Origin: Pandoraea oxalativorans
GTDB taxonomy: Bacteria; Pseudomonadota; Gammaproteobacteria; Burkholderiales; Burkholderiaceae
Assembly (NCBI RefSeq): GCF_000972785.3
Contig: NZ_CP011521.2
Span: forward strand, 1 to 34,979
Length of the DNA: 34,979 nucleotides
Direction of reading: 5' to 3'
Both the position numbers and the translations under genes were made by a program. This document shows positions 1 through 34,979 of the stretch, one piece after another. Within the stretch, counting starts at the first letter, position 1. Each line of letters opens with the position of its first letter. The notes below the pieces were generated by a model. The model was given only the letters and a program-made list of their open reading frames with translations. It ran no database searches and was not told the DNA's origin.

Positions 1-31
1 TGATCGGTTTCCAAACCGCGGTAAATTTCAT
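1..31 (-). CDS. virB8: VirB8, first ten codons (continues at 34979)
   Basis: The ATG lies at 31-29 on the minus strand and reads MKFTAVWKPI before leaving the window at position 1. An AGGAGGG ribosome site sits 8 bases upstream (about 40-46). The ATG overlaps the TGA of the upstream lipoprotein gene (ATGA), implying translational coupling. The eleventh codon is split across the ends and restores a Thr codon when position 1 is joined to 34979. Confidence 0.9.
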   Translation of the reverse strand, partial: MKFTAVWKPI

Positions 32-219
32 CGTCCGGTCCCTCCTGTGTTTTTCCGCGTTGCCGAATCCGGTGTGACGCTGCCTTGCAACTCTTCGGGG
101 ATGGTCTTATTGGCCGGGACGAGATGGCTCATATCCGGCTCGGGCGGTCGCGTGAAGCCTGCACACCCGGCGAGTGAAATAAGCGCCAACAGGGCGATAG
201 CGATGCGACGAAGATTCAT
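28..219 (-). CDS. VirB7-like small lipoprotein
   Basis: This 63-aa protein begins MNLRRIAIALLALISLAGC, a lipoprotein signal peptide with an LAGC lipobox, so mature Cys19 would be lipidated in the outer membrane. The mature part is short and Pro/Thr rich. Its place between virB6 and virB8 is that of VirB7, the lipoprotein that stabilises VirB9 in the outer-membrane core complex. I call it VirB7-like from position, length and lipobox; VirB7 sequences are too short and variable to prove homology by eye. The start is set by a GGGAGGG ribosome site just upstream (near 226-231). The stop overlaps the virB8 start by four bases. The longer open frame upstream of Met is the antisense of the virB6 3' end and is not used. 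Confidence 0.75.
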   Translation of the reverse strand: MNLRRIAIALLALISLAGCAGFTRPPEPDMSHLVPANKTIPEELQGSVTPDSATRKNTGGTGR

Positions 220-250
220 GAAGCCCTCCCGGTAGTTTTCCCGGTAGTTG

Positions 251-1300
251 TTAGGGACGGCGCTGAGAGCCTTGGGAGCCTCGCGCGTAGCTGTATCCCC
301 CGCTGCCGCTGCCTGATTCACTGGAAGGGCTGCCGCTGGCGCCGCCGGAGCCCGAACCGGAACCGGAGCCACTACCCGCCCCCGGGCCACCGCTACCGCC
401 GCCGGGGGACGGCCGTGGGCCACCACCAGCACCGCCGGGGGACGGCCGTAGCATCTGATCGAGCTTCGTGCTTACGCCCCCCGTGAGGCGCGCAGCAACG
501 TCAGGCAGGGACTTGAGCATGACGACGGCCATGACCGTGATGATTCCGGCCGTGAGAATGGCCGAGAGGACGCCGGCGTCGGGATTGGCGACCGCCGCAG
601 CCGAAATGGCATGGTCGTAGAACGTCATGAACATCGTGAAGCTCATGGCCGTCATGGCTATCAGCAATACATAGTTGAAAACCGCCCCGAGCCAATTCCC
701 AAAAAAGCCGGCGAGCGGACGCGCGATGAGCATGAGAATGAAGATGGGGCCGAAAACGAGAATGACGGCGAGGAAAAATTTGGCAACCAAGATTGAAATC
801 GCGCCGATGCCGCAGATAAGAACCGTGGCTGCGATCACGACGCCACCGAGCACAAGGGCGACCAACCCTTGTTCGGAAAGGATGCTTGCCTGCCCGAACA
901 GCGTTCGCATGACCGTCAACGAGTGGTCGATCGCGGTGTCGATCATCGCGGCTATGGCGTTGGTGCTGGCGGCACCGCTCGAGCCGTTAAGCAACAGGGC
1001 GGAGCCGAGACTATCGGGCAACGACATGGCCCACGATGCGATCGTTGATGCGTAAATGCCGCCGGCTCCAGCGATGGCTACGATGGCGTAATACTGCATA
1101 AACTTCTTGATCAGGTTGGACAGAGGCTCGCCACTAGGCATCAGCATCGTGGCAACGCCGTCGATCATTAATTGAATGGTGAGGCCAGCCGCCGCGATCG
1201 GGGTTGCCCAGCTGATGACACGACTCATGTTCGCGGCGACGATTTGCGTCGTCACCGAGTCCATGTACGTGAAGATCTGTGTTACGCCGCTGTAGGCCAT
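251..1300 (-). CDS. virB6: VirB6/TrbL-family polytopic inner-membrane T4SS protein
   Basis: This 349-residue protein has several hydrophobic segments (about residues 30-55, 70-95, 145-170, 170-200, 205-230 and 240-265), as expected for VirB6, the inner-membrane channel component that contacts VirB8, VirB9 and the DNA substrate. The N-terminal VTQIFTYMDSVT stretch and the central VLVFGPIFILMLI stretch resemble the VirB6/TrbL family. The last 70 or so residues are an unusual Gly/Ser/Pro-rich tail (repeated SGSG) ending in QRRP, probably cytoplasmic and disordered. The gene follows eexN with a 10-base gap; GGGAACGG upstream of the ATG is a moderate ribosome site. Length and order fit virB6 of VirB/D4 plasmids. 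Confidence 0.9.
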   Translation of the reverse strand: MAYSGVTQIFTYMDSVTTQIVAANMSRVISWATPIAAAGLTIQLMIDGVATMLMPSGEPLSNLIKKFMQYYAIVAIAGAGGIYASTIASWAMSLPDSLGSALLLNGSSGAASTNAIAAMIDTAIDHSLTVMRTLFGQASILSEQGLVALVLGGVVIAATVLICGIGAISILVAKFFLAVILVFGPIFILMLIARPLAGFFGNWLGAVFNYVLLIAMTAMSFTMFMTFYDHAISAAAVANPDAGVLSAILTAGIITVMAVVMLKSLPDVAARLTGGVSTKLDQMLRPSPGGAGGGPRPSPGGGSGGPGAGSGSGSGSGSGGASGSPSSESGSGSGGYSYARGSQGSQRRP

Positions 1301-1310
1301 CGCCGTTCCC

Positions 1311-1577
1311 TCACTTGGTCAGGTTGGGCGCGTTGTTCGCATCATTGTCCCCGCCCTTCCTGTAATAGTTCTTGCCGTTGATAAAGATGTCGGATGCGGC
1401 GTTGGTCGCGTTCACGCACTCGGGCGTGACCGCTTTCGCGGCATCGTCCTTGCATTGCGCGACCATCGCTTCCCGCTCGGCGTCGTGCTCGCGATACCAG
1501 CTCCGCGTGTAGGTACTTTCCGTCTTGCTGCATGCGGCGAGAATCAGAACCGCCAGAACGAGCAAAGTCTTTTTCAT
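1311..1577 (-). CDS. eexN: EexN-type entry-exclusion lipoprotein
   Basis: This 88-aa lipoprotein begins MKKTLLVLAVLILAACSK, giving a signal peptide and an LAAC lipobox. The following WYREHDAEREAMVAQC, DDAAK, and PECVNA stretches match the EexN pattern (Trp-Tyr, His, acidic run, two conserved Cys, NA). In related plasmids such lipoproteins stop a cell that already carries the plasmid from receiving it again. Its place between virB5 and virB6 is the usual one for eex genes. Its last residues (ANNAPNLTK) closely resemble the C-terminus of the upstream VirB5 (ANTTPNLTGQ), which is noted separately. Exclusion activity is inferred from the family, not shown. Confidence 0.82.
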   Translation of the reverse strand: MKKTLLVLAVLILAACSKTESTYTRSWYREHDAEREAMVAQCKDDAAKAVTPECVNATNAASDIFINGKNYYRKGGDNDANNAPNLTK

Positions 1578-1589
1578 GTCGCCATCTCC

Positions 1590-2297
1590 TTACTGACCGG
1601 TGAGGTTCGGGGTCGTGTTCGCTTCATCGTCGTCGCCTATCAGATAGCGCTTTTGCGCGACGGCCTGCTGCTGACGAAGCAATTGCTCTTGGTTCTGCTG
1701 GCCCATCGCCATCAGCGCGAGCTTGGCCTGTTCACCATGGATTGCGCCCTGAGCAGTTTGGATACGAGCCTGAAGGTCAAGAATCTGCTTTTCGCTGGTC
1801 GCAGACCCAATTTGCTGCGTGAGGGTCTGCATATCGTTCAGCTCTTGCATCTGGTTGTCGTAAGCCTGCTGCGTCATCACGCGGTCGTAGGCCCCTTTGG
1901 AGTGGAGCTGCTGGTCGATGAACTTCAACGCGTCGCCCCGACCCATGCCCCGAATCTGGCTGTCGAATTGCGACAGCAAGGACGAGGCCGAACCCGATAT
2001 GCTCGAGTTGCTGTTTATCGCGTCGGAATACACCTGAGTCCAGTTCTGCGGCAGGTTATTGCGCAGCGAAGCGAGGCTCGCGGGCAGCAAGTTTTGATAG
2101 GTGCCGATGTTGCCGGTGATGGCCTTGTACTGGCTCTCCGCCTGTTGGAGCTGCGCCTTCATCTGCTCGATTTCTTTCAGGAAATTGGCGGCGGTCTGTT
2201 TCAGCGAGTCCGGATTGGTCACGACGATTTGTGCCTGTGCACCCGCACAAACGACGGCGAGCGAGCAAACAATTGCGGTTCTTCTCAGGATCTTCAC
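1590..2297 (-). CDS. virB5: VirB5, minor pilin / pilus-tip adhesin
   Basis: VirB5 is a periplasmic, largely helical minor pilin thought to sit at the pilus tip. I choose the GTG at 2297 because an AGGAG site lies seven bases upstream and because it places a signal peptide (KILRRTAIVCSLAVVCAGAQA, cleaved before QIVVTN) at the N-terminus. This gives 235 residues. After the signal come long Gln-rich helices (EIEQMKAQLQQAESQYKAITG) and a C-terminal coiled-coil-like run rich in Gln, typical of the family. A longer frame to 2366 exists but overlaps virB4 and lacks a ribosome site. The final residues resemble those of the EexN protein encoded directly downstream. Confidence 0.9.
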   Translation of the reverse strand: MKILRRTAIVCSLAVVCAGAQAQIVVTNPDSLKQTAANFLKEIEQMKAQLQQAESQYKAITGNIGTYQNLLPASLASLRNNLPQNWTQVYSDAINSNSSISGSASSLLSQFDSQIRGMGRGDALKFIDQQLHSKGAYDRVMTQQAYDNQMQELNDMQTLTQQIGSATSEKQILDLQARIQTAQGAIHGEQAKLALMAMGQQNQEQLLRQQQAVAQKRYLIGDDDEANTTPNLTGQ

Positions 2298-2314
2298 GGC
2301 GTTTCTCCTAGGAA

Positions 2315-4993
2315 TTAACGGCCCTTCTTTTTCCCGACGACGGCGGCGTAATACTTCGGTAGCCACACTTCGGGGTCGTCGGTGTCAAGCTCGCAAATCA
2401 GCTTTTCGAGCCGATCGGCGTTGTCTGGCGTGCCGGACAAGATGCTCAGTTCCTCCTCCATGCCGTCGAGCCGCATGACAGCAAGGCCGGAATTGCCGGC
2501 CTGTCGGATCAGGAATTGGCGGCTGTTCTCGGGAATGGACATGACCGCATCGATGTCGGCCGGGACGCACTTCAACCCGTGATCGCCGTAGTCCTCTCGA
2601 TCGGCGTCGCGGTTTTCGAGCAATAGCTGTGTGACCATCTGCTGGATGATGGTCTTGCCGATCACGCTCGAGATAGCGTCGTTCGGCTCCTGCGTCGAGA
2701 ACACATACAGGCAGTCTTTCTTACGGTCGTTTTTGATGCCTCGCTTGATCTCCTTGACCATGATCGTGTCGTCAAGGTACTGAGCGAATTCGTCGAAGAC
2801 CTGGATGAATCGACGCTTGCCATCGATGGTCTCGCGCACCCGGAAATTCAGGTACATCAGCATCGGCGTGCGCGTGACGGGCGCAATCTCGTCCTTGCCG
2901 ACAAGAAACTCGGTCAGGTCGAACGCGTTAATGTCATTCTTGCGGAAGTCCAGCGTGTCGGCGTCGTTATCGAACAGCCAGCCGTAGTCACCATTGCGCG
3001 TCCATGGCGCCAACATGGCCGCGAGCGTCAACCGTTGGCTGGATGAGCGGTACGGGTTCTCGCAGTGCTCAGCGACGGCAAGGATGGACCGGTCGGCCAT
3101 CGGGATATGCGACTTCAGTTCTTCCAGCTCGTCGGCGCTCAGACCGGCGTCGATCGGCGGCCCCATGACGGCATCGATCGCCTTCGAAAGCGCGTCTACC
3201 TCCGGCTGCTCGAGCGGTGCCCCATTGAGCGTAATTTCGCAAAGCAGTCGTAACAGGCGCTTGACGAACGCGATGCGAACGCGCGTCGGCTCCAGCTGTA
3301 GCGGTTGCCACCCCGTCTCAATCCCTTCACGCAGCACCGTGTAATGCCCGCCGAGTGCCATCACAAGCGGATACATGCCGCGATCGCGATCGTAGATCGC
3401 CATGCGCGGATCGATGGAAACCTCGGTCGCAAGCGTCAACAACGCGTTCAATAGCGTCGTCTTGCCAGAACCGATACGACCGAAAATGCCGGTGATGCCG
3501 GGCGGTCGCTTGCCGAACGACCGTTCGTTCTTGGGCGTGGAGTGGAAGTTGAAGAAAATGGGCGAGCCGACGACGCTGCGAAACAGCGCGATGGCTCGGC
3601 CCCACGGGTTGTCCGTGGCCTTACCGGAAATGAAGTTGTGAAACGACGAGAAGCAAAACAGGTTCCAGCTATTGAGCGGCATCGGGCGTGGCACCCACGC
3701 GGTATTGCCGGGCAAGCGCGTATAAAACGCCCCCTCGGACGCCATGCCTACCGGGCTCGCGGTAACGGCGCACAAATTGAGCATGACCTTCGCTTGTCGG
3801 GCGAGCTGCTGTGCCCCTTCTGAGGTCGGCGCGGCCACGTGCACGACCGTATAGTGGAAACCCATGACGAACCGGCCGCCAGCGAGGTCGTCTCGCGCAT
3901 TGCTCAGCGCGTTGGTTTGCGACACGCTCGGGTCGTTCGTCTCCTGCATGGAAAGCTGCTGGTTACGCAGGAAAATCCGACCGGCCGCTCTCGACATGCA
4001 GGAAAACACCTGCGTCATCACAAACTCGAAGGGCGCTTCCATCAAGAGATTGAGCTGTCCGGGTTCCGTCTCCTCTTCAAAGTCCCGAATCTCGATGCCA
4101 GACATAAACACGTTGCGATCCGTCATGCGGAACTGGATCACGTCGCCAAACAGCGAACTGACGGGACGATTGCTCATCAAGTAATCGCAGATGCGTCCTC
4201 GACAGACCGGCACCGGCGACCACTCACCGTTCGCAAGAAAGCCGAACCACTCGAGCGCTCGGGAGAAAACATGCTTCTGTGCCGGCGGAACGGGAACAGG
4301 TTTCGTCAGCTCGTCGGCTTCGCCCGCTGGCAACTCGGACAACAGATCGCCCTCTGGGTCTTCGTCCCGTTCCTCTTCCTGCTCCTCCTCGGACGGATCC
4401 TCGTCCTCGATAATATTTCCGCTTTTGTCGCGGTAATAAAGCCCCAAGGGCTCGATGCCGTAGGCGCGAAGCGCCCCCATCAGCTGTGTCGAAATGTCCT
4501 CAAGCGCCTCGATGGCCTGTTCCTGTCGCTCCTTAAGCCGCGCTTTGGTCGGTCGATCGAATCGCGCCAGGAATTTCTGCGCAATGTCGCCGATGGGGTT
4601 GTACACGACGGTTAGGTAATGGTCGTTGACCATCAACGGCGTCTTGTCGAACATCGCGGCGTACTTCGCAGCGAAGTCACGCGCAAACTTCGTTTTGAAG
4701 GTGCCGGACGGGAAATTCGCAACCTCGTGATGATGCAGATGGATCCAGAACTTGACGTGTTCGTTACCGATCTGCTTCGCCAGGTGGTTAAGGTCAACGA
4801 CCCAATTGAACAGGCCATCATCCGTCGCGCTCTGATGCGTGCGGCCTTGCAGACGGAAAGCGATGACATACTCGCCCCCGATCGTGCTGACAATGTAGTC
4901 CGTCAGATGCTGCGAATAAGGCACAAACTGAGCGAACGACGGCTCTTTGACGAACTCTTTGTTCTTGCGGATGTTTCGGATAGCAACGGCCAT
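2315..4993 (-). CDS. virB4: VirB4 T4SS ATPase
   Basis: VirB4 is the largest and most conserved T4SS ATPase; it powers pilus biogenesis and substrate transfer at the inner membrane. The 892-residue product has a Walker A site GRIGSGKTT at about residue 505, a Walker B stretch RFIQVFDEFAQYLDD at about 730, and the downstream STQEPNDA and QFLIRQ motifs of the family. A strongly acidic insertion (DEDPSEEEQEEERDEDPEGD) lies at about residues 190-215 and is not a normal VirB4 feature. The ATG at 4993 is preferred over the longer frame to 5113 because it follows the virB3 stop by one base and starts MAVAIRNIRKNKE, as in related proteins. Confidence 0.95.
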   Translation of the reverse strand: MAVAIRNIRKNKEFVKEPSFAQFVPYSQHLTDYIVSTIGGEYVIAFRLQGRTHQSATDDGLFNWVVDLNHLAKQIGNEHVKFWIHLHHHEVANFPSGTFKTKFARDFAAKYAAMFDKTPLMVNDHYLTVVYNPIGDIAQKFLARFDRPTKARLKERQEQAIEALEDISTQLMGALRAYGIEPLGLYYRDKSGNIIEDEDPSEEEQEEERDEDPEGDLLSELPAGEADELTKPVPVPPAQKHVFSRALEWFGFLANGEWSPVPVCRGRICDYLMSNRPVSSLFGDVIQFRMTDRNVFMSGIEIRDFEEETEPGQLNLLMEAPFEFVMTQVFSCMSRAAGRIFLRNQQLSMQETNDPSVSQTNALSNARDDLAGGRFVMGFHYTVVHVAAPTSEGAQQLARQAKVMLNLCAVTASPVGMASEGAFYTRLPGNTAWVPRPMPLNSWNLFCFSSFHNFISGKATDNPWGRAIALFRSVVGSPIFFNFHSTPKNERSFGKRPPGITGIFGRIGSGKTTLLNALLTLATEVSIDPRMAIYDRDRGMYPLVMALGGHYTVLREGIETGWQPLQLEPTRVRIAFVKRLLRLLCEITLNGAPLEQPEVDALSKAIDAVMGPPIDAGLSADELEELKSHIPMADRSILAVAEHCENPYRSSSQRLTLAAMLAPWTRNGDYGWLFDNDADTLDFRKNDINAFDLTEFLVGKDEIAPVTRTPMLMYLNFRVRETIDGKRRFIQVFDEFAQYLDDTIMVKEIKRGIKNDRKKDCLYVFSTQEPNDAISSVIGKTIIQQMVTQLLLENRDADREDYGDHGLKCVPADIDAVMSIPENSRQFLIRQAGNSGLAVMRLDGMEEELSILSGTPDNADRLEKLICELDTDDPEVWLPKYYAAVVGKKKGR

Positions 4994-4994
4994 G

Positions 4995-5327
4995 CTATAC
5001 CTCGTCTCGTTCCGCCTTGGCCACCGGATCGGTATAACTGACCGGTGAATAGCTGGACCCTCCCCAAAGCCCGGTGAAGCGCGAATCGAAGCGGTTACGC
5101 ACCTTGGTAACAATCCATATCCAAATGATGCGAAACGCCCTGTCGTCGTGCTTCGTAATGCCCCATTCGATCAGCCACAAGAGCGCGAAAACAGCAAACG
5201 CGTAAAAGTGGATGAGCATGAACAAGGCCCCCGAAAACATGAAGGTCAGGATGAAGACATTGCGGGGAACGAAGGCCCAACAAGGCACCCGTGTCGCCCC
5301 CTTGAACAATGGAAATTTCTTAGCCAT
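4995..5327 (-). CDS. virB3: VirB3, inner-membrane T4SS protein
   Basis: This 110-residue protein carries the VirB3 pattern: a short N-terminal stretch (PLFKGATRVPCWAFVPRN), a hydrophobic hairpin at about residues 22-52 (FILTFMFSGALF, then FAVFALLWLIEW) and a basic segment ending in a family-like HDDRAFRIIW region. VirB3 works with VirB4 in pilus assembly. The ATG at 5327 shares its A with the virB2 stop (TGATG), so translation is probably coupled. The longer frame to 5489 overlaps virB2 and is rejected. Confidence 0.9.
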   Translation of the reverse strand: MAKKFPLFKGATRVPCWAFVPRNVFILTFMFSGALFMLIHFYAFAVFALLWLIEWGITKHDDRAFRIIWIWIVTKVRNRFDSRFTGLWGGSSYSPVSYTDPVAKAERDEV

Positions 5328-5602
5328 CAGGTCACGAAATATCCAACGAGCGTAGAAGCCGAACCGATCACAATCAGGCCAAGCGTGGGATAGACGAGCT
5401 GGTGCAGCTTGACCATGTGGGCCATCAAGCCAACGCCGAGCGCGATGATGATCAGCGCGCACCCGATCGGGATCCAGACCATCAGCCACGTCTGTACGGA
5501 GTTCAGGCCGGACGACGAGGTATCGATAGCAAACGCCTGCGTTGCGACGAGTGCCATTGAAATGGCTACGGCGAGCTGAACTTGTTTACTTGACGTCTTC
5601 AT
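5327..5602 (-). CDS. virB2: VirB2 major pilin precursor
   Basis: This 91-residue product has a long signal peptide ending in TQAFA before IDTSSSG, followed by two hydrophobic helices (about 38-60 and 68-90) separated by a short basic loop (AHMVKLHQL). This is the architecture of VirB2 prepilins, which are cleaved and assembled into the conjugative pilus. The ATG at 5602 follows a GGAG site inside the end of the upstream gene. The longer frame to 5764 runs antisense-free but has no ribosome site and would hide the signal peptide. It lies between the 101-codon gene and virB3. Confidence 0.9.
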   Translation of the reverse strand: MKTSSKQVQLAVAISMALVATQAFAIDTSSSGLNSVQTWLMVWIPIGCALIIIALGVGLMAHMVKLHQLVYPTLGLIVIGSASTLVGYFVT

Positions 5603-5610
5603 TCTCAGGT

Positions 5611-5916
5611 TCACTCCACGGTTAAGTTCTCCGATTCCCACTTGAAATCCGACAGGGACAGCGAACACTCTTTGACGCCGACCTTGACGTCGATCCAATC
5701 GACCAACGCGCGCAAGTCGGACCACGTTCTCGGCTCGAAGCCCTTCTTGACGCGGATCGAACACGTATAGGCGGCTTGGCTAACCTCATTCCGTATGTCG
5801 ATGAACGGAATCCACTCGCGCGCCGCGATACGGTGAATCACGACGCGCTCGATCTTCCATTCGCGCAAGATGCTTTCGAGCTGGCTTTGCATTGCCAGAT
5901 AAACGACCTTTTTCAT
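5611..5916 (-). CDS. Unrecognised 101-aa protein inside the virB operon
   Basis: I do not recognise the family. The product is soluble-looking, has no signal peptide or membrane segment, and holds a Trp-rich centre (EWKIERVVIHRIAAREW) and several charged residues. Its start overlaps the virB1 stop (ATGA), and its stop is 8 bases before the virB2 start, so it is cotranscribed with and probably translated from the pilus genes. The tight overlaps and a complete frame make it a real gene. Its location between virB1 and virB2 suggests a regulatory or accessory pilus role; that is inference only. Confidence 0.7.
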   Translation of the reverse strand: MKKVVYLAMQSQLESILREWKIERVVIHRIAAREWIPFIDIRNEVSQAAYTCSIRVKKGFEPRTWSDLRALVDWIDVKVGVKECSLSLSDFKWESENLTVE

Positions 5917-6698
5917 TGGCCTCCTTTTGCGGATGCTCGGCGCATGTACGCGCCGATTTCTGGGTGAGCGAACGCTCCCGCCTCAATCTCTGCCGTCACG
6001 CCCGGTTCGCCTTCCTGCGCAAACTGGGTGCTGGCGCCCCCGGCTTGCTTCTGCGTGATTGGTGCGGGGCTGGCGGGCGCGAGGCCAGCGGCCGAGTGTG
6101 AGGCGGTCGCGCTCGAGTTAGAGCCGGTGGCGTTGGGGTCGATAGGGCCGTCGAGCAAGGCCGGAACCTTGAGCCTCACCTGGGCAACGACGTGCTTGAC
6201 GTAGCCGTTTGCAAAGCCCTTGGTCTGTGAATTTGTGTTGTAGCAAGACAGGGCGCGCTGCAAAGCCCCCTGCCCTTCCCCTACCGCTAGCACGGCGCGC
6301 GAGTAGCAATCACCAAGGATCTGCGCGGACGCGCGCAGGTTCGTGCACGGGTCGAGTAGTTGCGCACCTGTGAGCCCAAGGCTGCGAAAATTGGCGGAAT
6401 TGATCTGCGCGTAGCCGACGTCATAATTCCAACCACGCCGATTCAACCAGTCGATTGCCGCGCGTGCGTCGCGCTCGTTCGTCGGCGGTCGTGGCAGGCT
6501 ATGGCCGCCATTCACGTTGATGGCGTAGGGGTTGTTGTGCGACTCGGCACTGACGAGATACGCGACGGTCAGCGGATGCACGTCCGGCGCGCATGTCCGG
6601 GCCAACTTGACTATCTGAGGTGACAGGGTAGGCTGCGCTTGGCCCGCGAGGGGAAGCGTCAGGAACGGCGCGAGAGCGAATGCGGTGATTTTATTCAC
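5913..6698 (-). CDS. virB1: VirB1 lytic transglycosylase
   Basis: VirB1 locally cuts peptidoglycan to let the secretion channel cross the wall. I place the start at the GTG at 6698, with an AGAGGA site upstream; the TTG further up is unlikely. The product is 261 residues with a signal peptide (NKITAFALAPFLTLPLAGQA), then an SLT-like domain with the catalytic Glu in the VSAESHNNPYAINVNGG stretch, GYAQINSANF, and the ALSCYNTNSQTKGFANGYV motif. The last 90 or so residues are Ala/Ser/Pro rich and resemble the processed VirB1* tail. It is the first gene of the long minus-strand T4SS operon. Confidence 0.93.
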   Translation of the reverse strand: MNKITAFALAPFLTLPLAGQAQPTLSPQIVKLARTCAPDVHPLTVAYLVSAESHNNPYAINVNGGHSLPRPPTNERDARAAIDWLNRRGWNYDVGYAQINSANFRSLGLTGAQLLDPCTNLRASAQILGDCYSRAVLAVGEGQGALQRALSCYNTNSQTKGFANGYVKHVVAQVRLKVPALLDGPIDPNATGSNSSATASHSAAGLAPASPAPITQKQAGGASTQFAQEGEPGVTAEIEAGAFAHPEIGAYMRRASAKGGQ

Positions 6699-6733
6699 AC
6701 ATCCTCTTACGTGCAAAACGGATAGAGTATATT
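6699..6733. promoter_or_regulatory. Short divergent intergenic region between virB1 and the H-NS-like gene
   Basis: Only 35 bases separate the virB1 start from the H-NS-like gene start. Promoters for both must overlap here or lie inside the opposing coding sequences. A TATACT hexamer on the minus strand (6731-6726) could be a -10 for virB1, but I find no convincing -35 at the right distance. On the plus strand TATATT directly abuts the ATG, so the H-NS-like transcript would start elsewhere or be leaderless. Confidence 0.4.
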
Positions 6734-7132
6734 ATGGGTTCGTTATCAGTGACAGGCAAGGACAAAAATGCAAATCGGCGTCTTGTCAACCGGCAAGATG
6801 GAACCGTGATCGAGTTTGTACCGTTCCCGTCGAAGACCGCACCAAGCGGTGAAGCGCGTTATCGTGACCCAGCGAATCCGCTCAACACATGGTCCGGTTG
6901 GGGACAACGGCCGGCGTGGTTGGTCACGTATCTCGACGAGGGCCGGCAGCTCGAAGAGTTCCGCATACCGGATGCAACACCCATCACGCGACCGAGCTAC
7001 TGCGATCCCGAAAACCAGAGCAATATTTGGTCAGGCTTTGGACGGCGGCCAGGCTGGTTAACGGCGTATTTGAAGGCAGGTCGAACGCTTGACGAGTTCG
7101 AAATACGAAGCGAGGATGAAAAGGGAGGCTGA
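6734..7132 (+). CDS. H-NS-like protein with two tandem DNA-binding domains
   Basis: H-NS proteins bind AT-rich DNA and silence it. Burkholderia-type H-NS proteins end in a module of the form YRDP...TWSGRGxxPxWL...LDEFxI. This 132-aa protein contains that module twice: ARYRDPANPLNTWSGWGQRP, then AWLVTYL and LEEFRI (about residues 40-78), and again SYCDPENQSNIWSGFGRRP, GWLTAYL and LDEFEI (about 88-125). The N-terminal coiled-coil oligomerisation domain of true H-NS is absent; only about 35 residues precede the first module. The minor-groove-binding Arg is kept in both (GQR, GRR). It may be a plasmid regulator or an H-NS modulator. It heads a three-gene plus-strand run divergent from virB1. The ribosome site is weak (GGATAGAG). 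Confidence 0.8.
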   Translation: MGSLSVTGKDKNANRRLVNRQDGTVIEFVPFPSKTAPSGEARYRDPANPLNTWSGWGQRPAWLVTYLDEGRQLEEFRIPDATPITRPSYCDPENQSNIWSGFGRRPGWLTAYLKAGRTLDEFEIRSEDEKGG

Positions 7133-7135
7133 GAC

Positions 7136-7510
7136 ATGGGACAGGTCATTCCAATCGAAACGGGTAAGCGTGTACACCATGATCGTCGCTTGCGACGGAT
7201 GGCAAAGATACTCGCGCGCGTCTCGCCGATGTGCGTCGGCACGGCTCGTCTAATTGGTCGCCTATTGCGTGATACCGCGTGGGTGCTTGTGGCGTGCTCT
7301 ATGTCTGTTTTTGGCCGCTACATCAGGATCGCTTTGACCCTGACTGTTCTCGTTGCAGTTGTCATGCTCGGTGTCGAATACGCGCATCACTGGCTGCACC
7401 CTCGGAATGCGATCGTCGCGGCCGTGGTGGCGATCGTGGCGCTGTGCATGCGTGAAGCGGTGTATCGAATCGAACGCCGAGCGCGAGACTATCGCCCTCG
7501 GTGGAGATAA
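7136..7510 (+). CDS. Small membrane protein, unrecognised
   Basis: This 124-aa protein has a basic N-terminus, a hydrophobic segment at about residues 46-55, and two clear membrane helices at about 63-82 (IRIALTLTVLVAVVMLGVEY) and 89-106 (AIVAAVVAIVALCM), ending in a basic tail. It starts three bases after the upstream stop, with a GGGAGG site in front, and ends four bases before the TrbM-like gene, so it is part of one operon. No family is recognised. Position next to a T4SS and TrbM suggests a mating-pair accessory role, but nothing in the sequence proves it. Confidence 0.65.
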   Translation: MGQVIPIETGKRVHHDRRLRRMAKILARVSPMCVGTARLIGRLLRDTAWVLVACSMSVFGRYIRIALTLTVLVAVVMLGVEYAHHWLHPRNAIVAAVVAIVALCMREAVYRIERRARDYRPRWR

Positions 7511-7514
7511 CACC

Positions 7515-7832
7515 ATGAAAGAGAAAGCTCTCTCATCTATTCTCGCGCTGGTGCTTGGTGCGCTTGGGGTCTCACTCCCGGCTGCTGCATTCGCCGCGCC
7601 GTGCGACACCTTGGTGTGCATGGCCGGCAAAGCGGCGGGCCAGTCGGGCGGTAACAACTGCGATCAACCGATCAAGGATTTCTTTGCCATCCAGCGCCAT
7701 CACCACGGGCACCTTGATCTAGGACCCACGAGCGATGCGCGCCGACAATACCTCAACCAGTGCCCGGACAAGCAGCAAGCCAATGCGGCGAACATTGATC
7801 AAATTATTGAACGATTTGGGACGGTTGAATAA
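7515..7832 (+). CDS. TrbM/KikA/MpfK-family conjugal transfer protein
   Basis: This 105-aa protein has a signal peptide (KALSSILALVLGALGVSLPAAAFA) followed by APCDTLVCMAGKAAGQSGG, NNCDQPIKDFFAIQ and a later NQCPD. The spaced cysteines, the CMAG motif and DFFAI are the signature of TrbM/KikA proteins, small periplasmic Cys-rich proteins encoded with conjugation systems such as pKM101 (KikA). The four cysteines probably form disulfides. The ATG at 7515 is chosen because it gives the signal peptide; the longer frame from 7353 overlaps the upstream gene. The role in mating is known only from relatives. Confidence 0.85.
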   Translation: MKEKALSSILALVLGALGVSLPAAAFAAPCDTLVCMAGKAAGQSGGNNCDQPIKDFFAIQRHHHGHLDLGPTSDARRQYLNQCPDKQQANAANIDQIIERFGTVE

Positions 7833-7868
7833 ATCATTTCTTGTTAGGGCCACGCGGGAACACGCAAA

Positions 7869-7904
7869 AGAAAAGGGAGAGAAGTTGCCTTCTCTCCCTT
7901 TTCT
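7869..7904. terminator. Bidirectional intrinsic terminator between trbM-like gene and ssb
   Basis: A perfect 16-bp stem (7869-7884 with 7889-7904) and a 4-base loop TTGC. The left arm is AGAAAAGGGAGAGAAG and the right arm its complement, flanked by A-rich and T-rich sequence. It sits between two convergent genes and could end transcription from both sides. Confidence 0.85.
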
Positions 7905-7958
7905 CTTACTGCGTCGGCTAAAAAGCCTGCCCCCTTAGAGCGCTTAGCGCGAATTCCG

Positions 7959-8456
7959 TCAGAACGGAATTTGACCGTCGCCCTTTTCTGCCGGTTCGGG
8001 ATCCGCACGACGCGAACGCTTTGCGGTCGAGCTGCGTTCGGACGGGTTTGCCGCTACCGTCTCCGGTGCTGCGCCCGAATCCGAATCGCCTCCTGCATCG
8101 CCCGCATCATCCGACACGTCACGACGACCGCCAAGCATCTGCATCTGGTCGGCAACGATCTCGGTGGAGTAACGGTCAATGCCGTCCTGCGCCTGCCACT
8201 TCCGCGTACGGAGGCGGCCCTCGATGTAAACCGACGATCCTTTTTTCAGGTACTCGCTCACAATCTCCGCGAGTCGCCCGAAGAACGAGACACGATGCCA
8301 CTCGGTCACCTCCTTCGGCTCGCCACTTTCCTTGTCCTTGTAACGATCTGCGGTCGCAACACGAATGTTCGCGACTGCATCGCCACTCGGCAGGTAACTC
8401 ACCTCGGGGTGAGCGCCGAGATTGCCAACGAGAATGACCTTGTTTACCGATGCCAT
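7959..8456 (-). CDS. ssb: Single-stranded DNA-binding protein
   Basis: SSB coats single-stranded DNA during replication and conjugative entry. The 165-aa protein begins [19 protein letters not shown], the classical OB-fold start, continues with [21 protein letters not shown] and [12 protein letters not shown], and has a flexible Ser/Ala-rich linker before the C-terminal tip DGQIPF, which recruits partner proteins. The ATG at 8456 has an AGGAGG site upstream in the strand read (near 8462-8467). The longer frame to 8534 has no homology. Plasmid SSBs usually lie in the leading region; this one is next to the terminator at 7869 and downstream of two TA-rich sites. Confidence 0.97.
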
Positions 8457-8715
8457 GATGAACCTCCTCCACGACGTAGAAAAAGGCCATCCGGGGGCGT
8501 CGAGCGACGCGCCACGGATAGCGCGGGTTGTCACTCGACATGGAAAAGGTAGGTCAAAAACCCCGAATACTCAAGCCCACATTCGCCATAATCGGGAGTG
8601 GGAATTTAGTCCACTGCGGCGCTGGTAACTTCCTCGGGCAGCTCGGCATGCTCGCTAAACGCCGATGCGCGCATCGGCGAACACACGATGCGCGGAGTTC
8701 CTGGCAACTCTAGGC

Positions 8716-8745
8716 TATACGTATATATACATACATATACATGCA
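8716..8745. promoter_or_regulatory. TA-rich site 1
   Basis: Alternating pyrimidine-purine tract built from TATACGTATATATAC and CATATACATGCAT. It is the most degenerate of six related TA-rich sites between 8.7 and 12.9 kb, and lies about 260 bp upstream of ssb. Confidence 0.5.
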
Positions 8746-8781
8746 TCTATAGCAAGGCATTGGTCGGCCATTGAGCCGCCC

Positions 8782-8970
8782 CTACTCGTCTGCCGTCAGT
8801 GGGCAGTGCGCGACCCTCGAGCAACGGCTGGCCAACGCGCAGGCTTCGGCGAGCACAACCGGCTCGACATCGTCTTGGCCGATCCCGCTCCCCCATTCGA
8901 TCCGCTGGATCACGGGCACAGAGCACCGCAGCTCGGCGCAGTGGTACGGGGCGGTTTTGGTGGTTTGCAT
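8782..8970 (-). CDS. Possible 62-aa Cys-containing protein
   Basis: Small frame beginning MQTTKTAPYHCAELRC and ending CSRVAHCPLTADE, with five cysteines and a His that could bind a metal. A GGAG lies eight bases before the ATG, and the perfect TA palindrome at 9044-9067 is about 75 bp upstream, where a promoter/operator would be. No family is recognised, and codon evidence by eye is weak. It may equally be a chance frame. Confidence 0.35.
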   Translation of the reverse strand: MQTTKTAPYHCAELRCSVPVIQRIEWGSGIGQDDVEPVVLAEACALASRCSRVAHCPLTADE

Positions 8971-9043
8971 GGAGTCGATCTCCGGTGATGGAATAAGCCA
9001 CCATCCTTACGTCACGACTTCACCATTGCTACTACAAGCCGGC

Positions 9044-9067
9044 ATAGGTATATATATATATACCTAT
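9044..9067. promoter_or_regulatory. TA-rich site 2, perfect 24-bp palindrome
   Basis: The 24 bases from 9044 to 9067 read the same on both strands: ATAGGTATATAT followed by its exact complement ATATATACCTAT. It is the clearest member of the six-site set and gives the likely consensus half-site TAGGTATATAT. Confidence 0.7.
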
Positions 9068-9221
9068 ATGCATCACTACAAATGTGGCATTGGCCGGACA
9101 TCGCCCCGGCCGGTTTTCGGCTGTTGTCTGTTCGCGGCAGCTAGCGCCGCTGCAACGGTTGGAGGCCCGACTGACGCGGCCCGCTACTGCGGTCAATGCG
9201 AAACAGCAAGTCGCCCGAATT

Positions 9222-9575
9222 TCAGCCTTGGCGCTCCGGCTTGCGCTCGGCAGCCGCACCGGCACCCGACGAAAGCAGCTTGACGGCTTTCACGAAGTCG
9301 ATGCGCAGCAGGTGCATCACGAGGTCGATGCCGCCACCTCCCCCCTTCCTTGCGCGTACGTCAAACCACTTGAGGCCCGTTACTAGCACTTCCCAAGCGA
9401 AACCCGACGGCGACGATAAAAACAGGCGTACCGTCCGCTTGTCCTTCTCGGGTACGAAGTCGGGATCGCGACGCCAAAACAACCGTCCCTCGTCTCGCAG
9501 CTTATCGAGCACGTGCGACAGCGGCATCTCTCGCATCCATGCGAGCGTTTCGTCGTCAAAAGACTCTCGAGCCAT
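9222..9575 (-). CDS. Small protein resembling the N-terminal module of plasmid Toprim primases
   Basis: The central stretch GFAWEVLVTGLKWFDVRARK followed by GGGGGIDLVMHL matches the pattern of the N-terminal region of DUF3991/Toprim plasmid primases, where a zinc-finger-like fold ends in Trp-(Tyr/Phe)-Asp...GGGAIDLVMHL. The protein stops about 25 residues later, so the Toprim catalytic part is absent and the CHC2 cysteines are not visible. It may be a stand-alone ssDNA-binding module used in replication or leading-region metabolism. Two ATGs are possible; I prefer the one at 9575 because GGAGG lies nine bases before it, while the ATG at 9584 directly touches that site. Confidence 0.7.
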   Translation of the reverse strand: MARESFDDETLAWMREMPLSHVLDKLRDEGRLFWRRDPDFVPEKDKRTVRLFLSSPSGFAWEVLVTGLKWFDVRARKGGGGGIDLVMHLLRIDFVKAVKLLSSGAGAAAERKPERQG

Positions 9576-9584
9576 ATCCGACAT

Positions 9585-9779
9585 CCTCCAACTCTATTTA
9601 ACCGGCAAGGCCACTACGCCGATAACTGGCGGCGGCGCCGCACTAACGCGCGGCGGAACACCCTCCGGGCTTCGCCCTGCGCGGCCTGATGGATAAGTCA
9701 TACCGACTTACCCACAGGCCTTGCGGCTACTCGCGATTAAAAAATCGCTGGGCTACTCAAAACCAAAAACAACGCCACC
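9585..9779. other. Candidate replication origin downstream of rep
   Basis: This 195-bp intergenic stretch holds an inverted repeat TAAGTC/GACTTA (9694-9710), an overlapping DnaA-box-like TTACCCACA (9708-9716, one mismatch to TTATCCACA), an AT-rich hairpin GCGAT/ATCGC with a TAAAAA loop (9733-9748) and an A-rich run to 9770. In ColE2-type plasmids the origin lies just after the rep gene, as here. The assignment as an origin is inference. Confidence 0.4.
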
Positions 9780-10985
9780 TCACCCATCCAGCACCAACAC
9801 CACGTCCGACCCAGCAGGAAACAGCTCAAGAGAGACCGAAACCCCTGCCCCCTGCGGGGCAGCAGTTACCTGATGCGTACCATGTTTAACATCGAAAGGC
9901 TTGGCCAAGGCGACCTCCAAGACCGCAGCGGCCGCAGGTTTCAGCACTTCTTCGAGCACGTGCTTGTAGGCAGCAACGGTCTGCCTTGTGAGGCCCGCTA
10001 CGCGTCCGATAGCGGCTTGAGTGAGGGCTTCACCCTTCTGTTGCAGCAAGCGGCAGGCGGCGCGCACCTTGGATTCGGTGGCCTTGTGGCGCACGTCGTG
10101 CGTGCGCGCGGCGGCGAGGCGCTGCCGCTCCACCAGCGGCAAGTCCTTGTCGAGCGCCATCACCCCCCGATGACACCGGCCGCTGCCGGTGTAGCGGTCC
10201 CACGTCCAGCGCGCGACCGACTTCACCGTGGCCCTGAGTGATGACAGTGGTAGGTCGTGCGAGAAGCCCAGCTTCTGGAACGAATTGCGGTTGTACGCGT
10301 AGGCTTCCACCAGCCGGGTGAAGGTGGCGAACGATCCGCGCTCACGCTCGCGATTAACGATGCTGTAGGCGTAGTAGCGCAAGTGCTCAAAGAGGATGCA
10401 ATGCCGGGAATGGCTCACCTCGTCGAGCTGCGGCCCCTTGCCCCACGGGCTGGACACAGCCAGCTCCACGTAGTCGGCCAACTCATCCAGTTCGTAGACG
10501 TGGGCGTGCAACTCGTGCGTAAGCCACCACGGATGACCAGGTGTCTTGGCTACGGGCCCGCTGTGAAAGTCAGTATCGGCATCGAGCCGGGCAGCGAAGG
10601 CCGCATAGACAGCCTTCATATACTGGATGGGCTTGCTACGGGCCGCCTCGGTCGTGCAGACCGGGGGAATCGCATAGTAGAGGTGGCTGTGGCCACTCTT
10701 GCGGTTGCGAACGATCAGGTTGGGCGCGGGAAGCCCCGCGTCCTCCCAGATCATCGCCTTGCTGTGGTCGAGATCGAAGATCAGCCAGCTCACGAAGCCG
10801 GGCCGATTGACCTGCATGTAGGGATAGCGAATGGCGTATTCGCGCGGCCGAACGCGGGTGGCCGTCTTGTTCTCAGAGCACCGAGGCAGGTACGGGGCTT
10901 CCGTGAGCACGCGATTGAGCGCGGTGCCCGCCTGGAAAAAGCGATCTGTCTGGTTGTCTGTTTGCTGTGCCGTTGCCGCCGTCAT
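9780..10985 (-). CDS. repA: Replicase-family plasmid replication initiator (primase type)
   Basis: The 401-aa product resembles the Replicase family used by ColE2-like and related plasmids, whose Rep protein binds the origin and makes a primer. Visible marks are FVSWLIFDLDHSKAMIW (catalytic-type Asp residues near residue 70), LIVRNRKSGHSHLYYAI (about 90-105), a PriCT-like central region ending SVARWTWDRYTGSGRCHRG, and a C-terminal helix-turn-helix stretch LTQAAIGRVAGLTRQTVAAYK (about residue 325-345). GAGGGG lies close upstream of the ATG. The leader (10986-11110) is overlapped by a predicted antisense RNA. The nearest neighbours are the par genes upstream and a candidate origin downstream. 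Confidence 0.88.
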   Translation of the reverse strand: MTAATAQQTDNQTDRFFQAGTALNRVLTEAPYLPRCSENKTATRVRPREYAIRYPYMQVNRPGFVSWLIFDLDHSKAMIWEDAGLPAPNLIVRNRKSGHSHLYYAIPPVCTTEAARSKPIQYMKAVYAAFAARLDADTDFHSGPVAKTPGHPWWLTHELHAHVYELDELADYVELAVSSPWGKGPQLDEVSHSRHCILFEHLRYYAYSIVNRERERGSFATFTRLVEAYAYNRNSFQKLGFSHDLPLSSLRATVKSVARWTWDRYTGSGRCHRGVMALDKDLPLVERQRLAAARTHDVRHKATESKVRAACRLLQQKGEALTQAAIGRVAGLTRQTVAAYKHVLEEVLKPAAAAVLEVALAKPFDVKHGTHQVTAAPQGAGVSVSLELFPAGSDVVLVLDG

Positions 10986-11022
10986 AACCCCTCATCACTC
11001 GTCTGTAGGGACGAGCGCACGC

Positions 11023-11051
11023 TTGCGCGCTGGGGTCAGACTGTGTACAAT
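11023..11051 (+). promoter_or_regulatory. Promoter for antisense RNA of rep
   Basis: TTGCGC (11023-11028) and TACAAT (11046-11051) are separated by 17 bases, a good sigma-70 layout on the plus strand, opposite to rep. Transcription would begin near 11058. Confidence 0.65.
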
Positions 11052-11057
11052 GCATCT

Positions 11058-11176
11058 TATCTGTCGATGTCATTGACATACGATGAAGTAGCCCGCCAAA
11101 GCTGCTTCTCGGTTTAGTCTGGGCCCCAGCCCGGTTTCTCTGCAAAGCCCGCTCGCCAAAGCGGGCTTTTGCTTTT
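11058..11176 (+). ncRNA. Predicted countertranscript RNA controlling rep
   Basis: A transcript of about 119 nt would run antisense to the rep leader from the promoter at 11023-11051 to the terminator at 11144-11176. It would form a hairpin GAAGTAGC/GCTGCTTC with the 8-base loop CCGCCAAA (11085-11108), a small palindrome CTGGGCCCCAG (11119-11129) and the terminator hairpin, whose loop CGCCAA repeats the same sequence. On the rep mRNA the loop reads TTTGGCGG, like the UUGGCG loops used in antisense control of several plasmid families. Copy-number control is inferred from layout. Confidence 0.6.
11144..11176 (+). terminator. Intrinsic terminator of the antisense RNA
   Basis: Stem AAAGCCCGCT/AGCGGGCTTT (11144-11153 with 11160-11169), loop CGCCAA, followed by T-rich sequence (TTTTGCTTTT). 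Confidence 0.8.
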
Positions 11177-11228
11177 CTGATCATCCAGGTTTCACTGTCT
11201 GGTCAGTTTTCTCCTTCGCCATAGACGA

Positions 11229-11540
11229 TCACTCGTCGGCATCCAACGACGCCGGGGCTTGCTTGTAGCCTCGCACCATCGTCTTGGGCACCCAGTGTTC
11301 CGTGTTCACATCAAATTTCATGATCCCGTAAGACTGCAAAACGCTTGCAGCACCATCGAGACTCTGGAAGTACCGAAGACCGCCACGGGCAGCGCCCAGC
11401 ACTCGCTCGTTCATTCCGGCCCGCACCACGATCAAAAGGCCCTTGTCACCAGGCTCCACTCGGGCGGCTGAAACCGCCCCAGCGGCGATGAGTTCCTTCA
11501 AAATTTTTGGCGCGACCACACTTGCAGTTGTCTTCAACAT
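11229..11540 (-). CDS. Unrecognised 103-aa protein between par and rep genes
   Basis: The product MLKTTASVVAPKILKELIAA...DADE has an N-terminal amphipathic helix, a central VEPGDKGLLIVVRAGMNERV stretch and a C-terminus with WVPKTMVRGYKQA. No domain is recognised. The start at 11540 is preferred over 11606; the ribosome site (GGATGGGG, about 10 bases upstream) is modest. It is in the same orientation as parA and the small ParB-like gene, with 146 bases separating it from the latter, and it precedes rep. A role in partition or replication control is plausible from position only. Confidence 0.65.
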   Translation of the reverse strand: MLKTTASVVAPKILKELIAAGAVSAARVEPGDKGLLIVVRAGMNERVLGAARGGLRYFQSLDGAASVLQSYGIMKFDVNTEHWVPKTMVRGYKQAPASLDADE

Positions 11541-11654
11541 TGCTTTTATACCCCATCCTGCGCCCAATCGCAACAATATCAGGTTTCGTCGCGCCTGTCG
11601 CTGCACGGTGCGGGTGTCGTCGCTTGTATGGGCTACCTTCTATAACCAACATCG

Positions 11655-11696
11655 TTATATATATAGATAGGTAAATATATATATACCTACCTATGC
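11655..11696. promoter_or_regulatory. TA-rich site 3
   Basis: TTATATATATAGATAGGTAA is followed by ATATATATATACCTACCTAT, an imperfect inverted repeat around the half-site TAGGTA...TACCTA. It overlaps the 3' end of the ParB-like gene (stop at 11687) and lies upstream of the 103-aa gene, so it may regulate that gene or rep. Confidence 0.65.
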
Positions 11697-11998
11697 TTAA
11701 GGAAAGCCTCCAGCGCCTCGATGACGATGTCCTTCTCTGTGACACGTCCGCCCTTCTCTTCTGAGCGCATGAGCGCTTCGCGGCGCAGGCGGTCCGCCAG
11801 CTCTTCCGGGAAGTTGAAGATTTTTTGCACCCGTGCCCTGCCGTAACGAGCCGCTTCCTCGCCGGCAGGCCGCGTGGCGGCCGGTGGTGGCGCCGCCAGC
11901 GGCTTCTCCGCCTTGTCGGCCTCGCCGCCTTCGAGGAATGCGGTCGGGTCTTTCGGTAGCTGGAACTGCGTCGTGTTGGGCTTGGCCTTCATGCTCAT
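11687..11998 (-). CDS. Small ParB-like centromere-binding / partition protein
   Basis: The 103-aa product has a flexible, Pro/Ala-rich N-terminal half and a C-terminal half ARVQKIFNFPEELADRLRRE...GGRVTEKDIVIEALEAFL, which looks like a ribbon-helix-helix or similar small DNA-binding domain followed by a helix. Its start overlaps the parA stop (ATGA). A small DNA-binding protein encoded right after a short ParA is the arrangement of type Ib partition systems, where it binds the centromere and stimulates ParA. The six TA-rich palindromes nearby are natural candidates for its sites; this is not shown. Confidence 0.72.
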   Translation of the reverse strand: MSMKAKPNTTQFQLPKDPTAFLEGGEADKAEKPLAAPPPAATRPAGEEAARYGRARVQKIFNFPEELADRLRREALMRSEEKGGRVTEKDIVIEALEAFLKHR

Positions 11999-12621
11999 GC
12001 CATCACCTCTCGGAAAAACGCTTCCATCTCGGCGATAGCAGCTTGGTCGCGGCTCAGCTCCTGGACGGTCGCACCTTCCCCGATAGCACGGCGGAAGGCG
12101 ACGCGCTCGCAGACTTGTGTAGGTAATACGCTCAACTTCTGCTCGGCCAAGAATTCCAACATCTCGGCGGCATCTTTGGTTCTGGGATCGACGCGGGTCA
12201 GCAGCACACGCACGTCCAACTCGGGATTGTAGTCGCGGGCCAACTCGACCACTTCCAGCAGGTCAGTCATGGCCGCTGCGTCCAGATTGGACGCACCAAC
12301 GGGGATCACGGCGCGCTGTGCCAGCAGCAGCGCAGAGCGCAAGCCCACGGAATCACGTCCGCCTGCATCGACGACAACGTGCTCAAAGCCAGCGGCCAAT
12401 TGCTTGCCTTCCGACAAGATAGCCTTGCCAGCGAGGCAAGTGGTGGTGGGAGACGGATCGTACTGTGTCTCACGACGCCAGGCAGCCCAGCTCGCGGCCG
12501 AGGCCTGCGGGTCGCCGTCGATGAGCAGCGTCTGGCCCTGACGGGCCAGCATCACGGCCAAGTGCACGGCGGTCGTGGTCTTACCGACGCCGCCTTTGGT
12601 GTTCACACAGGCGAAGATCAT
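11995..12621 (-). CDS. parA: ParA-family partition ATPase (type Ib)
   Basis: A deviant Walker A box KGGVGKTT lies at residues 9-16 of MIFACVNTKGGVGKTT, followed by LLIDGDPQASAASW (Walker A' region) and HVVVDAGGRDS (Walker B-like), all typical of ParA. At 208 residues, without an N-terminal helix-turn-helix, it belongs with the short type Ib ParAs. The ATG at 12621 has a near-perfect AGGAGG site six bases upstream; the ORF could extend ten codons further but would then lose this spacing. The TA-rich site at 12650-12669 lies just upstream, where an autoregulatory operator would be. Downstream is the overlapping ParB-like gene. Confidence 0.93.
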   Translation of the reverse strand: MIFACVNTKGGVGKTTTAVHLAVMLARQGQTLLIDGDPQASAASWAAWRRETQYDPSPTTTCLAGKAILSEGKQLAAGFEHVVVDAGGRDSVGLRSALLLAQRAVIPVGASNLDAAAMTDLLEVVELARDYNPELDVRVLLTRVDPRTKDAAEMLEFLAEQKLSVLPTQVCERVAFRRAIGEGATVQELSRDQAAIAEMEAFFREVMA

Positions 12622-12649
12622 GGGTCCTCCTTTCCATCCATTTGAATAC

Positions 12650-12669
12650 ATAGGTATATATATACATAT
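12650..12669. promoter_or_regulatory. TA-rich site 4, upstream of parA
   Basis: ATAGGTATATATATACATAT, 29 bp upstream of the parA start. Its position overlaps the expected promoter and supports a role as a parA operator or centromere. Confidence 0.65.
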
Positions 12670-12728
12670 TATTGCGATAGCTTAGCAGCTGGCCATCGAC
12701 CAGCCGGGGATGACCCCAGCGCGCTATG

Positions 12729-12754
12729 TAGGCATATATGTATATATATACCGA
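12729..12754. promoter_or_regulatory. TA-rich site 5
   Basis: TAGGCATATATGTATATATATACC-type tract at 12729-12752, about 110 bp upstream of parA, resembling sites 4 and 6. Confidence 0.6.
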
Positions 12755-12841
12755 CCGCACACAAGCGAATAGTAGCAGATTTCAGCGGTAAGCCGCCGAC
12801 GCTGGGGGCGTGAAGTTCACTCAAGAACAAGTAGAGATGCA

Positions 12842-12868
12842 CGTATATATGTATATATATACCTATGG
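12842..12868. promoter_or_regulatory. TA-rich site 6
   Basis: CGTATATATGTATATATATA followed by CCTATGG. It lies just before the gene remnant at 12879 and, with sites 4 and 5, makes a three-site cluster upstream of parA. Confidence 0.6.
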
Positions 12869-12878
12869 AGAGGCACCA

Positions 12879-12983
12879 TTATCTGGCGGGCGGCGTCCCT
12901 ACTTCCATCGCCGCGAGCTGCTGCTTGCGCACGTCGATGATTCGACGTGTCACCTTCTCCAGGATCGCCGCATCGGCGTCGCA
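12879..12983 (-). pseudogene. 3' remnant of a backbone gene cut by IS6-family insertion
   Basis: On the minus strand the last 34 codons of a gene survive, reading CDADAAILEKVTRRIIDVRK, then QQLAAMEVGTPPAR and a TAA stop. The frame is interrupted exactly at the IS6 left inverted repeat (12986). The sequence has coding character (helical, charged) but is too short to identify. It was transcribed in the same direction as parA and could be the end of a transfer or mobilisation gene. Confidence 0.5.
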
Positions 12984-12985
12984 AA

Positions 12986-13815
12986 GGCACTGTCACGTTA
13001 GCGGGGAGTTGGCATACGATGAAGCGATGAGAAAACCGAAATCACTCTATCATGGCCACCGATTCCCGGCGTCGGTCATCAGCCATGCTGTGCGTTGGTA
13101 CTTCCGATTTCAGCTCAGCCTGCGCGACATCGAAGAGTTGCTATTCGAGCGTGGGGTGATAGTCAGCTACGAGACGATCCGCCGCTGGTGCGACAAGTTT
13201 GGCTTGGGCTTTGCCCACCGGATCAAAGCGGCACGCCGCAAGCCCGGTAGCACGTGGCACCTCGACGAGATGTTCGTGAGCCTGCGCGGTGAACCATACC
13301 TGCTGTGGCGCGCCGTCGACGCGCATGGCGCGGAACTCGACATCCTGCTGCAGAAGCGGCGCGACAAGGCGGCCGCCAAGCGCTTCTTCAAGCGCGTGCT
13401 GCGCTCGAACCCGGTGCCGCACAAGATCGTGACCGATCAACTGCCCAGCTATCCGGCGGCCAAAGCCGACATCCCGGCGCTGGCCAATGTGAAGCATGTG
13501 TTCGTCAAAGCAGCGGCCCGGATCAACAACCGCGCGGAGAACAGCCATCAACCTACGCGGGAGCGCGAGCGGCGCATGCGGGGCTTTCGCGACCCAGCGC
13601 GCACGCAAACCTTCCTGTCGAGCTTCGGGCCAATCCGGCAGCACTTCGCACTCAAACGCCATTTGCTGCGCGCGCCGCTCTTTCGCAAACAGCTCGCGGT
13701 GCGCTTTGCTCAATGGCGTGAATTCACCCACGTTACCCAAACTCCGTCTCATGCTTTTTGAGTCGCGGTGGATTCATGCCTCGGCTTCGACTTACCTCCT
13801 TAAGTTGACAACGCC
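12986..13815 (+). mobile_element. IS6-family insertion sequence, copy 1
   Basis: 830 bp bounded by GGCACTGTCACGTTA (12986-13000) and, at the right, TAAGTTGACAACGCC (13801-13815), an imperfect inverted repeat matching 11 of 15. It carries one intact transposase. The 8-bp flanks (GTCGCAAA on the left, CTCGATTG on the right) differ, so there is no target duplication and later recombination is likely. Confidence 0.85.
13027..13761 (+). CDS. IS6-family transposase, copy 1
   Basis: 244 residues starting MRKPKSLYHGHRFPASVI. The IS6 family DDE triad is visible: HLDEMFV (first Asp, about residue 80), VTDQLPSYPAAK (second Asp, about 139) and NNRAENSHQPTRERE (Glu, about 174). It differs from copy 2 at a few residues (for example QLPSYP instead of QLRSYP, HRIKAA instead of HRVKAA). 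The Pro after QL replaces an Arg near the catalytic region and might reduce activity; this is inference. The ORF extends upstream but the ATG at 13027 matches the start of the other copies. Confidence 0.9.
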   Translation: MRKPKSLYHGHRFPASVISHAVRWYFRFQLSLRDIEELLFERGVIVSYETIRRWCDKFGLGFAHRIKAARRKPGSTWHLDEMFVSLRGEPYLLWRAVDAHGAELDILLQKRRDKAAAKRFFKRVLRSNPVPHKIVTDQLPSYPAAKADIPALANVKHVFVKAAARINNRAENSHQPTRERERRMRGFRDPARTQTFLSSFGPIRQHFALKRHLLRAPLFRKQLAVRFAQWREFTHVTQTPSHAF

Positions 13816-13820
13816 CTCGA

Positions 13821-13860
13821 TTGACGTGGCACCGCCAGGCATATACAATTTGGCATATAC
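13821..13860 (+). promoter_or_regulatory. vapBC promoter and probable operator
   Basis: TTGACG (13821-13826) and TACAAT (13844-13849) are separated by exactly 17 bases. The 9-base unit GGCATATAC occurs twice (13838-13846 and 13852-13860), overlapping the -10, which fits autorepression by a VapB-VapC complex. The promoter begins 6 bases after the IS6 right end. Confidence 0.7.
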
Positions 13861-13876
13861 ATCGGAGAGCAATGTC

Positions 13877-14149
13877 ATGCCTACCCTATCGGCACCATCT
13901 AGACCCAAAGAGGTCAAGCTGTTTCGTAACAACCGCAGTCAGGCGGTGCGGATTCCTGTGGAGTTCGAATTACCGGGAGATCGTGTGCTGATCCACCGCG
14001 AGGGCAGCAAACTCATCATCGAGCCAGTAACTCGGCCGACGAACATCGTCGAACTGTTGGCTGAGTGGAGAAAAGAAGGGCCGCTCGGGCCAGAAGAACA
14101 GTTCCCGCCTATTGAGGACATTCCCGTCCAACCGGAAGACATATTTTGA
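13877..14149 (+). CDS. vapB: VapB-type antitoxin
   Basis: The 90-aa protein has an AbrB/SpoVT-like N-terminal DNA-binding domain: EVKLFRNNRSQAVRIPVEFE, then LPGDRVLIHREGSKLIIEPV (about residues 12-55), and a C-terminal toxin-neutralising tail rich in acidic residues (PIEDIPVQPEDIF). These antitoxins hold the partner VapC inactive and repress their own operon. The ATG is preceded by GGAGA. The stop overlaps the vapC start by four bases. Two direct repeats upstream are likely operators. Confidence 0.9.
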   Translation: MPTLSAPSRPKEVKLFRNNRSQAVRIPVEFELPGDRVLIHREGSKLIIEPVTRPTNIVELLAEWRKEGPLGPEEQFPPIEDIPVQPEDIF

Positions 14150-14550
14150 GCGGATATCTGCTGGACACAAACATCATCAGCGATCTGATCCGCAACCCGG
14201 ACGGACTCGCCGCCCGTCGCATTGAGCAGATTGGGCCGAAGGAGATTTTCACCAGCATCATCGTCGCAGCCGAGCTGCGCTATGGCTGCGCAAAGAAGGG
14301 CTCGCCCAAGTTGCTCACCAAGGTGCAGGGCCTCCTTGAAACGATCCCGGTGCTACCGCTGGATATTCCGGCTGATGCTGAATACGGCGGCATCCGCGCC
14401 GAACTGGAAGCGGCTGGCCAGCCTATTGGCATGAACGATCTGCTGATCGCCGCACACGCCCATGCGCTCGGCCTCACGCTGGTGACGGACAACACGCGTG
14501 AATTCAGCCGCATCCGTGGCCTGAACGTAGAGAACTGGCTGCAAAGATAG
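14146..14550 (+). CDS. vapC: VapC-type PIN-domain ribonuclease toxin
   Basis: The 134-aa product has the PIN-domain acidic residues: LLDTNIISDLI (Asp7 region), AAELRYGCAKKG (Glu42 region), MNDLLIAAHA (Asp98 region) and VTDNTREFSRI (Asp117 region), the standard order for VapC toxins, which cut tRNA or rRNA. The start is a TTG at 14146, overlapping the vapB stop (TTGA), so translation is coupled. The pair sits between two directly oriented IS6-family copies and probably serves as a plasmid-addiction module or was brought in by them. Confidence 0.93.
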   Translation: MSGYLLDTNIISDLIRNPDGLAARRIEQIGPKEIFTSIIVAAELRYGCAKKGSPKLLTKVQGLLETIPVLPLDIPADAEYGGIRAELEAAGQPIGMNDLLIAAHAHALGLTLVTDNTREFSRIRGLNVENWLQR

Positions 14551-14578
14551 CCGCGCTGCTCGCCAATATGCTGACAGG

Positions 14579-15407
14579 GGCACTGTCACGTTATCGGTAA
14601 GTTCGCGTACGATGAAGCGATGAGAAAACCGAAATCGCTCTATCACGGCCACCGATTCCCAGCGTCGGTCATCAGCCATGCTGTGCGTTGGTACTTCCGA
14701 TTTCAGCTCAGCCTGCGCGACATCGAAGAATTGCTATTCGAGCGTGGGGTGATAATCAGCTACGAGACGATCCGCCGCTGGTGCGACAAGTTTGGCGCGG
14801 GCTTTGCTCACCGGGTCAAAGCGGCACGCCGCAAGCCCGGTAGCACGTGGCACCTCGACGAGATGTTCGTGAGCCTGCGCGGTGAACCATACCTGCTGTG
14901 GCGCGCCGTCGACGAGCATGGCGCGGAACTCGACATCCTGCTGCAGAAGCGGCGCGACAAGGCGGCCGCCAAGCGCTTCTTCAAGCGCGTGCTGCGCTCG
15001 AACCCGGTGCCGCACAAGATCGTGACCGATCAACTGCGCAGCTATCCGGCGGCCAAAGCCGACATCCCGGCGCTGGCCAATGTGAAGCATGTGTTCGTCA
15101 AAGCAGCGGCCCGGATCAACAACCGCGCGGAGAACAGCCATCAACCTACGCGGGAGCGCGAGCGGCGCATGCGGGGCTTTCGCGACCCAGCGCGCACGCA
15201 AACCTTCCTGTCGAGCTTCGGGCCAATCCGGCAGCACTTCGCACTCAAACGCCATTTGCTGCGCGCGCCGCTCTTTCGCAAACAGCTCGCGGTGCGCTTT
15301 GCTCAATGGCGTGAATTCACCCACGTTACCCAAACTCCGTCTCATGCTTTTTGAGTCGCGGTGGATTCATGCCTCGGCTTCGACGACCTCCCTAAGTTGA
15401 CAACGCC
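14579..15407 (+). mobile_element. IS6-family insertion sequence, copy 2
   Basis: 829 bp with the same left end (GGCACTGTCACGTTA, 14579-14593) and right end (TAAGTTGACAACGCC, 15393-15407) as copy 1 and in the same orientation. No target duplication is visible around it. Together with copy 1 it brackets vapBC. Its right end abuts a ParB pseudogene. Confidence 0.88.
14620..15354 (+). CDS. IS6-family transposase, copy 2
   Basis: 244 residues, nearly identical to copy 1 with the same DDE pattern (HLDEMFV, VTDQLRSYPAAK, NNRAENSHQ). Here the residue after QL is Arg, the form expected in an active IS6 enzyme. It begins MRKPKSLYHGH and ends THVTQTPSHAF. It is probably the most intact transposase of the three copies. 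Confidence 0.92.
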   Translation: MRKPKSLYHGHRFPASVISHAVRWYFRFQLSLRDIEELLFERGVIISYETIRRWCDKFGAGFAHRVKAARRKPGSTWHLDEMFVSLRGEPYLLWRAVDEHGAELDILLQKRRDKAAAKRFFKRVLRSNPVPHKIVTDQLRSYPAAKADIPALANVKHVFVKAAARINNRAENSHQPTRERERRMRGFRDPARTQTFLSSFGPIRQHFALKRHLLRAPLFRKQLAVRFAQWREFTHVTQTPSHAF

Positions 15408-15676
15408 TGGCCCACGGCGTCGAGGGTCGCCGCCTTCGGTGCGTGCGGGAAATAGCCCTTGGCGGTTGGCTGCCACCATGCAGTCATGTCCAGCCCCACC
15501 GCCTGCGCCGGGTTGCGGCAGCGTCGCACATGGCGTCACCACATCGACGGTAGACGCCACACGCTCGGCTATCAGCCGCACCAATTCGTCTTGCGGCTTG
15601 GCCATCAACGCGGCGAACAATTCCGCGCTGTCCTACGGTACCCCTATTGCGACGGAACCCTCGCGCCACTCTGGGG
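15408..15676 (-). pseudogene. ParB-family pseudogene fragment
   Basis: On the minus strand, one frame reads AELFAALMAKPQDELVRLIA then VASTVDVVTPCATLPQPGA, and after a frameshift a second frame reads AVGLDMTAWWQPTAKGYFPH then APKAATLDAVGQAL. Both belong to the C-terminal part of ParB-type plasmid proteins, where the GLDM...WWQPTAKGYF stretch is characteristic. An in-frame TAG lies upstream near 15640. The 3' end is removed by IS6 copy 2. It is a dead piece of a different partition system. Confidence 0.65.
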
Positions 15677-15716
15677 CAAAGCCTGCGCCGCAGACGCCGT
15701 CTGTGAAGCCCGCTGT

Positions 15717-16772
15717 CTAAGCGAACCTCGACGGGGCAATGTGCGGTGGCGGTTTCTGAGCTAGCTCCTCAAGTTTCTCAAGGCAGCCCGTCAGTGTCTG
15801 TGCGTTCTTACTGCACCGTCCCACGAACAAGTCAGGGTCGTCCCCCTCCCCCTCCCACATCACGGCAGCGATCGACTCGACCTTGCAGCCAAGATCGAAC
15901 GCGTATTGGCCATCGTCGTGGCCATGTTCGTGCAGCTTGAGGAGCTTGAGCGCGTCGACGAGCCGGTGGGCCTGCTGCAGAAAACTAAGTTGGGCCTCGA
16001 GCATCCCGTCGGTGCTCTGTTCCTTGAGGTCTTGCGCCGCGAAGTCGTGGAACCCGGTGACCACACACTCTCCGTCATAGTGCATCGAGCAAAGCACGCG
16101 GGAGGTGTCCTCGTAATCCAGGTCCAGGTGCTCGGCGCGACCGGTGGTCGGCGTACAGTACGGGATGTCAAGCGTGCCTAGGCGGAAGACCGGATCCCCT
16201 TTGGCCGGAATCTGCCAGGTCAATGCGCTGTCCCGCGACGGCGGCGCATACTTGAGAAGGTCAGCGTACGCGCGCCCCTGTCGTGTCAGCGTGTCGGCGC
16301 TCAACAGACGCCCGAGTGCCGTGTAGGCGAGCCCCTTGTTGGACGGGACAATCTTTTCGGAAATCTGGCCCCACACCACGTCCCGGACGTCGTCCGCGTG
16401 CACCGAAAAGCTGACAGGTCCGCCCTCGTCGAGTCCCGCGATGCTGAACTTGAGGTGCCCGGAGGACAGCTCCTCCCAGAGGTTAGGCTGATACTTGTCG
16501 GGAATCAGGCTTTTCAGTTTGAGATAGGTTTCCAGCGTCGCGCGGTCGCCGAGGATGGTACCGTCCTTGCTTTGGGCCCCGGCGTTTTTTGCGAACTTCA
16601 GCTCATTCAGCAACTCGATCGCACTGGTTCGATCGGCGTCGCAGACCCAGTTGAGGAGCTGGTCCAGTCGGGTGCGCCAGGGGCCTTTGACTGCGTCCGT
16701 CGAGGAGACGGTGTTGAGGCCAATCGCGCTGCCAATCCAGTTGGTCTTGATCTTAACGGATAGTTCTGCCAT
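15717..16772 (-). CDS. Unrecognised 351-aa cargo protein
   Basis: A complete gene with a strong AGGAG site eight bases before the ATG at 16772. The product MAELSVKIKTNWIGSAIGLN...PPPHIAPSRFA is soluble-looking, acidic toward the C-terminus and contains no membrane segment or signal peptide. A stretch LHEHGHDDGQYAFDLG around residue 290 is rich in His and Asp and could bind metal. I cannot place it in a family. It lies alone in the IS island, between the ParB pseudogene and a broken IS6 copy, so it probably arrived on a mobile segment. Effector, toxin or immunity roles are all possible and unproven. Confidence 0.7.
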   Translation of the reverse strand: MAELSVKIKTNWIGSAIGLNTVSSTDAVKGPWRTRLDQLLNWVCDADRTSAIELLNELKFAKNAGAQSKDGTILGDRATLETYLKLKSLIPDKYQPNLWEELSSGHLKFSIAGLDEGGPVSFSVHADDVRDVVWGQISEKIVPSNKGLAYTALGRLLSADTLTRQGRAYADLLKYAPPSRDSALTWQIPAKGDPVFRLGTLDIPYCTPTTGRAEHLDLDYEDTSRVLCSMHYDGECVVTGFHDFAAQDLKEQSTDGMLEAQLSFLQQAHRLVDALKLLKLHEHGHDDGQYAFDLGCKVESIAAVMWEGEGDDPDLFVGRCSKNAQTLTGCLEKLEELAQKPPPHIAPSRFA

Positions 16773-17094
16773 GAAAAGTTCTCCTGACCTCGCGTCTGGA
16801 CGAGTCGGATTGTGGAAGGAAAGGCCCGTCAGGCAGGCTTATCCCCAATAACCCCAGGTTGGGGCACGACTGCCGGAACCCCGTCAGGCTAGCCCTGCAG
16901 TGAGGCCGGGGCTCGCCTGACGCGCTCAGCGCTTGGTCCCGGGAGGCGGCGCAACGTCCGCCTGACACCGTGCGCTCCCCAAAAGCCGCAGCGCACGCCG
17001 GGATTGATAGTCCGGCCGCAGCACGGCCCGTACGGTTATTGTCGACGGTGTCGCGCAGGACGACATCGGGTGAATGCCTGAAGTGTGGTGAAGT
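16773..17094. other. Intergenic stretch without recognised genes
   Basis: GC-rich sequence between the 351-aa gene and an IS6-like remnant. It contains a few short inverted repeats (for example CCCCAGGTTGGGG near 16850-16862). Frames crossing it are short and show no family resemblance. It presumably holds the promoter of the 351-aa gene near its right end. Confidence 0.4.
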
Positions 17095-17401
17095 GGTGTT
17101 GTCAAGTTGTTCGGTTGGCGTACGACCAAAGTCGGCAGGAGTTCGAAATGAAGCGCATTACGTTGCCATACGGGCGCACGTAGCCCTTTCCCAAGCCGCG
17201 ACGGCCTGGGTGCGCACCTCACGTTTATGCTGCGCGTTGCGATTGTAGCGGCATGCCCTGAACCGATTCGAAACTTGTCCATGGATCGATGCGAAGCGCT
17301 GCAGCTGGCGCGCCGACTTGAAGCCTCGCATCACCTTCTCGCGCACCCGTGTAGGCTGGTGCGAATTCTCTGCCCGATTGTTCAATCCCTTATGCTGCCG
17401 G
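17095..17401 (-). pseudogene. 3' remnant of a second IS6-family element
   Basis: On the minus strand, HKGLNNRAENSHQPTRVRE and the following KVMRGFKSARQLQRFASIHG are the C-terminus of an IS6 transposase of a different subtype (the IS15/IS6100-like RFKSARQLQRF pattern). The terminal repeat GGTGTTGTCAAGTTG (17095-17109) resembles the IS6 right ends seen here. The N-terminal two thirds are missing, cut at the left end of IS6 copy 3 (17402). Confidence 0.8.
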
Positions 17402-17773
17402 GGCACTGTCACGTTATCGGTAAGTTCGCGTACGATGAAGCAATGAGGAAACCGAAATCACTCTATCACGGCCACCGATTCCCAGCGTCGGTCATCAGCC
17501 ATGCTGTGCGTTGGTACTTCCGATTTCAGCTCAGCCTGCGCGACATCGAAGAATTGCTGTTCGAGCGTGGGGTGATAGTCAGCTACGAGACGATCCGCCG
17601 CTGGCGCGACAAGTTTGGCGCGGGCTTTGCCCACCGGGTCAAAGCGGCACGCCGCAAGCCCGGGAGCACGTTGCATCTCGACGAGATGTTCGTGAGCTTG
17701 CGCGGTGAACCATACCTGCTGTGGCGCGCCGTCGACGAGCATGGCGCGGAACTCGACATCCTGCTGCAGAAAC
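17402..17773 (+). pseudogene. IS6-family copy 3, truncated by IS256-family insertion
   Basis: The left repeat GGCACTGTCACGTTA (17402-17416) and the first 110 or so codons of the same transposase (ATG at 17443) are present, through HLDEMFV and LDILLQKR. The reading frame then enters the IS256-type end at about 17774, so the second Asp, the Glu and the right repeat are lost. It also carries Arg for Cys in RRWRDKFG and Leu for Trp in STLHLDE. Confidence 0.88.
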
Positions 17774-19118
17774 GGGGGGTGTCAGAAATTCCGTGTTCAA
17801 GGCGGGGTTGAGGTTTACACGGATGGCCGGACGAAACGATCCTCGTAAAGGATAGCGAATTGGTTCATAGCTGTCTTCCAATCTTGAGCGGCGCGGCCCC
17901 AATCTGCGGTGATGTTACGCAGCGCCAGCCAGATCAGCTTTGTTGCCGCATCATCGGTTGGGAAATGGCCTCGGGTCTTGATGATCTTGCGAAGCTGCGA
18001 GTTGATGTTCTCAATAGCGTTCGTTGTGTAGATCACCCGGCGCACAGCGGGCGGGAACGCGAAGAACGGAATGACACGATCCCAGGCATTGCGCCACGCG
18101 GCACTGACCGGCGGGAATTTCTGGCCCCACGGCCCTTGGGAAAATGCGTCCAATTCGGCCAGAGCCGCCTCGGCGCTTGGTGCCGTATAGATCGGCTTGA
18201 TTGCGGCGGCCAGCCCCTTACGATCCTTCCAGCTCGCGTAATCCAAACTGTTGCGGATCAGGTGGACGATGCACGTTTGCAACGTCGTCGCTGGAAACAC
18301 CGCGGCTAACGCCTCGGGCATGCCTTTGAGGCCGTCAGTCACAGCAATCAGGATGTCGCCCACGCCGCGCGTTTTCAGATCGTTGAACACTTTCATCCAG
18401 AACTTGGCCCCCTCGGTGTTCTCGATCCACAGGCCCAGGATGTCGCGCGTGCCGTCGGGCAGAATGCCCAGCGCGAGATAAATGGCCTTGTTACGCACGA
18501 CGGCATCCTCGCGGATCTTCACGCGCAGCGCGTCGAAGAACACGACCGGATACATCGGCTCAAGTGGCCGAGCCTGCCACGCCGTGACTTCAGCCATCAC
18601 TTCGTCAGTGACTGAGCTGATGAACTCGGGCGAGACCTCGGTGCCGTACTGCTCCAGAACAAAGCCCTGAATCTCGCGCACGGTCATACCCCGGGCGTAC
18701 ATGGCGACTATCTTGTCGTCGAAGCCTGTAAAGCGTCGTTCGTGTTTGGGGATCAACAGTGGTTCGAAGCTGCCATCACGGTCGCGGGGCACCCCGATGC
18801 GAATCGGGCCGCCTTCAGTCAGAACCGTCTTGGCGCCTTTGCCATTGCGCTGATTGGTCACGCTGGCCGGTTTGGCCGCGCCAGGCGCGTAGCCGAGATG
18901 GTGATTGAGCTCGCCCCCCAGCGCGCGTTCTATGAGCGCCTTCTTGAGCGCAAGCGTCGCGGCGTGGATGGCTTCGGCCGTCATCGGGCCGTTACCGAAT
19001 TGTTCAAGCAATTCAGCGGGAATTGCCGGTAGCTCTACCGGCGGGGTCTTCGGTTTGCGAGGCATAGTCACTCCTTGGCGACATGTTATGCCTCAAACAC
19101 GAAATTAATGACAGGCCC
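17774..19118 (-). mobile_element. IS256-family insertion sequence A
   Basis: The ends are GGGGGGTGTCAGAAATTCC at 17774-17792 and, on the other strand, GGGCCTGTCATTAATTTC starting at 19118. They share TGTCA, AATT, CGTGTT and a final AGG over about 28 bases. No 8-9 bp target duplication is visible, because the right end joins an IS3 remnant. It carries one full transposase on the minus strand. Confidence 0.8.
17815..19071 (-). CDS. IS256-family (Mutator-type) transposase A
   Basis: The 418-residue product has the Mutator-like layout: an N-terminal region (LERALGGELNHHLGYAPGA-like LIERALGGELNHHLGY), an RDRDGSFEPLLIPKHERR stretch, the catalytic first Asp in VVFFDALRVKI (about 170), the second in LIAVTDGLKGMPEAL (about 240), the CIVHLIRNS motif and the Glu in TTNAIENINSQLRK (about 355). 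The gene is intact, so the element may be active. The stop lies close to the left end of the element. Confidence 0.95.
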   Translation of the reverse strand: MTMPRKPKTPPVELPAIPAELLEQFGNGPMTAEAIHAATLALKKALIERALGGELNHHLGYAPGAAKPASVTNQRNGKGAKTVLTEGGPIRIGVPRDRDGSFEPLLIPKHERRFTGFDDKIVAMYARGMTVREIQGFVLEQYGTEVSPEFISSVTDEVMAEVTAWQARPLEPMYPVVFFDALRVKIREDAVVRNKAIYLALGILPDGTRDILGLWIENTEGAKFWMKVFNDLKTRGVGDILIAVTDGLKGMPEALAAVFPATTLQTCIVHLIRNSLDYASWKDRKGLAAAIKPIYTAPSAEAALAELDAFSQGPWGQKFPPVSAAWRNAWDRVIPFFAFPPAVRRVIYTTNAIENINSQLRKIIKTRGHFPTDDAATKLIWLALRNITADWGRAAQDWKTAMNQFAILYEDRFVRPSV

Positions 19119-19679
19119 ACCGCCCCCAACGAAAAGTGGCTGACGGATATCTCCGAGTTCCAGATCCCGGCCGGGAAGGTATATCTATCGCCGATGATCG
19201 ACTGCTTCGATGGCATGGTAGTCAGTTGGTCGATTGGCACAAGCCCCGACGCCGAGCTCGTGAATACCATGTTAGATGCGGCTATCGAGACCGTGACCGA
19301 GGACGATGAGAAGCCGATCGTACATTCCGATCGGGGTGGCCACTACCGTTGGCCTGGCTGGCTATCGCGAGTTGCAAAGGCTAATCTGATCCGATCCATG
19401 TCGCGTAAAGCCTGCTCACCAGACAATGCGGCCTGTGAGGGATTCTTCGGAAGGCTGAAGACCGAAATGTTCTATCCAGGGGACTGGCGTTCGACGACCA
19501 TCGTGCAATTCGTAGAGGCACTGAACGCCTACATTCGCTGGTACAACGAAAAGCGGATCAAGGGCTCCCTTGGCTATCTCAGCCCCATCGAGTACCGTGA
19601 AAGCCTCGGGTTAACGACGTAAAACAGTCCAAGAAAATAGCCGCATCCCCGGTGGGTCAGTTTTACATCGGCGCTAACA
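19119..19679 (+). pseudogene. IS3-family remnant (OrfB C-terminal half and right end)
   Basis: The frame to 19622 holds the integrase core of an IS3 OrfB: APNEKWLTDISEF (first Asp), PIVHSDRGGHYRW (second Asp) and NAACEGFFGRLKTEM (Glu), ending YNEKRIKGSLGYLSPIEYRE. The N-terminal half, OrfA and the left end are missing, cut by the IS256 A end. The right end GGTGGGTCAGTTTTACATCG to GCGCTAACA (19651-19679) finishes in CA, as IS3 ends do. This end has truncated the next gene on the minus strand. Confidence 0.85.
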
Positions 19680-19808
19680 CATACCCGGTGTCGGCTCCTT
19701 CTTCTTCGGCACGACCTTGCGCACCCCAAACGCCTCGGTCCAATCTTCTCCGCGCCATTCCTCGGCCGTGAACGTGACAATGTTCGCTTGCTTCTCGGTA
19801 TCGCTCAT
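19674..19808 (-). pseudogene. Truncated backbone gene downstream of the 240-aa gene
   Basis: The first 42 or so codons read MSDTEKQANIVTFTAEEWRG then EDWTEAFGVRKVVPKKKEPTPG. The frame then enters the IS3 end at 19679 and stops after two foreign codons. Its ATG overlaps the stop of the upstream gene (ATGA), so it was part of the same operon. No family is recognised; the remainder was lost with the IS insertions. Confidence 0.65.
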
Positions 19809-20527
19809 TTGTCGCCTCGGTTGGGGCGCGCCGCGCCAGCCGCGAGCCAGTCGTATAACGTGAAATTTTCATCGGCCATCCGGCGCACGTAGGGCAGGGC
19901 GCCCGGCAGCGCCAGCGCATCAGCCTTGCGTCCAGACCGCACCCATTCGGCCGTAAGGAACGCGACAAGCCTCCCGACCTGAACACGCGTCGTATGAAAA
20001 CCCGGTGTCTGGTACAGCGACTTGGCCAACACCGGCACTAACTCGTCGGCTCGCTTAGATCGCACGGTCGAGCGGATCTGAAAGCGCCACGCGCGCTCCG
20101 TCTCTGCGCACATGCGCCATGTCAGGCGAACGCCACCGCCAGCGGCCTTTGCATGTGGCAACTTCAACAGCTCGTAACCGGAGACGTGTACACGTTCCCC
20201 CTGAGACAACGCGTCTTTCAGCTTCTCGAGTTTATGCGCGTCATGTTCGCCATCCGTCACCATCAGGAACCAGTGGAGTGATTCACCGTGATCGAGGTCA
20301 GCGAGGATCAACCGCGCATTCGCTTTACCGAGTGTCTTCCGATAGGCGCGCTGGTTCATGTTCACGAATACGTCGTAGCGCTCGCCGAACTTCACGCACA
20401 ACGCCTCAGCGCGATCTGCCTTGACGGTACCGGCCGTGTGATGCCGGTAGCCATGCCGAACAAGGTCTAGCAACCTCTGCATGAGGAGCGTCTTGTAGCG
20501 GATCACGATGAGCGTTGGTGCTTTCAT
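19805..20527 (-). CDS. Conserved conjugative-plasmid protein of unknown function (240 aa)
   Basis: The product contains a charged N-terminal region (HGYRHHTAGTVKADRAEALC), a central RLILADLDHGESLHWFLMVTDGEHD stretch, VHVSGYELLKLPHAKAAGGG, a Trp-rich TWRMCAETERAW and a C-terminal LAKSLYQTPGFHTTRVQVGR. This order of motifs recalls a family of unknown proteins encoded on conjugative plasmids and integrative elements. I do not know its biochemical role. The Met at 20527 is preferred because the 5-codon extension has no ribosome site; neither start has a good one. It heads an operon that is cut by the IS3 end, and it lies divergent from the putative large RNA. Confidence 0.7.
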   Translation of the reverse strand: MKAPTLIVIRYKTLLMQRLLDLVRHGYRHHTAGTVKADRAEALCVKFGERYDVFVNMNQRAYRKTLGKANARLILADLDHGESLHWFLMVTDGEHDAHKLEKLKDALSQGERVHVSGYELLKLPHAKAAGGGVRLTWRMCAETERAWRFQIRSTVRSKRADELVPVLAKSLYQTPGFHTTRVQVGRLVAFLTAEWVRSGRKADALALPGALPYVRRMADENFTLYDWLAAGAARPNRGDK

Positions 20528-20578
20528 CAATAAAAGCCGCAACAGCGTTTGCCAAAAACTTTCAGTGATAATGCACAG

Positions 20579-20999
20579 CCTTGCCGAGCAAGGCGTTTCA
20601 GTGATCTGGAATGCTGCGCATTCCAGCTTAATTATAAGAGATTCCGCGCAAAGCGCTCGACGGCAAAATGCCGACCTACAATGGATTTGCTGGCCGCCAA
20701 AGGCCTTAGCAACGCGTGCGTCATCAGCGTCGCCGCCGCCGCAGAAGCAGACCAGCGATGCAGCCAGAGGACAACCAACCCTTGCAGTACCGAACCGGTT
20801 GCCCTCGTGGTGTCAATCGCTCAAAGCGATTGCACGGTACAGGGGCAGCTCCCACAGACCGCAGTAGAAGTCCGGGGGCTGACCACCCCTGGATTCCATC
20901 ACACCACCGTTGAGCTGTATGGCTCGGGGCGCGGCTACCAACCGTGCTTAGACCGCTGAAGTCGTATGCGCGTAATGGCGCTGGTACGACTACGACGAG
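20579..20999 (+). ncRNA. Putative giant structured RNA, 5' segment
   Basis: No credible CDS is seen, but perfect hairpins follow one another: CCTTGC/GCAAGG (20579-20593), CTGGAATGC/GCATTCCAG (20606-20626), CGGCA/TGCCG (20661-20673), CAATCGCT/AGCGATTG with a 3-base loop (20814-20832) and GTCGTA...TACGAC enclosing GCGC/GCGC (20961-20990). It joins the 3' segment at 22440 once the IS256 element and one copy of its target duplication are removed. A GATAAT hexamer at 20567-20572 may be the -10 of its promoter, but no good -35 is present. The plus strand is inferred from loop types and the downstream segment. Confidence 0.55.
20991..20999. repeat. Target-site duplication, left
   Basis: TACGACGAG directly before the left end of IS256-family element B, matched exactly at 22431-22439. 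Nine bases fits the IS256 family. Confidence 0.9.
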
Positions 21000-22430
21000 G
21001 AGCTATTGTCGAATCTGGTGTACGGGGTGCTTTGGGAAATATGAGAAGGCGGTGGCGGTTTAGCTGAGAATGTTGCTTGTCGAAGGCACACCGAGCAAAG
21101 CCGGCGCGAGCCGGCCCCGACCACCATGAAGAAGATTACGAAAGAAACGAACGGCAGTAAAGCACAAACGAAGAGCGCGCTCGATGAACTGATCCAGCAA
21201 GGCGCGCGGCAGATCATCGAGCAGGCAGTCGAAGCGGAACTGGCGAGCATGCTTGAACAGTACAGCAACGTGAGGTCGATCGACGGTCGGCGTGCCGTGG
21301 TGCGCAACGGCTACCTACCAGAGCGCGAAGTCGTCACGGCCATCGGTCCGGTGCCGGTTCGGGTACCGAAGGTGCGTGATCGCTCGGGTTCGGGCATCCG
21401 CTTCAATTCGGCGGTCGTGCCGCCGTACGTTCGCAAATCCGCACGCGTGTCGGCCGCACTACCGTGGCTGTACCTGCGAGGCATCTCGACGGGCGACATG
21501 AGCGAAGCCATGGGCATCATGCTGGGCGGCCAGGTCAGCGGCCTGTCGCCAAATGTGGTGAGTCGTCTGAAGGCGCAATGGGCCGATGAGCATGCTCAGT
21601 GGAATCAGCGTGAGTTGTCGTTGGCGCGCTGGGTGTACTGGTGGGCTGACGGCATTCACACCGGCGTGCGCAGCGACGATTCCGACGGCCAGTGCCTGTT
21701 GGTGATCATTGGTGTCAAACCGGACGGAACGAAAGAGCGTGTGGCGATCAGTGACGGGTATCGGGAATCGAAGGCGTCGTGGGCCGAACTGCTGCTCGAT
21801 CTGAAAAAGCGCGGTCTGCAGTCAGGGCCGCTGCTGGCTTGCGGAGATGGTGCGATGGGATTCTGGGCAGCGATGGAAGAAGTGTTCCCGCAGACCGAGC
21901 ATCAGCGCTGCTGGTTCCACAAGATGGGCAACGTGCTCAACGCGCTGCCGAAATCGCAGCAGGCCCGCGCCAAAAAGGCGATGCAGGACATTTGGATGGC
22001 CGCCACGCGTGCCGAAGCGCTGGTTGCCTTCGATCACTTCGTTGATACCCACTCGGCAAAGTATCCGAAGGTGGTCGAAAAGCTGACGCAAGATCGCGAC
22101 GAGCTGCTGGCATTTTACGATTTCCCGGCCGAACACTGGCAGCATCTGCGCACGACGAATCCGATTGAATCGACCTTCGCGACGGTGCGTCACCGCACCA
22201 AGCGCACGCGCAACTGCGTCTCGCGCGCGACGTTCCTCGGCCTGGCATTCAAGCTGATCGAGTCGGCCGAAGACTCGTGGCGGCGCATCCGCGCCCCCGA
22301 AAAGATCGCGACGATGCTTGACGGGATGACGTTCAAGGATGGAGAGCCGGTGACCGACAGCACACCGGCTCAGCAGCCCCTGGCCGCCTAATCTTGCTCA
22401 CGCCCCGTACACCAGATTTGACTTTAACTC
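21000..22430 (+). mobile_element. IS256-family insertion sequence B, complete, with 9-bp target duplication
   Basis: The 1431-bp element begins GAGCTATTGTCGAATCTGG (21000) and ends, on the other strand, GAGTTAAAGTCAAATCTGG (22430). The first 30 bases of the two ends match at 25 positions, including CTGGTGTACGGGG. Flanking TACGACGAG duplications (20991-20999 and 22431-22439) show a clean and probably recent insertion into the structured non-coding region. Confidence 0.93.
21126..22391 (+). CDS. IS256-family transposase B
   Basis: The 421-residue Mutator-type transposase shows ALDELIQQGARQIIEQAVEAE at the N-terminus, VRNGYLPEREVVTAIGPVPV, the first catalytic Asp in YWWADGIHTGV (about 180), the second in LLACGDGAMGFWAAM (about 245), QRCWFHKMGNVLNALP and the Glu in TTNPIESTFATVRHR (about 345). 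It is only distantly similar to transposase A. It is intact, which with the target duplication suggests a functional element. Confidence 0.96.
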   Translation: MKKITKETNGSKAQTKSALDELIQQGARQIIEQAVEAELASMLEQYSNVRSIDGRRAVVRNGYLPEREVVTAIGPVPVRVPKVRDRSGSGIRFNSAVVPPYVRKSARVSAALPWLYLRGISTGDMSEAMGIMLGGQVSGLSPNVVSRLKAQWADEHAQWNQRELSLARWVYWWADGIHTGVRSDDSDGQCLLVIIGVKPDGTKERVAISDGYRESKASWAELLLDLKKRGLQSGPLLACGDGAMGFWAAMEEVFPQTEHQRCWFHKMGNVLNALPKSQQARAKKAMQDIWMAATRAEALVAFDHFVDTHSAKYPKVVEKLTQDRDELLAFYDFPAEHWQHLRTTNPIESTFATVRHRTKRTRNCVSRATFLGLAFKLIESAEDSWRRIRAPEKIATMLDGMTFKDGEPVTDSTPAQQPLAA

Positions 22431-22439
22431 TACGACGAG
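22431..22439. repeat. Target-site duplication, right
   Basis: TACGACGAG directly after the right end of IS256-family element B, identical to 20991-20999. Confidence 0.9.
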
Positions 22440-23236
22440 CGCTGGACGGTGTAACTCCGTCCTTCGACTCAATCCCCGAAAAGCATGGGGAACGAGGTTG
22501 GGCGACACGGAAACGGGCATAGCGAGGAAATGCGCTATGGCCCTGTGGAGCGTGAAAACGGGAGACGGCTTCGGCCGTCGTTAGCACCGTCTAGGGGCTG
22601 CGGGAAACCGTAGAACCTATGCCACACACGTAGGCTGCTGAGGCGTCCCGAAAGGGCGCAGGCGTGCAAGGGGAAACCTGGCGCACGTGGCACCTACCGG
22701 CGCAAGCGGGTGGGGTCGTTGCATAGCTTAAGCGTGTAAATGCGGCCGTAGAGGTCGCTATGTGGTGGGGCATCAAGCCTGTCTAAAGACGAAGCCGTTG
22801 ACGGCACAACAGGTAAGCGAGCCGCTTTGGAATCTCGGGCCGCTGAAAACCTGACGGGTGAGAGGGAACACCTCACTGTTGTTGCTTGAGGCGCAGGCGT
22901 GGTGCTCTGGCGCGCTGGTCGGCGTCAGTAGCGTTGCACTAACGTGGGAATCGCTAAGGCCACAACCGGGCTGGTAACCCGGTGGCTAGGCGAGGGAGAT
23001 TGGATCAGTAGGGCCGCACGGCGCAAGCCGTGTAACTGTTTGTCGCGATTCGTCTGAAGCGCAAACAGCAGGCGCAAGCCTGTCCGAAAGTCTGAAGCGG
23101 TTGCAAAACGGTGTGTTTGCGGGGTGGTTCCCGCAGTGGAATGTTGGAACGGGCGCGGCTGGTAACCGTGCCCGTCTTCGGAGTGGAATCCGGGGGTCGC
23201 CAACGTGCAATCAACCTTTCAATAGGAGGGCGTGAT

Positions 23237-23476
23237 ATGGCAGTAAGCAGTGCAGTTGCCGGCCGTCAAGGTCGGATTCACCTCGGCAGCGGTCAGGCCG
23301 TGGGTCAACTCGGCCCGCCGTATGGGGTCGTAGGCATCGCAAAGTCGCGCGCCTCGGCGTGCGCAAGTCAACCCGGCACCGGTCAGGCCGGTGGGCAAGT
23401 CGGCCCTTTTGTGGCCGAAGGCAAACAGGGAAACGGCGTTATCGCGTCGTCTTCGCTGTGGCAAACCGGGGTTTGA
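23237..23476 (+). CDS. Possible 79-aa protein inside the structured region
   Basis: An ATG at 23237 follows a strong AGGAGGG site by six bases and opens a frame of 79 codons. The product MAVSSAVAGRQGRIHLGSGQ... contains an imperfect duplicated unit, GSGQAVGQLGPPY and GTGQAGGQVGPFV. The same duplication exists at DNA level (GGTCAGGCC...TCGGCCC at 23292 and 23381). No family is recognised. It may be a real peptide encoded by the RNA or a chance frame produced by RNA repeats; the ribosome site is the only positive evidence. Confidence 0.35.
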   Translation: MAVSSAVAGRQGRIHLGSGQAVGQLGPPYGVVGIAKSRASACASQPGTGQAGGQVGPFVAEGKQGNGVIASSSLWQTGV

Positions 23477-23641
23477 CTCCGGCGTGCCAATCGACAAACA
23501 GGCCACAAGCCTGCGTCAGTGGCATCAAGGTTGAGGGCGTGGGAAGCCTTCAATTGCGGTACGGCCGCAGACCGCTTCTGCTCGGCAGGGTGGTGCGCCT
23601 TTTTAGGCAATCTGTCCGTGCTATGGCACACGCCGACCCAC

Positions 23642-23669
23642 AACCCGAGAGACGAAAGTCTCTCGGGTT
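23642..23669 (+). repeat. Perfect 12-bp hairpin with GAAA loop before the coupling-protein gene
   Basis: AACCCGAGAGAC and GTCTCTCGGGTT enclose GAAA. It is not followed by a T-run (CCTCCTAATCC follows), so it is a structural element or a processing site more than a classical terminator. It lies 24 bases before the GTG start at 23694. Confidence 0.8.
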
Positions 23670-23693
23670 CCTCCTAATCCTTGGGAGAACGCC

Positions 23694-25445
23694 GTGACGT
23701 TTCACAACACACCTAACCTGCAAGCGATGCAATCGACGGCCGCTGTGCTCGTCGATCACGCCTTGTTATGGTCCAGCCCCTGGTACTGGATCGTTCTGGC
23801 TGTCCCGCTCTTCATGGTGTCGATGCTTCATCCGGTGCCGTGGCGGTTGCCCTTAAACGATGCTTCATTCCGGGACTGGCTGACGTTTATCGGGCGGCGG
23901 GCTTCTGTTATTGCGCTCTACGCATGGCTGTTCTTAGTGCCACCCATCGCGTTTTTCCTGTTCATCGTCACGTCTGGCATGCCGTTCCAGGCAGCCGCCT
24001 CGAGCTTCTTCGCATGGCTCGGCGGGCGGATCGGCCAGTACTGGTCGATCATCCTCGGTGCGGTCCTGTATGGCGCACTGCTGCGCTTCCTGTGGGATAG
24101 GTACGTCCTGCCGAGATTGTCGAGCTACCTGCGATCGGTACGCGTCAGGCAAGACACCGACAAGTTGGTCGATGCGCGAGACGAAATCGCCAACCTTCAA
24201 GCGAAGCAATTCGAGCCGGAAAAATTCTTTGTGGAGGGCAAGATTTTTTACGGGCTGGATGTGAACGACCAGCCCATTTACTACGGGCTAGAGGACTTCT
24301 ACACAACGCATCACTTGGTGCTTGGCCCGAGCGATTTCGGTAAGGGCATCATCCTGCAAAGCGTATTCAAGCAAGTCATCGGCTTTGGCTTCGGCGTGTT
24401 TTATGTCGACCCGAAGGGCGACAACTGGTTGCCTTACCTGCTGCAAAACGAAGCGAAGAAAGCCGGACGCCGTTTTGTTTATCTCGATCTGCGACCGGAA
24501 GGCAAAGGCGTATGGCACCCGTTCATGGGCGGCAGCGATCGCGAGCGGCGCACAAGAATCGTGCGGGCCTTCAATCTCGAAAAGGTGGGCGACAACTCCG
24601 ACGTTTACAAGGCGAAAGAGCGGGCCTTGCTCGACGACGCGCTGGAAAATACCGATGGCTCCATCAAGGCCATGCTCGAATATGTGAAGAAGGAACAGGA
24701 CAGCGACTTGTCGATGTTGCGCGACTCATTGCGCGAATGGTCACGAGTGAACACCTTCGCACAACCGGGCAAACGCAAAGGCCACTCGATCGAGGCATGC
24801 TTGATGAATAACGCCATCGTGTACGTGCGCGGCGACCTGCGCGATCCGGTCGTCAAGGAGGCGACAAAAGCCTACATTGCGGAGCTGACGGGCGAAATTA
24901 CCCGGCTGGAACCTGTCCGGCCGGCGCACGTTGTGTTCAGTGCCGACGAACTGAAATTCATCGCCTGCGCGGAACTGATGGAAGCCATCGCAACCATTCG
25001 TCAGTTCCGCTGCAACATGTTCCTCCTTGGCCAGTCGTTCGCGAACGTCGAAGCGCCAGACGATAAGCGGCTTGACGGTAAGGCGCTGGCGAGCGAGTTG
25101 GAAGTCAATACGCCGATTAAATTCGTCTACCGTGCAGAAGATAAACGCACAGCAGAGTGGACCGAATATATGTCCACGAAACAGCAACTCTGCGTCGTTC
25201 AGCGCGAAACGACAAAGACGAATACGCACGGCGGCGAAGAATGGGAAGGACACCGCATGGTCGGCAGTCAGGAAGCGCCGATCATTTCCGCCACGACCGC
25301 ACGCAATCTCCCGCGTCGGGTCGCGATCGGCTTCATGCCGGGGCGACTCGCAACCAAGGTCTTCACCAGTCCGACCAAGATCGACAACAGCGAGGCGTCG
25401 TGGGAAGACAAGCCGGCCGGGTCCGAGACACTGCACCCCCGATAG
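23694..25445 (+). CDS. virD4: Type IV coupling protein (VirD4/TraD-like ATPase)
   Basis: The coupling protein brings the relaxosome to the T4SS and pumps DNA. The 583-residue product has N-terminal membrane segments (about 30-45, 70-95 and 115-135), a P-loop-like GPSDFGKG at 211-218 (last residue Gly instead of the usual Thr/Ser), a VDPKGDNW stretch at about 238-245, Walker B VVFSADE at 413-419 and NMFLLGQSFANVE with the motif Gln at about 447. The start is a GTG with GGGAG upstream. It lies alone on the plus strand directly after the putative large RNA, apart from the virB operon. The Walker A variant GKG deserves checking. Confidence 0.92.
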   Translation: MTFHNTPNLQAMQSTAAVLVDHALLWSSPWYWIVLAVPLFMVSMLHPVPWRLPLNDASFRDWLTFIGRRASVIALYAWLFLVPPIAFFLFIVTSGMPFQAAASSFFAWLGGRIGQYWSIILGAVLYGALLRFLWDRYVLPRLSSYLRSVRVRQDTDKLVDARDEIANLQAKQFEPEKFFVEGKIFYGLDVNDQPIYYGLEDFYTTHHLVLGPSDFGKGIILQSVFKQVIGFGFGVFYVDPKGDNWLPYLLQNEAKKAGRRFVYLDLRPEGKGVWHPFMGGSDRERRTRIVRAFNLEKVGDNSDVYKAKERALLDDALENTDGSIKAMLEYVKKEQDSDLSMLRDSLREWSRVNTFAQPGKRKGHSIEACLMNNAIVYVRGDLRDPVVKEATKAYIAELTGEITRLEPVRPAHVVFSADELKFIACAELMEAIATIRQFRCNMFLLGQSFANVEAPDDKRLDGKALASELEVNTPIKFVYRAEDKRTAEWTEYMSTKQQLCVVQRETTKTNTHGGEEWEGHRMVGSQEAPIISATTARNLPRRVAIGFMPGRLATKVFTSPTKIDNSEASWEDKPAGSETLHPR

Positions 25446-25485
25446 CTGGTTGCGTTGCCAGCGTCGGGGAGATTTTCCGAGGTCC

Positions 25486-26715
25486 CTATAATTTTTTGTA
25501 AAAAAAATCGCCCCCTTTTTCACTCATCAAACGTTCGAAATCCTCTTGAACTAAGGAATTCACTCTGAATTCAACCAACCGGTGAAAGTTATTTTTCTTT
25601 AAATAAAGATTGTCTTCGAAAGAGTTAATAAGCCTCAAGTAATCTTCAAATGCACCAATAAATCCATACTTTGGCATTACCCCATTGCACATGTTGCGAG
25701 CGTCGTTTATTTCGGCGTACCTGCTCCAATGATCTAAAATATCGTAATCAACGTTTCCATTGTCGTCTTCATGCCTTACGCAGATCATGACGTGATCATC
25801 AGGCCTATCCAGCCTTCCAATCCTGACCGCGGACTTAAAGTTGCTCGGTATTTCTGGGTCGTTTTGTATCAAATGATAAAGTAGTTCATTTATCTCACCG
25901 CAGTTCCCTTTTTGGAATGGGCGGAGACTGCGGTTAGTATTTTTTGGATCTCGTATGTCTTCGGTTTCCTTGCGTGCTAGTGCTCGATAATTTTCGACCC
26001 CTTGTGGGTCTTTTCTCGCCATAATGGCATAATTTGCGGTTGGCGAATACTCAACAATCTCATTGATTTTGTCCATATGCTGCATAATGCGTGCTTTTAT
26101 TGGTTCAGAAATCGCAGAGTCGTTATTTATTTTTGAAGGCTCAATTAACAATTCCCCATCAAAATCCCGCATCAAATCAGCGTAACCAGACAACCGGCCG
26201 TCGATCTTCGAGATAATATCTCGGTCTTTGTAAAATTTAACGTATGTGTTTTTGTCTATTTTTTCTCTTTTATCATACGAAATCCTGTAATATGAATCAT
26301 TACTTATTGACTTGTTTATAGAGTCGGTATTTCTGTTTAGTTTTGTATTTATCTTATGAAGAAATCCGTCTTCATGCCTTGCTATGAAAACGCAGCACTT
26401 CAAAAAGTTAATTGCTTGCTCAGCTTGTTGCTTTTGATATCCACACCCCAGACTTTTCTTTATCATTGTCATGCAAAAGACAATATCATTCTTACTTAAT
26501 GTGGAATTATTTCTCTTTGTTTGAATGATACTCTTTATTTCATTTAGGCTGGCATTCAATGAATTTTCGCTGGCGCAAATTCGCAGCCAATCGTCAGTAT
26601 ATTCCTTCATCAAATTCAATGCTTCGGTCTTATCTTTAAACACCGAAAAATCTTCACTCTTCTTATAAGTTGTCGTGCATGCATTACTGAGCATGACTTT
26701 GTCGTTAGGCGGCAT
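25486..26715 (-). CDS. AT-rich cargo gene: putative Cys-His-Asp enzyme, effector or toxin candidate
   Basis: The 409-aa product is encoded by DNA visibly richer in A+T than the neighbours and is rich in Lys, Asn and Asp, so it was probably acquired from elsewhere. No signal peptide or membrane segment is present. Near the C-terminus lie FQKGNCGEINELL (Cys272), DRPDDHVMICVR (His308) and YDILDHWSR (Asp325/Asp328): the order and spacing of a papain-like or transglutaminase-like triad, as in several secreted bacterial effectors and toxins. The first 270 residues show no known domain. I do not recognise the family and find no hrp-type promoter box upstream. The gene overlaps no neighbour and ends 40 bases from the coupling-protein stop, convergent with it. 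Confidence 0.75.
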   Translation of the reverse strand: MPPNDKVMLSNACTTTYKKSEDFSVFKDKTEALNLMKEYTDDWLRICASENSLNASLNEIKSIIQTKRNNSTLSKNDIVFCMTMIKKSLGCGYQKQQAEQAINFLKCCVFIARHEDGFLHKINTKLNRNTDSINKSISNDSYYRISYDKREKIDKNTYVKFYKDRDIISKIDGRLSGYADLMRDFDGELLIEPSKINNDSAISEPIKARIMQHMDKINEIVEYSPTANYAIMARKDPQGVENYRALARKETEDIRDPKNTNRSLRPFQKGNCGEINELLYHLIQNDPEIPSNFKSAVRIGRLDRPDDHVMICVRHEDDNGNVDYDILDHWSRYAEINDARNMCNGVMPKYGFIGAFEDYLRLINSFEDNLYLKKNNFHRLVEFRVNSLVQEDFERLMSEKGGDFFYKKL

Positions 26716-27175
26716 TTTTTATCGCTTTTCCATTCAGTACGAGTAACGGGATGCAGAACACCGAAGTGCAGACTTGAGGTTAATGCATGGCGGCAAGGTC
26801 GTCCTTCATGGGACTCGGCACGGGGAGCTCATTCATTTTTTGAGCGGTTAAGAACTGAACCGCTGCTGGCAGACATCGCGACAGAAACAGCACTTCTGCA
26901 CCTGGTCGTCCCGGCGGTTTCCGACGCATAGGGAAACCCGGGCGTTCCCTGGTGGGCACATTTTTCGACTGGGGGAATCATGCTCACAAGCCAAGCCCGG
27001 TGTGCTGGTCCCCCACCCATTCTCGGTTTGACTGGGGGCGACCGTTTATCGGGTGGACACCTGATTTCGCGTCGTGGCTATCACATGGAATCAGGGAACT
27101 TCTTGCACTTAGTCAGCGCGCACATAAGCGCCCAAAAAGTGAGATGGCGGCCGTAATAGGCGGCGAGCGTGCGCG
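26716..27175. other. 460-bp intergenic stretch between cargo gene and resolvase
   Basis: No gene is recognised. It holds an inverted repeat AGCGGTT/AACCGCT (26843-26864) and two similar units GACTGGGGG (26969-26977 and 27030-27038), which look like leftovers of mobile DNA. It should include the promoter of the AT-rich gene. Confidence 0.4.
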
Positions 27176-27793
27176 TCAACTCGCCCCGCTCGTCCGTTGC
27201 GACAGCACGCGATAGAGCGTCGAGCGGTCGATGCTGAACAGTTTGGCAATCTCCTGCCTGCTGGCCTTTCCTTCGTCCACGAGCTCATAGATATGCGTGA
27301 GCTGCGCCGGCTCGAGCTTTGGCTTGCGGCCGAACTTCGTGCCGCGAGCCTTCGCAGCGGCTCGGCCACTGCTAGTGCGCTCAACGATCAGGCTGCGTTC
27401 GAATTCGGCCATGCCACCGAATACCGTCAACACCATGCGACCGGCCGGCGTTGTCGTGTCGGCCCATGGCTCGGCGAGACTGCGTAGGCCCGCGCCGGCA
27501 TCGCGTATCCGCTCAACGATTTCCAACAGGTCACGAATGCTGCGCGCGAGGCGGTCCAAACGCGTGACGACGACGACATCGCCCTCTCGTAAATGGTCGA
27601 GTAGCCGATCGAGCTGTGGACGTGCACGCTTGGTGCCCGTGAACTTCTCGGCGAAGATCCGGCCGCACCCGGCCGCGCGTAGTTGCGCCTCCTGATTCGT
27701 CAGGTCCTGGTCGCGCGTCGAAACGCGCGCATAGCCGATCAGGAATGCACCGGTCTCCACGTCACGCGTGGCACTGTCTGCGGGATCTCGCAT
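27176..27793 (-). CDS. Serine recombinase (Tn3-type resolvase / invertase family)
   Basis: The 205-residue product starts with an extra 15 residues and then reads FLIGYARVSTRDQDLTNQEA with the catalytic Ser in ARVST, followed by GDVVVVTRLDRLARSIRDLL, AGRMVLTVFGGMAEFERSLI, ERTSSGRAAAKARGTKFGRK and a C-terminal helix-turn-helix (EGKASRQEIAKLFSIDRSTL, then YRVL). These proteins resolve plasmid multimers or transposon cointegrates. Its ATG shares a base with the stop of the upstream gene (TGATG). A 58-bp inverted-repeat region upstream of that gene may be its site. Confidence 0.95.
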   Translation of the reverse strand: MRDPADSATRDVETGAFLIGYARVSTRDQDLTNQEAQLRAAGCGRIFAEKFTGTKRARPQLDRLLDHLREGDVVVVTRLDRLARSIRDLLEIVERIRDAGAGLRSLAEPWADTTTPAGRMVLTVFGGMAEFERSLIVERTSSGRAAAKARGTKFGRKPKLEPAQLTHIYELVDEGKASRQEIAKLFSIDRSTLYRVLSQRTSGAS

Positions 27794-28128
27794 CAGTCAT
27801 TGGCATTGGCGCGGGTGGTGTGGGTGGCCGCTTCGTGGCGATGCGCCCAAAGGGCGCGCATCGCGGCGAGGCGATCATCGAAGCCGCCTAGTTGCCGGCA
27901 ATCGCTATCGGTCTGTTCGTCGTAAGGCGTGCTGATACTTGCATGCCACTTGCCATCAAAGCGCAGGTCGTAACCTCCGACGCACTCAACCGTTTCCGGC
28001 GTGAGGCGCGAGGCGTGGCGCCGGCGCATCAGGAAGCCATTGCCGGCGGTCGCCGGATAGTTGATGTTGTGCTGCACGAAGAACTCGCCGTCATCGAGCA
28101 GCACCTGGGCGTTGGTATCGATCGACAT
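27793..28128 (-). CDS. Unrecognised protein coupled to the resolvase
   Basis: The 111-aa product (MSIDTNAQVLLDDGEFFVQH...) is soluble, with a small beta-rich-looking first half (FFVQHNINYPATAGNGFLMRR) and a charged, His-rich tail. The ATG at 28128 is chosen because AGGAG lies nine bases upstream; a longer start at 28143 is not supported. Its stop overlaps the resolvase start, so both are made from one message. I do not recognise a family; its tie to the resolvase suggests a role in plasmid resolution or maintenance. Confidence 0.7.
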   Translation of the reverse strand: MSIDTNAQVLLDDGEFFVQHNINYPATAGNGFLMRRRHASRLTPETVECVGGYDLRFDGKWHASISTPYDEQTDSDCRQLGGFDDRLAAMRALWAHRHEAATHTTRANAND

Positions 28129-28190
28129 TTGTTGCTCCTGCAAAGGGCGTCTTGATGGCGCTCACCGCTCGGCACGCCCATTCCGCGCGA

Positions 28191-28248
28191 CATGTAGCAA
28201 ATCATAGTCGCATATTAAAACAATTTCAAGACTATATTTTGCAACATG
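28191..28248. repeat. 19-bp inverted repeat, candidate resolvase site or operator
   Basis: CATGTAGCAAATCATAGTC (28191-28209) and the inverse of CATGTTGCAAAATATAGTC (28230-28248) match at 16 of 19 positions and enclose a 20-bp AT-rich spacer. It lies 62 bp upstream of the resolvase partner gene, where a res site or promoter/operator is expected. Confidence 0.55.
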
Positions 28249-28569
28249 CTAGCACTCGACGGTGCGAGGCTGTGCCGGTGACCAGCGCAGTGTTGCGCAA
28301 CTTAGGAGTTTTGCAACGCTTTACGCTTGAGCAAAAAACGCACGTGCGTACATTCGTGAAAGGGATTCCACGCCAGTCCCAATTCTCAGCGCCCCTGTTG
28401 ATGGCGGATTCCGTAAGTTATCGAACAATTTCGAAAGGAAAACAAATACTTATAGGGTAGAGGTCATTTACCGTCGTCAACTGAATACCCTGACCGTGCC
28501 GAAACGAGTGCAATCGCGCCGGGGGCAGCCATGGCCCGACGGCGAATTTCTTCACGAAGGTGAGCCAGC
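28249..28569. other. Leader region of the Fic gene, no gene recognised
   Basis: 321 bp without a recognised gene. It becomes AT-rich near 28415-28455. I looked for TTCG-N16-TTCG and GGAACC/CCAC-type effector promoter boxes and found none complete. Confidence 0.4.
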
Positions 28570-30228
28570 ATGCCAACGATTCAGCCCCGCGGGATTTGCG
28601 CCAAGATGACGCGCCTCGCGGTCGACCAGACTGCGGAGCGCCACCCCAACGCGCTGTCCCTCGAGGATAACCGGTTCGAGAACACGAATACAGAGGCGTT
28701 TCGGCGCCACCTCGGACTGGTGGGCCCCGCCAGTGAGTACTTTGTGCCGCTCCCACAGGTGCCCGAGGTGGCGCCCCTGACGCCCGAGGCGCTGGCCATC
28801 GCGGGGCGGACCATCGACGGGCTACAGGTGCCGACGTCGGTGGCCGACCTCGGCCCCTTCTTGCTACCGCTGATCTTGGGCATAGTCCCCGGCGAGGTCG
28901 ATCGCCTTGGCCAGCGCGACACCAAGCGCCCCGTTGACACCGCGCTGGGCCATCTGGGCCGGTGGCTGGCGGGCATGAAACACATTGGACGGGGGGCCGA
29001 CAGTGCGAGTCGGTCAGCGCTCCCCGAGGTGCCCTGGGAGCGCTCCCTGACATCGACGTTCGCGGGGCAACAGATCCCGGAGGCGGTGGCCGCCTTGGGT
29101 CCCAGCGGGGTCCCCATGTTCATCGACCCGGGAATGGCTTTGTTTGATCTCGATAACCGTCCCTACACCGCGGACATGTTTGAGGATGAGCCGGGCTATG
29201 TGGCTGGGTTTTTCGCGGGCATGAACTATGTGGAATCCCCCGTCTTTGACATCACGCAGTTCGAATGCCTGAAGCAGTTGTATGCCAGGGTGGCACCGCA
29301 TACGCGGATGTGCATTCCGATGCCCGCGTTCGTGGTGGCGCGCGTCGAGCTGCCTGATCAGGAGGCGCAGCAACATGACCTGACACAATGCGCGAACGAT
29401 AGCATTCAGTTTGATCGCAAGCACCAACAGTTGCTGCTCAAGACGAGGTTGGGTAGTGTCAGCGTGCATGCGTTCAGGACTGACGTCGACGCCGCCCAAA
29501 AAGAGAGCTTTCTTAAGCCGCTGGACACCCACCCGAACACCGTGGCGGACGCCGACGCATTGGCGCGCTTGTTTGACGGGGCGGCGAAACCGTTGCGTTA
29601 CGTGAGCGCGACACACCGCATGGTGCATCAGGCCGAGCATGGCCCCGGCTACGCAGAGGCCTATTTCCCTGGGCATCGCCTGCCCAGTGATTTCGCCGCG
29701 TATTCCCACCCGCCTGCGGGCGACCCGGTGCCCCGGCGGATCAAGCTCCGCACCTTCGACACGGGCACCGCCCCTTTCGTCGTGACCCGCTATCAGAACG
29801 AAGCGCATATCCGCACCTTATTTGAGTACAAGCTCAAAAAATTCCGGATCGCCAGGTTGGCGTTGTTCCCCGCGCGAATGCAAATTGCGCTGATCGCCGG
29901 GTTTGTGGCGGAAATGGTCAATGCGCATCCCTTCACCGATGCGAACAACCGCATTTGGACCCAGATTATATTGAATCACCTGTTGCGGCGTTGCGGCCAG
30001 TCCGAGTCGATCCTGGCGGCGCCCAATGGCTTCGCCGCCGTGGCCAGGTACCACCTGAACCGCTTCCGCCCGCATGCTGCGCTGGCTCCCGAGCCCACCT
30101 CCCCCGACTTCCTCGCCGCTCTGAAAGATGAGGTGCTCGCTATTGAGGACGGCCAACGTTACTATCAGGCCCTGCGCGATCGGGCGCGGGCGCCGGTCGG
30201 CTTTGTCTCGCCGGATCGCTGGCTGTGA
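28570..30228 (+). CDS. Fic-domain protein, possible secreted effector or toxin
   Basis: Fic enzymes transfer AMP or related groups to target proteins. The motif HPFTDANNR occurs at residues 453-461, matching HPFxx(G/A)N(G/N)R with the catalytic His and the phosphate-binding Asn and Arg; DA-N-N replaces the usual DG-N-G. It is preceded by the typical amphipathic helix (ALIAGFVAEMVNA) and followed by helices with HLLRRCG. The first 380 residues have no recognised domain and make the protein long (552 aa) compared with simple Fic toxins, more like effectors. An inhibitory (S/T)xxxE(G/N) helix is not seen, nor a partner antitoxin gene. The start has an AAGGTGAG site upstream. It is convergent with the end of the virB operon. 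Confidence 0.85.
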   Translation: MPTIQPRGICAKMTRLAVDQTAERHPNALSLEDNRFENTNTEAFRRHLGLVGPASEYFVPLPQVPEVAPLTPEALAIAGRTIDGLQVPTSVADLGPFLLPLILGIVPGEVDRLGQRDTKRPVDTALGHLGRWLAGMKHIGRGADSASRSALPEVPWERSLTSTFAGQQIPEAVAALGPSGVPMFIDPGMALFDLDNRPYTADMFEDEPGYVAGFFAGMNYVESPVFDITQFECLKQLYARVAPHTRMCIPMPAFVVARVELPDQEAQQHDLTQCANDSIQFDRKHQQLLLKTRLGSVSVHAFRTDVDAAQKESFLKPLDTHPNTVADADALARLFDGAAKPLRYVSATHRMVHQAEHGPGYAEAYFPGHRLPSDFAAYSHPPAGDPVPRRIKLRTFDTGTAPFVVTRYQNEAHIRTLFEYKLKKFRIARLALFPARMQIALIAGFVAEMVNAHPFTDANNRIWTQIILNHLLRRCGQSESILAAPNGFAAVARYHLNRFRPHAALAPEPTSPDFLAALKDEVLAIEDGQRYYQALRDRARAPVGFVSPDRWL

Positions 30229-30463
30229 TCCGGCATTTGTGCCCGACACGGGCGTGCACGTGCTGCAACCCCCATGCGCACGCTGCCGCGCCGTCCTTTT
30301 GCGCGTGGTCTGGCAGGTGCTGGCTTGTTGGCCCATGCGCGGGTCACGGAGTTCGGCGGCCACTTGGCGCGCTACTGTCAGCCGTTCAATCGGCCGCTTC
30401 GTTGGGCCGTGCTTTGTCGACCAGAAACGCGGTGCGGACCTCTGTGTTGATTGGTTTAAACGG

Positions 30464-30730
30464 TCACGTCTCATTGAGCTTACCCGCCTTGGTTACTTTC
30501 CACGTCTGAAAAGCTTTATCTCGTTTCATGTGTTGGATGAGTATGTGCTCGATAATGAAATCGAGCGAAATCTCTACCTCGTTCATTTCCTGATAAGCGC
30601 GTTGATAGTCGCGCAACTCGGTGTGTATCGCTTGCGGTAGGTTCATCTGGAGCTTGGTCTTTTCCGGCTCACGCTTGACGATCGGGAGCATCAGGCGGGG
30701 CGACGAGCTACGCGGTGATTTCTGCGTCAT
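30464..30730 (-). CDS. DUF2274-like small protein, last gene of the T4SS operon
   Basis: The 88-aa product has the stretch PEKTKLQMNLPQAIHTELRD then YQRAYQEMNEVEISLDFIIE and MKRDKAF, resembling DUF2274 proteins that accompany conjugation genes. It looks like a small helical protein with a ribbon-helix-helix-like opening, perhaps DNA binding. The ATG at 30730 lies 15 bases after the stop of the upstream gene. Longer starts to 30793 overlap that gene. The ribosome site is weak. Confidence 0.7.
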   Translation of the reverse strand: MTQKSPRSSSPRLMLPIVKREPEKTKLQMNLPQAIHTELRDYQRAYQEMNEVEISLDFIIEHILIQHMKRDKAFQTWKVTKAGKLNET

Positions 30731-30744
30731 GGAGGGCCTGGTCC

Positions 30745-31227
30745 TTAGTGGTTGCGGGTGATTCGCTTGTAGACGTTGAGCGGCCAGAGCCACACGTAAT
30801 ACAAGCGCACGTCGAGTCTGCTATTCCAGTTCAAGCCGGCCATCGCTTCGGCCGGCACAACCTTGAAGAGCAAACCGGCGAGGTAGCCGACGATCACGTA
30901 GGCGCCGAATGCAAGGAGGACCTCATGTGTGAACGGGAAACCGACACGCGGAAAAAAGGTGCCGACGAGGACCATGAACGCAAACAGTACGCCCACATTA
31001 ACGGAGCGCACATGTAGCGCGCGCTCCCGCCCCATGTTGAGGTCGCGCTGTTTGAGGCGGTCCTGCTCTTGGTCGCCTGCGACACGTTTTACGCGCTCGG
31101 GCAGCGTCTCACCTTTGCGCCGCCCAAACAGGATCGGAGCGATCCACTTGTACGCTTTCGTCGCAAACACGGCCGCGACGCCGAACAGGACCGTATTGAT
31201 GGTGAAGGATTGGATAAGGTCTTTCAC
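30745..31227 (-). CDS. Inner-membrane protein following virB11, unrecognised
   Basis: The 160-aa product has membrane segments at about residues 8-35 (INTVLFGVAAVFATKAYKWI), 75-95 (NVGVLFAFMVLVGTFF) and 103-122 (VLLAFGAYVIVGYLAGLLF), joined by a basic cytoplasmic loop (LPERVKRVAGDQEQDRLKQR). It starts 9 bases after virB11 stops and is followed by the DUF2274-like gene, so it belongs to the T4SS operon. The function is unknown. Three-helix proteins of this kind are common accessories in VirB/D4 systems. Confidence 0.75.
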   Translation of the reverse strand: MKDLIQSFTINTVLFGVAAVFATKAYKWIAPILFGRRKGETLPERVKRVAGDQEQDRLKQRDLNMGRERALHVRSVNVGVLFAFMVLVGTFFPRVGFPFTHEVLLAFGAYVIVGYLAGLLFKVVPAEAMAGLNWNSRLDVRLYYVWLWPLNVYKRITRNH

Positions 31228-31236
31228 GTTGCCCCC

Positions 31237-32265
31237 TTAGCGCTCGGCGATTTGCTTCTTGAACAGTGGGTCGTACAGCAACTCTACGACGTTCCAGTCG
31301 CGCATGTAGATGATGACGTCGACCGTCGCGTGAATCGTCCGCAGGATCATGTCGTAATCGAGCATACGGCCGACCTCGGACGATTTCACGAGGTCAGCGA
31401 TACGCGCCGGGGTTTCGGCCGCGCTGTTGGCGTGCGTTGAAAAGATACCGCCGGGATGGCCCGTGTTCGCACTCTTGATGTAGTCCCACGCCGCATCGTC
31501 GCGCAGCTCAGTCAGAAAGATACGGTCGGGCGACAACCGCATGCAGGTTTTCAGACAGGCGCGAGCGGATAAGCGGCCCTCCTGTTCGCCGTAGACCAGG
31601 TAGCCAACCTCGTCCAGCGCTTCGGAACCGACTTCGTGGGTATCTTCCAGAATCATCACGCGCTCGGTACGTGGCACGTATTTCAACAGCGAGCGCGTGA
31701 ACGTCGATTTGCCGGAGCCGGTCGCGCCGGCGACGGCAATATTCAGCTTGCCGATGACCGCCATTTTCAGAAATTCGACAGGATCGCCGGTCCGGGTTAC
31801 CTCGTCGCGCAAGGCCATCATCTGTGCTTCGAACGGCGCCAGCCGACCGGAATCCGCGTGGGTCTTAATCTTCAGCTGCGCGAAGCGGCCTTCGCTTCGC
31901 AGTTCCTCGAGATCCTTGTCGACGGCCAAGTGCTTCCGGATGGCCACCAGCACCGTTCCTTCGAGCACGGCCGGCGGCCAACAAATAATGCCCCGAGAGC
32001 CGTCCGGCAGCAGCAAGTCGTTGACCGGCTGGCGAGGCAAGCCGTTTGCGTTGAGAAGCGTATTGGTGAGTCGCTCGAGATACGCACGGGTCAGGAACGG
32101 CGCACCGTGGAAAATGCGCCCCTTGGGGGTGGCGCACACGATCTGACCGAACTTGTTGCAGCGCAGCTCGAAAACGTCCGGGTCGCGCAGATACGGCTCG
32201 AGCGGCCCTAACGTCGAAATCAGCGAGCGGTTGTTGAAATACTTGACGGTCGATGGCGTGCTCAT
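31237..32265 (-). CDS. virB11: VirB11 T4SS ATPase
   Basis: VirB11 is a hexameric cytoplasmic traffic ATPase that switches between pilus assembly and substrate export. The 342-residue protein has Walker A GATGSGKS at 180-187, an Asp box MILEDTHE at about 204-211, Walker [10 protein letters not shown] at 248-256 and the His box [15 protein letters not shown] at 268-282. The N-terminal domain runs [20 protein letters not shown]. Its start overlaps the virB10 stop (ATGA). Confidence 0.97.
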
Positions 32266-33413
32266 TGTTGCGAACCGTCCGGAGAGAGCGTGTACACGTC
32301 ACTGAAATCCAGGTCACGACGAACAAAAATGTTGACCGCATCGGCCTGTTGATCGTAAAGCGTCGGCGGAATGTCGATCGTCGCACGCACCGCTTCGGTG
32401 GCGAGCTGGTTCGATGTGTTCGACGTATTGTCGAGATTCAGATAGGTGTTACCGTTGCCGGAGCCCTGTGCGCTGTTTGCCGCGTACTGCAAGCCGGCCT
32501 GGCTGGCACTTGAAAAGATCGAAATCAGCATCGCAGGTCCGAAGCGCGCCCAAAAGTGGTGATCGACCTGGCCAGGAATGCCGGCGCTGCCGAGCGCGTT
32601 GGTGCCGGGGCTGTCGAGGTTGACGATGGTGTTATCCGGATTACGCAGACGCGTCCAGAGAACGAACACCCGGTCTTGTCCCTGCTTGAGCGCCGACGTG
32701 ATTTCGCCGTTCACGTGCGCGCCCTTGTCGATCAGCTTGACCTTTCCATCGGCCGAATACACGTCGCGGCTCACTTGGCATGACACCTGACCGGGCACGG
32801 TCGTATCCAGCTCGGTTTTCGTGCCGCACGGGATCATCACGCCGCTCGGCACGGTCAGGCTCGGGTGGGCCAGCATGGTCGCCTTGGCGGCTTGCGGTCG
32901 CGCCGCATTGGTCATGCGATCGAGGGAATCGCTCGACTGACTCACGCGCCTCATGGGCGAGTTGGCCGGCGCTGGCTGCGTGCCAGCGTTCTGGTCGCCG
33001 GCGTTCGGCGTGCTGCCGGGCTGCATGCCGAGCCGGCGGGCGTTCGCGACTTGCTCCGGCGTCGGCTGCTGCTGTTGATTCTGATTGTTGATAGGTATCG
33101 CCGGCGTGGCGTTCGCCGTGGGCGCACTCGCGGCAATGGCCGGGCTAGCCGGGCTGGCCAGGCTGGCCGGCGTGCTGTTGAACGTCCGCGCGGGCAGTGC
33201 GGCCCTAAACGTCTGGTCGTGTTTCGCTGCCGCGCTAGCATCGCCGACCTGCTTCGCATGGAGCGCGTTGTAGACGAGCCAGCCGACCAGGACCGTCCCC
33301 CCGAGGAGTACCAGAACCATGAATGCGGCGAGGCCCGGAACGGATTTCCGGGGACCGCTCAGGAACGGTTGCCGACCGTCGCTGACCGGCGGCGTCTCGT
33401 TGCGATCGGTCAT
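32262..33413 (-). CDS. virB10: VirB10, envelope-spanning T4SS core protein
   Basis: The 383-residue protein has a cytoplasmic N-terminus, one membrane helix at about 28-49 ([20 protein letters not shown]), a long Pro/Ala/Gln-rich periplasmic linker, and a C-terminal TrbI/VirB10 domain starting near [19 protein letters not shown]. The domain shows [60 protein letters not shown] and [19 protein letters not shown], all characteristic. VirB10 bridges both membranes and senses ATP energy. Start and stop overlap virB9 and virB11 (ATGA each). Confidence 0.96.
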
Positions 33414-34297
33414 CGCTCATCTCCATTCTGTTTAAGCACGCGGCGGACATTAGGCGAAACGGTGCCACTCGAATTCGCGCCAAATGCAGGGTTGTAATTG
33501 GTATTCAAAACACCGATCACCTTGTCTTTCGCACGGACGCGCCATTGCCGCGCAACGTTTTCCGCAACGATGATGTTGTGGTTTGGCCCCTCGATGTGAA
33601 CGTTAGGCACGGCTTCCTTGCCGGCTGCGTTGATGTAGAAAATGTTGGGCAACTCGGTATTGCCGGGAAACTTGAAATATGTGAAGCGGAAGTTGTCCCA
33701 CACATTGACGGGTTTAATGTCGTCGGCAGTCGAGTCGTCCGAGCGCGAATAGCTCATGTTGATCATGCCTTGCGACGACGCGCTCGCAAGCGCTTCCTTA
33801 ACGCGCTCGGCGTTGGACTTGGCAAGTGCCGCTTTGCGGTCGTTGTCCGGGTACGAGTAGTTCAACGCGACCGTTGCTGCACGCATCGCCCACGGTGACT
33901 TGATGAAGGTACTGGGGGTGTCGCCGGCTTGGCCGGCAGCGGCACCGCGCGAGCCGATGAAGTGCAGCAGGATTTGATAGACGTGGCGATCCGTGATGAG
34001 CGTCAAATTCGTGTCACTGTTGGCCTGCATCGGCCAAATGATGACGTGGTTGCCGCTTTGAGAAAGTCGCCATCCGCCGGGATCGCCGAACGCGTGCGTG
34101 ACATACCGCTCACCCGGCGCGACGGTGATGGTGAGGGACAAGCCGATCACGCAATTGACCTCGACCGTATCAGCGGGGTTGTAAACCACTGACTTAATGC
34201 GCCGATCGTAGGGGGAATTGGACTTCGGGCCAACGGCCCACACTTGTGCACTCGAGAGTGCAAGCGCAGCGATCAAGGGAATCAGGGCAAGGCGCAT
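33410..34297 (-). CDS. virB9: VirB9, outer-membrane core T4SS protein
   Basis: The 295-residue protein has a signal peptide ([20 protein letters not shown]) followed by the VirB9 pattern: [20 protein letters not shown] (N-terminal), [34 protein letters not shown], then a linker and the C-terminal region [32 protein letters not shown]. VirB9 forms the outer-membrane ring with VirB7 and VirB10. It lies 3 bases after virB8 and overlaps virB10. Confidence 0.96.
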
Positions 34298-34299
34298 GA

Positions 34300-34979
34300 T
34301 CAGTTCCCCACTGCTTCGGTGTTCGGCCGGAACGCCGGCACTTGGAAACCGAGTGGATTGATGTACCGCTGTTGTGCGGTCATCAGCTTCGACGCGTACT
34401 TATAGGAAACCGTCGCAATCCAATGCACGGGCGGGTCAGCCTCCGGACGGTCCTTGTATTTCGTGGTCCGCGTGTAGCGGACAGTCGCAAGGCCATGCAC
34501 GCGATCCAGAATGACAGACTCGACGTGCGTCGTCGTCGCTTGCGAGTCGCCGAGCACCTTGTCAGGTGCGTTCCGGCCAGACCAGAGTTTGTTGTATGTG
34601 GACGCCACGTCATCGGCGGCCGTCAAACGAATAAAGTCGTAGTCGGCCTGCGCGGTGTAGAAATTATAGCTTTCGTGGTGAATGACGAACTGCGCGACCC
34701 AATACGCGTCGGTTGCCTCGCCATACGACGTGTGTTCGCCAGGAATCAACGAAACCTGCTGAACAGCACCTGTGACCGGGTCTTGCACAAGCATGTGCTC
34801 GGGAATTGGCTGACTGTAACGCCAGATCACGAAGCCAGCGAGCGCGAACGCAAGCAAACCGAATCCGATACCGGCAGTCGCGACCTGCCACCCACGCCGG
34901 CGCGAAGTGAGAACTTCATCGAGCAAGTCCAGCTCGAGGCCGGCCCGTTCTTCCTTGTACCGGTCGATGGCATCGGCGG
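34300..34979 (-). CDS. virB8: VirB8, T4SS inner-membrane assembly factor (codes from residue 11 on; gene crosses the window ends)
   Basis: VirB8 is a bitopic inner-membrane protein that nucleates the T4SS through its periplasmic domain. Reading on the minus strand from the last base, the frame gives ADAIDRYKEERAGLE and continues into the body of the protein. Joined in frame to positions 31-1 it makes 236 residues, a usual VirB8 length. One membrane segment lies at about residues 41-63, after an Arg-rich cytoplasmic stretch (TSRRRG), followed by a periplasmic domain with the typical YNFYTAQ and VRYTRTTKY stretches. The stop is 3 bases before the virB9 start, and the order VirB7-like, virB8, virB9, virB10, virB11 is standard. 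The alternative is a TTG start at 34926, which would drop the conserved DAIDRYKEER stretch and is unlikely. Confidence 0.93.
   Translation of the reverse strand, partial: ADAIDRYKEERAGLELDLLDEVLTSRRRGWQVATAGIGFGLLAFALAGFVIWRYSQPIPEHMLVQDPVTGAVQQVSLIPGEHTSYGEATDAYWVAQFVIHHESYNFYTAQADYDFIRLTAADDVASTYNKLWSGRNAPDKVLGDSQATTTHVESVILDRVHGLATVRYTRTTKYKDRPEADPPVHWIATVSYKYASKLMTAQQRYINPLGFQVPAFRPNTEAVGN

Follow-up and report, generated by a model that had tools for sequence, protein, structure and literature searches.

A circularly permuted group II ribozyme beside AcpG on conjugation plasmids with no recognised relaxase: a suggested role in starting DNA transfer

An RNA encoded beside the type IV coupling-protein gene of a Pandoraea oxalativorans plasmid is, with near certainty, a circularly permuted (CP) group II ribozyme. 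Because it adjoins a possible maturase-like protein on conjugation plasmids with no recognised relaxase, our sequence comparisons suggest that this RNA has a part in initiating DNA transfer from one bacterium to another. The analysed stretch (here, the window) comprises the first 34,979 nt of contig NZ_CP011521.2. The earlier note had proposed an unrecognised giant folded RNA of 1.65 kb. The structured RNA is real, large and encoded on the plus strand, but its class was described in 2021 (Roth et al., PMC8637638) as CP group II ribozymes, formerly T-large RNA, and the conserved part measures ∼770 nt by RNA profile. According to the cited passages of that paper, the ribozymes had no known role and their partner AcpG had no known relatives, no homology having been found for the protein. 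Among the open-access papers listed, preprints excluded, only this one uses the term "CP group II"; at least 12 others mention circularly permuted group II introns, and proposals of a role may be printed elsewhere.

The RNA profile matched the window at 20889-20999 and 22430-23098 only. The 5′ piece (20889-20999, plus strand; E = 2.1e-14) runs through domain 5 (D5) inclusive. We located D5 at 20960-20991 (plus strand), 5′ of D6 and D1, with an AGC triad, a five-pair stem and a short bulge; its pairs were checked in relatives, where all stem cells pair in the 17 of 19 aligned sequences that cover them (two rows, L002 and L003, begin 11 nt late). D6 (22437-22473, plus strand), as read from the sequence, carries the bulged branch-point A and ends at the 3′ splice site, directly after CTCAAT; in relatives, 94.1% of the cells of its helix 3, which surrounds an unpaired A at alignment column 74, are paired. 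A 26-nt linker (22474-22499, plus strand), the expected circular product, leads to the 5′ splice site GGGCG and the D1-D4 part (22500-23100, plus strand; E = 1e-117 for the second profile match). These reversed splice sites agree with the rule for the class (NU, a linker of 15 to 86 nt, then GGGCG [PMC8637638]). EBS1 (GGAATCTC, 22829-22836, plus strand) pairs at six of six positions with IBS1, GAGGTT, at the end of the linker. Over the 32 loci that passed a flank-length filter, some of them from near relatives, 158 of 192 EBS1/IBS1 positions were paired, misses included (500 shuffles: mean, 66.7; maximum, 88). Class members from five species process themselves in vitro to a circle and a branched RNA (PMC8637638).

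The earlier note had proposed an Rfam search as a check, and Rfam 15 gave no window match at gathering scores, whether to OLE, GOLLD, ROOL or any other RNA. The ribozymes of three relatives (L002, L006 and L007), searched with E values up to 5, likewise had none at the gathering score. A group II D5 match in L002 (6203-6230; E = 0.35) was rejected as chance, as it falls on a hairpin before the coupling-protein gene and not on the real D5. Phage records queried with the window gave no match.

Compensatory changes, proposed earlier as a check on the folded RNA, were found in the D5-D6 alignment of 19 sequences. Pairing there reached 96.6% of cells (81.2% when shuffled), and 12 of 20 pairs had changes on both sides, a number that 1 of 500 shuffles reached. 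The covariation score was 0.426, compared with 0.152 for shuffled alignments (0 of 500 as high) and at most 0.165 for slid structures. The alignment holds 16 G-U cells against 2 A-C cells, and thus it is the plus strand that acts as RNA. The reported wealth of perfect tetraloop hairpins on this strand survives for GNRA and UNCG loops. Strict Watson-Crick hairpins with these loops and stems of at least 5 bp number four on the plus strand of the rejoined region and none on the minus strand, with three inside the conserved ribozyme and one in the flanks. The same count averaged 0.11 (maximum, 2) in 500 first-order Markov sequences and 0.42 (maximum, 4) on the plus strand of 67 overlapping window tiles. 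Allowing any 4-nt loop gives five hairpins, a number reached in 23 of 500 simulations, so that what is unusual is confined to the special loops. One of the hairpins called perfect (22598-22613) holds a G-T pair.

The ribozyme is split between D5 and D6 by an IS256-family insertion (21000-22430, plus strand), as had been proposed. Three Paraburkholderia plasmids match both flanks without interruption (right part, 85.3 to 87.0%; left part, 74.2 to 75.2%), which identifies the intervening segment as an insertion that these relatives lack. It contains a Mutator-family transposase open reading frame (ORF) (21126-22391; PF00872 Transposase_mut, 4.8e-66) and is bordered, by sequence reading, by a 9-bp target duplication, TACGACGAG, at 20991-20999 and 22431-22439. 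The insertion should disable the window ribozyme in cis. The view that the region holds no long gene is borne out by the three Paraburkholderia records, which have no annotated feature under the match (in a collection with an incomplete gene table). So far as the comparisons show, the outer flanks (20579-20888 and 23101-23669) are common only to these three plasmids. The right one (plus strand) forms a leader from the ribozyme to the coupling-protein gene, with a 39-nt repeat at 23278 and 23368 and a hairpin at 23642-23669.

Divergent from the RNA lies a gene for a 240-aa protein (19805-20527, minus strand) whose homologs elsewhere, on plasmids and in genomes, also adjoin the RNA. By its position, its length and a pPNAP05 homolog beside the RNA of that plasmid, we take the protein to be AcpG (TTHC007). 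It had no Pfam or PHROG match at E ≤ 0.01, and its best NCBIfam match had an E value of 0.056. Residues Y51, E101, R112, P175 and F177 are invariant in 52 AcpG sequences, only 8 of which contain [YFM]xDD; the catalytic YxDD is absent from the window protein. Group II intron proteins top the VIA list for one structural model of AcpG and the Foldseek list for another, a resemblance that falls short of significance, with VIA lists that leave other folds possible. The models are suggestive only of a likeness to the palm-thumb domains of group II maturases and Prp8, which appears to be new, and AcpG may be a maturase relative without the conserved catalytic motif.

The window encodes an extensive conjugation apparatus: a type IV coupling protein (23694-25445, plus strand; Pfam TrwB_AAD_bind, 5.6e-7) and, by Pfam on the minus strand, VirB11, VirB10, VirB9 and VirB8 (31237-34926) and VirB6, VirB5, VirB4, VirB3, VirB2-like and VirB1-like (SLT) proteins (251-6716). 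No relaxase was found among the Pfam matches (E ≤ 0.01) of 48 window ORFs or in 20 ORFs scanned separately, these scans covering a selection of the ORFs. The relaxase families PF03432, PF13814 and PF08751 were absent from contig C5, other families being covered through the ORF scans. Both other VirB4 loci of the same genome have a TrwC relaxase ∼12 kb away. The ORFs at 25486-26715, 15717-16772 and 28570-30228 have no Pfam match. For the relatives L019-L021, the absence of a relaxase rests on annotation and MOB-suite typing, along with a Pfam tally (the best 25 of 46 families from 48 chosen ORFs) that a weak relaxase could escape. The combination of a type IV secretion system and a coupling protein with no recognised relaxase, in the window plasmid and its relatives, appears to be new.

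Plasmids carrying AcpG were typed as non-mobilizable in 25 of 26 and 27 of 28 cases (overlapping lists), compared with 134 of 1,314 carriers of coupling-protein relatives. Mobility typing misses plasmids with a MobC-like gene too, which counts against a role equivalent to that of a relaxase. In three sister plasmids with homologous coupling proteins, a MobC-like gene is divergent from the coupling-protein gene, and in two of them it lies directly before VirB11, the place that AcpG and the RNA occupy in Gluconacetobacter. Twenty-two coupling-protein relatives had at least 80% coverage, 13 of them clearly above 80% among the rows listed. Four of these 13 have the RNA and AcpG, and seven of the other nine have a MobC-like match among the matches listed; the MobC-like match of Providencia is in the organism tally only, and for Pantoea none was seen among the matches listed. 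In L029-L031, the full-length coupling-protein relatives that come closest but have no match, a diverged RNA and AcpG were expected. Maximum-sensitivity profiles returned only noise; a MobC-like protein stands in their place. On a coupling-protein tree of nine rows, the starred branches force three changes between the labels AcpG/RNA and MobC-like, and none of 200 bootstrap trees needs only one change (5 to 95% range, 3 to 3). In this small tree, AcpG with its RNA and the MobC-like gene thus appear to have been interchanged three times, which also appears to be new.

The conjugation role proposed from location alone has in this way gained comparative support and a link to conjugation genes, short of proof. 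On balance, we favour the reading that the RNA and AcpG form a relaxase-equivalent DNA-processing module. Such a ribonucleoprotein would do the job of oriT plus relaxase, its task being to prepare the DNA of these plasmids for their coupling protein and type IV secretion system. More tentatively, we infer a possible action on DNA, a ribozyme relaxase in which the CP group II RNA and AcpG nick the DNA, attach its 5′ end covalently and re-ligate it. The 3′-OH of D6, after or without back-splicing, would attack one strand of DNA where it matches EBS1, in a reversal of the second splicing step. This would leave a 3′-OH from which strand displacement could proceed and would cap the 5′ end with RNA for export; the strand would be re-closed by the forward second step. 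As parts of this same tentative reading, AcpG would be a maturase relative that lost its polymerase residues like Prp8, and bacterial conjugation would repeatedly have exchanged a protein relaxase for RNA catalysis. Against a relaxase-equivalent role, we found no recurrent nick site when the ligated linker junction was sought as a DNA target. This was a weak test: of 19 plasmids or loci, the pattern picked up a linker in 14, with its start misplaced in Halomonas, B. glumae and Gluconacetobacter, and it failed to detect the copies of the window, the three Paraburkholderia plasmids and Sulfuriferula. Scattered single junction matches occurred in pTunz1, Paraphotobacterium, pPNAP05 and Deinococcus, one of the two in pPNAP05 being its own EBS1 complement.

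An unlikely but serious alternative is that a protein makes the nick, either AcpG or an unrecognised plasmid protein, with the RNA as a cofactor or regulator on which transfer depends, in the manner of the sgm-sRNA of SGI1. SGI1 needs a self-encoded sRNA located between mpsA and oriT, and its tyrosine-recombinase-like MpsA replaces a relaxase (PMC9299015); the invariant residues of AcpG and the three window ORFs without a Pfam match would leave room for such a protein. However, the AcpG models suggestively resemble a polymerase palm-thumb rather than a nuclease, and the RNA keeps active-site parts and splice sites that a passive cofactor need not keep. We think it rather improbable that the RNA and AcpG are a selfish, addictive or defence (interference) element of plasmids and islands, with the relaxase lost by decay and the position coincidental. 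In line with this, and against a relaxase-equivalent module, no VirB4 was found on the AcpG contig in other AcpG genomes. The 32 ORFs that neighbour AcpG at 13 loci of larger contigs include at least five integrases, restriction enzymes and Cas3 are among the families listed (best 25 of 39), and employment by mobile elements or in defence is what PMC8637638 suggests. Decay does not, however, predict three interchanges with MobC-like genes beside extensive secretion-gene sets, nor does this explanation sit well with the E. coli RNAs, which are 99.7 to 100% identical across 15 genomes of diverse host origin, on plasmids of 27 to 35 kb. In E. coli, the RNA is found on plasmids only (15 large and 7 of ∼3 kb, with both in one strain). 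That the sequence acts instead at the DNA level, as a structured single strand (an oriT or origin), is very improbable: the corresponding intergenic stretches in sister plasmids also look, by eye, rich in inverted repeats, but the G-U excess, the plus-strand-only special tetraloops and self-splicing of class members in vitro (PMC8637638) all speak for RNA. A replication-origin role was rejected for pMtBL, where the RNA match (3119-3821) falls outside OriR (1918-2759 [PMC10033558]).

If the RNA and AcpG do replace oriT and relaxase, plasmids typed as non-mobilizable, among them some with large secretion-gene sets and others as small as 3 kb, may spread by a route so far unrecorded, and conjugation would involve a natural ribozyme.

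Among known systems, MOBC modules (MobC/Replic_Relax) are comparable in that the MobC-like gene of sister plasmids sits where AcpG and its RNA do, next to the coupling protein; they consist of a protein and a repeat-rich intergenic region, whereas here a ribozyme and AcpG are found, and the AcpG profile did not match MobC-like proteins. The SGI1 module also has an RNA beside an atypical processing protein, and its mobilization needs the RNA, but that RNA is small and processed, MpsA is a tyrosine recombinase, and the cited passages mention no group II features (PMC9299015). Canonical group II introns share the RNA active-site parts and, as the models tentatively suggest, perhaps also the fold of the helper protein. 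They differ from the window RNA in domain order and in the location of the helper gene, here outside the RNA, and canonical maturases differ from AcpG in that 44 of 52 AcpG sequences lack [YFM]xDD. The closest likeness is to the CP group II ribozymes of PMC8637638, for which the cited passages propose no conjugation role and one locus of which, pPNAP05, is included in our alignment (L017). Unlike them, the window copy has an insertion sequence between D5 and D6; it shares with them the D5-D6-D1 order, the AGC triad, the bulged A, the NU-linker-GGGCG splice sites, the EBS1/IBS1 pairing, a divergent gene for a protein of ∼250 aa and residence on a plasmid.

The RNA region near the coupling-protein gene, described in the earlier note as a candidate giant structured RNA of about 1.65 kb split by an IS256-family element, is indeed interrupted by such an element. 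The window is the whole of contig C5 (34,979 bp), and its genome contains a single copy of the region's right-hand piece. Both flanking pieces match three Paraburkholderia plasmids (pBN5, pPT70, and pPT65) uninterrupted and without annotated genes under the match, and the inserted ORF encodes a Mutator-family transposase, with a 9-bp duplication on both sides of the element. The claimed excess of tetraloop hairpins (GNRA or UNCG) is also above chance, with four on the plus strand against a simulated mean of 0.11 and none on the minus strand. The plasmid carries a second Mutator/IS256-family transposase (17815-19071, minus strand), a below-cutoff match to an IS6-type transposase (17227-17811), and DDE_Tnp_IS240 matches in three of the scanned ORFs.

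The same note recognized no known RNA class here. Domain order, covariation, and EBS1/IBS1 pairing now make it nearly certain that the RNA is a circularly permuted (CP) group II ribozyme. A core of ∼700 nt was found, in part or whole, on plasmids of many bacteria (Thiothrix, Azotobacter, Halomonas, E. coli, Acinetobacter, Deinococcus, Gluconacetobacter, Novacetimonas, Polaromonas, Paraphotobacterium, Burkholderia glumae, and Pseudoalteromonas). Its alignment contains AGC....TGC..GCT.G....GCT, which is group II intron domain 5 (D5), followed by domain 6 (D6), which has a bulged A, and by GGGCG. Compensatory changes, the check proposed in the note, are present, as the D5-D6 pairs covary. G-U outnumbers A-C by 16 to 2, and EBS1 and IBS1 pair at 158 of 192 positions (32 loci). 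In the window, D5 lies at 20960-20991, D6 has its 3′ end at 22473, a linker spans 22474-22499, D1 starts at 22500, and EBS1 occupies 22829-22836. With the insertion sitting between D5 and D6, this copy probably does not function in cis.

A 39-nt direct repeat (82%; 23278-23316 and 23368-23406) between the ribozyme and the coupling-protein gene is possibly a protein-binding or transfer site. Elsewhere, pTunz1 of Thiothrix unzii has two copies of the RNA (about 17002-17799 and 32400-33206). An Azotobacter plasmid (L007) has a PrrB/RsmZ-type sRNA at 9011-9154 on the plus strand (61.2 bits, above gathering). The "hypothetical protein" annotated antisense across the ribozyme of a Halomonas plasmid (L005, 1006-1830, minus strand) is probably a spurious gene call. 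On a Gluconobacter plasmid (L027), the domain of AcpG, the protein of the acpG-like family beside the RNA, lies inside a longer 388-aa ORF (9645-10811, minus strand), and the RNA profile found no ribozyme.

The role that best explains the RNA together with AcpG would be that of a relaxase-equivalent RNA-protein module. The window plasmid carries VirB3, -4, -5, -6, -8, -9, -10, and -11, a VirB2-like pilin, a lytic transglycosylase, and the coupling protein, and neither domain scans of a set of its ORFs nor searches of the contig with three relaxase profiles found a relaxase; the other two VirB4 loci of the same genome each have a TrwC relaxase ∼12 kb away. On plasmids pEc631_3, pGDIPal5I, and pBN5, too, secretion genes are present but no relaxase is annotated. 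Mobility typing calls AcpG plasmids non-mobilizable in 25 of 26 and 27 of 28 records (overlapping lists), compared with 134 of 1314 carriers of coupling-protein relatives, although these are not independent records (E. coli plasmids of a single kind account for 10 of the 26) and the typing is fallible.

Three sister plasmids (L029, L030, and L031) were chosen for coupling proteins like that of the window, outside the listed matches of the RNA and AcpG searches, and neither element was found on them at the profiles' sensitivity. On each, a 237- to 290-aa protein adjoins the coupling protein over a repeat-rich gap of 0.9 to 1.1 kb. These proteins are homologous to one another; one of them has a weak, below-cutoff Replic_Relax match (E = 0.0015) and also matches annotated MobC proteins. 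Among carriers of relatives, 855 of 895 in one search and 96 of 136 in another were typed mobilizable or conjugative, but the sister plasmids themselves, with type IV secretion genes, were typed non-mobilizable; the typing seems to overlook their MobC-like protein and therefore misses diverged relaxases. VirB11 is directly next in two of the three, with F-type genes instead in Bermanella; Gluconacetobacter has the matching order VirB11, AcpG, RNA, coupling protein. Between E. coli pEc631_3 (RNA) and Proteus pHJ90 (MobC-like), coupling proteins are 47.5% and VirB11 proteins 60% identical, and the window coupling protein shares more identity with the Eleftheria protein (MobC-like; 41%) than with the Gluconacetobacter protein (RNA; 31%). 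On a tree of nine coupling proteins, the starred branches force three label changes, and these changes may represent one gain and two losses. This tree is small, its rows were hand-chosen, and shuffling the labels does not raise the number of changes (mean, 2.7).

Against a transfer role, the window's genome is the only one of 34 AcpG genomes in which VirB4 is matched on the contig that bears AcpG. The coupling-protein profile hits that contig in the window's genome and, weakly, in G199, a single chromosome whose nearest match is 27 kb away; contigs are a coarse unit here, as many of these genomes are drafts. One genome (G260) has a relaxase match 26 kb from AcpG. At 13 RNA-acpG or acpG loci (L063-L072 and L074-L076; contigs of 67 kb to 4.4 Mb), integrases make up 5 of 32 neighboring ORFs, alongside restriction enzymes, Cas3, and replication genes, a setting consistent with integrated mobile elements but also with other roles. 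A weak test for a recurrent nick site found none.

In E. coli, 21 of 5426 genomes have the RNA, in 15 cases on plasmids of 27 to 35 kb and in 7 on plasmids of about 3 kb, with none of 23 places chromosomal. Strain FHI_NMBU_11 holds one of each size. No acpG is annotated on the one small plasmid retrieved, and the AcpG list includes neither of the two small ones from the plasmid collection. The large and small plasmids look like a helper and a hitchhiker, the latter of which would carry the cis-acting part only. In the boldest form, the RNA itself would nick and rejoin plasmid DNA, which is chemically plausible because group II reverse splicing is established chemistry. Among the relatives of the window RNA is pPNAP05, a plasmid used in PMC8637638, and the core has the same D5-D6-D1 order as the CP group II ribozymes described in that paper.
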